64,000 nt of DNA. It comes from Calvatia gigantea. Taxonomy: Eukaryota; Basidiomycota; Agaricomycetes; Agaricales; Lycoperdaceae. Location of the stretch: NCBI GenBank assembly GCA_025093985.1, contig JACAAK010000015.1, positions 310,001 through 374,000 of the forward strand, in the 5' to 3' direction. The translations under genes and the position numbers were made by a program. The first letter of the stretch is position 1. Every line of letters starts with the position of its first letter. The notes beneath the pieces were generated by a model, which saw only the letters and a list, made by a program, of their open reading frames with translations, was not told where the DNA came from and did not search any database. Positions 1-64,000 of this stretch are shown piece by piece.

Positions 1-428
1 TGGGCGAGGGTATTACCGAAAAATAAGTAGACCTATATACAAGATGTTTCCTCGATTAAAATTTTCTACATTAAATTCACGAGAAGAAAGTCAAACAGAC
101 TGGAGAAACACGTCAAGTTCTAAGGAGAATGATGATTAAGTCCATAGGGGAGAAGAAAAGTCTGCCCGTTTCCTCGAATGAGAACAGGAGAGACGAAAGT
201 AGGGTGACGCCAGGCATCGGGGCGTCCGTTGATTCGTTTAAGTACCGTAGGTGCTCATGTTGATGTCCCCCCCTGCTCGGAAAACCTCGAGTTATTTCCT
301 TATGAGGAGCGATGATTGACTGAATGCCTACCTATACGAGTTCGTCCACCTGGAGAAAGTACACCGATCATACCAGAGTTTCTGGCTGTGTGTTGCACCT
401 CTTGAGTTTCGGTTGAGACAAAATTGAA
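1..428. other. Left edge, no gene recognised
   Basis: I see no coherent reading frame, RNA gene or repeat that I can support here. The neighbouring minus-strand gene ends at 429. Confidence 0.4.
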
Positions 429-1575
429 CTACCACATACTGATTTTGGTGCGATTATCCCTCCAGTGATGGTCCGGGAGTGCGGGTCCGGAGGCCCGGGG
501 AAGCGGGGCAGTCCTGGAACGTTGAGGGGCGGGGTTGGGGTTGGGACGTTGGAGGGGTGCGGGGGGTTCGGGAGAAGGCGGTTGGCGGGTTTGATGTTGT
601 CCGTTTGTGTTGAGTGGAGTATTGGTGAGGTAAATGCCTCCCGCTGTTACAAGACCTATTAGCCCTTTCCCCACTGGGAGAGGCAAGGTAGCAAGTGCTT
701 ACCAACTTCAGTATCACCACCCGGCGCAAAAACGCCTATCATACCGTCATTTTCACCTGTAATACGTCTGGGTGAGTGCGGTCCCAGGACTTCAAGTTGC
801 GAGATTGGCACAAACCGAGATCGGTGCCATTATTCACCGCGGGGTGTTCGGAACCATCTTCTGCTTCTTGTGATCCCTGAGACCGGGATGGGGTTCTGGC
901 TTTGCCGTCGAGCAAAGCAGCGACTTGCTGTCGCAGCTCGATATTGGACTTCAGCTAAAGGGAAAGACGTTAACGTATTTATGGCACGGATGCAAACTTC
1001 ACTTACATTAAACATATCGAGGGCTTTTCGGAGGCGTCCCTGACATTGCTCGATGGCCCGCTTGTAGAGGAAGTGTTTCCATGTTCTCTTTACTAGAGAC
1101 TGCTTCTTTCCATACTTTTTAACACACTTCTCGATGAACTTCATGTCCCTATCGCAGCTTTGGGCGAAAAGTGAAAAATGAGGGGAAAACAACCTACTCC
1201 TGCAACCGAGCTGCGTCCTCTTGTAGATGGGGGGGCTCAGGACCATTCTTTGTGTCCGCCCTCTCAGCCAGTGTCGCCATGATTAAGTAACAACTCTCTA
1301 ATAAGTCACTAAAGTCTTCCTTGTTCTTCTCCGCAGCCTGAATCATGTGATAAGCATTCAAGATCGGAACACATAAACAACATCCACCTCACCTGGACGT
1401 CTTGGGAAAGCAAAAGAGCAGTTGTTGCAGCCAGGCCAAGACCAGGGACCAGTGATGCTGCACCCAGAAGTATCCGGAAGAGGCGTTCACCAATCAGACC
1501 GACGATGTAGATCTTCGATGCTGTTAAAACTAATGAAGCTGTAACCGTTAAGGCAGGGTTAATAACTGCGAACCT
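429..1575 (-). CDS. MLKL-like N-terminal domain protein with Pro-rich tail (5' end uncertain)
   Basis: I read several exons on the minus strand. A hydrophobic segment (about 1575-1393) contains IVGLIGERLFRILLGAASLV. After an intron comes AAEKNKEDFSDLLESCYL..ATLAERAD, then DMKFIEKCVKKYGKKQSLVK..RLRKALDMFN, then LKSNIELRQQVAALLDG. This helical pattern, ending in a block like DMFNIKSNIELRQQ, is the one I know from agaricomycete proteins with an MLKL-type (mixed lineage kinase domain-like) N-terminal four-helix domain, often part of NLR-like or membrane-acting proteins. Further exons read GVFAPGGDTEV and then a Pro/Arg-rich tail ending KISMW at 429. The APGGxTE block is shared with the divergent gene at 2647. 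Exon joining near 740-870 is not in phase, so a frame error, a missed intron or two separate genes are possible. The start codon was not found with certainty. Confidence 0.5.
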
Positions 1576-2646
1576 GGGGAGAGCTCCATCGTGTTGGTGA
1601 TTTAAGGAGAAAAGCCAGAGAATGAATAGGAAGAGGGGGGTGTTTATTGACGGGTGCCCACTGGTGGAATTTTATACTGTTCTGTTTTTGTTTCCTAGAC
1701 TCTTTGCGCTCCTGGCCAGCCGGAAGTATCAAGATGCGAACACTGCAAGGCAGTGCCTTCTGGCTTTGTGCCTCAAGGCCTCATGTACAAGAGCGCTCAG
1801 TGGGCGCTAACTCGAGTTCTGATCCCTCATTCATCCAATATTTCAATGTTCTCTTTGTATGTTGAATACTAGCCGGGTTGAAATCAAGTTGAAGAACGCC
1901 AGATCCGGGTTAGCTCGGTCAGCTCCCTCAGTAACGACCAATTTCTGCTCAGAGATTGCGTGTTCGAAGAGCCGCTGCCATATGTTCTTCCAACGGGATG
2001 TCATGTACATGAAGCTTCCTGCGTTACAAAAACAAAAGACACAGCATGTGACGATACAGCTGAGGCTGACAGTTCGCTTTGTGTTGTCTTCTTCCCACGG
2101 TTCAAACAAGACGCGTTTTGGGGATTTAGAGCGACCACCATTGTGAGTGCGGTGCAGAGGTGGCGTGCTTCTGATTGCGGAAGTTTGTCCCGTTCGAGCA
2201 TCCTAGATGTCATTTCCCTCGCGTTCATGGGCATTTGTTCCTCGAGGTCGGACAAGTTTGGATGCCAAGGAGGGCGCCGCGATTGTCAAGGCTATGACAA
2301 AGGCAATGTACCCTTGCTCCTATTCCGTGTTGTGAACAAGGCTGTTCTGTGCTGTTTGTTGAACAAATTACGGCTGTAGGAACGTGTTTCCATGCAGCTT
2401 CTGATGTTATCGCCCTGCCAAAATTATTTTGATGAGGCGGCTGGTACAGCGGGTCTCAGCGCTCCCTCATTGTCGGTTTTCTTTCCAGTGTGCATCGCCT
2501 GGTTTGGGGCCCTTGTCGTAATGTCCAGTATAAAATCTGTTTGGTGTAATTCACCCCTCCCCATCGTACAATCCTTCCTTGGCCGCTTCTTATTACTTAA
2601 ATCGCCTGCCCCTAGCTCCCATTTCATTTCCCGAAAACCATAACCC
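1576..2646. other. Intergenic region, mostly inside the tandem duplication
   Basis: From about 1745 the sequence is matched again near 8775. Both copies contain short ORFs on both strands, none of which keeps the same frame convincingly between copies. It probably serves as the divergent promoter region between the MLKL-like gene and the gene at 2647, but it may hide diverged 5' exons. Confidence 0.35.
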
Positions 2647-3523
2647 ATGTCATTCTTTTACGGGGCAAACGATTTCGAGATCAATGGAGGAAGTTTCCAG
2701 AGCAACTCAACCACAAACAAGACGGATAACCGCACCACCATTAGTGTGTTTCAATTTCACATCTTCTGTTGGGGAACGCTGATCAAAGGCACGACATAGC
2801 TACTCCCAAAGGTGGTGTAAGTATGTTAGGGGTCGTCGCGCCGGGCGGACGGACCGAGATTGGTACGTATCTGATCATTGTCACTGCTCACAAGGCCTCA
2901 ACTCACGGTTCTCTGAGCAGCAGGAGACGTGAATTTAAGCCGCGGACAGCTGCCTGCTGGACAGCAACATTCCCGCCTCCCGTCGCTCCCTAACAACCAC
3001 AACGTCCTCCCACTGGGTCATGGAGAGGCGGACAGCCGTAACACGATGGGTATGTAATACTAGTTCAACGTGTTGTGATCGAAGTTCATTGAAGCGAGAC
3101 GTAGGCGCTAATGGGGCTGGCACACAAAATGTAAACCAAGAACGTGACCAAATGTTGCTCGCACTCGCAACCGCAATCCTACAGCTACAAGGCCCTGCAT
3201 ATGCAATATTGCAAGCTCTGGGGGGACAAAGCGCGGATCAGATCCCTATCTCTGTGCAACCCCCACCCTCAGTCACACCGCCTCTCCCAAATACGGCAGT
3301 GGCGGCTATTGCTTCAACCATAGCGAGTCTCCCGGCGACACCCACACAACTTTCGACCCCTTTGCCGACTCCGCCCATTGCTAGATCTGCAACTCCTTCC
3401 CCCACCCCATCAATCGGTACGAGAATCAGGTCATCAGGAAGTACGACATCCATTCCACAGAGTGAGAAACGAAAATCACCACTTAGGAAATTTTTCGGGA
3501 AGAAGAGTGAAGACGCACATTAG
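2647..3523 (+). CDS. Small Pro/Ser-rich protein with GANDFEINGGSF N-terminus (unit 1 copy)
   Basis: I read four exons. The first starts MSFFYGANDFEINGGSFQ, an N-terminal style common in agaricomycete hypothetical and NLR-like proteins. It is followed by an exon with GVVAPGGRTEI, an exon with AGDVNLSRGQLPAGQQ, and a last exon running from RDVGANG to the stop at 3523. Introns show GTGTG, GTACGT and GTATGT donors. The C-terminal half has a short hydrophobic helix (MLLALATAILQLQG), then a Pro/Thr/Ser-rich stretch and a basic end (SPLRKFFGKKSE). The same exon layout and frame are kept in the copy at 9667, which argues that the model is real and the protein conserved. Function unknown; neither catalytic motif nor signal peptide is visible. 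Confidence 0.65.
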
Positions 3524-4604
3524 AACAGTTTCGTATTGGTGATTGTTTTTTATCGACCTTTGTTGTTTAATACACCACGTAGTAGTACATCTCACTAATA
3601 TTCTTGTGCCAAATGGGGATCCATTGTTGTAAGGAAGATTGAGGATTTAGCGCGTTCACTGAACTAGATCAGTGCCGAAGCATCATTAATCAACGTCGCG
3701 AGGTCCCACTTGCATTTCATCCTTATCTGCCGTCTCCTCGGGACCCTGTGTCACATATGCAACACCATTCAACCGTTCAAAGATTCTGAAATTTTAAATA
3801 CCAATTTCATCCGGTCGAATTAATCATCACGATGGACAGTGGGAATGAATGTCTGAAGTTGTAGAATCCACGACCATTCAAGTTCTGAAATTTTATACCA
3901 GGACACTCTGGGTTATTTGAACCACGACGACGCTTAGACAGGTAGCACTATATCTCGTGGCTCCACCAGTTATTTCCGTCGGCCCAGATGGTTCAGTTGA
4001 ATCTCCCAAAAGGCAAGTCGGTGGGTGGTTCGGAAAGAGTGGGATGCCGAATGGGCGCCATAGTTTCCAACAGTAGGAAAAATCTCTGTAGTTTGGGAGA
4101 TTCATGGTTTCGTGCCCCATAGTCCAGTGGTCTCGCCTATACCAGAAACCTTTTGTAGGACTACTTTGGCTTGAATGGAAACCACTCACGGGATTTCGGT
4201 CAAGATGGCGGTTCGCCTGATCGCAAGGTCAGTTTTGTCGCTTTTGCGTATCTTTCGCGTTTCCGAAAGCAAAGGTTTAATTTAACCCAGATAAACGAGT
4301 GGTCATAGCCAATGTTAATGAAGGCATGTGCTCGACGAGTGTTCGGTTATCTGAGAGAAGAACTGTGATGTAATTTCCAAATGTACAATGCCTGCGTACA
4401 GAGAAGGGTACAATGGATCTCGTTCAAGGGCTTAGCGGATCACACCAACGGCGTTTGTTGAGAATGAATCCTTCAAGGGATTCGATTTTATTTATCCCAA
4501 AACAAGTGATGGATGGTCGAGTCCCCCAGTTAAACAATTTAGTGGCAGGAATAATAACGACCTCTCGTAAGGCGAACGCTTAAATTCAAATGCCCAGACC
4601 CTCC
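3524..4604. other. Non-coding or undetermined, duplicated at 10541-11616
   Basis: The block is alignable between both duplication units (for example the stretch around 3905 against 10925), but no reading frame is kept in both. No gene is recognised. Confidence 0.4.
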
Positions 4605-5877
4605 TTACTCAATACCCTTAACATCGTGTACTTTCTGCTCCTCCTCACCCACCGTTGCCGTTACTTCCTTGGTGCCTTTCTCCCTATCCATTGTGGCATT
4701 CAACCCTTCCACAACCGCCATAGATTTGACTATCAGCCTCGCCCAGTTAAAACAGACCTCGCAGTCGATGGTTCCGTGCTTCTTGCATTTATACGACCAC
4801 TCCGTTTTATTAGCCAATCGCGCACCGAAAGCGTATGCATTAAGCGGTGGTTGATGAAGAGGGGGGCAACGGCTAGATACGCGAGCACGTCGGCGTCCGT
4901 CCGATGTTGTTCTTGACCGAAGGGATTGTGTTGGAAAGAGAGGGTAGGAGTGGAGATCATGAAAATGATGAGGCAACGGAACGGAGGATAATTTTGTTCC
5001 GAAGGCTCGGAACCATGAGAGAAGGGTCCAGAAAGGTGTCGAGGGCGATAACCGAACGCTCAGAAGGCGGTGTTTACGATTGTGTGGCGATTTGGGCGTC
5101 GAGACGAGAGAAATAAGAAAGAGAGTAAGAAATAGATTAGAGAAATAGCTAGAGACAGAGACTTCGGGGAAAAACTTGGCTAATTCGTAGCTACCTGACT
5201 ACAACAAAGTATACAGGTTTTTATAGAGGAAAACGGTGGGCTGTGCGCCCGAATTACAAAGAGTAGAATGTAAATTTTAAGGAGAGAACAAAGGAAAACA
5301 TACTGAGCAGGGATGAAAATGGGCCGGAAACTCATTCTATGAGGTTCTAAATTATGAGGAATGTAGAAAAAGCATAATAAGTGAATAGGAAAGCGGTCCG
5401 TAGGATTTTAGAGTCGGAAATGAGAAGTACGGGCAGGCGAGGTGGAGTTCAGAGGTTGGAGCTTCCATGGTCGGGACTTCCGAATTAGGAAATCGTGCAT
5501 GATTTGGATGGCTCGGAAATGGGATTTTCGGGGTCGGTGTCTTGGTCATCGTTCTCGGAAGTGACCGGCGTCGTCGGTGAAGTGGAGTGGGGGTAGGAGG
5601 ACGCGTACATGACACTTTTCAGTGTCAGGTGCCGTCCAATCTCCACATTGATCCTGTTGGAAATTCAACCCAATTATGCGGGAACGGGGGGGTAAAGGGA
5701 AGCGCAACGCACGTCAAAGTCAAGGAATATCTCGAGTTCCTGAATTGTCGCCTCGTCGAGGTCGACCTGATTGTTATTACAAGCTCTGTAATCGCAAAAA
5801 CAAGAGGGACGGAATTCCTGGCCATGGTCTACGCAGAACATAAAATTGTTCACGATAAAGCAGTCGATCGCATCCAT
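4605..5877 (-). pseudogene. CxxHxxxxCxxC zinc-binding protein, unit 1 copy, interrupted by an insertion
   Basis: The minus strand starts MDAIDCFIVNNFMFC at 5877 and continues through the first cysteine/histidine block, where a Cys present in the unit 2 copy has become Arg (HGQEFRPSC). The intron that follows is conserved. Directly after its acceptor the exon is broken by a 793-base insertion (4855-5647) that is absent from unit 2. It then resumes with LNAYAFGARLANKTEWSYKC and the second block CKKHGTIDCEVC. Two of the inferred features for metal binding are therefore damaged. It is almost certainly non-functional unless the insertion is spliced out. Confidence 0.7.
4855..5647. mobile_element. 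Solo-LTR-like insertion (793 bp) with short target-site duplication
   Basis: Comparison with unit 2 (joined at 11848-11858) defines the insertion exactly. It begins TGAAGAG and ends CTCCACA, so it has the TG..CA ends of an LTR with a short imperfect inverted repeat, and is flanked by TTGA (4851-4854 and 5648-5651). It contains a TATA-like TTTTTATAGAGG near 5218 and purine-rich tracts but no long ORF. A solo LTR left by recombination fits best. A non-autonomous element of another class, or deletion from the unit 2 copy, is less likely because the flanking repeat matches a duplicated target. Confidence 0.6.
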
Positions 5878-6385
5878 TGGTGGTGTTGTATAAGGAGGTA
5901 TCTGGGCGAGGCGGTGGTTATTAAGTTTATGGAATTGTGAGGGGACAACCGAATGGGAGGGTACGTTTCTTAATCTGGTGCAAATGTTCTTCCACCCACG
6001 TCCGTTGTTTGATAAACCAGCATCGGAGACCCCTACAAGATAGAGTCTGCATGAGCTTTGGAGAACGGGCATCTGTCGGTCCTTTATCAACCCCGGTGTA
6101 GGAAAGCAGCGACTCCAGCCTTGAACATTTGAGTACTTGAGCATCCAACAGGCTGGGAACTCCAGGCGCCTTCGAAACACTCTTTACAGTCCGCAGAAAC
6201 GCATCCAGAACCACCCCAGGCGGGAGTAAGATGCAGGTCACCAAAATGTGACTTGCGACTTGCTGTGAGTTGGGCTTTCCACGGTCACAGTGTGGCATTA
6301 AACCCGAAGGTGTGAAACTACGTAAGTTGAATGAATTGGATATTCCTGCATTTTGACTTTGATTGTAGAATACGTATGGCGAGCT

Positions 6386-6619
6386 TCAAATTTTCAAAGG
6401 GTGGCTGAGCGCAATGACAAATCCGTAAGCAAAAGTAGCATGTGGATGCCTCTTGGGCCTGAAACCTTGATGCAAGATGCAAGATCCCCGATGCCCTCTG
6501 TTGACTCTCTCAACTGGCATAGAGGAGCCAAAGTAGGACGAGCGTTGTGCTATCTGATAGGACATGGCACCATCGTCGAGTATGATCTCACATTCTAGAC
6601 TGACGGCACAGATGGCCAT
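6386..6619 (-). other. Conserved hypothetical coding block, unit 1
   Basis: A minus-strand frame beginning MAICAVSLECEIILDD keeps its pattern in unit 2 (MAIRAVNLSLEIIPDD..PYQMAQCQSYYG). Matching residues include the acidic DD, PYQ/SYQ and the SYFG/SYYG block. That conservation suggests an old exon. The frames diverge downstream in both units, so the complete gene is not resolved and may be decayed. No family recognised. Confidence 0.35.
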
Positions 6620-6861
6620 CAAGTCACGCAAGTAACATGGCTTTTCATGATACGAAAAACCAGTGATCTTCGCGCGGAGACCGGGCTCGACGCCACTGCT
6701 CCATCCGCGTTTTGCGAGGGAGTGAAGTCACTTATTAAGTCGGCGAACGGGTACATTGGCTAAATCAGCAATACACCCATTCCTGTTTCATCTCTAACAA
6801 CGACAATAGCCGCCAATTCAACCACCGTACTCAGGACACTGCTCGAAATGCTAGCTGTAGG

Positions 6862-8254
6862 GGATTCCACAAATTACCGCACCCTTCACGAATTAATCTG
6901 GAGTTGCCTTACTACGATGTTTGCTTGTACATGGATTGCACTGCATCCTAGTGTGCCTCAATCCAGCCACCGTACAGGCACACCAACCCGTTGGGACAAC
7001 TTCTAGTGGCGAGGCACGTTGACGCTTGGTGTCATGATCGCACTAGATTCCATGGTTCTTTGGGCAGTTGAGGAAAGACTGTTGGTAGGGAGAATCGTCG
7101 GGGCGTATAATCGGTTCTGTGACACGGGTGAGCCTCAGTTCGCGCGAAAATCGACATGAGAGAAGCTAATGTGATGACTAGTAGAGTCTGGGGATGCCTC
7201 AACGCCAACATCCGCCCGGAGGCCGGGGTAGACTCTGACTCGCGCATTCTTCCTCTTAATGAATGGGTTCATACTCCAAGACGAGCAAGGGAAACCTATC
7301 GGCCCACTCACCCCTACTACCCTTTTTCAAGCCCCGGAAACAAAAGAGCTAGTTTACCGGCCGCCATTCACGATATCCAAGGAAGAGATCAAGGACAAGA
7401 GCAAGGGTGACTTCTTCACGAAGTCGGTCGTCGTTGTTCAAACGTCCTAGTTCGTCGCGCAATCCATTGGCCGGACCGGGTTGGGGCTTCCGTTGGCGGG
7501 ACTAGAGGTCATCACCCTTGCCTTTGCAATAATGAATGTTGTGACATATGCTATGTGGTGGTACAAACCACAGAACATCAACCTCCCCATCTCTGTAGTC
7601 TTGACACGTCTGGCGGCAGTCACCCACCCATCTCCACAACTAGCATCGATGACAAACAAGAATGTGAAACACGAAGTCCGTGAGGCAGGCCCAGTTGAAG
7701 GGAAATGTTTCTTATCGGAGTTACAGGATTTATACAGCAAGGCAAGAAAGGAGGGACTGCCGCGCATCGAACCATTCCTCACGGTTCTCTCCCTGCCTTT
7801 TACCGTGGTGACTGAGGCGCGTTTGATCCGAAGTTACGTGCCATGTCAAGTTCTTGGACTCCGCCTTGCCCTCGTATTTGTGCCTACAATTTTTGGTAGC
7901 ATCCATTTCTCGTCCTGGTCGACGGTCTTCCCCTCTGTAGCGGAGGGGTTCTTGTGGCGGTCCTCTTCCATCATCTACTTTGTTATTCCTCTCACAAGCT
8001 GGCACCCCCTTAATTTCTTATGTAACACCAAGTTGAACGTGAACCTGAGATTTTGGCAGGATCCTCGGAATCTCCGGGAAGTGATGATGGGATGTTGTCT
8101 GTTATTAATTCCTGCATATTTTTTCGCTCGCTTTGTGTTATTTATCGTTGCTTTGTGGCCCGCCCCACTTCAACTTCTTGGTATAGGATATAATAAGCTG
8201 CATAAAGAAGTCTTGAGTACTCACCTGACCGGTAATCGGTGTGTTTGTTCGTGA
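6862..8254 (+). pseudogene. Multi-pass membrane protein of an agaricomycete-specific family, unit 1 copy
   Basis: Fragments in order are LHELIWSCLTTMFACTWIAL, then MNGFILQDEQGKPIGPL, ISKEEIKDKSKGDFFTK, EVITLAFAIMNVVTYAMWWY and several hydrophobic C-terminal segments. I recognise the order (a WSC..FACTW helix, GF.L.D..G.PIGPL, EEI.DKSKGD, the TLAF..N..Y..WW.KP helix) from a large agaricomycete membrane protein family of unknown function. A tryptophan codon in VQTxWFVAQ has become TAG at about 7449, and upstream exons show further stops. The C-terminus runs out of frame relative to unit 2. Both copies look dead, by different lesions. Confidence 0.6.
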
Positions 8255-8580
8255 TATCTTGTCTGGCCGCCGCTGTGAGCTCATCAACGTTAAGAGCACC
8301 AGCTCGTTTTTTTTCCAACTACTAATTTCGCCCAGTCGAAACAGGCCCCACAGTCAATAGTTCCGTGCTTTTTGCATTGATACAACCAGTCCTTCTTGTA
8401 AGCTAGTCTCTCCCCAAAATCGTATGCATTAAGTGACGGGTGACCCCAGCAATCCGGGTCAATTTAACAAGGAGAGGTAAATACCAAGGACGGGCAACGT
8501 ACGTGAGTCTTCGAATTTCCGTCTCGTTAAGGTCGACTTGATCATTATTACAGAGTAGGACACATTCCTGAACGTTCCCA
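8225..8580 (-). pseudogene. CxxHxxxxCxxC zinc-binding protein, third (partial) copy
   Basis: The minus strand carries ECVLLCNNDQVDLNETEIRR, an intron, then LNAYDFGERLAYKKDWLYQC with CKKHGTIDCGACFDW, and a last block NVDELTAAARQDITNKHTDY. It lacks the first metal-binding block. A run of eight T (8317-8324) shifts the frame; seven would keep it open. It lies at the junction of the two duplication units, so it is probably the end of a longer original array. Confidence 0.55.
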
Positions 8581-9666
8581 GTGGAAACCCCTTGGCGTGA
8601 GGCGGCCGCTGACAGCACCAGCCAGCGTGGGTTGCCGTTGGCCACACCTCTCAGTCATCACAAAATTTCAGTCGCCGCGGAACATGTCTGGGCGTGTATC
8701 CCGAACTTGGCCTTTGGCTGCAAGTTACTCACCCTCCCTCCTTTGGCTGCTAGTCACTCACCCTCCCTTATGCCCTCTGGCTTCGGCCTCACTTACAGGA
8801 GCGTTCAGTGGGCACCAACTCGAATTCTGGTCCCCCGTCCATCCAATATTTCAGTGTTCTCTTCGTATGTTGAATACCAGCCGGGTCGAAGTCGAACTGA
8901 AGAACGCCAGATTTCAGGTAGCTCTTGCTAGTCAGTTCCCTTATTGACTACCAACCCCTGGCTGGATATTGTGTGCTCGGGGAATGTTCTTCCACTTCCG
9001 AAAAACCAAGGCGATGTACGCGAAGCTTCTAATTTTCTGTGCCATAAACAAACCCAGTACAGCTGATGCTGACAGTCCGTTTTTGTGGCCTTCTTTCCAC
9101 GATTCGGCCAAGACACGTTGTGGGGATTTAGAACGACTCAGACCATTGTCGGTGTGGTGCAGTCTGTGCAAGGTGACGTACTTCTGGTTGCAGGGAGGTG
9201 TTTGTTCTTGTGTCCCGAATGTCATAAGTTTCTCACGTGTCGAAAGGCTTTGTTCCTCGAGGCCAGACAATGGGCGTCAAGGAAACAGCTGCGATTGTTT
9301 GAGGCTGTGGTAATTAACAAAGGCAATGTATCCCTGTTCCTGTTCCGTATTGTGAGCAAGGCTGTCCCATGTTCCCTGTTAAGAAAATTACGGCTGTAGG
9401 AACGTGTTTTCATGTAGCTTCTGATGTTATCGCCCTGCCAAAAATATTTTGATGAGGCGACTGGTACAGCGGGTCTCAGCGCTCCCTCATTGTTGGGTTT
9501 CCTTCCAGTGTGCATCGCCTGGTTTGGGGTGCTTGTTGTAATACCCAGTATAAAATCTGTTTGGTGTAATTCACGCCTATTTATTGCACATTCCTTCCTT
9601 GGCCACTTCTTATTGCTTAAATCGCCTGCCCCTAGCTCCCATTTCATTTCCAGAAAACCACAACTC

Positions 9667-10540
9667 ATGTCGTTCCTTCACGGGGCAAACGATTTCGAGA
9701 TCAATGGGGGAAGCTTCCAGAACAACTCAAACACCAACATGAGAGATAACCGCACCACCATTAGTGTGTTTCAATTTCACATCTTCTGTGGGGGAATGCT
9801 GATCAAAAGCACGACGTAGCTAATAAAGGTGGTATAAGTATGATGGGGGTCGTCGCACCTGGCGGGCGGGCGGAGATTGGTATGTGTCTGATCATTGACA
9901 CTGCTCACAAGGCCTCAACTCACGGTTCTCTGAGCAGGAGGGGACGTGAATTTAAGCCGCGGACAGCTGCCTGTTGGACAGCAACATTCCCGCCTCCCGT
10001 CGCTCCCTAACAACCACAACGTCCTCCCACTGGGTCATGGAGAGGCGGACAGCCGTAACACGATGGGTATGTGATGCTAGTTCAACGTGTTGTGATCGAA
10101 GTTCATTGAAGCGAGACGTAGGCGCTAATGGGGCCAGCACACAAAATGTAAACCAAGAACGTGACGAAATGTTGCTCGCACTCGCAACCGCGATTTTACA
10201 GCTACAAGGCCCTGCATATGCAATATTGCAAGCTCTGGGGGGACAAAGCGCGGATCAGATCCCTATCCCTGTGCAACCCCCACCCTCAGTTACACCGCCT
10301 CTCCCAAATACGGCAGTGGCGGCTATTGCTTCAACCATAGCGAGTCTCCCGGCGACACCCACACAACTTTCGACCCCTTTGCCGACTCCGCCCATTGCTA
10401 GATCTGCAAGTCCTTCCCCCACCCCGTCAACCGACACGAGAATCAGGTCATCAGGCAGTACGACATCGATCCCCCGGAGTGAGAAGCGAAAATCACCACT
10501 TAGGAAATTCTTTGGGAAGAAGAGTGAAGTCACACATTAG
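9667..10540 (+). CDS. Small Pro/Ser-rich protein with GANDFEINGGSF N-terminus (unit 2 copy)
   Basis: This is a duplicate of the gene at 2647 with the same four-exon plan. It starts MSFLHGANDFEINGGSFQ, and the last exon runs from about 10108 to the stop at 10540. The Pro/Thr/Ser-rich region and the basic end SPLRKFFGKKSE are kept, and substitutions in the last exon are mostly conservative (for example TPS to SPS, IG to TD). Both copies staying open across four exons suggests selection. Function unknown. Confidence 0.65.
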
Positions 10541-11616
10541 GACGGTTTCGTATGAGTGATTGCTTCCTGATCGGGCTTTTGTTGTTTAATACATCACGTG
10601 GGAATACATCTCGCTAATTCTCTTTTGTACTCAATGGGGATCCACTGTTGTAATGAAGATTAAGGATTTATGTAGCGCGTTCACTGAACTAGACTACTGC
10701 CGAAGCATCTGAATTACTAGTCCTATTCTCCGTTATTCTTATCTGTTGCCTCCTCGGATCCCCGTGTCACATACGCAACACCACTCAGTCGTTCAAAGAC
10801 TGGTTTTTTAACACCGATTTCATCCAATAGAACTAATCATCACCATGGTCAGTGGGAACGAATACCCGAGGCCAGAGAATCCACGACCACTCAGGTTCCA
10901 AATTTTTATACCAGGATGCTCTGGGTTATTTGAACCACGAAGACGCTTAGACATGTAGTACTATACCCCGGTCCCACCAGTTGCTTCCGTCGGGAACCAG
11001 ATGGTTCAGTTAACTCTCCCAAAAGGCAAGTCGATGGGTGGTTCGGATGAGCGGGATGCCGAATGAACGCCATGGCTTCGACCAGCAGGGAAAATCAATG
11101 CAGTTTGGAAATAGCGAGAGAGCCATAGCTTCGTGCCCCGTAATCCTATGGTCTCGCCCACGCCAGAAACATTTTGTAGGACTACTTTGGTTCGAATAGG
11201 GGTTATTCGCTGGAATTCGGTCAACCTGGCAGTTAGCCTGATCGCAAGGTTAATTTTGCCGCATTTGCCCATCTTTCACGTCTCCGAAAACATGGTCTAG
11301 CGTTTAACCGGATAAACTTCTGGTCGTGGCCAATATTAATGAAGATAAGTGATCAACGTTGTCAACGAGTATTTGACTATGGGAGACACGGGGTCCGGAG
11401 AACGATACAAAGGACCTAGTCCAAGGGCTTGGTGGATCACCCTAACGGCGTTTGCTTGAAAATTAATTCTTCAAAACATTCGATTTACCCCGTAAACAGT
11501 CTAGTGGCAGGAATAATGACGACCTCTCGAAAGGCGAACGCTTAAACTCGAAGTCTGCCACTATATGCGCCCAATTACTCACCGTACGATAAAACATACA
11601 AGTGCGCAGAGCTTCC
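10541..11616. other. Non-coding or undetermined, duplicated counterpart of 3524-4604
   Basis: It is alignable with unit 1 but no shared reading frame is seen. No gene recognised. Confidence 0.4.
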
Positions 11617-12085
11617 TCACTCAATACCATGTGCTTCCTGCTCCTCCTCACCCGCTGTTGCCGTTACCTCCTTGGTGCCTTTGTCCACACCCATTGTGGC
11701 ATTCAACCGTTCCACAACCGCCATAGATTTGACTATCAGCCTCGCCCAGTCAAAACAGACCTCGCAGTCGATGGTTCCGTGCTTCTTGCATTTATACGAC
11801 CAGTCCTTTTTATTAGCCAGTCGCGCACCAAAAGCGTATGCATTGAGCGATGGTCGATCCTGTTGGAAATTCAACCCAATTAGGCGGGAACGGGGGGTAA
11901 AGGGAAGCGCTACGCACGTCAAAGTCAAGGAATATCTCCTCGAGTTTCTGAATTGTCGCCTCGTCGAGGTCGACTTGGTCGTTATTACAAGCTCTGTAAT
12001 CGCAAAAACAAGAGGGACAGAATTCTTGGCCATGGTCTGCGCAGAACATGAAATTGTTCACGATAAAGCAGTCGATCGCGTCCAT
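11617..12085 (-). CDS. Small protein with two CxxHxxxxCxxC putative zinc-binding blocks (unit 2 copy, best preserved)
   Basis: There are two exons. Exon 1 starts MDAIDCFIVNNFMFC and contains CADHGQEFCPSC, then DYRACNNDQVDLDEATIQKL. The intron has donor GTGCGT after FLDFD and acceptor CAACAG. Exon 2 reads LNAYAFGARLANKKDWSYKC with CKKHGTIDCEVC, FDWARLIVKSM and an acidic Glu-rich end. Both Cys/His blocks have identical spacing (C-x2-H-x4-C-x2-C), suggesting internal duplication and metal binding. I recall similar unnamed proteins in agaricomycete genomes but no function. Related but damaged copies lie at 4605, 8225 and 15060. Upstream exons cannot be excluded. Confidence 0.6.
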
Positions 12086-12648
12086 TGGTGGTGTTGTACA
12101 AGGGAGGTGTCTTGGCGAGGCGGTGGCTTATCAGGTTCATGGAATTAGAGGGAACAAGCGAATGGGAAACTATATTTCTTGATTTAGTGACGTCACGAAA
12201 CAAACGTTCCTTCGTTTGTGTTCGTTGTTCTATCAACCAGTATCAGAGACTCATACGAAATAGAGTCTGCATGAGCTTTGGAGAACGCGGCCGACCACGG
12301 AAGAAACGGGTGTCTGTCGGCCTTTTTCCTGGCCCCGAGGTACGCAAACAGCGACTCCAGCCTTGAGCATGGGTTTTGAAATTTGAATGCTTGAGTACCC
12401 AGCAAACTGGAAACCCCAAGCGTCTTCAGAACAATCTATGCAGTCGCAGATACGCATACAGAGGGGGAGATGACAAAGTTCGAACGAAGGGAGGATGCAG
12501 GTCACCAAGAAGTGACTAGTGACCCGTGGCTTACCACGAGTTGGGGTTAGGCTCTTCACGGCCACGACGTGGTAAGTATCCGACAACATCTTACGCCCAA
12601 AGGTGTGACACTAAGTTGAATGAATTGGACATTCCTGTATTTTGATTT

Positions 12649-12903
12649 TCATGTACAACGAGCTTCGAGGGATGACCAGGCGCGGTGACGCGTCCATGAA
12701 CAAAAGTGACAATCGGATGCTTCGTGAAACTTGAGCTTGATGCACGATGCATATGATGAGTGAGGGCTGATGAGGGCTGATCCCCTTGTTTGCCCGTTGA
12801 TTTCGTCGGTATAGCCATAGTAGGACTGGCATTGTGCCATCTGATACGGCGTGGTATCATCGTCGGGTATGATCTCCAATGACAAATTGACAGCACGGAT
12901 TGC
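12649..12903 (-). other. Conserved hypothetical coding block, unit 2
   Basis: This is the counterpart of the block at 6386-6619, beginning MAIRAVNLSLEIIPDD. The downstream part carries a local 11-base tandem repeat (TGAGGGCTGA region near 12763-12782) not found in unit 1, and the reading frame then diverges. Treat as an exon remnant. Confidence 0.35.
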
Positions 12904-13146
12904 CATTGAGACACGCACGCAATACGGCTTTCCATGATATGAAAAACTTGCGATCTCCGCAAATCGGGCTCGAAGTCACCGCTCCATCCGCGCTTTGTGA
13001 GTTAAGTGAAGCTATTTATTAAGTGATCGAACACGTGTGTTGGCCAACTCAGTAATACACCCGTTCCTACTTCACCTCTAACAACGACGATAGTCGTCAG
13101 TTCATCCACCGTATTCAGGACACTTCTCCTTTCTGCCAGCTGTAGG

Positions 13147-14769
13147 GGACGGTGCAGATCACCGTACCCTTTATGAAATAATCTGGAGTTGCCTTGTTAC
13201 GATGTTCGCTTGCGCATGGGTTGCGGTGCATTCCAATGTGCCTCAATCCGATCACCGAGGAGGCACACCAACCAGGTGGGGCAACTTAAAGAGGCGAGGC
13301 ATTTTTGACGGTTGGTGCCCAGATTGCACCTAGAGTTCATGATTCTTTGGCGCAATTGGGGAAAGACTGCTAGCAGGAAAAATCGTCCATGAGTATAATC
13401 GGTTTTGTGAAATGGGTGAATCCTAACTTGCTTTAGTTTCTGATGTGAGGGAAGCTAACCTGATGACTGGGAGAGTGTGCAAATGCTCCGTTATCTGCGC
13501 ACAGGCCAAAGTGGACTCTGACCCATGCGTTCTTCCTCTTAATGAACGGGTTCATGCTCTATGACAAATAGGGGCAACATATCGGCCCCCTCATCCCTTG
13601 CTCTCCTTTTTAGGGCTATAGAAACAAAAGAGATAGTTTACTAGGCCGCCACCCATGATATCCAAGGAAGAGATCGAGGACAAGAGCAAGGGAGACTTCC
13701 TCACGAAGTTGATTGCTGTTGTTCAAACGACCTGGCTCGTTGCACAATGCATTGGTCGGACTGGATTGGGGCTATCATTGGTGGGGACCCGAGGTCATCA
13801 CACTTGCCTTCGCGATAATAAATGTTGTGGTATACGCCATGTGGTGGTATAAGCCACAGAACGTCAATCTCCCTATTTCTGCCATATCTCTAAAATATCC
13901 CGAGGCAGCCAACTACCTAACTCCAAAGGTCACGAGTCTGGATGTTCGTGGCATGGAACAAGAAGATTGCGGGGCGGACTCGGGCGTTGAGCAATGTCTC
14001 TCACTCGAGTTACAAACTTCATACGACAAGGCAAGAAAGGAGAGATCGCCATACATCCGGCCATTCTTCAGGGTGCCTTTTACCATGGCGACTCAGGTGC
14101 ACTCAAATCTAAATTATGTGTCATATCAGGCTCCTACACTCCGCCTATCCCTTGTTAGAATAATGTAGACTTACAGTAGATAACTGATCCGTCATCACGT
14201 GACTCAACACTCATCCATCGTTTCACGCTGTCCTCACCCTCAGTCTTGCTATACGTCGACCAATATCTAATTATTCACACAACCTATGCTAATCACAACA
14301 TATAGTCTATTCCAGGTACTTACATTAATATCAGTCTTGCTACACGTTGACTGAGGTCTATTCTAACCACTGCGCGCCCCTTTCATTCCTTTATCCCTTG
14401 GATTTTTGCTTACAATATTTGGTAGCTTCCATTTCTTCTCCTGGTCAGCGATCTTTCCCTCTGTGGCAGAAGGGCGCTTGTGGCGGTTCTTTTCCATTGT
14501 CTACCTCGTTATCCCATTCACGAGTTGGTACCCCTTCACTTTCTTATATGACGCGAAGTTGAACGTGGACCTGGGATTTTGACAGGGTTCTAAGAGTGCG
14601 GTTCAGGGTCTCCGGGAAGCAGTGGTGCAATATTCACTCCTTTTATTTCCTGCATATTTTTTTCGCTCGTCTTGTGTTGTTTATCATTGCTTTGTCTTCC
14701 CTTCGTTCCCTGCCAGAAACTGCATTTGTGAATACTCAATGGAGTAGATACATACCGCACTTTCAGTAG
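13147..14769 (+). pseudogene. Multi-pass membrane protein, unit 2 copy
   Basis: This is the second copy of the family at 6862. It keeps IIWSCLVTMFACAWVAVHSN, ISKEEIEDKSKGDFLTK, EVITLAFAIINVVVYAMWWY and a C-terminus ending RYIPHFQ at 14769, which is the usual family ending. Lesions: a TAG in the FMLYDK..GQHIGPL region where unit 1 has a Gln codon (about 13577), a TGA where unit 1 has Trp (LGF, 14578-14582), a 237-base insertion at 14155, and seven instead of six T at about 14657. The damage is independent of that in unit 1. Confidence 0.6.
14155..14391. mobile_element. 237-bp insertion flanked by a 9-bp direct repeat
   Basis: Relative to unit 1 the coding sequence is interrupted between two copies of TATCCCTTG (14146-14154 and 14392-14400). 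A 9-bp target duplication is typical of Mutator-like elements. No clear terminal inverted repeats are seen; TTAGAATA at the left end recurs inverted about 25 bases inside the right end. Inside, CAGTCTTGCTA(T/C)ACGT occurs twice as a direct repeat. A small non-autonomous DNA element is the likely explanation. Confidence 0.5.
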
Positions 14770-15059
14770 TTATTTTAATCCCTGAATGAGGTGCTTCGTG
14801 TTCATGCGGTTTCATACTTGGGAGGTTCATTCGTGAACTTGTTGTAGACAGACTGTGTCGTTCTTTTGATGGTAATCCACAGGGGACCAAAGTTTTGGTC
14901 CTTGCGAATTACCCCCCAGATTCCATGATGTGTAGCTTGACTGTTATTGCCAAAGGCGTTCGAGCGATGTCTCACAAGTAGTTTTCTGTGGGAATGGGAG
15001 CAATAAAGTGAATCACATGTATCCGCGGACACCGGTGACTTTATTTAGCTAACCTTGCC

Positions 15060-15245
15060 TCACATAAGTGACAATTTCATTCCCTGGATCACCTCATATA
15101 GATTGGTACGTGAGGAGGTCCTACAACCCCCACTTGGCCTGTAACCGGTATGCTTGTCCGTGCCCTCTTGTCTGGCCACTGCTACAAAATCATCAACGTC
15201 GGGAACACCCACCACGTTGTCGACATCTCTGGTGCCGCTAACCAT
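15060..15245 (-). pseudogene. Last-exon fragment of the zinc-binding family, unit 2 end
   Basis: The minus strand reads VPDVDDFVAVARQEGTDKH, matching NVDELTAAARQDITNKH of the copy at 8225. No preceding metal-binding block is present. A remnant that marks the right boundary of the duplication. Confidence 0.5.
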
Positions 15246-15287
15246 CCAAGTCTGTTATTTTTCTTGTATTTCCTTAGCGGGGCTGAA

Positions 15288-15806
15288 ATGGTGTGGGATG
15301 TCAATTTTTATAGTCCTCGGCCGTGAATATCACGGGGGTGATAACCAAAAGGCAGGCACGGCCCCCTATTCCCCGCACCTATTGCGATGACAACTCAAGA
15401 ACCATTAGTGGGAGCTCCGGCAACATAACGAAGGGTGGACCTTGAAAAGTTTATCCATTCAAGGTCTTTATGTTGGTTTGGAGGATCAAAAGGGCAGGGA
15501 CAAGTACCCAAATAGCACGAGGGCCATCGGCAGCCCACAGCCATACAAATGGCGCATCGAGAAAGAGAACGAGCCTGAGTTGAATAATAACTTCAGTGTA
15601 CCAGCCAAATTCAGGTGTGGTGGTGGTCCTCTCCCGTCGCTTATTTTTGAATTCTGATGGCCAATACATGAGCGGTTAGATTGTCGATATCGAGCTCTAA
15701 GATGAGCCTTGATCTCATTGCTGCGGGTAAGGGCCCCGATGTAGGGATTTGGGAGAGAGCGCAGTGGAATGAGAATCAAATTTGGTATTTCGAGGAAGGT
15801 GAGTAA
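15288..15806 (+). pseudogene. Ricin-B-type (beta-trefoil) lectin-like gene, probably decayed
   Basis: Three blocks in order fit a fungal single-domain ricin-B lectin. These are GREYHGGDNQK (about 15320), SIQGLYVGLEDQKG with PQPYKWRIEKENEPEL (about 15445-15585), and SLDLIAAGKGPDVGIWERAQ followed by WNENQIWYFEEGE to the TAA at 15806. The spacing and the QxW-like ends (NQK, PYKWRI, NQIW) are characteristic. Frames between blocks do not join with clean introns and the first block is weak, so I call it a remnant, though a three-exon functional gene with unusual splice sites is possible. No toxin A-chain-like partner is present. Confidence 0.5.
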
Positions 15807-16668
15807 TTGCGTTTTGAAGTGCGACCAGCTATGAATGAATTCCTGACGCCCTTACTGTGACTGGAAGTTCCAAGGGTAGACCGCGGTCACTCGGGGAACC
15901 GAATGGCTATATCAATTGAAATACGTTTGAAGTTAGAAGATGGGGGACAAGCGCGTGAAGATGGGCAGGATGGGACCTTGATGGTTAAGGTCGAAAGATG
16001 TACGTATCTTTGTTGGGACTTGGTGAGGAATTTTGATCGAATTTAGTGTAAATCCGGAGAAAGGATGGCGAAGGAGATTGTTGTCTAAGGCTAGACGTTC
16101 TGCTCGATGAATAAAAGTCTCAGAGTTCAAGGGGTTGTCTGGCTTAGGTACTTACCTGTATACGAAGGCGATTCTCATCAAACTCTTAATATTCAATATT
16201 CAATCATGAGCTAATTCTTCGGAAGCGACCGAATTCATGAACGCAGTGAAACTGTGAAAGTGACGAATTGGTGAGAAGGTCACGGCAACGGTTCCGTGCA
16301 ACCTGTCGCGCCCATTGTTCACAATAACCCCATTTAGAACCCTAACCCGGTATGACAACCAGGGGTTATGAGCGTCAAGGGACAGCCTCTGGCTCAGTGC
16401 TATGCTCCTCTTTTACCAACAATCTCATCAACAACCAGCACATTCCATCCTTTTATCGTGACAAATCACTGTAAGGTGTGTTGTGGAATGCCCTATGCTA
16501 TCGAGAGACGCTCATAGCTGTTAAATAGCATCGAAGGTTTCCATCAGAACCACGAGCTAGAAGCAGAATAATATAAGCTGTAAGCGTCTTTGACTACGAC
16601 GGCATCTCCCTTGCTCATACGCGCGTACTTTCCAGATTAGTAGTCCCCACCCAACTCTTGCGGGCAGG
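15807..16668. other. Intergenic, upstream of the coiled-coil gene
   Basis: No gene recognised. Presumed promoter and 5' UTR of the gene at 16669. Confidence 0.4.
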
Positions 16669-19600
16669 ATGTCTGCACAGGAGTACTACCAGTCCACTCC
16701 AGGCCAGGAGTACGTTTCAACAGCATCTCCATTAACAAAAAAAAGCCCATATCTTACCTCCATACAACATTATTCATTTTAGGTTATCATCCCAGGATTC
16801 TTTCTGGAAAGGTGGCAATCCTGCACCTGCATTTTCAAAAGATGACGATACCCAATCGCCACCATTACTCGTTTTACCGCCAAAGCTTGGCGGCATCCCA
16901 GAAGATTTCTTCTCACCACAGCCGCCCGGGTTCTCTTTGACCGACCCCCCGCTGAACTTTGACCCTGTTACCTCTCCGACAAAGCCTATACCTATACCCC
17001 CTCCACAGGCTTCGGGGAATAATGACGGCCAGTCACCGCCCGTTGGGAGTCTTGATAGTGGGCTCACGGACGATAGTGACAGTAGTCTCGTTCACGTCCA
17101 TCACCCGTCGCACAATAACCACAACACATCCCCGCCGCCCAATCGCCACCACCATAACAATCGCCATCATCGTTCCCGCTCAGGATAGTCTTAGTCTTAC
17201 ACATAGTAACCTCCAACAACATAATAATGGAATCAGCAACGGCTCCAGTGTGGTTGTCTCCCCTCCGCGTGATTATGGCGGGTTGAGTTCAACCAGGAAA
17301 CGTCTCCGCGCAAAGGAACTCGCTACACATGGCAAAGATACGCTTATACAAATGCTTATACGACAAGAAAATCAGTTTGATGAGAGTCGAAAGTTGTTAG
17401 CGGGGCGCGATGGATAAGTTGGAGCAGTATAAGTTGGATTTGGTGGAAGCGAATAATCATTGTAGGAGGTTGGAGAGGGCGTGTCAGAAGTTGACGGATG
17501 AGAGGATGATGATGCATACACAGGTTACTGAGGGTGTTGCGAAAGCGCGTTTGGAGACGGATGCTGCGAGGCAGGAGTTGTCGGTTTGTAAATTGAGGTT
17601 GGAACATACTGAATTAGCATTGTACGTTTCTTTCTTTCTTTCTCTTATTCCGTATTCTTTTCCATGTTGGCTATGGTTACTAATTCTTGGTGTAACAGAG
17701 TAAATGCGAATACGGAGTTACGCGAAATGAAATCTCAGCGTGATACCGCCCGGGTTGAAGCCTGAAGCCGCGCGGAGGGAAGCTCACCGACTCCGAGAAG
17801 ACCATAACGTCCGTCTCGCACGTGAATTAGGTCGACAAGAAGGTTACAAAGAAGGCGTTGTAACAGGACGTATCCAGGGCGTATCTCAGAATAGTGGAGG
17901 TGCCACCCCTCGACCAACCGCCGCCCCGGGTGGCGATCCTCTTGACGCTAGCACATCCAATCATATAACCACCAACACCTACGACTAATGCCAATGCCAG
18001 TGCCAAGTGCCAGTGCGGGTGCTAATGAAACCACGGTTGAGAACCCGAACACTTCCTTATCATCATCAACAACATCCCATCGCCGTTCTTCTGGCTCTTC
18101 ACACCGATCTCGGGTCTCTCAAGCAGAATTTGCAGAGGCTGTTGAAAGAGCTCGAAGAGAGACAGAGGCGCGTTTGCAGCATGAATTAGAGCTGAGATTG
18201 GCACAAGAACGCGAACGGTTGAAAGTTCGGAATCTTGAACTGGAGCAGCAGCGACAGAAAGAGATCCAGGAAGGTGACGGACCGGATGCGGTCGGAGGTC
18301 GAACAGCTGAGAAGGCATGAAGCAATAGAGGTAGCGAGGTTGAGAGAGCGCGAGAACCAGAGAGAGGAAGAAGTGAGGGCAGAGAGGGACAGGATAAGGG
18401 AGTTGGAGTTGGAGAAGGAGAAAGAAAGGGAGTTGAGGGAGAGAGAGCAGCAGGAAAGATTGAGAGAGCGTGCAGAGAGGGAGAGAGAACGCACAGCGGC
18501 CGAGCGTGATCGACAGAGATTAGAGGAAGCGAGGGAGAGAGAAAGGCGAGCTGCCTTGGAGAGGGAGAGGGAACGAGATCGTGCAGTCGCGGAAGCTACT
18601 GGCCAAGCTGCACTTGCCACTGTTAATGCTAATGCAGTGGCGACTGCCAATGCGGCACGTTCAACATCGGAGACTTCGGATTCAGGTTCGGATGCCAGAT
18701 CTTCGAGTCTCCGGTCGTACCTCCGAGACTCTGATAGTCCAATTCCACCACAACCGTATATCCCTATGCCTCGCCCGCCATTCAATATGTCAATACCAAC
18801 ACCCGCTCCGGCCTCATCCGATCATTGCTCCGGACTATGTCCTATGCCGGAACCTACCATAAATTCGTCCATGGTTAACACACGACCATCTTCCCGCGCA
18901 ACATCCCAACCAAGTCTCCCAACGACTATTCCAGCTCGCCGGAACCGTCGTGCGTCTATGGATTCGCAATCCTCCATCTCGACTGTAACAGCAGTCGACT
19001 CGTTGTTATCCTTCCCGCATGCCGTGCCTGGGCGAACGCCCTCTTCGGGATCGGTCCCGCGCACGGTCCCCGGTATTGCGGGAAGTAATGGATCAAATGG
19101 TCATGGACATCGTCCGTCGTCCACTTCTACGTCGCGAAACGGCGTGTATACTCGCCCGGGTGGTACGGGTATCGGTGGGGGTCCGTATGGCGGCCTAGGG
19201 GTGAGTGGGCGGGAAGCGTTACGTGATATACCGGAGGATGCGAGCCTGAGGATATCTTCGCCTGAGGTTTCTACGAATCGTTCGTCGGGAGGCCGCGGTG
19301 GTGGTGGTGGTGGTGGTGGACATATGTCTGGCCAAGTTATCCCACCATTCCCTGTTGTGTATGGCACGACGCCTTCAACAGGGAGTTCGTCGCAGCGCAG
19401 AAGGAAGGAACAACAAGCTCCTAGTTGGGTGCTGGATGGGACGAGGGGGGAGGGTTCGTCTCAGCAGTATCCGGTTGTGCCCAATATTCGTGTTGAGCCT
19501 GATGCTTGGGGTAGTGAGAGTAGTGGGGTATGTTCCTTTTCAACGTTTTTTTTTCCAGAGAGGCGCTTATAATTATATGTGTAGGACGGACGATATATGC

Positions 19601-20803
19601 CCACTGCGGCTCAGCCGCTCAACTCGAGCTACCTCAACCCCAACCAGGGGTACCAGAGCAATCCCAACTTGCGTCGCTCGGATAGTACGAACAGTGCACG
19701 CCCTTCTATAACCAGTATATCATCGTATGAGATCAACGTCGAGCCACCCGTAAGTCACTCTTTTAACCTTCTTCAATCATGTTCTCACTGGATTGTAGTC
19801 TCCGACATCTCTCAGTTCGGGTAGACATGGCACATCGCACTGAACAGCCACCACCATCAAACCAGTTCCTCAGTCCAAACCAACAACCAATACCCATACC
19901 CCAAGTACAAACCCAACCTGTCCTCCCACGACGCGCAGACTCACCTCCACTCCCCGTCCGCATCACGAGCAACAACTCCGCTTCAGGTCCCTCACGGGGA
20001 CGGAAGATCAGGAACAACATCCTCAGGACGAGGGAACCCCCCAACAGAACCCAATTCCCCCGTTATTCCCCCTGTAGACCCTCAATCTCTTCCGCCAGGT
20101 TTTGTTCCACATGTATTCACCCCTCACTCTGCGACCCCAGCTGCACTCCCTGCAGAATTACCACCCGGGTTCGTACCACAGGCAATTACGGATTCGATTA
20201 CGGGTATGACGACGCCTCTGGCTGGTCTAACTAATCTACCTGCTGTTGGCGCTGGTGCTTCTGGAACAGCAGGTGGAGGGGAGTCGAACTCGAGGAGGCA
20301 ATCTGTATATGGGAACCCGAATGCGGAGGCTCGGGATGATGGTGGGGCTGTTGATTGGGGAGGTGGAGGATGGGACGTAGCAGGTGGGGGTGGAGGTGGA
20401 GGATGGGACGTTGCAGGTGGAGGTGGAGGAAAGTTTTCCCCATATACCTCGTCTTCCCCCTTACCCAGCGGTCCTCCCGTAATCCCTAAAGGCGTATTTG
20501 ACGACGCAGACGGAAGTGGAGGTGCAGGACCTAGTGGTAGCAGGGCAACGCCAAATCAACGCCCGAGGTAGTATTTATGGGTCAGGGACTCCGGGTGCTT
20601 CGACTAGAAATTTACCTGGAGGTGGTACGCCGGCCGGTGGTGGAGTGTATCAGAACCCGTTGAGGCAGGAGGAAGGTGAGGATGGGGAGGGCTTGGCGGA
20701 TGATCTGGTTGCTAGGAATACGAGGATCAACGCGACAGCGCCCGCCCCAGTTCTGGCTGGTAAGGCTGGGAAGAAGAAGAAGGGCGGTAAAAGGAATTTA
20801 TGA
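16669..20803 (+). CDS. Large low-complexity, coiled-coil protein (frame broken by single-base insertions)
   Basis: Coding signal runs along one strand from MSAQEYYQSTPGQ at 16669 to a basic end KAGKKKKGGKRNL at 20803. In order it has an acidic/Pro-rich N-terminus, a His/Asn-rich stretch (near 17110-17170), a first coiled coil (DKLEQYKLDLVEANNHCRR onward), a second long Glu/Arg-rich coiled coil (18130-18600), a Ser/Pro-rich region with a poly-Gly run, and Gly/Trp-rich repeats near 20359. Clear introns include 16684-16782 and those starting near 17623, 19529 and 19750. At least nine single extra bases (near 17180, 17411, 17763, 17986, 18005, 18273, 19840, 20001 and 20563) break the frame, and skipping each restores it. 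No family recognised; a cytoskeletal or scaffold role would be a guess. Confidence 0.6.
20359..20430 (+). repeat. Two-copy in-frame minisatellite encoding GGGWDVAGG
   Basis: An approximately 36-base unit containing GGATGGGACGT(A/T)GCAGGTGG is repeated twice within the coding region, giving a Gly-rich segment with two WDVAG blocks. Confidence 0.7.
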
Positions 20804-21199
20804 TACCATTTCATCTTGGGTGAACTTTTAGTAGTAAACTTATGCATATTTTTGATTCTTTTTCTTTTGTGATTCCCTTTTTTTTGCGGTCTGTTACCTT
20901 TCAAGCAGTTTTTTCCTCACCGGGCGGACTCTGTTCTTCCAGCATTACTGTCGACTCGATTTCTATATACCACATTACACTTTGTTCTTACATAATCCTC
21001 TTACCCTCGCAGGGAATAACCGAACTGTTCTACGCTGTAATTCACGAAGATATATCCTGTATTTCTTCTCGGCAAATTCTTCTCGCTGCTAGAACGCGCT
21101 CGCTCTGTGTTACATACTTGCTCCCCTTCCCCGACTTTCGCGGCATTCCCTTTCCTATCTAGTGGCTTTCAAATCTCGTTGACGTGTTCTGCCCAGCGT

Positions 21200-21745
21200 C
21201 GGCGGTCTCTCGAAGAACACCAAGGATTTTACGTCAAGATGGTGTTCGTTCACAAAAGCCCGAACGCCACTGACGACACGTACGATAAGAGAAGATTTGC
21301 AAATCGGAGAACCGGAGAGGTGGAATCGAACAGGCAGCCAACAGGCCAAGTCCAGGAGAGGGTAGGGAGGATTCTTTTTCGCACCATACCCCACAAGTTT
21401 CAACGACCCTTCCTTCGGGCTTCTCCAGTGAATAGTACACGTGTACTTAGGAGGTGTAGAAGGTAGAAAGGAATGGGTGTCGGATTAGGGAACAAGCAGG
21501 CTGGCGCTGAGGCAAGGTTTGAGGAGTCGTTATGTGTGGAGATTCCGGGTACTTCGGCCAGAAACCCATCTGGAAGAGGTAAACCTAACAGCAATGGAGT
21601 ATGCTAGAACTCATCGAGAACGACGAGAAAGGTGAAACAGACGATCTGGTTAGGAGGGTGAACACCGTATTACGTTCAACATCGTTGCAATCCTTGAGGG
21701 TAGTAGGGAGAAGAGCAAACGCGAACTTGACAACTTTCGGGACGC
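21200..21745 (+). pseudogene. Decayed copy of the 3' end of the coiled-coil gene
   Basis: The stretch around 21530-21690 reads PGTSARNPSGRGKPN and, in another frame, ENDEKGETDDLVRRVNTVLR. This parallels PGASTRNLPGGGTP and EGEDGEGLADDLVARNTRIN from the intact gene 900 bases upstream. A weaker match (GEVESNRQ) lies near 21320. Frames are shifted and there is no start. A tandem duplicate in decay. Confidence 0.45.
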
Positions 21746-22111
21746 TTCAATGCCAGATGAATCTCCGTTGGATATTTACAGAGACATCCCTCTCGTGACC
21801 GTTGCTCTCGTTCATTCCTTTGATTAACCCTTATCGCTTGCCTTCAATGTCCTTGGCGGTTAGTGTCTAGGTTCTTATGATCACTGAACATACGAAACTT
21901 TGTCACCATAATCAAGTTATTCTGGGTTCTACCAATGACTACGTGACTCTCATTCTCCGTATTGGTACAGTTACATCTTCGTTCGGTCTCGTCAGGACTA
22001 GTATATAGTTTACGCCCGTCATATTACATTCTTACAGCTGTCTCTAATTAGGATATTACAAATAAGCGTCTATGGATTGGACGATTTATCTGTATGTTGG
22101 GAGGAATGAGG

Positions 22112-22901
22112 TCACCAATGAAGCCTATGTGTGGGACACTGATATCCACTTGGATTCTTAAACAGATACAACTGGTGATAGTCTTCAGCGTCCCACCATT
22201 GGGAAGCGGGCATGATCTCTGTAGCAATCTTCTTGCCTTTGGGAGTGAAATGTTTGGCCTGAACTTCCTGTGTCACCCGCCTGGCGATGACTTCCTGCTC
22301 CTGGGAGTGATAGAAAATCGCCGAGCGATACTCTGACAAATACGACCGCGGTGAGCGGTGCAAGAACACAGAAAGACCTGGGACAATACATACGGGTGCC
22401 CGTATCAGCGCCTTGCTGATTCAACGTGGTGGGATCATGAGTGCGATAGAAGAATTCTAGTGGCAGGTAATACCACATTGGTTATCAATTGAATTGCGAG
22501 ATCCGTCTGAGGCTCACCAACAAGCTCAGCATAACCAACTACTCCAGGATCAAACTCAATCCTTAAAGCTTCCGCATGATCTGTCGCTCCAGTGCACACG
22601 CTCTTGTATGTGGGGTGGGTCACAAGAGGATTTCCACCGGTGTACCCAACAGAAGTCTTGAGGATTCCTTTGTTTTGAGAAGGGGGGAAATGCTTGAGAA
22701 AGATGTGTTCGACACCCCAAAAGCAGCCAGCCGCGAACGTCGCAATCTCTGGTTTATGAGCCGCTGAAAATTTGGATGTGGATGGGTGACTTCTCTCAGG
22801 ACGGAGATGAAAGGTGGCACACCTGACGACATTGCAGTGCGATATTTCGCAGGGTCGACGATGGGAGAGGCACTAAGAAGGGTTTTTATACGGCCTAGCA
22901 T
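22112..22901 (-). CDS. msrA: Peptide methionine sulfoxide reductase MsrA
   Basis: The enzyme reduces methionine-S-sulfoxide in free or protein form, using a cysteine in the GCFWG motif. Reading the minus strand I find ATFAAGCFWGVEH, GYTGGNPLVTHPTYKSVCTG, HAEALRIEFDP, then after an intron FFYRTHDPTTLNQQGADTGT, and after a second intron YRSAIFYHSQEQEV and a C-terminus ending THRLHW at 22112. All are hallmark MsrA blocks in the right order. Joining the second intron gives the canonical GTQYRS. An intron near the 5' end joins MSS to AAHKPEIATF. Translation may start at 22901 (MLGRIKTLLSASP, possibly a mitochondrial presequence) or at 22832. No frame breaks were found. It is the last gene of a minus-strand run that includes the UstYa genes, but it is likely housekeeping. 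Confidence 0.9.
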
Positions 22902-23143
22902 GGAATTTCGACCCGATAGGATCAAACTGATCAGGGAGGTGGGAAGGGCCGTGTGAGGAACAGTTGTGCTCGACGGCGACTGATGGCGAAGGATGGCGAG
23001 CGCTCCCGACTTAGTTTGGTATGTCATCCAATGTTTTTGTTGGGAAATTTGTGACAAATATCACGTGGACACGGCTTCTATTTTACAATCAAAATCCTTC
23101 GTCGTTGGGATATCAATCTACGCGCCAATAGCACGAAGCAGGT

Positions 23144-23666
23144 CTACGAAGAATCTGGGGTCTTGTTGCCAAAGTTATTGAAATTCTCTTGTGGGCGTTC
23201 AGGCAAAGTTCAAGTCGTGCACCAGAAACCGACTCACCAGGCTCCCCTGGTCAAAAATCAGAACTCTTAAATGCGCTCTTTGGAGGAACGTGAGCACTCA
23301 CTAGGGGAAATTGAATCGGGTGTTCGGTTGCCAGAGTTGTTGAAATTTCCTAAGACCATTTGTCGAGTCAATCGACGACCCTGAAAAGAGGATATTTACC
23401 TGGCTGGGCCGACCCTATAATTGGAAATGTGCGTTAGATATGCCTTGTGTTCTGGTGACCATACTCACGGGGTTCATGGTCAGGCGTCGGATTTCCGACG
23501 GGACTGAAGTTCGCGGCCCCCCCTACGTAATCGCTCAGGACAGCTTCTTTCCTAGGGCATACCTGCACTTACTGTCGCTGATGGATGGCGTCCCTCTCAT
23601 ACCAATGGGCATGCTGCTCACGAAGGACGAAAGAGCAAGCAGCACTGCGATATGTAAGGACTTCAT
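23144..23666 (-). CDS. Small secreted repeat-peptide precursor, about 79 residues (candidate RiPP precursor A)
   Basis: There are four exons, 23573-23666, 23469-23522, 23302-23349 and 23144-23187, all joined by phase-1 introns. Exon 1 encodes a signal peptide (MKSLHIAVLLALSSFVSS) and a short spacer. Each following exon encodes one repeat: NFSPVGNPTPD, NFNNSGNRTPDS and NFNNFGNKTPDSS, the last ending at the stop. A basic residue precedes the second and third cores if these splice sites are used. Two of the introns are long enough (about 115-119 bases) to hold in-frame micro-exons of 15 and 9 bases (23400-23414 and one near 23240), which would alter only the spacer. A start two codons upstream (23672) is possible. 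A homologue lies at 31708 and UstYa-type genes lie immediately upstream. I infer a ribosomally made, processed peptide; direct evidence is lacking. Confidence 0.65.
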
Positions 23667-23709
23667 GATCATTAGATGGGATGTAAGCACCTGGGCAAGG
23701 TGGGTCCCC

Positions 23710-23718
23710 TTTAAATAT
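23710..23718 (-). promoter_or_regulatory. TATA-like box upstream of precursor A
   Basis: The minus strand reads ATATTTAAAG about 45 bases upstream of the ATG at 23666, a usual distance for a short fungal 5' UTR. Confidence 0.45.
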
Positions 23719-24446
23719 CGAATGCAAAAGAAGACCTCCCCCGGTTCAAGAATCACAAAAGAGTGGCGGAAAGTCACGCTGTTGACAGATCAGGATGGAC
23801 AAATCTTGATGTACTAGGACAGATAATCGGTACTGTGACAATAGGCGCATTACCACCCGTCACCTTGGTGGGATGGAGCCCAGGAGGTGCTGGGTGTGAA
23901 TGAACGAAACGAGTGATTTCATAGAAATAAGCTTTCTGATCTCGGGAAAATAGGGATCGAGGAAAGGATTGGAACGCCGCGTATTCCCAATTAAGTTGCT
24001 CCCAAACATGAACAGGATTCGCTCTTCTTCCCGAATCTCACAATGGCATGGCGCTGAAGCGAAGAAGCACTAAGTAGTTCCGGCTATCACGCAAAGCCGA
24101 AGCTCAATTTATCAAGAACACGTTCTCACCCTCAATTGAGAACGAGACGCGAAGAAAAGCATTCTGTGGCCATTAAGCTCTAAGTTATACCTCAACGCTG
24201 GCGTGTACCCTGCACCATCCCCCTACTAACGTTTATTAGAGGGATCCTAGATAATCATCTCGATTGGCTTATACCTCATGAAGGTTGACTTGATTTGGTA
24301 TGAATGGGTTCCCAAATTAGAAAATCCGCATGTCTACCTAACTATTTCCCATCTCTCATCCCTCCTTTTAGCCGGGGGTGTACCGCATTATTGCCCAGCC
24401 GAAGCATCAAGTCCTCAGTAATCTGGGAGAACTGGCCAGAAAACAA

Positions 24447-24785
24447 TCAGCACGTCGTTTCGGAAGCGATTAAAAAGAACTCCTTACCCCCATTCTCACT
24501 TTTGCCTGCGTCGGATAGGCCAGCAAAAGGGTCTGGCCTAGGTAATTTCGTGACATCACGTCCCATAGATGAATATAAATTCTTAATCTCCTGCTGCGCT
24601 CTCCAACTGACTGCCAGGAGTCCTGCGTTCAGCACGAGTACGAAGAAACAAAAGACATAGATCGCTCTGAGAGACAATGCCTTTGTTGCTAGTGTATGCC
24701 CCGGCTGATTCACATCGATGGGGAGCTTGGAAGTGTCGTCGTTGGGTAGGAGAGTTTTGGTTTCTTCGTCACGATCGGGGCTCAT
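24447..24785 (-). pseudogene. UstYa/DUF3328-type protein, N-terminal part only
   Basis: It starts MSPDRDEETKTLLPNDD, has one membrane segment (IYVFCFFVLVLNAGLLAVSW) and the post-membrane helix AQQEIKNLYSSMGRDVTKLP. That is how basidiomycete UstYa-family (DUF3328) proteins begin. The two HxxHC motifs and the HxCRxW block expected further on are absent in the following 400 bases, and the frame stops at 24447. I read it as a truncated relic of the neighbouring genes; an undetected distant exon is less likely. Confidence 0.5.
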
Positions 24786-25102
24786 GGTGGTTGGAGAGAG
24801 GGCTTCGAAACAATAGGCTGCGGCTACATTATACACAAATCGGTGTAATATGAAATGATGGTGTCGGGACTATTACAGGCATCCTCGGATAGATGCCTTG
24901 GGCGACAACAGAAGCAGAAATAGAGTTTGTTTCATCGCAAGATTGGCGATGAACTTCGGAAACCCGCATGATTAGATATAGCGAACAATGGACAGGAGGC
25001 GGCTAGTCCATGGGAAACGGCTGTCTTCCATTGGTTTCATCAATATTTGTTTTTACTATGCACTGGAAGCTGGCATACCAACTGAGATCAAACACTGTCA
25101 TG

Positions 25103-25778
25103 CTATACGCTCCCAGAATGATGGTTATTCGCGAAGTCATCCTTCTCGGCCAACGCCCTGAGCTGCTCCCAATTCCTGCATACGTGAAGGACGTTCATCC
25201 CACTTGCAGCTGCTACTACCTTTCCATTTGAAAGAGTTTCTGGATGCGAAGGCTCAAGAGTTGTGTCTCCGTTGCACATAACTGCTTGGCGTAAGATGTT
25301 CAAACAGTGGTGTGCCCTGTCTGATTTCGTTTGGTCGTCCTCCCATCCGGGATTCATGTATAGTTTTCGGAGTGTGTTCAAGCACGAGAGTTGGTGATAG
25401 ACAGATATGTACTGGGTGTGCTCGCTCGCTGGGTCGAGGTGGACACCGGATGCATGATTTGAGGGCTAGTAGCGACTCCCATTCAGCGTCCGCACCCATG
25501 CCGTAGTGGGCATTTGCATCAACGAGTTGGGCTACTTGGTCCAGATTGAAGGGTACTTCGCTCTGCCCGGAGCTCATTTCTAGCTCTGTTAATTATATCC
25601 TCAATGTTGAGCTACCCACTTGAAAAGAAGGATGCATACCTTTCGTGCTCCGGACCCTGGATAAGACTAGGATATCATTCCAGGTCGATATGGCATTGAA
25701 TATTGAACTCAAGACAAGTATGCAGAAAAATGGGAGCAAGGTCTGAACGGGTATGCTGGCGTAGTTGGTGGACTTCAT
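25103..25778 (-). CDS. UstYa/DUF3328-family protein with altered HxxHC motifs
   Basis: Exon 1 starts MKSTNYASIPVQTLLPFFC and contains a single membrane anchor. After an intron come FNLDQVAQLVDANAHYGMGA and the catalytic half: YHQLSCLNTLRKLYMNPGW, then AHHCLNILRQAVMCNGDTTL and HVCRNWEQLRALAE, ending at 25103. UstYa proteins are single-pass oxidases that use two HxxHC motifs to cyclise or hydroxylate ribosomal repeat peptides. Here both are changed: HQLSC has Ser for His and RAHHC has Arg for the first His. One extra base near 25466 breaks the frame between AEWESLL and the next block. It may be catalytically dead, or have diverged. Confidence 0.65.
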
Positions 25779-26288
25779 GCTAGAGTTGCAAGCGCTTTCG
25801 TGATTGCAGTAAACCGGGTGGCAGCACCACTGAGACGATATCAAAGGGGAATTGATCGCTTATCAGTGAAGTTAATATCCGTCCTCTGACTCTTCCACCA
25901 GCCAAAAATAGCGTATATCCCTCGACCTTGTGAAGCGCAGGGTGACGATTGCTGTGCATGGATCAAATGGGCAGGAGCTTGATATCCCTGAGTCGAGATC
26001 GGGTCCATCTATCTTGATTTCGGCGCTGGGGTTTCCATTTTGCGTCTGGGACTAGCAAGTAACATGGAGGATTGTTGCATCCTGTATGAGCACAATATGA
26101 CACATGCCAAACCCGGGTCGTAATTCTGTCTTTTGTTCTTCCCGACATACGCATCAAGGTTGAAGGCCGGGTAGCTGATTATTGTTAGAACAGACATTAA
26201 GCATCGGCGGGTATTAGAGCGACTCGATTAGAAACTCTGGCAGAATATTATCCCATAGTACCACTACTCTACGTCGAAGTGGCATGGC

Positions 26289-27084
26289 TCAATCAAAGTA
26301 GTGTTCATTTTCCTTAAAATTCTGCTCCATGAAAGTCCGCACCTGCACCCAATCGCGACAAACATGAGTCATACCTCCCGTACCTCCATGAGTAGGTTCC
26401 AAAGTCAGATCAAGGCCGCATTGAAGGCCTTGACGAATGTAGTTGTAGCAGTGATGAGCATGGCCCAGCTCCGCAGCAGTTGGGTGCTTCCCGATCTTCG
26501 ATTGCGTAAGGTCATAACGCATCGCGTTTAGGCAGTGAAGCTGGTGGTACATGGTAACTGCGTATGACCGCGGGCCTGGTTCGAGCACCACCCAGCCGTT
26601 GCCGGGTGGCGTCAGGGATTCCCATTCACGTACGTCGTGGAGGCCGTAACGGGTTGTGTCGTTAAACGTCATGACCGCATTGCGAACGTTTAAAGGCAGT
26701 CGGCGAGGATTCCCATCAAGAGTGTATGCTAGAGTGGTCGGGGAGAGTTAGCTGAAATCCTTTTTGATATAAGGATTGTGACCAACGGAAGTTCACATGA
26801 GTAAAGAGTAAGGACTTGACTTGCAGAATCATGAAAATTCGGAGAATGTTGAAAATAAAAACAGGCCATGCATGTTACAGCGACTATGCTGTATGGTAAG
26901 TACTGGATGATATCAGGTGCTACTCAACGGAGGGAAACTGGGGAACGTATACCTTGCTCTTCGGCAGTCTCATCCTCGATGATAACGTCATCCTCATAGG
27001 GAATTTCGAGGAGTGGGGTCGGGTCGTGGAGGTGACTGTCAGTGGAGAGTTGGCCATAGTGAGGGCGGTAACGGACGATGTCAT
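26289..27084 (-). CDS. UstYa/DUF3328-family oxidase with intact motifs
   Basis: The last exon carries TMYHQLHCLNAMRYDL (HxxHC), then HAHHCYNYIRQGLQCGLDL (second HxxHC) and MTHVCRDWVQVRTFMEQNF, ending at 26289. These are the defining motifs of the UstYa family in the expected order and spacing. Upstream exons read HYGQLSTDSHLHDPTPLL with acidic residues and a short hydrophobic exon (IVAVTCMACFYF) that would form the membrane anchor. The start is uncertain: an ATG at 27084 is out of frame by one base, and an open frame also reaches 27214. Likely a secretory-pathway membrane enzyme acting on a peptide, and the best catalytic candidate for the nearby precursors. Confidence 0.75.
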
Positions 27085-27665
27085 AAGCACAGCAAACCAG
27101 TTGACCGCTCTCGGGTGTCAAGCGAGTGATCAATCGATCACGACCAGCAATCACAAGGAGTTGATTTGTAACGTCGCACCAAAGGGGCCTTATGCATGAG
27201 TGTAGATGTACCACGTCAGAAATATTTTAAACCTCCTATGGTCGGCGATATTCACTTGATTTAGGGAAATAAATCTAGATTAGCCTGGACATACACTGTA
27301 TCCCCATAAGGAACATATGCGATCCAAAATAGTGGAATCGATACCTTGAAAACCCCCATGATTGTGCGAATGTTCGGGTCCAGAATAACTTATGTGTGCA
27401 CATGATGAAGAAGCTTGGTGCCACTGGCAATGTGCGAGCCGCGTGAATGGAACCGAAGGACCGGGAGCAGCTCGTCTTGGGTTGAACCTCAATTCTGCTT
27501 CGGAGTCACAGGGTGCGCGGTCACTCCTATTTATTGCAGTATCAAGACCCAATGAATTCTCTAGGTCTATCATAATGTCCAATTTTTCGTAAATTATACT
27601 CGTGGGGAACCGGATTATCCAAAACTACAGCTAACACCGGGGGTGAGTGCACCATTATCCTTTCT

Positions 27666-28707
27666 TTATCCTTCATGCAAAAAGAGTCCAACGACCTGGA
27701 AGAATTTCTCCGTCTCCTCCAAATGGGCCGTATGACTGGATTCCTGTCACATCCCATCAGCGATACTCGAGGGCATACAATGTGAAGAAAGTACCGAAAA
27801 TTGAATCCACCGAACCCTGGGAATTAACTTGAAGAAAGGGTAGACACAGCTATCAGCCGCTTCATCCTTCCAGCCATTCACAAGAAGAACCGGAACCACA
27901 ATCTTATGGGCCTCGTCAATTATTGTCCAGTCCTTAATAGGACCTGTCATATAGAATTCTGATGGGCCATTCCTGAGATGAGGGTCAATGCTCTGATTCA
28001 GTGGTGGGAGGTGAGACAAACATTGTGAGATAAACGGTTGGGTCTTTTTCAATCCATCCGAAGCTCGTCTGAAGAGCTACTGGCATTGGATCTATGGTGC
28101 AAAGAAAGCGAGAGTAGTAGATCTTGACTGCATCCTGATATTCTTTGCTGTCCGTCTTTCCTTCCTTTTCGCACCTATCGAGGGTGTCCTGAACGTCTTG
28201 TGGGAGCTTCCGTCGAAGGACCTCTTGTGCCTCAATCCAAAGCTTGTTTGAAGCAGGGGACGACACAATCACAAGCCGTTTCAGCCCTCCAGGCTGCCTG
28301 ACGGCGTGACGTGCCCCCAACATCCCACCCCATGAATGCCCAAGGAGGTCGTAGTCGTCATAAATCCCGAGATGAATTAATAGATGTTTCAACTCGTCCA
28401 AAAACAACTGTTCCGTCCAGAATGCAATATCGCCCATCTTCTCCCGAAAGTGCGTCGAGAGCCCATTTCCTAGCTGGTCATACAGAACCACGGGAATGCG
28501 GCTCTTGAAGGTGAGAGCGGAAAAATTGGTAAGGTAGTCGGAAGTTACACCGGGACCACCGTGCAGGACCACCAATGGACGAACCCCTGATTTTAGGTCG
28601 CCGTACACCTTATACCACGTCTTGCATTCCTTCCCTGCACCTGGCGCGTCCCAGACCATCTCCCCTTCCGACGTCGGTATGTTGTCGCGACTGTTTGTTG
28701 TGGTCAT
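27666..28707 (-). CDS. Proline iminopeptidase-like alpha/beta hydrolase (S33)
   Basis: It begins MTTTNSRDNIPTSEG. An alpha/beta-hydrolase fold is shown by VVLHGGPGVTSDYL (oxyanion loop HGGPG), DQLGNGLSTHF and the nucleophile elbow LLGHSWGGMLGARHA (GHSWGG). After introns come the acid region (VLLVNGWKDEAADSC) and a last exon with SSHTAHLEE, supplying the catalytic His, ending LFLHEG at 27666. HGGPG plus GHSWGG is the signature of proline iminopeptidases, which remove N-terminal proline. No signal peptide is seen, so it is probably cytosolic. It lies 0.6 kb from the UstYa gene in the same orientation. It could trim Pro-containing peptide fragments, but such enzymes are also common alone. An upstream in-frame ATG exists at 28755. 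Confidence 0.85.
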
Positions 28708-28730
28708 TTGGGGTTGGGTTGTAGGATGAG

Positions 28731-28793
28731 GGAACGATCTCAGAGCCCGTTGCAAATTAAAGGGAACGATCTCAGAGCTCGTTGCAAATTAAG
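28731..28793. repeat. 32-bp tandem duplication upstream of the hydrolase
   Basis: The unit beginning GGAACGATCTCAGAG is present twice in direct succession (28731-28762 and 28763-28793) with one substitution. It covers the upstream ATG and may affect the 5' UTR or promoter. Confidence 0.8.
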
Positions 28794-29109
28794 GGCCCTG
28801 GGCCTAGAATCCTCCTGGCCCATGCGCCATTAATCAATAGTTAATCCTTCCGTGGTGAGGATACCATCGGGATACCAGATCGGTCGTCGTGGGAAAGCTG
28901 GAGTGGGAATTTCGCAATTTCCTGAGAAATTGAAGTCTCTTGGATATTGAAGCCGTAAATGCAGGGACACTGGGGAGGGGTCACAGAACAGAATACATTC
29001 ATTATTTGGTATCACAACTACGAAGGTAACATGGGGCGACGCAGAATCTTGCCTCAAACCAGGAACAGGAGGGTCATATTGCGCCGGATAGTGGGGGTAT
29101 ACTGGACCT

Positions 29110-30323
29110 TCAGGCTGATTCTTTCTCCGCAAAGCTTGGGTTACTAACATTCGTCGCTTTGCTCTTCACCGTTAACGTAGGGCCAGTATCGGCGGTTTGA
29201 AGGGCGGTATTGCTCGTGTTATTAAACCGTATATCAGTTCCAGTTTGGAACTTGGCGAGAGATGCCGACGACCAAGCACGGCCTTGGAGGACTCGCAAGA
29301 TAATCAGCAAGGGAGCAATTGACTATTTAAGGTCAGTACTTTTCCCATGTCAGGGGGATAGAGGGCACACCTGAGTTTGTCCCAGAACCGGTAGTGCAAG
29401 ATTTTGGATGGGGCTATTGACGGCGTAGCTGACCAAGAAAATCAAGCCGTTGGCAGTGTAGAGAGCCGCTGATTCAATCATCATGGACGTGATGGAGATG
29501 TACTCGGAACCCGACTCAGCCAATACTCGGCGCATCTGGTATCTCATGTAGAGGAGTCGACTGACGATGCAAGCAGTGATAAGAACATTGAGGGCAATGG
29601 AAATCGCCCAGTAGGGGATAGCGAGATTGATGCTGATTGTGGACCAAAGGGTAATTCCAGGGACACAAAGCATGACGATGAGAATGAGTGAAAGGGCTTA
29701 ATTTTTTAACGTTAATCATGGGAGGTGTTGCGGGGATGACAAGTGACACACCAACTGAGGCAAGGAACATAAGGCTTGGTAACACAACCCAATACCAACC
29801 CATGTGCGAGAAGAACATCCAGAACCGGTAGAGCTGGGGCGGCACTTAGCTAGCTGTTTTTAGGATGCTACCGACAATATCCTTACCAACAACCCATCTT
29901 GGAACCAGGTATTGATGATGTAGACCACATTGCACGTAAGTCCAACGGGACCGCCACCTGTGGCGAAAAAGGCATTCGGACCCCCAGGGAAATTGCGGTT
30001 ATCCACAAACGTCAACTCTCCGACCTTGATATTCGTTCCATTGCCAACATTGCCCATAATGAACAACAATGAAACATAGAGCATCAGGAGATAATCTCCT
30101 CGCTTTTTATTTTTATGGAGTAAAAGGTTGAAGCACCAGATGAAGAGAGTGAGATGGACACCTTCACAGATTCAGCGGATCATTGATCAGTCAAGTAGGC
30201 CCCAATAGAGGTGATTCCGCACATACCATAGGCGATAGCACCGAGAAAGAGGCCATCTATGATAGTCCGCTCGTTGTAGAGCTCGAAAGGCGACTCGCCG
30301 GGTGGGGCATTGGGGTTGCTCAT
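29110..30323 (-). CDS. Multi-pass (about 7 TM) membrane protein, copy 1
   Basis: Exon 1 starts MSNPNAPPGESPFELYNERT and continues into a first helix. Later exons give HLTLFIWCFNLLLH, YLLMLYVSLLFIMGNVGNGT, GLTCNVVYIINTWFQDGLLV, YRFWMFFSHMGWYWVVLPSL, WSTISINLAIPYWAISIALN and NGLIFLVSYAVNSPIQNLAL, with a Ser/Thr-rich cytosolic tail ending at 29110. Introns are short and in phase, and no frame break was found. The layout (short outside N-terminus, about seven helices, polar tail) is that of an agaricomycete-expanded receptor-like family of unknown ligand. A second copy is at 53196 and a fragment is at 56590. Confidence 0.8.
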
Positions 30324-31707
30324 GGTGGAAGGAGTTTAAGCGCAAGCCTGGGAGCCCATCAGCAATGTGGGCAAGCGACAGGTAAATTCGCCCGCGATTT
30401 CCATGGCCTTTGGGAAAGAACTATGTTTAGATGAAAGGCGCACATGGACTTGGGACTTTCTCGAGGTTTGGCATGCCGTAACAATGGTGTCACGGTGGCC
30501 GCTATGAATTGAATGATACGGGTAACCTGGTCCCATCAGAAAAAGATGCGACCCTGGCCTACACCAACCGACCCCGTTGATGCCTAAACATCTCGTTTCG
30601 AGTTGGGCGACATATGAAGGTTGAAAAGATTGATAAATACTACGGGCACAGAATGATGAAGGTTTAAGACGGCCCAGTGGGAGCTCACTTGACGTTCCAC
30701 TCAGGTGTCCATCTAGAACCTTGATGCCCTGTCACGATCAGTTCTGAGAACGGCAATGGATTATAATAGCAGCATTTAGATATGCCGAATAGGCGCTATG
30801 CGATTCCTCCACTGTGTGGAGTACTTGGGGAATCATCGCCAAAAACAATGTTATTCACTACTAGGGCGACGACTTGTTCTGTATGAACCGCCAAGAAGAG
30901 GTGCCACCGCCAGTCGACATGATTCAATCAAATGGGCGGGGGAGCGTAACAACCCTGTTACCGAAACTTGTTTTAAGCCAAGATGGCTTGGTGCCGAGTC
31001 AGATGAGCTCCGGTGCAAAATGAAATGGGCTGAAGGAGGGGGTTTGAACGGACGGATACGACAATGCGCCCGCTACGGTCAATCCTTAATAAACCGGATA
31101 GCCCCCATACCCATCAACTTCCTTTCACCTCGAGCTCACAGGCGTATAATAAAAGGTTCCCAGGGAGAGTCGCCACCGCGCTTCGGATTATTTTTGGAAT
31201 TCACGCACCTCTACACTGACTCCGTAACTGCATTGTTGCATTATGAGATGTCATCTCCTGATTCTATCCCCATCTGACACATCGAGTTGCATGTTCTCAG
31301 CAATGCCAGTCGAAACAACTTGAATTTGGAACAAACTTCCTAGAAATAGAAGAGCAGCTGTGGCACCAAAGTTATGTAGAAGCACTTCACAGCAGTTGAC
31401 TCGAGTACCTCCATCTATGGCTACAGGCATTTATCAGCATAAAGGAAGTAGAATCTCACATATACACAATGTCAGATTCCACTCGATCATTTATGAGTAT
31501 GATTAGAAGCATTTGTTTGAAATGTAGCGGATAGAAACAGCGCTGCCGAACGTGAAACAGTATCTCCTGCGGACAGATGCCTTTCGAAGATCAAACTTGA
31601 GCACTGCTGTGGAAGGGTTCTGCGTATAAAAGGAGCATTGGAACAATCCTAAAGCATTCTCCCCTCAACTTCTTACGTTCCCGCTTTCTTGTGAACAGAG
31701 CTCTACT
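30324..31707. other. Intergenic region between membrane protein and precursor B
   Basis: A 159-codon plus-strand ORF (30798-31277) is present but shows no recognisable motif, no intron signals around it and Arg/Pro-rich chance-like composition. I do not call it a gene. Confidence 0.35.
31625..31633 (+). promoter_or_regulatory. TATA box of precursor B
   Basis: TATAAAAGG lies 75 bases upstream of the ATG at 31708, with a pyrimidine-rich stretch between them. A strong canonical core promoter. Confidence 0.6.
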
Positions 31708-32155
31708 ATGCGTTCCATCGTTGCCCTCATCGCCGTTTTGTCGGTCCTGTCCAGCCTGGTATCCGCAGCACCTGCCGCTAACATTCTTGAGCCCCGTGAG
31801 TAGCCGCAGTTCACAAGGCCGAGGAGCGATCTTACTCAAAGCTTTCATAGTAAACTTTGCTATCGTAGGCAACCCAACGCCCGATGCAAAGACGCCACGA
31901 GGAGATATTCAGCCTCGTAAGTTGCAATTCATTTTCACCTATTGCTGCTTCTAACTTCCGCAAAGGGGAAGAGAGTGCCAATTTCAGGATGGTAGGGAAT
32001 CCTACAGGCGACTCCGATCAAGCTGATCGAGCCCGACGTACGTATTCCGCCCTAAATTAACCGTAATTAACCAGCTCAACCGAGGGACCATACCAATAGG
32101 GAGTAACTTCGCCATCGTCGGAAACGCCACCCCAGATTCTCCCCATGATGGCTAG
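31708..32155 (+). CDS. Small secreted repeat-peptide precursor, about 91 residues (candidate RiPP precursor B)
   Basis: There are four exons, 31708-31795, 31851-31916, 31972-32037 and 32100-32155, all joined by phase-1 introns. Exon 1 encodes a signal peptide (MRSIVALIAVLSVLSSLVSA, likely cleaved before AP). The two middle exons are each exactly 66 bases. Each later exon encodes one repeat: NFAIVGNPTPDA, NFRMVGNPTGDS and NFAIVGNATPDS. Spacers contain Arg-rich ends such as DQADRAR followed by an Arg created at the splice junction, a possible Kex2-like site. An alternative acceptor for exon 2 (31842) is also in frame. It is homologous to precursor A on the other strand 8 kb away, with the core NFxxxGNxTPD shared. 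No cysteine is present, so it is not a disulfide-rich effector. Confidence 0.7.
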
Positions 32156-33217
32156 TCTTGACTGCCTAATCATTCCCATTGTCCTTTTTTTCTTTCGTAA
32201 ACCCGGAGTCATCTTGAATAGTGGGTATATTGGTGTTATTGCGATTTTGTATTTTTGTGGACATAGACAATAAATTATATCGGTGTGATGATCTGAGAAT
32301 TGATTGACTAGTTGACCGCTATCGTTAGGAACCGATGTCTCTCGAATCCAGCGCTATCGCCGGGTACCTGTAGAGGGGTATCAATGAGACCCTTCCCGAG
32401 GGATCTATGAATAAACCGAGTAGTTTCCCCCCACAGTTCGGATCCGTAGCTTAGGGGCGATCAACTCACCCCGAACCCGGATCTGATATGAGGCGGATCC
32501 GATCCAACCTTCAGATACCACTCTGACTAGGGAATGATGTCCTACTCGTCCAAGTTCCAAACATTTAGGCTGACGTCTGAGACACTTACCTTATGTGCGT
32601 CATGATTCGTGCGGTGGTAAATTAAAGGGTTTTCCTTCTGCCATGTTCTAGGCCCTCTCGTGACCTACATTCTAAAGGCCATAGCTTAACCGTGCTACCC
32701 AAGCGGTATGAGCCATTTTATAGACCACTGGGTTATCGATTCAATGACATTGATCATGCCGGCGCCCACGAGCCGTCGGGATCACGGGCTGGTCGGACAT
32801 CGATGCTGCCATCACCAGCTCTCTCTTTTAGCTACTTACCTAATTTTACGATTTCGGTTGGAGGAGCCTTCCTTCTTGGCGCCCGAGGTTTTTCAACTCA
32901 AGTCCATGTGAACTTTCCTTTTCTTTCTGCAGTAGAAGCCCTCCTGACCCAAGACCCAGCGTATTTCTGACAACCTTGGCTTTGCCAAGGGATCGAGTCC
33001 ATTCAACATACGTCCCCATCCACCCTCCTTTGCGCTAGATCGTGAACGCCGGGCCCCCTGCTGGTCATTTACCATGCGTACAGACGGGTTGAAGACAGCT
33101 GAAACCACATGTTAGGCAGCTAAAAACAACTGAAGAACGACAGCACAACATGGACGTTGTCGACAGCTGTAGTATAAAAACCCAACTCTGGATGCGAGAT
33201 ACTCTGGCTCAACAACG
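32156..33217. other. Intergenic
   Basis: No gene recognised. Short ORFs around 32692-32970 have no motif. The right end is the promoter of the metalloprotease. Confidence 0.4.
33173..33180 (+). promoter_or_regulatory. TATA box of the M43 metalloprotease
   Basis: TATAAAAA lies about 40 bases upstream of the ATG at 33218. Confidence 0.55.
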
Positions 33218-34364
33218 ATGAAATCGATATTCCTCAGCCTTTTGCTTTGTATTTCTGCAGCGGCGGCAGCGTTGCTCAATGGAACCTCTTTGAAAAGGTA
33301 CAATACCAAACGCCAGTCGGTCGGTCGGTCGGTCGGTCGAGGAACGCTAATAGAACGAATTTTCAGATGTGCAACAGAAATCAGCGATGAGGAAGTCGCT
33401 AAGGCGGAAGCGCACTTCCAAGCCAACAAGGTTCCTCCCCCAGATGTCGCTGTTGAGGCTGCGACTATCCAAGTATATTTCCACGTCATCAGCAGTTCCA
33501 CCACACTAGCTGGTGGAAACATTCCGTACGTACTTGCCACTGTTGCGAGTCTTGTAAGATCTTACCCCTGGTTTAGCGATTCCCAGATTTCAGCCCAGAT
33601 GCAAGTCATGAATCAAGCATATGCCGGTGCTGGAATTACCTGGGTCCTCGCGGGTACTACACGCACGGTCAATTCGGATTGGTTTAACAGCGCTGGACCG
33701 GGCTCAAGCCAAGAAACTGCGTTGAAAAACTCCCTTCGCGTTGGTGGCGCAAACGTTTTGAACGTTTATACTGTCGGGTCAGTCCACCCACTTCAATCCG
33801 CATTCCGCTTTCTTACGCGGATGGATTTGACTTGCAGATTCAGATCTGGCTCTGGTACCGGCCTACTTGGTTATTCTACCTTCCCTTCTAGCTATAGTAG
33901 GGCACCGAAGGATGACGGAGTCGTCATGCTCTTTTCATCCGTTCCTGGAGGGACAACAGTCCCATATAACCTCGGACAGGTCGGAAATCAATATCTGACA
34001 CGACTGTTTTTTACTTACTCTTGGGCAGACCTTGACTCACGAAGCTGGACACTGGGTCGGTCTTTACCACACATTCCAAGGTGGTTGTTCCGCCACTGGA
34101 GACCAAGTTTCCGACACGCCTCCTGAAGCCTCCTCTGCTTTCGGATGCCCTACAGGCCGCGATACTTGTTCTGGAGGAGGCGCCTGACCCCATTCGTGAG
34201 TTCTTTTTTTCTCAAGCGTGGTATAACTGGCCGTTCTAATTTCACCGTAACCTCAGACAACTTCATGGATTACACCGACGATGCTTGTATGAACCAGTTT
34301 ACAAGCTGGGCAGGTCACCCGGATGAGAGATCAGCTCCGTACCTACAGAGGTATTACAATCTAG
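33218..34364 (+). CDS. Secreted zinc metalloprotease, M43 (pappalysin-like) family
   Basis: It starts with a signal peptide ([19 protein letters not shown]) and a propeptide-like region ([20 protein letters not shown]). The body has [38 protein letters not shown] and [12 protein letters not shown], as in fungal secreted M43B proteases. The zinc site is [15 protein letters not shown] (HExxHxxGxxH), followed by a Cys-containing loop with [14 protein letters not shown] and the Met-turn [16 protein letters not shown]. All introns close in phase. Two single extra bases (near 34183 and 34307) disturb the last exons; ignoring them the protein ends RGITI at 34364, the usual short tail. Likely an extracellular nutrient protease of about 290 residues. 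Confidence 0.85.
33316..33339. repeat. (GTCG)6 microsatellite in intron 1
   Basis: Six perfect GTCG units lie inside the first intron of the metalloprotease gene. Confidence 0.85.
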
Positions 34365-34863
34365 AATTAAGAATAAGCACTATTTGGCTGCGGCAGGTCT
34401 TTCTATAAGGTGTATTCTCTTATCTCTAGTTTCGTATTGAAAAGGTTGCAAAACGGTGTTGAGCATCCAGTTTTTATGAGATAGCCTATCTAGCCGCTTC
34501 GCTTGAGACAGACAAGATTCAACTTGATTTGCAGATTTGTTACACTTAACGGTGCTGCTCTGTCACGACAGGTATTGTTCGCGAAAGGAAATCCTCGTAG
34601 GAATATGAGCATCACTCATGAGACTGGGAATGATAGTATGGGCAGCGTTAAACCCTCTTAGCTCAATACGAGACCTGGCCCAAAGCCTTTTCTTGGCAGT
34701 GTACGGCGTTTACTTGACATAACATGGGATCTCCATCAGGGCTTCTTTGTTGGCACATGTGAAAGGGCGCCTCAAGCGGTAGACGGACTCCCGCCATCGT
34801 CTCAAGGCGTTATGTCCAGTCACGGCTTATTTGGCATTGAATGATGTACTACAACCCAGCGAA
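34365..34863. other. Convergent 3' ends, no gene seen
   Basis: This is the space between the metalloprotease and the transporter, which converge here. Nothing else recognised. Confidence 0.4.
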
Positions 34864-37266
34864 CTATAATACGTATCGGAAATCACGGTTCTGGATATCA
34901 GTGAGATCCAAAAATTCCTGCGAAATTGTCAACAATCAATCGTTTCATCGCATTGACTCCAACGTACCTTGTCAACCCTAAGTTTATCGATGCTTCCATC
35001 ACTGCTGACTCGTTCAATGTACACCTCATCATACGTCGTGTCGCGCGTCTCGGCGTCGCGTTGTTTGTTCTCCTTATTCATGATGTATCGCAGAAGCAGC
35101 ATTATGATCATGCACATCAAATAGCACACGCCGATGATTATCCACGGGATGTGATTTCTAGTTTAGGGAATAAGTTGATTGTAGGGTAGTCATCACATTA
35201 ACCCCACCTTGGCCTGTATTGGGCTTGCCACATGAAGGGTCCCGCGGCGTTGCCGATACAGTATGCGGAAAGCATGATCGCATTGACGGTAACCCTCTTC
35301 GTGTGTCCGGCAGTAACACTTGATAACCAAGACAATGCAAGGACAAAACCCGTCGTACCGACCCCTAAGGTCCTGGGAATCAGGTGTATATCATCTCAGA
35401 TGAGAAGAGTCCGCGTACCCGTTGTCCATTGAGCGAAAAGAAGTCCTACTTTGTTGGTCCAAGGGAGGAAATTGATCAAAAAGACACCGATCAAGTTTGG
35501 CACCATGTAGATCACACCAACGTAGGCACGACTGTTAGGAATCCTAGAGGCAAGAGTAACTCCGGTCCAGATGGTCGCAATTTCCACAGCGCCATCCACA
35601 CACCCAAGAAGCGTGGTTTGAAGTGGCGTAAAGCCAAAAGAAGAAACAATGATTTGTCGTTGATTGGTGAGTGAATTGGGAACATTGTCGAGAGCGGAAA
35701 ATAGAGCGAAAAGCCATGTTTTGGGGTCTAAAAAGGCCTCATATAACCTGTTAAAAGGTTGTCAGTTGGGGTGCGAAGGAGTAGAAAATCTGACACAGAC
35801 TGTTCCTTCTTGAACCGTTTGTTCTCCACTCCTGTTTGGTTTTCCTAACGAAAACATTGCTGAAGTGATGATACCGAGCCATTAGGACTACAAAAACCCA
35901 CCTTGATCCTCCTAACTGCATTCACCCGCTCCTCCCTCGTTAAGAACCAGGCCGTCGTTGGTGAATCGGGGAAAAAAAACCTACAAGAACTCATGAGCTC
36001 GCATTCCTTTAGCTGTTGATGACGTCACGCACCAAAAGGATAGTGCCGTCAAAAGGGTTAATACCCCTGTGATTATCATCAACCTGTTAAGCAGCTTGAG
36101 TCTTCAGTTTTCTCGCTAGGTCCCTATCTTACCATTGCCAGGGTTCGAAAGTTTTTGTATGGATATGCAGCGTCCCAAAGCTAATGAAACCAGATATTAT
36201 CTGAGCTAAGTCCGGTATCAAAGTCAGCGGTGTGACCCTCCCCAAGAAGTATGGACTTCTGGACCTGTTCCATTCATCAGAACTGCAGCAGGTAAGCGCA
36301 TAAAAGCGGGGCAAGAAGCTAAGGCACTCACACCACCACCCCACTCTGACTGTTTGTTCATTTCTTGTATAGAACATTGATGTCACAATCAAGAAGCCAG
36401 CGGTTATTGAACCTTCACAGGCGCCAAGAATCAATCGGACAACGAAAAGACCTGCGAAGTTCTTGCAAGCAGCATGGGAGCAAAGCGCTACTGCCCAAAC
36501 AAATATGTTGAGACTTTTGCCAAGTGAGAATAGTCCGTCATAGGTGAGTGGCAAGCGGACCTCATCCATTTCGCTACTGGGAATCTCTGCAGGCAAAGGT
36601 TCTGGGGAAACTCGAATGCGAGATAGCTAAGATAAAATATAGTCCCAAGCCTATGAAGGTACCATTGAATCTTGCGTTAGTTACAGTGTCCAGCACTTGA
36701 TATGGTGGCTGTACCAATTATATCTTACGAAAGATAAGCTAGGTTGGCGAAGTATGACAAAACACATACTGATTGGTGGTCAGATGGGTCGCCTCCCTGG
36801 GAATAAGTGAGAAAGGTTTAGATTGGTGGAGTTAGTAGTAGAGACCTGATGCCTAATATTGCAGCGCTTCCCAATGTGGTTTTATCCATAAACTGGATCC
36901 TGCCATTTCCAATTGAGAGATGCTCCCCTTCTGCACCTTGAGGCGTACCAATAAAGGACTTTGATGAACACATTGTTTCACATTAGAAACCGTCATAGTG
37001 TCTTGTGGGTGAAGACTCACTGCACATGAGCGGCATGATATGCCTGTCGATTTTGCGGCTAGAATACTGGATGAACGGGGTTTTTGGAGTTAGAAAGTTA
37101 TACCACATACCGTATTCTAATGGCCTCCTTGAGGTCCAATATGCCCACTGCGCCCTGCTGCTAACTCTGCGGCAGTATCTACTTCCTTTGTTGAAACGAG
37201 AGCGTCGGATTTTTTCTCAGAATTCGCAACTTTTTCGTCATAATCGAAAGCAAAAGAGGATTTCAT
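34864..37266 (-). CDS. MFS transporter, anion:cation symporter type (allantoate/Dal5-like)
   Basis: It starts MKSSFAFDYDEKVANSEKKS at 37266. After introns come RKIDRHIMPLMC, then FMDKTTLGSAAILGI (the DKTTL motif of the first helix loop), EATHLTTNQY, IFYLSYLAFEFPQNLCLQRF, NIFVWAVALCSHAACKNFAG, FVVRLILGACEGSITAGFLI, SGFISFGTLHIHT, FFFPDSPTTAWFLTREERVN, then ALDNVPNSLTNQ-type and GVTLASRIPNSRAYVG segments, and a cytosolic tail ending DFRYVL at 34864. DKTTL, GxxEGSxTxGF and PDSP..A.FLT..E are signatures of the fungal allantoate/nicotinate permease branch. About 12 helices are expected in the plasma membrane. The substrate cannot be read. Position between precursor B and the mannosidase makes an export or uptake role possible but unproven. 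Confidence 0.85.
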
Positions 37267-38871
37267 GGTGCGAAATGGGAGAGAGTCGGGTTAAAATCCT
37301 CTAAGCGCCTCAAGCCTCAAATACGTCTAGCCTCGATAGCAGCTATTTTTACCAACGTCACCGGTTCGCGAAGACCTTCCATGCGTATCCGCAGCCGGAC
37401 ATGGTATAAAATAAGACTCCGGGTGGTCACTTGGGGCATATGTCATCACCATAGCGCGCTGTGAGCGGCCCAAGAACTTGAAAGGGGTATTTGGTGGCAA
37501 CTTCAACGTTCACGCGTTCACGGGTGCGGTGGAGGGGAAAGAAGGATCACGTAACAAAATCCAACCCACGACTGCTGACATCTTGCTCCTTTCGCCATTC
37601 CTGGGCGCACGGTCTCGTTATTACCTCTTTGTAGCCGGGGGTAAGTCATTGACTCATAGTATTTGGTCATCGATGATTTAGTCTCTTTTTAGGTTGTTCT
37701 GGACCAGGCGTTCTTTTGGTAGGTAGTTGGGCGTTTTGTCTGTTCACTTATCATATACAATTATCACCACCACCTGTTCATGGATTGAGGGTCAGTATAG
37801 GGGGTTGTCCCACAAACGGTGCTTTGCCAAAAGGAAAGCCACTTTATAGCCAATTCGGTTAGGAATCCGAATGTGTGTCACGCCCTTTGGATGGAAGCTT
37901 TGGGTGTGAAAATCAAATGTCCTGAGGTTATCTGGGCAGTGGTGCATAATGCTCAACACTTAGATATCTAAAGATGGCTTGTGGGGTGAGCTGCGATGTG
38001 GGCTTGACGTATTAATAATGTATGATGCAATAAAGGATACATGTGTGGTACATGTGGGAGCAGTAGCTCCCTTCGTACCGTCACAACCCAGGTCAATGAT
38101 AGCAATTTTTTTGCTTGCAGTCTTTGCAATCAGCGACGAGTGAGCAGAAGTCAATAACAGTCCCGTGCCCTAATGCCGGTAGGGGGCGTCCACGGCTCCG
38201 CTCTCACCGATTGTGGTAGAGCCTGGTAGGGAGAATGTTACGCAACCGTGGAAGTGTTAGACCCAGAAGAAAACACTGAGTCAGAAGTGTCTCCAAGGTA
38301 CAAGTCGATAGACCCAGGGCTGCATAAAGAATGACGTAATATTTGAGGACTGGCGTCGTTTCAACCGTGCTCAGACCGCTCGCAGGACTTTTGGACCCCG
38401 TTTGGTGGTCAGAGCGCCTGCGCAGATAGCATGGTTTCTCCCGTCGTAAAACGAGATCTGGGGTCCTGTGATGCACGGGAGAAGATGCACCATGGTGGAA
38501 TTAGGGCAGAGATAGGTGGTCCAAACGATCGTCACCGTAGCGAGTCCGAAGCTACCAAGAGCTGGGCCCATTTGACTTAGGTGGAAACTGTGTGATTGGG
38601 GTATATCGAGCATTGAAGAGGATGGTACACCACACGTTATGTGACAGCGGTGTTGTGACCAGACGCAGTTTCCCCTGTGGGTAGGGGTGCTCCTGCAATA
38701 TGTTGTCGCCGTGCGGAGCGGGTCATTTTTTTCAACTTGCAATTAGAGGGAGCCAAAGTACAATATATTACAATCAAAACACCAGCTGCACAAGAACACG
38801 TAGACGAAGATCAAAACGCGAAGTCCGAGAGGGCATACGCATCAATTCACAAGGCCAAGAGTCTATCGCGG
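37267..38871. other. Intergenic, no secure gene
   Basis: A minus-strand stretch (38476-38290) reads VLKYYVILYAALGLSTCTLE, hydrophobic and somewhat like an ABC-transporter membrane helix, but it stands alone. A 123-codon ORF (38371-38742) overlaps it without motifs. No gene is called. Confidence 0.35.
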
Positions 38872-41800
38872 TCAACATTCACCCAGCTGTCCCGCCTTTT
38901 CCTGCTGCAAGAAGGGGTGGGTGTGAGCTATGCGCAAGGGGTCAGATAAACATGAAACAACTGACTCTTTTTTAGTGGGGGGAGGGGGAGGAGGCGGCGC
39001 ACCGATCACGAGCTTAACCGTCTTCACCTCGAATCCTCGGAAACTCAAACTCAACGAGCATCCTGTTGCACCAGCATTCTCATTGATATCAAGAGTGGTT
39101 ATCGATGGTCGAGTAATGCTTAGTTCCTGCTGCTCATCTTCTAACAAATTCGTGACAAACGCCTTAGCGACAGGTATATGACGAGCCACGTTGAGTTGGA
39201 CTTTTCCATGTCCACCAAATGCCTCGTACAACCTGAGAATGACCGTGACAGTTTCGGAATCGGAAGCTGTGATAGAGGCGTTAAAGTCATCGCATTCGCC
39301 GCGCTTCACAGTTTCCAATGTGACATTCCGTGTGCCTGAGATCGTGAAGGGCGATTCGAGGTAGGAAAGCAGGGCATTGCCGCCATCGGGTATGACGCGA
39401 ACTACGGTGCATCAGCCTTCGACGTATGGATCAGATGGGTTTGAGGAAGCGCACCTCGTAGGGGAGAGTTATATAAGTACGCGGCCTGTGGAACATCTGA
39501 TTCGAGGAAGGAACCCTCATGGAGAAGGACGGCGAACGAGAAGTTGTGAAGTCCTAAAGAAAATTCATCAGAAACGTCATGAAAGAGTTGGACTCCAGGA
39601 TACCTTGATCCTGTTCCGCATCTGGAGCGGTCGCAGCTCGCAAAAGCGAGATGCGTAACACATTCCCAATGCAGGAGAACCCATACTTGGACTCCGAAAG
39701 GATAGCAACTCCATAACCGTATTCGCTCAGGTCGGCATACTGGGGGGAGAAAGTCGGCATGTGGGGTTTTTAGATCATGCACTCCACTTACCTTGTGACC
39801 GCAAACCTCGAACTGCGGTGGCGAGATGGTGTCGATGAGTCACCAATATGACCTTGACTAGACGAAAGGGTTACCTTGGCAATGTCCCACGTGGTGTTTT
39901 TGTGAGTGGGTCGTTGAACGTAGCCAAACTGCGTCTCGTAGGTCGCGTTGGGGTTACTAATGTCAAGAGGCAGCTCGACTTGGAGTTTGGGTTTCAGCGC
40001 AGATCTTAGCTCAACTAGGCTCACTGAGGAACTCACACTTGAGGAATTCGTGGCGTTGATGCCAATCAACAACAGTTTCAAAGTTGAACATGGAACGTGA
40101 GTTTGCCTTTGTACTCGCAGGAGTGGCATCAAGCGAGATCTATACGATTCCAGTTCTCAGTAGTTGGACTGTCTGAAATTGGTTCCACTAACCGTGACGG
40201 TTACCAAGCTCTGTCCATATCGGATCTCAGCTTTGACAGCGGCACGTAAAGGTCCTTGCGCAATAACTGAGATGTTATTGAATTCAAGTTGGTGAACCGT
40301 TTCAAGATGGTGGATCTCAACATCTGTCCCACACCAGTTAGCCGTCGGGAAAGTTCATGAAAGGAATCAATAGATTACCCCAGGCATCCCAATAGTTTGG
40401 TCGATCTTCGAAAATAACAAAACCACCAGTTTGGCCTTCGGCAATGAGCTCACGACTGTATGGATGAAGTGAGCACTGGAATAGCGAATAGTAAGGCGAG
40501 GATACTTGCTCAAGCTTGACATCGTACAAACTCGTGATACGACCCTTAGAAATTGTCAATTGAACACTCGAGTTCCGGAGCACGAAGTGATCAGAGCCGT
40601 TGGTATAGACTACGACGCCCTCTCAGAAATGTAATTTAAGGATAAAAGCGCGACTGACGTACCGGAAGCGGGCAATAATTGGGCATGCAACGCGCTATTC
40701 TGGCTCCTCAGTGTTCCAACCTGACTTCCACTTGGCGTCTGCATAATAGCATATCCTTCCCTTCCGTCGTCGCTAGCTTGCATGATCTGGGACCTCAATG
40801 AGGAATTAACGCCAGAGAGGGGAATCCTGACGATATCCCAACGAGGGAAGAAGGTCGTGTTGTACCCGACAATTGTATTGTAGTGTTTGAGGTTTCTGAG
40901 CTTTTGTGAGGGCACAAGTGGGAGGGAGTCGGGGAAGAGGACGGAAAGAGCTTCGTCGAGTAGAGATTCACCAGACTCTTTTACTTCTGCATAGAGTTTT
41001 TCTGCATCATCGTAAACCATGCCGCTGGAGAAATTGAGTTAGTTCCCAGTGACACCAATAGCAGCGAAACTTACATGGCGGAACCAGGCAGAACATCATG
41101 GACTGTCCGGTATTAAATCAATATACGCCGGGGGGCAGAACAGACTTACACTGATTTAGGAGGACCTTCTCCCAGTTGGTGTCAATCTTTTCCTTGGGGT
41201 AAGCATAGTCATTTCCGTATAGAGATGCCAAAGTCGCGACATGCTCGAGGTCGCGGAGGAGAATTTCGGAGTGGCGGTTGCCCTTTTTTATGGATCCTAA
41301 ATGGGTGGTTTAGTTTACTGAGCTGGCGATATTCGAGTACAAAGCGTGTACCATGAGAGGTATAAGTGCCACGATGGAACTATAACATCGCTGGATCAGT
41401 CCCAGGAAACAAGCCAGCAAATATGGTGTAATACCTCAAGATAAAGTTCGCCAAGCCTTTGGCCCGACAATCAGTATCACACTCCAGAAGCACGGGTGCA
41501 ACTCACCAGTTCGGCAGCGTTTTACCGTCCTTCGTCGATTTCTGAATATCCTCGAAGAACTCATCAACGGTATGCCCCATGTTGACTGAGGGAAGTTCGC
41601 GGTGGGTATTCGTTACAGCACGAATGCGACGTAGCTACATTCTCGACGTTTGAGCTGTGGTCCTTCACCTTGGTTGTGACCAACTCACATTCTCCAGCAT
41701 TTTCGAAAGGGGTCCGCCTCCGCCATCGCCGTTTCCAAAAACCAGCAAAGCAGTGTCGGATGACTCCATGTTCTGTGACATGACGTCAGAGCGGGAAGTA

Positions 41801-43952
41801 TATACGGTTGAGTCGCTTACTTTGTGGTTCGTCAACCCTTTGTTAACGTCACCAACAGTTAGCTTGAGCAGTGTATGTGTCGACTATGCGGGTGTTGTTA
41901 GTTGTGATTGGAAGTCGAGCCTTGGAACATTATAATTACCGGGTGTCATGTGGCATAGTACTTGAGTACCGTCAATACCAACCCAGTTAAAGGTAGAGTG
42001 AGGGAAGACGTTTCTAGGTGCCATGAGTCGAAGATCAATCCTTGGCATAAACGTTGGGGTCTTACATATTATTCCTAGATGACCGAAGAAGCACGTCAGT
42101 TACAACGAGTGTAAGGAGTGGCAAGCCTCATACCATGACAATTTTTGGGTGAAGAAATACGTCATTCCTAATATCCCTCATGAGCTAAGGGAATTATAAA
42201 AAAGGGGACAACTTTACCAGCGCCTCGAATAAGTTGCGGTAACGCTCCAGTCAACCCGAATGAATCAGGTAACCACGCCGTCTCACAACGTTTCCCAAAT
42301 CTTGACTCGAAATACCTCTGGCCGAAGAGGAACTGCCGGACCAACGCCTCTCCGGAAGGCATATTCGAGTCGTTTTCGACCCAAGACCCTCCAACAGTGT
42401 GGAATTTTCCCTCTAACACCTTTTCCTTCACACGCTCAAATAGAGGTGGGTAGAGCTGTTCAAGCCATTTGTATTGTTGCGCTGAGCTGCAAGTAAATCT
42501 GTGCTCTGGATATCTTTCCATGAGATCAACTTGAGTTGACCATGAGCGGGCCACTTTTTGTTGAGTGACCGAGTAAGGCCAGAGCCAGGCGCTGTCGATA
42601 TGACAGCTGCACATGCATAATGAGTGATTGTAATGAAGACGAAACGTAAGTGGTGCTCACTGTCCAATACCCCAGATATTCGATTTTGCTGGTCCTTCAT
42701 TGTAAATCGCATCACCTTTCGCTTCCCATCCTTCACCAAACACCTCTTCTGCTTTCTTCCTGGATGCCGCGATGCCGGTTGCATCACCTCGCTTAAAGAT
42801 ATTCATTATTTCATTGGCAGTTGTCAGGGCCTTATTTTGTAACCTGGGTCTGTCTTTAGTGGCGTGCTAACACCACAATAAACGAGCTACTAACGGCGTA
42901 TTTCCGGGGAGTGTATCCACGAGCTCACGGAGGGTTTGGAAATCCCATAAGAGGCGCCACGCTTCTTGGTTAGGGACGACAAGGTCCGCGGAAGCGAGAG
43001 TGAAGTAGCGGTTCATCTAGCGATCACAAGGTGAGGAAAATGAATAAGGACGCTAACGTTTGAAACACTCACATCGGGAGGTTGAATCGTATCCCCATTC
43101 CAGGGGACACCAAACATACCATTGCAGCTCGACTCAATAATGAATTCGTGGATGCCTTCTTCCCTTGCTGCGGGTGGAATGATGTATTCGACACGACGGT
43201 CACCGCCAAAACCGCCAGTAATGCCTGCGGGCTGGGTGAGCAGAGTCACAAGACAGAAATGATGAGGATTCAGACCTTGGAGAGGGACGCCGTCCACGGA
43301 ATAGATCATGGCTTCGCATCCTGGATCAAATTCGACTAGGGTGTCCGGAAACGTTAGGAAGGGGACTCGGAGCAACACTATGGCACTTACACTGGACACG
43401 TTCATATTGCTTGAAATAGTCAGGAATGACGACAGTAACCTTCCACCAGTGATTCGTCTGGATTCCCATGAGAAACCTTTTTAATTGTGCACACGACACA
43501 AACTCACCCCTAGATTGGAGATTAGCGAAAGCGAAAAGCAAATTGAATTAGAGAATAACACTCACACGAAGGACCAAAGGAATCCCCCTTTTGCGGTTGA
43601 GTGGATAGAAAATGGATAAATGAGACTTCGCACACCTTTTTTGCCGGTTTGAACTTTTGGTTCATTGCCTCTTCAAATGAAGGCTTTGACAATCCTGGAG
43701 CGCTCCATCTGTAATTTGGTCATTCAACACAAATGTTGACGAAATAAAGTCATGAAAAACTGACACTTTCAGCTTGACGAAATCTGGGCCGTCAAGGCGG
43801 TGTGTAAAGAGAACAGAAGAAAGATTCACGTCCGAGTAGTGGCCGCCTAGAAAGTTGTCTAATCGCTGTCTTGTAAGACCTTTGCTCCATTTTGCTCCGG
43901 CGCCATGATTGAGCTCAGGATATGAGCTGTGGGAGTGGTGACTACAACTCAT
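38872..43952 (-). CDS. AMS1: Alpha-mannosidase, GH38 (Ams1-like)
   Basis: It starts [20 protein letters not shown], followed by [20 protein letters not shown], the usual opening of fungal Ams1. Many short exons follow: [40 protein letters not shown] and [20 protein letters not shown]. The catalytic domain has WGIG joined to [13 protein letters not shown] (zinc-binding His/Asp) and [17 protein letters not shown], whose Asp is the nucleophile. The C-terminal sugar-hydrolase domains include [20 protein letters not shown] and [14 protein letters not shown], and then an unusual poly-Pro tail before the stop at 38872. About 1,100 residues, as in the family. It hydrolyses terminal alpha-mannose in the vacuole or cytosol and takes part in turnover of free oligosaccharides. 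The exact 3' end could be earlier than 38872. Confidence 0.85.
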
Positions 43953-44806
43953 GGTGCAGGCCGGTGACAAGGTGGATTCGTCATCGGTAACACTGTTGCT
44001 GGCGTTGTCACTGTGGGAATATTTAATAATTAATTTCCACCCTGATTCCACCTTTCTAGACGGACAAGGAAGCTCAACCTAAACCTGCTTCAGGTGCAAT
44101 AACAAGACCACAAACCGGTGCTTTGAACGACTTTACCTTTGCTGAAAGTCTCCAGAACTCACCAACAATCAAGTAAATCAAACTTACATATACCTCGAGG
44201 CTCACGGATCTTACTCGGAAAACGGAAGCGTACAAGCATTTGCAAGCATCCAGGATAAATGTATTCTCCTCGTATCACAGTTCTTGGGCACCTGACGTTG
44301 CCTATTTCCGTATGGAGTGGGGAAATTGGAGACGATATAATTTGAACGCGCTCCGACAGATGTCCTCCCCGGCAGTCAGTGTAATTCCCTCAAGGCTACC
44401 CGCTTTAGACAACTTCTGTTCCTTGACCATCCATCATCAAGTGGTTCCCCTGCGCTAGCCGAAAGGAATACAGATAGAAGCCCAGATTTTACGACAGCAC
44501 CAAGAGCAAGTCTATTGAAAGGAGGTTGGTTCCCCATAACCGTGACCCCGCCACCAATTCAAGGAAGAATCAATGCTGCCACTCGCTTATTCCAGTTGAT
44601 GGGTCGGCCTCACTATCTTCCGCCAGCGTCACATTGAGCCTGCAATCCTGACCTTTTTCCACTCTACCTCAGCACCAGCCACTACCCATGGTCAACTTCT
44701 GACCCATGCGGATATCCGCAAATATTCGTTCCGACAATATCAGGGCTTTTGGACATATAAGAACTGAGGGCTAGTTTCCGCATTTCGAGGAATCCCTCAC
44801 ACAGTA
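43953..44806. other. Divergent promoter region of mannosidase and P450-1
   Basis: No gene recognised. Near 44714-44760 the sequence AAATATTCGTT followed by ACATATAA also occurs upstream of P450-2 (49770-49815), so the promoter was duplicated with the gene. Confidence 0.45.
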
Positions 44807-46960
44807 ATGGGTACTCTTCTCTGGGTTTCTGTCTTGATTGTCGCCGCTTTGTGGTTCAAAAGCAGGAAAAAATCGACATTGCCTCTTCCCCCGGGACCAC
44901 CCGCGGACCCGATCATTGGCCATCTAAGGTATATACCTCCTGAATCACCAGAGGAAACCTTTGCAGAATGGTCAAAAGTCTACGGTTAGTTTCTTCTCCG
45001 CCGCGTTGTGCAGAATTTATATCTGATATCGTATCAACCCCGCTTAATAGGGGACGTAATGCACCTCCGGATTTTCAACAGAAATATGATCGTTTTGAAT
45101 ACAGTTGAAGCAGCTGTCGACCTCATGGACAAGCGTAGCGCGAATTACTAGCGACCGACCCGATTTCCCCGTTCTCAAAATGTGGGCAATTCTTCATATA
45201 CACGTCATTTCTTCTCTCTCATTTATTTAGAATGGGTTGGGTCCCGACACTCACATTCACCGGTTATGGCAAGGAATTCCAGAAGCATAGACGTCTTATC
45301 CAGCAGACCTTTACCCGGCAGAAGATCGAACAATACCGTCATATCCAAATTAAAGAGGCCCATCGCCTTACACTCAACCTTTTCGAACATCCGGATGGCA
45401 GAGAAGCGATGCTACGTCGGTCAGTCGTGAATTAATTCCCTCTATCGATTGGGGCTGAAAACCTTGGGCCTCGAAAGTTTCTCAACGTCAATTATTATGC
45501 GGATTGCATACGGACATGAGGTTGTATCCGACGACGACCCCTACCTTGAGATAGCCAAGGAAAGCGGGCATGCTTTTACTCACTGCGGCCCCGCTGGAAG
45601 CACACCGGTCGACCTATTCCCCATTCGTAAGAGTACTTTCCCCGAATTCCGTTAACATCCTCTCACGGTAGTGATAGTTGGATACTTACCTTCGTGGATC
45701 CCTGGGACATACTTCGCTCGTAAGGCGAGAGAGTTCAAAGCCTCCATTCGGAGGTTGCATGATTTCCCATTCTCTGAGGTGCAGAGGCAAATGGTATGAA
45801 GGACTTCACATTCAGGATATTACAGGATGTTAAAGTCAGCGAAAGGCCGAAGGAACAGCACAACCCTCTTTTCTCTCTTATCACCTCGAACGTCTTCACA
45901 CCGAAAACAATGAAACAGAAGAAGAGTTTGATGATATTAAAGGCGCTGCCGCCACCATTTACTCTGCAGCTGCGGATACGGTGAGCACTGAGGTAGTTAT
46001 CTCCAAAGAATATTAACTCAAAGCGGGCCGACAGACCTGGTCTACGATGTCCACGTTTGTACTGGCCATGACCCTCCATCCTGAGGTCCAAGAACGCGCT
46101 CAACAAGAGATTGACGCGTTGCTCAACGGTTCGCGCTTGCCAGAAAATGACGATCGAGAATCATTACCATATGTGGAGTGCATTATCCAAGAAAGCTCAT
46201 CGGTGAGAGGATTTAGCTTTCGGTCCGAAGAGACGTTCCTTAATCTTTTTTTCGCAGATGGTTAAACGCAGTCCCACTTGGTACGAGTGCAACGTACTTC
46301 GCTTCCTACTCCGTGACTTATGACTGTTGAGTAGGTATACCCCATCGCGCAGTGGAGGATGACGTTTACAAAGGGATGTTTATCCCGAAAGGTTCTCTCG
46401 TCTTCGCTAACACTCGGTGCATATCTCCCTCGCCTGTTAAGCCCCATATCTGACGGTTCTACTAGCGGCATCTCAATGAATGAGGCCGTTTATCATGACC
46501 CACGTTCATTCAAGCCCAGCCGATTCCTCCCAAAGTCTCAAGGCGGGTCCGAAGAACCCTTCCCTCAAGCACAATTCGGTTTCGGACGAAGGTACGTGGA
46601 CCAGCTTTCCTATCATTTCCATCCCCACCACATGTTTCCGCCCTACGATTCTGACGACTGATCGCAGGATATGTCCCGGTCGTCACCTTGCCGACGTTAG
46701 TCTGTTCCTAGCTATATCAACTATCCTGGCCTTGTACAACGTGAAGAAAGGAGTTGGTTCTGATGGGAAGGAGATTACGCCTGAAGTTGGGATGGTCTCG
46801 GGCTTGACGAGGTTAGTAGCTCACTCCGAGTTCTGCAAAGGGTTTCAAAGCTGATACATGTGATAGCCATACTAAACCGTATAAATCTATCATGCACGTG
46901 CGGAATGAGAAGGCAAAGAAGCTACTGGACCAGATGAGAGTGGAATTGATGAGCGAGTGA
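44807..46960 (+). CDS. Cytochrome P450, tandem copy 1 (frame broken by single bases)
   Basis: It starts MGTLLWVSVLIVAALWFKS (ER membrane anchor), followed by the Pro-rich hinge LPLPPGPPADPIIGHLRYIP. Exons continue with GDVMHLRIFNRNMIVLNTVE, MGWVPTLTFTGYGKEFQKHR, EEEFDDIKGAAATIYSAAAD (I-helix, with Thr after the intron), WSTMSTFVLAMTLHPEVQER, LPYVECIIQES (ExxR region), RAVEDDVYKGMFIPKGSLV and the heme loop FGFGRR joined to ICPGRHLADVSL. It ends VELMSE at 46960. One extra T near 45149 and another near 46197 break the frame; the second also hides the Arg of ExxR. Without them the gene is complete, about 510 residues. It resembles fungal P450s annotated as O-methylsterigmatocystin-oxidoreductase-like; substrate unknown. 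Confidence 0.8.
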
Positions 46961-49864
46961 TGCGGCTTTCAAAAACGATTTCAAAGTTTCACAGATCGGC
47001 TGTATCGTACTGGCGAATATAAACCGTTGACAAGTTGCCATGCGCTACCACAAGTGTCAAGCTAAGAGCGCGAAACATGATTGACAAGTCGGGCGGTGTA
47101 AAGCATTCAGGCTAAATATGCTATTTATAATTTCGTACTTCGCGAACTCCTTTGGGTGTGTCACCCTGCTGTGCAAGCACCCCCCTCACATTTTCAATCA
47201 ATCAACCATCGGTACTTCAGTCATTGCTTCAAACTTTGGAGTGTCCCCGCTTCTGCCGCGGTTGTAAATATCGCTTGGATAATCGCACTGAGGCATTCCA
47301 ACAACAGAACAAAGGCAGACACTTATGCGCCTCGGACATAGTGATGCATCCTTTGCACGTTGACGTTGACGTGCACCTTCTTTGTTCATTCTTTTAACTT
47401 GGGAGGAGATAAGAAACCAGGATGGGCACGATGAACCAGCTTTCATTTTGATACCGATAAACTCTGCATTTCTTCACCAATGCAAGCAGACCCGCCGCTC
47501 GAACACGACATATGTCGGCTACATATGAGTTCAGCAATTCGCCCCCTTGGCCGGGTGGTATAATAACCAATGACGTTTTGCGGTGTTCCCTGCGGGAGTG
47601 TTATTGGATGGTCTGTCCTCCGCCTTTGCGCGTTGCCGGAATGCCGATAGATATGGCCGCCCTGGGGTTGCCTGAGTAAGTGGGATCTACTCGCGCGACC
47701 TCGACGAGATAAGATATCAACAATGAGCTCGTTGTACAAACCTGACTGTGATAAGGTTCCAAAGCTGTACTCGGCCCGCGACCCCTTACCATGAAGCAGG
47801 ATGCAGTTGCCTTCGTCGACGGCAATCCTTGCTGCCACTAAGATGCGCTACGCTTGCCCGTGTAACACACTAATCTCTCCTTTTGTTGTCGACAGCAGAT
47901 ATGTACCCATGACGAATGAGATCCAGACATTTGATTACGGTATCAAAGAGTGTTGGACGCAGTTGAGTGGGATATGGGGAAAGAGGGATCACAATGGATG
48001 CAACTGCCAAGCAGATTAGTTTTACACCTGATCTTTTTTACTCAACACCGCGTAATCTATTTTGAACCACGCACATTGACAATTTACTTCTCTTTCCAGG
48101 TTCTGGGAATGATAACTATCTCCGTGTAAAATTTGGTGACAGGGACGTCGGAAGTATGGTCTGTGTGGGTTCCCCCTGAATTAGGTGCTGCCTAGCTAAG
48201 TGATGATCAATCAATTGACTAGTCAGCTGGCTGGTCGACTAGGTTTACGATGAAAGGCGACTATCCCATGACTTGTTCACAAGTAAAACTCAGAAAAATG
48301 GTGCTGATGTTGGATCCCCCAATGATTGTGGTACAACTCCGTATAGCCCTGTGGCGGTGTGAATGTCGTTTGAGTTTCAATCCATTCCTTGGTCTCCCAC
48401 GCTCCGCACGATGATTGCCAGTGAGTGACATGGAGTAATCCCAATAAGGTTCTCTTTGTCGTGCACGCAATCTCTTATGTTATTTATCCCGTGTCATATC
48501 GCTCGGTTGAACTTTTGAAATAGGAGCGTTCACGGGGTGCACATCCTCGCACCATTTATAAGGCCGATCTGATACTACTTTTACCAGGTGCGAAGACCGT
48601 AAGTATCGGCCACATGTGAAACAGCATCCTCACCTCAATTCCCATTACACCCAAATTCAGAAACCGAGGATCGCATGTAGATCATTGATCGTTATCACCA
48701 GGCCCGTCAAGCCGGAGAACGCCATCCCTCCCTGCCCCCCTCCCCCGCCAACACTAATGGGGAGACTTTACAAAAACCATGATTCTCTCCCCACCCCTTC
48801 AATTTTTTTCAATCTGAATCTTTACGCCCAGAAACGCGGTGTCCATCTTACTTGCACTTGATTTTAAAGAGGGAATTTCTATTAACCTCTTGAGTTCCGC
48901 TTGATCTAATGGTCCCCGCAGAAATTTTACAAAGTCTGGGGGCCTTGTAGGTGCACCATGGCGCTCGCACCGTAGCTGACGCGCAGTGAGCACGACTCTC
49001 TTTCCTGACAACATCTTTCGGATTTAGCTCGCTTGATCCCGTGATCCGCCTCGGAACGACGACTCGGGCGCTTATACTGCTCATTCCGTTTCAAGCACCT
49101 TTTCTGGTCGGGTGGCGATGCCCAGTTACCGATGGGCATGGTCATCCTCGCTCCTTTTTCTATTTAGCACCGTTTTCTTTGCGTTTGGCAAGAAAAATGA
49201 ATGAGATTCACTTTTTGTGCCGGTTTGTGCCTGTTTGCATTCCAGGTCCACCTGTAGGCCCGAACAAATGATCCGGGCTTGCAGGTCCGTATTTGTCGTA
49301 TTCCCGCCTAGGTCGATTTGATAATCTTACTGGCTGGCCCCGTTGGGGTCCATCCCGACGTTCGGTCCCAATTGTTATTCATCCCTTTGCATGTTTTATT
49401 TTGGCTCAGTTTCTATCCGCGGAGTGTAGACACTGCAAAATGATGCAAATCTAAACTGAGTTTCCACACAGTTAATCCGTTTAGAAGTACATTTCCATTG
49501 CAGGTACTTTTTACTACACGCTGCTTTCTACCTAAAACCGAGGGAACCTTGGCAAGAGCCCAAGCGCACGACAGCCCTCATTGGGCAATTGAAATACCAT
49601 CAATCCACGGAGGATCAAATCGATCGACGCTGCCAATCGTCAATTCAGGTTACCGGTCTCCCCATCTTCCGCGTGCTTCACACTGAGGTTACAAACCCCC
49701 TCCACATCTATCCCGGGTGTACCGCTTGATACTGTGGCGTCGTTTCAGGATGTAAACCCGTATGGGTACGCATGAATATTCGTTCAGAATATGTCAGGAC
49801 TCTCCAACATATAAAAACGCAGAATGCAAGGTGTGTTTTCTGCAGAAACGGGTATCCTTTTATC
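46961..49864. other. Long stretch between the two P450 genes
   Basis: The first 150 bases resemble the 3' flank of P450-2 (52047-52180), as expected for tandem copies. A TATA-like TATTTATAA lies near 47120. No gene is secure apart from a possible small one at 47801. Confidence 0.35.
47801..48019 (+). CDS. Possible small Cys-containing protein, 3' part
   Basis: A plus-strand frame reads MQLPSSTAILAATKMRYACP, then, across a possible short intron (GTGTAA..CAG, about 47860-47897), RYVPMTNEIQTFDYGIKECW and GKRDHNGCNCQAD to the stop. The ending GCNC and the conserved-looking ECWTQLSG suggest a small secreted Cys-rich protein, but the 5' part is unclear and no family is recognised. Confidence 0.3.
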   Translation: MQLPSSTAILAATKMRYACPCNTLISPFVVDSRYVPMTNEIQTFDYGIKECWTQLSGIWGKRDHNGCNCQAD

Positions 49865-52046
49865 ATGAGCGCTCTTCTTTGGGTTTCTGCCTTAATCGTC
49901 GTTGCTGTGTGGTTCAGAAGTAAACGACGGTCGTTGCCTCTCCCCCCGGGACCACCTGCGGACCCAATCATTGGCCACCTGCGATACATACCTGCTGAAT
50001 CGCCAGCAGAGAAATTTGCAGATTGGTCAAAGATCTATGGTATTTACCCTTTCCTCGTCTCCCGATATTCTCACCGTAATGACCTTTTTTGATAGGGGAC
50101 GTAATGCACCTCCGGGTATTGAACCGTAACATGATTATCTTGAATACAGCTGAAGCCGCAAACGACCTCATGGACAAACGTAGCGCAAATTATAACCACC
50201 GACCCGATTTTCCTATTTACCGAATGTGAGCACTGCTTCATATGGTCTTCAAACAACTCATATGTTTTAGAATGGGATGGGTTCCGGGTCTCGCGCTCAC
50301 CATCTCCCACGGGAAGGAATTCCAGAAACACAGACGGCTTATCCAGCAGGCACTCACTCGCCAAAAGATCCAAGAATACCGCGAGATCCAAGCCAAAGAG
50401 GTCCATCGACTCGCACTCAGTCTTCTTGGACGTTCAGATGACAGGGAAGCAATGCTCAGTCGGTTAGTTACAAGTTAACATCTTCCGTTGAGCGTCAAGC
50501 TTGAACTGAAAGCCTTGGTCCTTTAGCTTTTCGACGTCAATTATTATGCAGGTTGCATTTGGACATGAGATCGTGTCAGATGACGACCCTTACCTCGAAG
50601 ATAGCCAGGGAGTCTGGATATGCTCTTAGCCACTGCGGCCCGATTGGAAGTACACCGGTTGATCTATTTCCTTTTCGTAAGCACGTTGTATCTGGTTTCC
50701 GTTGACACTGGCTGATTCCAATCGTAGTTGAACACATGCCCTCGTGGTTTCCTGGAACATACCTTCGCGGAAAAGGCGAGAAAGTTTCAAGGCTTCCGTT
50801 CGAAGATTGCATGAGTTTCCATTCTCTGAGGTACAGGAGGCAGATGGTAGGCAATGAACTTTACATCTAGAATAGCATGTGGCGCTCAACCTCGAACGAA
50901 AGGCTGAAGGAATAGCGAAACCTTCCTTCCTTTCTCACCACCTCGAGCTTCTGCATCGAGAAGATAACCAAACAGAAGAAGAGTTCGATGACCTTAAAGG
51001 TGCTGCTGCTGCTCTCTACGCTGCGGGAACAGATACGGTCAGCATAAAATACACGCTCCTCCTGCGTGATTAAGGAAACCAACTAAAATACTGCTGACAG
51101 ACTTGGGGAACGATGTCCACCTTCATTCTTGCCATGATTCTACACCCGGAGTGCCAAAAACGCGCGCAACAAGAGATCGATGCGCTGCTCAATGGCTCAC
51201 GCTTACCAGAAGTTGGCGATCGGGAGTCCTTGCCATATGTGGAGTGCATCCTCCAAGAAACCCATAGGTGAGATTCTGAGAAGGTTTGGCTCCTGTCATT
51301 GAGATGTTACTGATCACTATTTCCGCCCCAGATGGCTAAATATAACACCGCTCGGTATGGCCCGCACCCTGTCGTCCCCTGTTGCACGGTTAATCACCAT
51401 TGAATAGGTATTCCTCATCGCGTAGTGGAAGATGACGTCTACAAGGGAATGTTTATCCCTAAAGACTCTCTCATCTTCGCTAATACTTAGTGCGTTTCTC
51501 CTCCGCATACTCGCTCCAATATTAACAATTCCTATTAGTGGCATCTTGAGAAACGAATCTACCTATCATGACCCAGATTCATTTAAAGCCCTCGAGATAT
51601 CTCCCAAAGTCCCAAGGCGGGCATGAAGAACCCTTCCCCCAAGCACAGTTCGGTTTCGGAAGAAGGTACTGTACCAGCTCTCCCGCTATTTCTCTTCTCG
51701 TATCTAGGAACCGCTCCAACGATTCTGATGATAATTGACTCATCGCAGGATATGTCCTGGTCGCTACCTTGCTGACGCCAGCCTGTTCCTGGCTATATCT
51801 ACTATCTTTGCTTTGTACGATGTGAGGAAGGCGGTTGGTGCAGATGGGAAGGAGATTACGCCTGAAGTTGGGATGGTTTCCGGAGTGACAAGGTCAGTGC
51901 TGACCTTGAGGTTTGTTTTGGAAGAGTTTCAAGGGCTGACGTGCATGACTAGTCATACTAAGCCGTACAAATCTGCCTTGCACGTGCGGAATGAGAAGGC
52001 AAAGAAGCTGCTGGACCAGATAAGACTGGAGTTAATGAGCGAGTGA
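49865..52046 (+). CDS. Cytochrome P450, tandem copy 2 (frame broken by single bases)
   Basis: This is a close paralogue of the gene at 44807 with the same intron positions. It starts MSALLWVSALIVVAVWFRS and has LPLPPGPPADPIIGHLRYIP, HLRVLNRNMIILNTAEAAND, MGWVPGLALTISHGKEFQKH, EEEFDDLKGAAAALYAAGTD (I-helix A-G-x-D-T), VECILQETHR (ExxR), RVVEDDVYKGMFIPKDSLIF, and FGFGRR joined to ICPGRYLADASLF. It ends LELMSE at 52046. Extra single bases near 50599 and 51588 break the frame relative to copy 1, at different sites from those in copy 1. Both paralogues lie 12-18 kb from the UstYa genes, outside the tightest cluster. Confidence 0.8.
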
Positions 52047-53195
52047 GATAGCTTCCGGGAACGATTTTTTTTTAAAGTAGTACGAGTCATATTAATGAAA
52101 ATATATCGCCATACAGCCCGACGAGTGTGATGTTGAGAGCATACGATATAACATGACAAAGTTGGACGCCATCAGATAAGGTTAAGCCCGTCCCTACCGA
52201 AATAACAAGGTGTGTGGTGCCGAACGGACGAGGTCAGCGCTCCGCAGATCTACTGGGTACAGAGTGCCCAGGACGCGTAGCTCATCTCTTTGCACCGGGG
52301 CTATCATCATTGGCGTGTTTGAAACTGGAAGAATCAGAAGGAGCGAAAAATACTCTGACGTGTTGATCTAAGGTAAACCACGTGACCCAATTTAATGTTC
52401 CCACGGACTCCCTCCGTGAACGTTGCCTCAGACAGGTAACTGAGAACTTTATGTACAGTACTGCGTCTACTTCTTTATTTAATGTCCACAGGGGCGAGGT
52501 ACTCATCTCTCTTTTAAACTTGCCACCAAGCTTGAGGTAATTCAAATTCAGGCTGAACTTTCTCGCAGGCGCCCCCTAATCCAGACCATCCCAGCGAAAA
52601 TATGCTTCATCGGTTGGTTTTTCTTAGCCGAAAATGAATAAATAAACCGCTTCTCTGATCCAAGACACTTCTGCTCGTTCAACTTATCTCCAGCATGCCA
52701 TGATATCAGGGATCAGGTGGAAGGGGTTACGGAAGCTTATGCGGCCTGTTACAAGGCAGACATCCCCATGCATAATGCCATTCGATATCCTCTCCCAGGC
52801 ACAACATCGACATTTAATACATCAACGTTAACAAACAGGTGCCTGATAAACAATTTATAACCTTGGATGTGAGAAAGTTCCCACCCCCCCAACGCACATT
52901 CGAGCGTAGGTTATTTATCCGTTTTTCCAGTTGCAGTGAATATTCTCAACCTCGGGTTGCGCACTCACCCACATGGACGAACACAGTTTTGCTGGTCATT
53001 CCAGAATTGGGCCCAGCTTGTTGGAGGGATGGGCGCTAGCATCGATCCCGACCAGCGGTCATCTGCGTGCACCATGCTTCTCTGATCCATATTTGGATTT
53101 CGTTCTGGATATTTAAATGCCAGCAAAACCGATACTTCCCCAGGTGAGGTGTCATCCACACACAGGCACTGTTTGATCCCCTCGAACTTTCCACG
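52047..53195. other. Intergenic
   Basis: This is the 3' flank of P450-2 and the promoter of the membrane protein. No gene recognised. Confidence 0.4.
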
Positions 53196-54419
53196 ATGAG
53201 CAACCCCTACGCACCGCCCGACGAGTCGTCTTTCGAGCTCTACAATGAGCGCACCATCATAGATGGTCTTTTCCTGGGTGCTATAGCCTACGGTACACGC
53301 TTCCGCCAATCTTGAAAATTTCGTCTAATAAAAATTTTAACACCCTTTTGATAGGCATCCATCTCACTCTCTTCATCTGGTGCTTCCAACTTTTACTTCA
53401 GAAGCAGAAGAGTCGTCGTGACTACTTTCTCATGCTTTACATTTCCTTGCTATTCACTATGGGCAATGTTGGAAATGGGACGAATATCAAAGTTGGGGAA
53501 CAGACGTTCGTCGACTTCCGCAACTTCCCTGGCGGCCCGAAACGCATATTTCGCCACCGGCGGTGGATTGGTCGGTCTTACGTGTAACGTGATCTATATC
53601 ATCAATACTTGGTTCCAGGACGGGTTTCTGGTAGGGGTTTATTGTTATACCTCGCCACTGAGGGTTTAGGGCTAACTGCGAAACCACCCTCAGCTTTATC
53701 GCTTCTGGATGTTCTTCTCTGGGTTTGGGTGGTATTGGATCATTTTCCCGAGTATCATGTTCCTTACCTCAGTTGGTGCGCCAGCTATATTACATTGAAA
53801 GCCTCGTGATTTAATACGACCGTTCAGCGCTTTCACTCATTCTCATCGTCATGCTCTGCGTTCCTGGGATCACTCTTTGGTCCACGATTAGCATCAACCT
53901 TGCGATCCCATACTGGGCGATTTCTATCGCTTTGAACGTCCTCATCACGGCTTGTATCGCAATCCGGCTTCTCTACATGAGGTACAAGATTCGCCAAGCA
54001 ATGCCAGGTGCAGGATCCGAGTATCTTTCAGTAACTTCCATGACAGTAGAGTCTGCGGCGCTCTACACTATCAATGGTTTAATTTTCCTCATCAGTTACG
54101 GAGTCAATAGTCCAATTCAGAACCTTGCATTACCGGTGCTTGGTCAAACTCAGGTACGCCCTTGGCCCCTTCTATCACCATAGTATCAACAAATGGTAAT
54201 AAAATATCTACACAGTCAATCTCCCCCTTATTGATTATCCTCCGTGTGCTCCAAGGTCGCGCTTGGTCAACCGCCACTCTCTCTAGATTCCAAACTGATA
54301 CGGATGGTCGAACTCGGACTGCGCGTGACAGCGACCTTGGCCTCGGTGGTCTTGATCTTTCCCTGACTAAAGCCAGCAACGGCAGTAACCCAAGTCCTGT
54401 AGAAAAAGTGGATGTTTGA
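53196..54419 (+). CDS. Multi-pass (about 7 TM) membrane protein, copy 2
   Basis: A paralogue of the gene at 29110 in opposite orientation. It starts MSNPYAPPDESSFELYNERT and keeps HLTLFIWCFQLLLQ, FLMLYISLLFTMGNVGNGTN, GLTCNVIYIINTWFQDGFLV, YRFWMFFSGFGWYWIIFPSI, WSTISINLAIPYWAISIALN and NGLIFLISYGVNSPIQNLAL, with a variable polar tail. An intron acceptor CGTTCAG joins SV to ALSLILIVMLCVPG as in copy 1. One extra A near 53541 (GGPK instead of GGPN) breaks the frame; without it the protein is complete. High identity in the helices but not in the tail fits duplicated receptors under selection. Confidence 0.75.
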
Positions 54420-56589
54420 CTCGGGGTTTCTGCGGGTTGTGAAATCTTTGGCAATCATACTCTTTCAACGCATTTGTAAATAACTCTGGTACTTATCGCT
54501 GGCGTAGAAATTTTCGTTTGTGTTTACGTTTTGCGCGAGCGACTATAAAGCGAGATTTCGACAATGCGGTGTCCTGTAAACTTCTCATGCCTTAAGTTGC
54601 TGAGTTTTACGGACTTTCGGCCCTCCACCCCTTGGTGCGGGGTGCTTCCCTGCAATAACGCGTCGACATTTTTTAGAAACGACCACTTCGGCAACGCCAA
54701 GATGTATTTCTGTGTTTTTTGTCATACTGTGACACCATCGGACCGCATGGGCGTTCCCTTGTTCCCCAAACGGTCTTTCCGAGTTCTCGACGTTTATCCA
54801 CATTACTCGAGATATGCTCAAGATCGCGCTCGGATAAGCCTCCAACTCCTCGGTCACCTTAAGCGCGTAGGTCTTGAGCGTGGACTCAGTTGGGAACTGC
54901 TCAACCACAGCAACGGATAGTATCAACAACGTTAGCTGGTTAAAGAAATCTCAAACCACGATCTAAAGAATAACAGGTAAGGTCTGATTGACATCCGGAT
55001 GCCAGGTGCGCACGCCACCAAGCAGTCCATGACTTTTCTAAGAAACCTGGTGACTCTAACATGACGCAACAAGGTGTACCAAACACCAACAGCGCCAAGA
55101 TCACTGGAGAATAAGCTATTGGACCGGCGCACCCAACAACGTGATAGCCCCCAAGCTTCATCACCCCGTGAGCCAGAGCAATGTTAACCTCCCTCTCTGC
55201 GGAGTCGGCTTAGTTGGGAGGTGGCACATATTCGAGTTAACCGAATTGAAGCTAGGAATACAAGGTTATTTTAGAGATCTCGAAAAGGTTTGGGTAGGAT
55301 ACGAATTATTCTGAGCCCGGATCTCAGCTGGCCTTTTCTCCGCAGAACGTCACGTCTAGGGAGACCTTCGTTCGGGCGCTCTTACTTATGCCGACTGATC
55401 AATGGTATGTGAGCACCTCCCCCGTCTTCTGATGGTGGGTGGCCTGGGGAGCCTGTGGTTGGAAGAATATTACAAGAAACCTGTCAAACTTCCTTCAGTG
55501 ATATGCATGATGACCAGAGGAACACTTACGGAATTTTGCGTGGAGACAAGAGGTCCTGGGACAGGTTCTCCGAACCGTGCAGATCCCAGCATCCACATCA
55601 GCATTGGCCATAAGGCCTAGGGCCTTGTGGCTTACATAGCGTCGACGGAAAGGATTCAGAACCACCACGAAGCTGCACGTGACACTCTCAACCTTTAGGC
55701 AGTCCTGTGTCAAATAAAAATGTGCTCATTCCGAGGAATTTTACGAAACCAAGCATTGACCAGGTCATGTCCACGAATCCTGCTCCGGGTCCTCACTACC
55801 ATAAAATCGTATTGTGTATTCGTCGAATAGAGCATCCTGGAATGGGTATTACAGTCTGATGGACTCGGAGGCGCTTCGGGACTTTGACCGTAGGAGCCAA
55901 GTCTTTCCTCTAAATTGCTAGGGTACAAGGATTCGCTTCAGGCTGAAGCCATGTGAGGGAATCGACCTGGATATCCTTGGGATTACACCGGCTCTGATAC
56001 TCAAGATTGTGCCAGATGCCCGTGGAAGGTGGGCCCGGACACTTAGTGGTACAAGGAAACAAGATCCCTCAATTATCGAGGGCGACACCGCGCGTTCTCG
56101 GCGGTCTATTGGGGGCGGATGATCATATCGCAGTAATACAACGGAGAGAGGAAGAGAAAAAGCGGAAGGCAGCACCCACAGGAACCAAGGAAGGCTGCCG
56201 AGGGAACAGGGGCCGTCGTCCTCTTCTTACAGCAAACAGCACGCCTTCAACACTAACGAAACAATGGCTACCCCTGGGCCTTCCTCTGTAGTGGCGGGGA
56301 CGTTTTTTCCGATGGAGAACAAGGTTGAGAATCCGAGGGGGGGGGAGTTTGGAGTTATTAGATGGAGCGTGGGTTCGCCGTACGAAAAAAAAAGGGAGGA
56401 AGAAGCGATCTTCGTCTCTATTTCATACCACTACAAATTGTTATGGTAAAACCAAATCAAAAGAGGAAGGCCCAATGGTATTTCGTTTAAAAGAATTCGG
56501 TCGTTCTGATGTTTTAGGTCTCGGTTTCGATTCGTTTTGCCCCTTCCAGTGTTCTCCGTTCGTTTTTCTTATCACCACATACTCCGTGT
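54420..56589. other. Gene-poor stretch
   Basis: ORFs of 60-118 codons occur on both strands without motifs or consistent splice signals. A minus-strand frame (54585-54929, VEQFPTESTLKTYALKVTEE) looks slightly protein-like but matches nothing I know. Confidence 0.35.
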
Positions 56590-56880
56590 ATGGCAGGGTT
56601 TGGCCAAGCACACCTCTACCACGTCCATGACGGGATAACCCATAGCCCTATTTTCCCAGTCAAGCGCCACACCATCAAAAGTCCTGTTCAAAACCTTGCA
56701 ATGCAGATCCTGAGGGCAAAGCTGTGTTGGATTTTCCATCCTCATAACCATGAGATGAGCGCTGCCACTGCGCGGGGACTTCTAGATAGCCAATTTCTCC
56801 TCTGTTGACAATCCCACGAGTGCTCCAATGCCGCGGCCCGTCGGCATCCATCGCCAAGTCCCAGGCAGGCACTATAGCTC
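56590..56880 (+). pseudogene. Fragment of the multi-pass membrane protein, third copy
   Basis: A stretch around 56655-56720 encodes KSPVQNLAMQILR, matching NSPIQNLALPVLGQTQ of the two full copies, and the following 150 bases align with the last intron and the start of the tail exon (seen most clearly on the reverse strand as HWSTRGIVNRGEI against PWSTRRIINKGEI). No helices precede it. A decayed 3' fragment 2.2 kb downstream of copy 2. Confidence 0.55.
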
Positions 56881-58518
56881 AACCGCACGAGCAATGGAGT
56901 TATCTCTGAAAATCGCCCAGCAAGTTGAGCTTGGCAGGGGAAAGACTGGGAAAAACCAATTTGGGGGTTTCAAGGAGGTTCACTGGACTTCCCTCCGTTA
57001 CTTAAGTATTTGGAACAGTGTGACTGCTTTCATACCCTTTTTCGATAAGAACCAGATCCTACGCCTCCCCCAGAAGTACCACTATGCTCATAAGACGGGG
57101 AAAGACTTTCGTCCCAGTCTATTTGTGGTCTTCGTCCCCTGCAGGTAGGTGGGGACAACTTGCTATAGAGCTGTTTGTTTTCGTGCTCCTAATCGACACC
57201 TGTTAAGCTGTATTAGGTTTTCCTTTCTCCCTTCACTCAGGACTGCTATCACGACTAGAGTTACACCTTGACGAAGTTGGTGGACTCTCAGCAGAGACTT
57301 GAGAGACCGCCTCGCGCGACCAAATGCCAAGATCTTATGTGGCTCTACGAAACTTGCTGCGCACGTGCAAATATGCATTTCCAGCTCCTCATCCCAAGTA
57401 GAACCCTATCCCAATCGGCACCGACGTCCGCTCTCCCAATAAACCCCCATCAAAAGTATGATGTGGCAAAGCCGTGACAAACGTGTCCCGGCCTTGTGAC
57501 CACGCGAAGAGCACTGGAACAGTGGAACGGATCTGGCACAAGTATTTCTCCAGGTAGGATGTTGATAGGTCCTCGACCAGTTCTTCAGACCTTAGTGGGG
57601 GTGTTTTTTTACACACATATGTTACAGTCTGGGATATGGAACGAAGAAGGAATGAGAACATGAAGTCTGAGCACTAGCCGATCTGTGACCAACGACAGAA
57701 GGAGATGCGAGACAGGCCGTAAAAAAAAGAGCCTCCGAAAACGGCCTGCTCCCTCCAAAAGCCCATAAGTATGCACTTTCTCCTCCGCACCATGCTCCTA
57801 TCGTGCCTCTTTCCTGCTGCTCGACTCTCATTCCTTCCTATCACGGATCATGGTATCCATGTTAACGAACATCGACGCCGACACTCGATCTTGATCTTGA
57901 ATTTTTAATGATCGACAGACATAGCCTTCCCAAACTTAAATATAGAAATTCCACGAAAAGATTTCAATCGTCACATTCTAAAAGTTAGAAGCAACGAGAA
58001 CCGGGCACCAGGCAAGACAAGGAGCTTGTGTTAAAAAAAAAAAGTTAGAGCAAGGATAACATTAAGCAGTCATTATTGACAGGATTAGATTTTGTGAGAT
58101 GGTCCGTGTGTATGTAAATACAGAGATACTACCTAAAGAAACGACAACAGCTAACAATGAATGTATCTAAGCGTCTGTATAAACGAGAGATGAGCTCGAA
58201 CTGCGATTCGAGCTGGTTGAGTCCTCAGAGATAGGATATTGTGCGAAGGGGTTAGGGATCAGGCGTGCCGAGCGGCAAGGGCGTGGTTGATAGGAGCAAC
58301 GCCAACGCCATGATGCCGACGGGCACTGTGGGTGAGGTAATATAGGGACGAAAAAGCGGTTATAATGTACCGGTGTGGGTAGGATTGCGGTTGGTGAACG
58401 AAAAATTTGTGAGATCGAATCCGGGTCCATGAATGAGGAATAGAGTGAAATGCAATGATGATATCCAGGCAGGACGGGGAAATAAGAATTTTTTGCTTGA
58501 TGAAGCATTTCCTGAGCA
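56881..58518. other. Gene-poor stretch
   Basis: No gene recognised. A minus-strand ORF at 57389-57661 has no motif. The region 57840-58160 is A/T-rich. Confidence 0.35.
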
Positions 58519-59170
58519 TCATGACACCGTCCATGCCCCGCCGGCAGCCATACACACCAGCGTAACCAAAACCATCATTGACAGCTCAACAAGCCCTGGT
58601 GCACCTCTCCATCCTCCTGTAGCTCCGCTGTGGGGTATTGCGGGGAACGTAGTCACGAAAGCCTTGGTAGGGATCTGGTAGACCGCTCACGGTGACAGTG
58701 GGCACTGCATTGTTGGGGGACAAGCCTTTGTTATCCGGATTGCCCCCTGCAGCAAGGACGGTGAACCTCGGTGAGGTAGCGTGCATAACACCGTGTGTCG
58801 AGTTCATAAATATAAGGAAATAATCGTCGCCTGGTTGGGTGTCCTGAAGGAAGATGTTAAGATATCGTTGTTGTGCAGGAACATTCCTCGCGATTAGTGT
58901 TAGGCCATCCGTACTTAGACGGGCCATTTCGACGTCGAAGCCGTTGATTCCGTCCAGAAGTCCCTTCTTCCACTGAATTAAATTGGTTTGACCATTCACC
59001 CACTGGGTGTCGCGGTGTGGCTCATCAATAAGGAAGTAGGCTACAACGGGGACTCATGTAAGTGCTGTCAAGATTCTAGCGAGGAAAGGCGGACCTGAAG
59101 CTGAAGTAGTGACGAAAATGAGGAGGATGCATGCCAAAAGACATGAATGTAGAAGTCGTGACGGGAACAT
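58519..59170 (-). CDS. GPI-anchored Kre9/KNH-type cell-wall protein
   Basis: Exon 1 encodes a signal peptide (MFPSRLLHSCLLACILLIF). After one intron the protein reads YFLIDEPHRDTQWVNGQTNL, then IQWKKGLLDGINGFDVEMAR, NVPAQQRYLNIFLQDTQPGD and YFLIFMNSTHGVMHATSPRF, the Ser/Thr-rich GPI-anchored (Kre9/KNH) domain pattern with its W-x-G..I.W start and DYFL..S..H.....SP.F end. A Pro/Thr-rich spacer is followed by a C-terminal hydrophobic tail (LSMMVLVTLVCMAAGGAW), as expected for GPI attachment. One extra base near 58663 shifts the frame just before the tail. Likely involved in beta-1,6-glucan or wall organisation. About 195 residues. Confidence 0.8.
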
Positions 59171-59670
59171 TGTTTTTTGGGTGGAGAGCAAAGTGCCTGC
59201 CTTGTGCTAGCGATGTAGTGGGAGAGACGGAACCAGAAAACCAAGGTTTGGCTGTGGCTTTGAGAGCGCCCAGTTGCGATTGTCGAGGCAGATGGCAGAT
59301 GAATTGACACCCCGAGTGCCCGACCCTTTACGCCCGTTCACCATACGTCACGTGGTGTTCGGCCCAACATGCCGTCCCTTCTGCCGGCGCTGGTCTCTGT
59401 TCCTTACTAGCCCTAATTGCCGTCATTGTGCACTTGGAGCTGGGCAAGATCCAACCTAAACCTCGGCAAGGTCATTGTTTTGACCCCACTCCAATTTCGA
59501 AAAGTGATGTGCACTTGCGCTAGTCTGATCAGCTCACGTGTCGTGCCCTGTCCAGATCAGCACCTCTGACTGAAGACGTTGCGCGTCGATTATTATATTC
59601 AAGGCACTGCAGTATTTATGGGACAACCTGATAGATTAACAATGAAATTGAAGGGTGAAACGTGCAAATA

Positions 59671-59991
59671 TCAAAAAGTCCAGTCTCCTTGTAACGAAAC
59701 ACCCCGGGGATCCTTATTTTTACCTCTCGTCTGGCGTTCACGCCCCCGGACAACACTGGCTCCCGATAAGCCTTCTTGGTTAGAACTCTCACATACACCT
59801 CCACGAGCCGGTTCCTCGGCAAATCTTTTTGAAGGCGGTCTCTTTCGCTTCTGTGGCCGCCATTGATAAAATGCGCGTAACGCAAATCCTGAAAATGGCA
59901 TAGTCAGGGTGACAATAATCTGGTGTTGTTTCTGCTGGAGTGTGGTTTTTCGCGGTTGGTTTCTCCTGATCGACGGATACAATGAGAACAT
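59671..59991 (-). other. ORF ending SLQGDWTF, first of three related C-termini
   Basis: A minus-strand frame reads LRAFYQWRPQKRKRPPSKRF and ends RGVSLQGDWTF. The ORF at 61846 has VYWQWRLKHQKIEEP in the same place and ends RIISFEGNWLF, and that at 61159 ends GSFEGDWTY. The shared ending and the QWR motif suggest three relatives of one gene. No family recognised, and no start or introns resolved. Confidence 0.35.
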
Positions 59992-60014
59992 TTGAAGGAA
60001 CGAGAAGTTCGCAT

Positions 60015-60800
60015 CTACGGAGACGCGGTAGGCGTCTTTTTTTCCCCCTCGTCCATGGGTATTAGCCCATGGTCGATTCCTTCTTCTTGTTCTTCCTCCT
60101 TGAGCTCGTCCGTCATTAGCCTCCAGTGGGATACGTAGCTTTCCAAATCATATATCGTGTCTTCTTGCCTGTGACGGAATCAGCTATCGACGTTGACAAA
60201 GACGATTAAGCCACGTACGTTGATGACCAGTAGAATGACGGACAGTAAAACACTAGTCTACCGTCAGTGATTCTTTCGGCCGTGTGGCAGTGTTGAGATA
60301 ATGGCATGTGAAAGTTCCAAACAACGTCTGGAGCCCAGAAAGCCAGAACGACAATGCGAATGATACTCAAGCACACAAGGACCAGCGACAGGTCTTGGGC
60401 AATCGCGGCAATGGCCCCCGAACACCCCAGATAGAAGTGTTCACGAACGGGAGGTTGAAATCCGGCGATGCCCTCACAGTGCTGAGTAGCGCCATATGAA
60501 AGGGCTCGGACACACTGAGAGAGAGAGAGCTGGCTGGGAGGGAGTTCCAGCTTGAGAAAGAGGATCAATCGGAGGACAAGCAAATGATAAAGATAGTCAC
60601 CCAACAGTGGGCAACCCATGGTAAAATGGTCAATACCTGTGGAGGAACTGGCTGCGCGAGGTTTATATTCGAGTCTCGCCTCGACTTCTCAGTAAAAAGC
60701 CGTAACAGAGGCCATTCCACCGCAGAGGAGCACGTCAAGAACCGCAATATGCTGTGCGTTACGTCAATCCAATCCGGCAGGATCCAGTACCAGTTTTTCT
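60015..60800 (-). CDS. Putative membrane protein with acidic C-terminal tail
   Basis: Minus-strand exons include hydrophobic stretches (LPWVAHCWVTIFIICLSSD and LVLVCLSIIRIVVLAFWAPD) and, after a probable intron, a clearly protein-like tail DTIYDLESYVSHWRLMTDEL followed by Glu-rich residues and a stop at 60015. The tail resembles cytosolic ends of fungal 7-TM proteins. Exon joints are not fully in phase, so boundaries are approximate and the family is not identified. Confidence 0.35.
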
Positions 60801-61158
60801 TGGCGGGTTGTTGAATTTAAAATGCTCATGAGGGAGCGGAATCGTGGCGAAAGAAGCTCAGAGCCCGAGTCGACATTCAGAAGTTAGGGCCGAGGCACAA
60901 GATGCACAGCTTGTTTCTCCCATAGTTCGGAAGTTGGAACAGATTTGAGTAGACTGCATGACATGATGTGCAGTTTGAGACTCGATCGCGGAAGCCACTG
61001 CCAGCTGGCTTTGTGTGGTTGTTCACGCCTGTCCTTCCGATCTGACCAACAAGTATTTCTGGTGCGCCGACGCAGTTTGGTACGTCCATTGTGTGTTAAA
61101 ATAAGCCGGAGGGAATCAAGCAGGAAGCTTAAGTTTGATGGGAATGAAAATCAAAATA

Positions 61159-61506
61159 TCAATAGGTCCAATCGCCTTCAAACGAGCCGTCCCCCAATGT
61201 CCCTTCACGCCCCTGTCTCAGCCTCCTTGCTGAGTGTGTTTTTTCTTTCTCAGTATTTTGGGTTTTGTCGCTCCGCTCACCACTGGCTGTATACGCGAGG
61301 TTCGGGGGAGTCCGTGTGCTGTGCTGTGCTTTCTTCCTTTCTTTGTCTGTGTCTCTGCTGTCAAATTGTTCTCCTTGCTTGTTTATAGTGACTTGCGTGA
61401 GATCGTATAATAACTTTCGGTCCAAATTCCCTTGAAACTTTATTTTTGTGCGCTGATTACGTTTGGCTTCGACCACGTTACCTCGGCGATTGGCACACCC
61501 GCTCAC
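61159..61506 (-). other. ORF ending SFEGDWTY, second of three related C-termini
   Basis: The ORF has polar, Lys/Arg-rich composition and ends DGSFEGDWTY. Only the end matches its two neighbours; the rest may be out of frame or intronic. Confidence 0.3.
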
Positions 61507-61845
61507 GCCAGCCTATCTGCCGTAAAGAAGTGTGTCAGGTGCAATGCCGGACAAGGTCCGCAATTGAACGATTTGAATACACTTCCCTCAACCCGCCCAT
61601 AATCTGCAATGACTCACCTGAGGTCATGGTCAATGGTGCTCGCACGGCCACGCAGACCCATATGTTCTCTCAACACCCTGGCAGTTGATAATGTCAAAAG
61701 TTTATCACGCCCACTTGGGGCCCCTCGTTTTACTTCTCCAGTCTACTAAGCTGGCGCCCATCTCTGCTGTCGTGTGAATCTTGTCTATCTGTTGAGTGAA
61801 TCACATTTACTAGCAGAATGAGACAACCAGATAACAAAATGAGAG

Positions 61846-62300
61846 CTAAAATAACCAATTCCCCTCAAATGAAATGATCCTAGACTTCTTTTTTGTCCTA
61901 GGCTTGCAGCCAGCTGTGTCTTTCCAAGAAGCAGCAGCTCCAGTATTTTCCTCAGCAGCATATGCATGATGAGCCCATGCTCTGGAAACCTCAGGCTCTT
62001 CTATCTTCTGGTGTTTCAGCCTCCATTGCCAATAGACTCTTGTGGCAAGGAAGTGGACATTGCTTGCTTCATACACTAGTGTAGTTGGATGATAGGAGGT
62101 GTTAAGTCTGAGTTTCAAATGTGGGTGCTTTGGTAGTGTTGTTTCAAGGTGAATGAGTTTGCTATTGTACAGTGAAATTGACCCTCCAATTGCTGTGTGT
62201 ATTTTGTTGTCCTCTTTGAACTTGAATTTGGACTCTATGTCTGTATTCCAGAGTGAAGGCTCACTGTCACATAACAGGTGGGACTGGCCTGAAAGGGACT
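61846..62300 (-). other. ORF ending SFEGNWLF, third of three related C-termini
   Basis: The most coherent of the three. An open frame reads HLLCDSEPSLWNTDIESKFK, then IHTAIGGSISLYNSKLIHLE, LKLRLNTSYHPTTLVYEASN, HFLATRVYWQWRLKHQKIEE and ends RIISFEGNWLF. The alternating hydrophobic pattern suggests a beta-rich domain. The family is not recognised. The 5' part enters a stop near 62310, so it is truncated or starts in an upstream exon close to the LTR-like block. Confidence 0.4.
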
Positions 62301-62408
62301 AGAAGGTTGCAGTGCCTGTGATGGGACAAGCTAAAAAGGGAACAGCATAATAATTTTCTCTCAATGAAGCCTAGTTGTGGACTTTGGAACATTTGTGAGG
62401 ACATCAGG

Positions 62409-62955
62409 TGTTACAAACTTACCACATCCCTGGACTCTTCCCACTAATGTATTAACCCTGTTTCATAATGTATTACTTTTCTTCTTGGACTTACTTATCT
62501 TTTCTTCCTTCTATTTTTATTCATTAACATGTATAGTTCTTGTTTACCTTCTTATGACTTGTTCTGAGTCATGTTTCTGTTTATACCTCATATTCCCATC
62601 CCTGGACTTCTATTTACTTGTCTTCTGCTTCATATAACTCATATCCTGTTATGACCTTAGTCTGATAAGACCTCAGGTTACAGCTTAGGCTAAGTCTTGA
62701 GGGCGAGTAAGGGGAGAAGAACTAGATGGTTAAGCATACCGAATACAGGGGCATGTATGTACGCTTAAATACAGAAGGAGCATCCAGTTGAATGGATGGA
62801 GATAACTACATGAAACATCCAATGACTATAGCATAGTAGTTATGAGTCAGAGCTCGGGGATTGCGCAGGCAGGAATAACTGAAACAGGTACACAGCCAGG
62901 AGGGAATGCAGACAAGTACAGAGCTGATACGAGAATAGACTAGAGTTCACAACAA
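62409..62955 (-). mobile_element. LTR-like block (about 547 bp)
   Basis: On the plus strand the block starts TGTTACAAAC and ends TTCACAACA, giving TGTT..AACA ends like an LTR, and has a TATA-like TGTATTTAAG on the minus strand. It is adjacent to the Gag-like ORF at 62980, whose stop lies 25 bases away, with a purine-rich GGAGGG next to the end as a possible polypurine tract. The second LTR would lie beyond 64000. The left boundary is a guess from the end motif only. Confidence 0.35.
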
Positions 62956-62979
62956 TACCCTCCGGTTAGGCTTCATGCC

Positions 62980-63963
62980 TCAGGAAGCTTTGTCAAAATC
63001 TCCATTTACTACGGCAGTGGTGAGTGCCTTCTTGGTGGATGTGATGAGGAATTCTCCACTGTTTGACTTTGCAAAGAAGACTGGCAAATGGCTGCGACCA
63101 TCTTGGCGGATAGGGACTGGGATGCCATTGAAGGGGAACTCGGTGGTGGTGGAGCTCTCCCAGTAGTTCTTGACTATCGATTTCCAGTAGCATTGGTCTT
63201 TCTCTTGTCCTGGTAGTACAGTGCGGAACCTTGCGGGAGGCAGAAAAACCAATGCGAGTTGTGGTGGGGTGATGGTTTTTATGAAGTGTTGGAGAGCATT
63301 GACTTCTTTCTTCATGGAGACTGTGACTTCTTCATCCATGGGGGTATCGGCATGAGATAGTGGGGAGGGATTAACTGTGTCATGTAACTTGGAGAGGGTG
63401 ATGTGAATTCTGTCCACTAGGGTGTTGACGTCAGGGTCTTCATTTGTTTTGTCTCTTCCGAGTAGTTTCATGGCTATATCTGCGAGTTCGAGGAAGATGT
63501 TGGCAATGTCAAGGTGATTGAAGACTTCGAGGCCTAAGTCGATTCGGCTTTGAAGTCCTTGGACCCGATCCCATTTGCTGGGGGTAAGGGTGGACTGGTC
63601 TAAGGCTCAGAAGATGGTGGGAATGTGCTGGTTGGTGGAGGAAGATGCGTTTGTGAACCCTACATACATGTCGGTGAAGGTGATGCATGTGGTAGCAAGG
63701 GTGATGTGTTGGTTTACAACTAATCATTGGTTTTGGGCAGAGATGTTCTCAATTTCACTGTTGGTTGCTTTATCAACATCCTTGAGCAGGGCTTCAAGGA
63801 GGCCTTGTACTGGGGATGGTGTCTTTGCAAGGTTATAGCGGGTTCCTTGGGGAGCAGGCACTTGGCTGCTACCTGGCTTGGGGAATGGGAGAAAGGAGAT
63901 TCTGGTAGGAGTGGGGTGGATGAGGGAGTCAATAGCAATGCGGTTAGGTTGGGAGGCAGGCAT
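62980..63963 (-). pseudogene. Gag-like or unknown retroelement ORF with two TGA stops
   Basis: One minus-strand frame runs from MPASQPNRIAIDSLI at 63963 to DFDKAS at 62980 (328 codons), interrupted only by TGA at 63724-63726 and 63607-63609. Content is helical and polar (GLLEALLKDVDKATNSEIEN; LGLEVFNHLDIANIFLELAD; KSIVKNYWESSTTTEFPF). No protease, reverse transcriptase or integrase follows before the LTR-like block, so I infer a non-autonomous LTR element carrying a Gag-like ORF. A host gene of unknown family is the alternative. Base use here is more A/T-rich than in the surrounding genes. Confidence 0.4.
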
Positions 63964-64000
63964 GTCTGTTTAGTTCTTTTGTCTGAGTTGCTTGTTTGAT

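Follow-up and report, generated by a model that had tools for sequence, protein, structure and literature searches.

Two genes for putatively secreted repeat peptides, here termed precursors A and B, flank a group of UstYa/DUF3328 genes in Calvatia gigantea. They lie in a 64-kb stretch of DNA, referred to below as the window. By analogy with ascomycete systems, we lean towards reading the locus as a dikaritin-like one for a modified secreted peptide, a variant of its own with predicted chemistry and product. As judged from sequence, the presence of a precursor-plus-UstYa locus in this basidiomycete is well supported, because the precursors are conserved, one UstYa gene retains the motifs of its class, and UstYa genes were found at only three loci in the 46-Mb genome, one of them between A and B. 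The linkage was assessed in one genome, and the searches behind the count of loci could miss genes.

Precursor genes and their core family

A and B are real precursor genes. Each encodes three tandem cores of the pattern NFxxxGNxT[P/G]D: NFSPVGNPTPD, NFNNSGNRTPD and NFNNFGNKTPD in A, and NFAIVGNPTPD, NFRMVGNPTGD and NFAIVGNATPD in B. This agrees in position and content with the earlier note, which had proposed two cysteine-free repeat precursors here. Both have a signal-like N-terminus, as seen in a hydropathy scan only. Downstream of the signal peptide, Cys, Tyr and Trp are absent from A, B and P0001, an intronless metagenome ORF that aligns to A without gaps along 87 residues.

The two genes share an exon organization (Table 1). 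In the script-checked hand models, all introns follow the GT-AG rule in phase 1; they measure 50-55 nt in A and 55, 49 and 62 nt in B, so that the eight together span 49-62 nt. Every core occupies its own exon. A second in-frame ATG for A is present at 23672.

In a six-frame scan of the window, the strict form of the core motif, NF...GN.TP[DN], was found five times and the looser form GN.T[PG]D six times, always within the A and B genes. Neither motif occurs in 60 kb around the other two UstYa loci, and NF...GN.TPD had no match across 300 random 64-kb sequences (first-order Markov). Protein searches of the genome itself (46 Mb, E<=10), with query models missing a few linker residues, returned A and B alone. 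A second round of profile searching, based on A, B and P0001, again yielded only P0001 among 222 candidates.

Between A and P0001, conservation is higher in the cores than in the linkers: 29/33 core positions are identical, against 18/35 of the other post-signal residues. Residues N, F, G, N, T and D are invariant in 10/10 cores and P is kept in nine, one of the ten cores coming from the non-significant match P0002. That match (E 7.7) is a lead only; its core is identical to the first core of B.

Table 1. Features of the locus, in window coordinates
Feature	Position	Strand	Details
Precursor A	23666-23144	minus	87 aa, 6 exons (23666-23573, 23522-23469, 23414-23400, 23349-23302, 23246-23238, 23187-23144); hand splice model, script-checked
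Micro-exon of A, 9 nt	23238-23246	minus	most of linker REP(E); P0001 equivalent RAPT
Micro-exon of A, 15 nt	23400-23414	minus	most of linker RSAQP(G); P0001 equivalent RAARPE
Single-TM N-terminal ORF	24447-24783	minus	0 Pfam families
Second UstYa gene	25103-25778	minus	PF11807 1.3e-21 on 25103-25465
UstYa/DUF3328 gene, apparently complete	26289-27084	minus	PF11807 2e-18 on 26289-26747; exons 27084-26953, 26902-26821, 26728-26289
Proline-iminopeptidase-like alpha/beta hydrolase	27747-28705	minus	PF00561 3e-14 on 27985-28788
Polytopic membrane-protein gene, 7TM-like	29110-30323	minus	several exons; ESAALY motif; 8 peaks in a crude hydropathy scan
Precursor B	31708-32155	plus	93 aa, 4 exons (31708-31795, 31851-31916, 31966-32037, 32100-32155); hand splice model, script-checked
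Secreted M43-type metalloprotease	33218-34408	plus	PF05572 3.1e-11 on 33999-34187; adjoins B; candidate locus member

UstYa genes and their neighbors

Three UstYa genes had been claimed for the locus. Two are confirmed by PF11807, and only the gene at 26289 looks intact from its sequence. Its spliced model stays in frame, and its motifs HQLHC and HAHHC are invariant in 14/14 aligned rows (13 homologues and the protein itself), with conservation in relatives reaching 91%. Its two N-terminal exons form a hand model unmatched by homologues. A version of the first exon read from further upstream in another frame was rejected for want of an ATG. A PDB search gave no sequence relative of the protein, only two unrelated matches at E 1.1, and an AlphaFold2 model of the C-terminal exon built from the 14 rows was discarded (mean pLDDT 46.2).

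The second gene is broken or mis-assembled. Its frame shifts near 25.47 kb, where no intron fits, its motifs are degenerate (HQLSC and RAHHC), and the ORF of its N-terminal part (25254-25592) matched no Pfam family. The third claim did not hold: the ORF at 24.4-24.8 kb has no Pfam match even at E<=10, and no catalytic domain was found in it. The UstYa locus may be decaying, since one supposed UstYa gene is broken and another is a fragment.

Of the further genes proposed for the locus, the proline-iminopeptidase-like hydrolase is backed by solved proline iminopeptidases (best PDB match 3wmr, 6.2e-60), and the M43 protease by its Pfam domain. The predicted MFS transporter gave a weak match (16.5 bits against a cut-off of 33.4), while two further exons gave no family. 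For the two P450 genes, one exon reached 19.6 bits against a cut-off of 22.8, and for the other gene the one exon searched had no match.

The frame break and the fragment among the UstYa ORFs would also fit secreted repeat proteins of unrelated role lying by chance beside a decaying UstYa group. M43 proteases, MFS transporters and P450s are common gene families, which adds to this explanation. However, the three UstYa loci make up a tiny share of the 46-Mb genome, and one of these loci holds both members of the precursor family. We regard such a coincidence as very improbable.

Linkers and processing sites

The linkers of A consist of a single Arg followed by X-Ala/X-Pro dipeptides. Such dipeptides appear in 6/6 linkers of A and P0001, after a single Arg in five and after RR in one. 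With linkers delimited by hand, the pattern (X[AP])n plus one residue fits all six, compared with 83/200000 shuffles of the same residues. B fits poorly: its linkers include EESA and S, core 1 has no preceding Arg, and the Ste13 signature is absent for 2/3 cores, EESA being a partial match. Dibasic sites number none in A, one in B (before core 3) and one in P0001. Cleavage after single Arg differs from the classical Kex2 signal. The genome contains one match to P_proprotein (Kex2-type) and one gene with DPPIV_N.

In the available text of PMC6339444, the Ste13 dipeptide signature is reported from basidiomycete linear repeat precursors and is not predicted for ustiloxins or phomopsins. Linear Ste13-trimmed peptides have been detected in mushrooms, as the accessible part of PMC9769878 reports. 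A and B may thus yield linear, unmodified secreted peptides, such as alpha-pheromone-like hormones or effectors, with the UstYa genes acting on other substrates or being remnants. The Tyr-free cores and the broken or partial state of 2/3 UstYa ORFs point the same way. On the other hand, A and B flank the UstYa genes with no further copy found in the genome, and the intact UstYa is conserved in relatives. Moreover, all four small secreted genes found lie at the three UstYa loci, where alone they were sought. Taken together, we hold unmodified peptides to be rather unlikely, if still worth weighing.

Predicted pathway

Under the modified-peptide reading that we favor, A and B would enter the secretory pathway, where a Kex2-like protease may cut after single Arg and a Ste13-like dipeptidyl peptidase may remove the X-Ala/X-Pro dipeptides. 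Both steps are suggested by A and P0001, and both enzyme families are present in the genome. Peptides of the type x-NFxxxGNxTPD would be left. Oxidation of the core would follow, carried out by the linked UstYa protein (26289), which by analogy would be a dicopper oxidase. Because the mature region has no Tyr, Trp or Cys, the sites left for this reaction would be the invariant Phe, for instance its beta carbon, or Asn, Thr, Pro or Asp residues. The proline iminopeptidase-like enzyme may trim the product further.

The three UstYa loci of the genome

At each of the three UstYa loci found, two UstYa genes are accompanied by the gene of a polytopic membrane protein no more than 5 kb away and by a small secreted-protein gene that has phase-1 introns; the latter two are partly hand-modeled. 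The membrane proteins belong to one broad family with 38 genome matches, whose +-5 kb union covers 0.65% of the genome. The association at 3/3 loci has a nominal p of 2.8e-7, obtained post hoc. DUF6534 (31 matches) does not include the membrane protein of the window and was omitted from this count. A TATA-like box is present at 4/4 small secreted genes, compared with 98/2222 ATGs of the window. At locus C23b, a repeat protein (NNGTDTSDVNA-type) was rejected as a precursor, having no basic sites between its repeats.

These regularities could reflect a signaling module in which each modified secreted peptide is paired with its own receptor-like membrane protein. Several points argue against it: 35/38 family members lie away from UstYa genes, the member at locus C23a is marginal (E 0.0027) with its closest relatives, on C4, lacking a UstYa match, and fungal gene clusters commonly draw membrane proteins. 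The window protein matched no Pfam GPCR family and no PDB relative at E<=1, and GPCR topology is not claimed, because crude hydropathy gave eight peaks rather than seven. We judge the module improbable. Equally doubtful is its extension, in which the repeated unit would sense copper-oxidase-modified peptide signals and exon skipping could alter the set of cores that are joined or released without shifting the frame, since the cores and cut sites of A and B occupy separate phase-1 exons. Receptors that perceive such peptides in Basidiomycota are left open in the available text of PMC6339444; the membrane-protein genes at the three loci are named candidates.

Comparison with known systems

Repeat precursors linked to UstYa genes are already known in Basidiomycota. 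DUF3328 genes lie near 103/1680 basidiomycete KEPs, according to the accessible portion of PMC7329392. That source defines KEPs by three or more repeats, each 8 aa or longer, lying between KR, KK, RK or RR; A, with no dibasic site, falls outside this definition, and B and P0001 have one each. Basidiomycete KEPs share with A and B a signal-like N-terminus and a repeated peptide, and with A and P0001 the Ste13-type dipeptides (PMC6339444 and PMC9769878, in the parts available). Pleurotus ostreatus, also a basidiomycete, has 16 genes of the UstYa family in the text available from PMC8893723, which describes no precursor for them.

The earlier note had called the locus a basidiomycete equivalent of the dikaritin system; the locus bears this out in part, as an analogy rather than as demonstrated membership of the class. 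Dikaritins (ustiloxin, phomopsin and asperipin-2a) share with it a repeated-core precursor, here putatively secreted, adjoining DUF3328 genes with two HXXHC motifs, the features used for the class in the accessible parts of PMC12048977 and PMC7329392. In A and B, three cores each lie a few genes from UstYa. Ascomycete dikaritins use dibasic Kex2 sites between cores, whereas such sites are few in B and absent from A. The locus also differs in carrying one core per phase-1 exon and in its basidiomycete host. UstY enzymes are described as dicopper oxidases, and asperipin-2a as containing a Tyr-O to Phe-C-beta link (PMC12186524, as far as its available text goes). Tyr occurs in 65.6% of repeats of UstYa-linked precursors in the same portion of PMC7329392, but in none of the A and B cores. 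The core family has no counterpart in the available text of PMC12048977, PMC7329392 and the other papers cited. If the favored reading is right, a Tyr-free, Phe-centered core family joins the substrates of UstYa enzymes, and a precursor type overlooked by surveys requiring dibasic Kex2 sites comes into view.

Precursor genes and core motif

Precursors A and B form a real, conserved peptide-precursor family that adjoins an intact UstYa gene (DUF3328, PF11807) in the window (G000:C7:310001-374000 in an assembly of 45.95 Mb and 77 contigs). The two repeat precursors claimed in the earlier note are borne out by splice models and by a core motif confined to them. In these hand models, checked by script, the eight introns all have GT-AG borders, measure 49-62 nt and lie in phase 1 (after the first codon base), and each core has one exon to itself. 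Micro-exons of 15 and 9 nt in A encode the linkers preceding cores 2 and 3. All internal exons are phase-symmetric, so that, according to the models, any one could be skipped with the frame kept.

In the six reading frames of the window, the strict motif NF...GN.TP[DN] has five matches and GN.T[PG]D has six, all within A or B. Both are absent from 60 kb of the two other UstYa loci, and NF...GN.TPD did not occur in 300 random 64-kb sequences (first-order Markov). All 10 cores keep N, F, G, N, T and D unchanged, and nine of them keep P. Tyr, Cys and Trp are absent after the signal peptide from A, B and P0001, a metagenome ORF matching A; the precursors are thus cysteine-free there, as claimed.

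Coordinates of features in the window and at two further UstYa loci, C23a (stretch L009) and C23b (stretch L012)
Feature	Position	Strand	Remarks
Peptide methionine sulfoxide reductase	22112-22872		beyond A
Precursor A	23666-23144	minus	87 aa, six exons (hand splice model, script-checked)
Second UstYa gene	25778-25103	minus	PF11807 in C-part; motifs HQLSC and RAHHC (degenerate)
UstYa gene	26289-27084	minus	PF11807 E 2e-18; consistent three-exon model
Polytopic membrane-protein gene, window	29110-30323	minus	ESAALY/ESAAPY motif
Precursor B	31708-32155	plus	93 aa, four exons (hand splice model, script-checked)
Glycosyl hydrolase family 38 exon	42168-42656	minus	PF01074 1.2e-52
Polytopic membrane-protein gene, C23a	L009 about 3875-5152	minus	ESAALY/ESAAPY motif
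Small secreted-type gene, C23a	L009 8177-8439	plus	70 aa, C-terminal end TPTPTPTRPHFGWPFRSYDDE; directly downstream of UstYa gene
Polytopic membrane-protein gene, C23b	L012 about 5056-6429	plus	ESAALY/ESAAPY motif
Small secreted-type gene, C23b	L012 7055-7435	plus	85 or 90 aa by acceptor; between membrane-protein and UstYa genes

Relatives and processing of the precursors

A profile of A and B, searched against about 5.8 billion proteins (451 candidates), matched P0001 at E 4.4e-27 (135 aa; source jgi, 1456-base contig); P0002, at E 7.7, is not significant. A second profile search recovered P0001 alone among 222 candidates. Relatives are thus few in that protein database, whose sources appear mostly other than fungal genomes. 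Starting at its second Met, P0001 matches A in a gap-free alignment of 87 residues that takes in those of the micro-exons, although five introns of A fall within this stretch. It therefore looks like a spliced transcript, which supports the splice model of A. Identity reaches 29/33 in the cores and 16/19 in the signal region, with 18/35 elsewhere.

In the putative function of this system, the products of A and B would be secreted, cleaved and then trimmed. Dibasic sites after the signal peptide number zero in A and one each in B and P0001. The survey of Kex2-processed repeat proteins (KEPs) in PMC7329392, in its accessible text, required three or more repeats lying between KR, KK, RK or RR, a definition that, on our reading, A and B would fail because they have too few such sites. 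The linkers of A and P0001, cut by hand, follow Arg-(X-Ala/Pro)n-x-NF in 6/6 cases (83/200000 in shuffles of the same residues); those of B fit poorly. The pattern of A and P0001 is the Ste13 signature that the available part of PMC6339444 reports from basidiomycete KEPs, and mushrooms do trim Ste13-type peptides, according to the portion available of PMC9769878. The genome holds one P_proprotein (Kex2-type) match and one DPPIV_N gene.

UstYa genes and other neighbours

The UstYa gene at 26289 has 13 homologues at E<=0.001 among 122 candidates (40-91% identity), including those of Crepidotus variabilis (62%) and Hygrophoropsis aurantiaca (40%). Its two HxxHC motifs, HQLHC and HAHHC, are invariant in 14/14 alignment rows; the N-terminal exons find no match in the homologues, and that part of the model is uncertain. 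Three UstYa genes had been claimed. This one stands. The second belongs to the family; near 25.47 kb its reading frame shifts where no intron fits, so that either the gene is damaged or the assembly contains an error at that point. The third is an ORF (24447-24783) with a TM segment and no match to any Pfam family.

Sequence matches confirm the likeness of the proposed hydrolase to proline iminopeptidases, and Pfam the M43 protease. The MFS and P450 genes fared worse, scoring under curated cut-offs, and were therefore not counted as part of the locus. A 32-nt tandem duplication (97%) lies at 28729-28792, directly upstream of the iminopeptidase-like gene's ATG. A segment with P450-like exons (match under cut-off) is duplicated at 44814-46960 and 49872-52046 (73% identity). 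Several blocks of 1777-8156 recur in the same order at 8785-14695 (76-92% identity), through tandem segmental duplication or a mobile element.

Three UstYa loci in the genome

PF11807 matches are confined to the window, C23:782-788k (C23a) and C23:4380-4390k (C23b), with two matching genes at each. A genome search with the C23b protein gave no further locus and missed C23a. All three loci also carry a gene for a polytopic membrane protein, each from the same broad family. With the C23b exon as query (own genome, E<=0.01), the family has 38 matches: three of them, one per locus, are no more than 5 kb from a UstYa match, and 35 lie elsewhere. The +-5 kb around all 38 covers 0.65% of the genome, giving a nominal p of 2.8e-7 for 3/3, a post hoc value that ignores gene clustering. 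The match of the C23a member is borderline (E 0.0027), and no UstYa match lies near the close relatives of this member on C4. The window holds a second copy of its membrane-protein gene at 53196-54420 (+), 24 kb from the first (73% DNA identity over 993 bases).

The small secreted-type genes of C23a and C23b have phase-1 introns, as in A and B (the first C23b donor is GC), and neither has a paralogue in this genome. The C23a product is a candidate single-core precursor. In 4/4 of these genes and A and B, a TATA-like box precedes the ATG by 51-87 nt; 98/2222 ATGs of the window have one within 25-120 nt upstream. About 2 kb from one of the C23b UstYa genes, an ORF (L013 1489-1881, minus) carries repeats of NNGTDTSDVNA-like units with no basic sites separating them.

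Comparison with known systems

The general idea is not new, since mushroom UstYa genes (16 in Pleurotus; PMC8893723) and Basidiomycota repeat precursors near DUF3328 (103/1680; PMC7329392) are already published, as the accessible parts of both papers report. The literature searched, some of it available in part, yielded no discussion of the A/B core family (supplementary KEP lists may include such cores), of the exon-per-core and micro-exon layout, or of a Tyr-free UstYa-linked core. A search joining 'Kex2-processed repeat' with 'exon' found nothing; 'intron', 'exon' and 'splic' are absent from the accessible text of PMC6339444 and PMC7329392, and PMC9769878 uses 'intron' once, concerning cDNA cloning.

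We lean slightly towards regarding the locus, its linkage observed in this one genome, as dikaritin-like, with UstYa oxidising the cores. UstY enzymes are dicopper oxidases, and the asperipin-2a example joins a Tyr oxygen to the Phe beta carbon, according to the available part of PMC12186524, whose reference list includes work on dehydroamino acids and on a copper halogenase. Tyr occurs in 65.6% of repeats of KEPs with DUF3328 nearby, by the accessible text of PMC7329392, whereas A, B and P0001 have none. If UstYa acts on the A/B cores, a Tyr ether is impossible, as no Tyr is left after the signal peptide; our guess would then be a reaction at Phe C-beta or a backbone or side-chain dehydrogenation.
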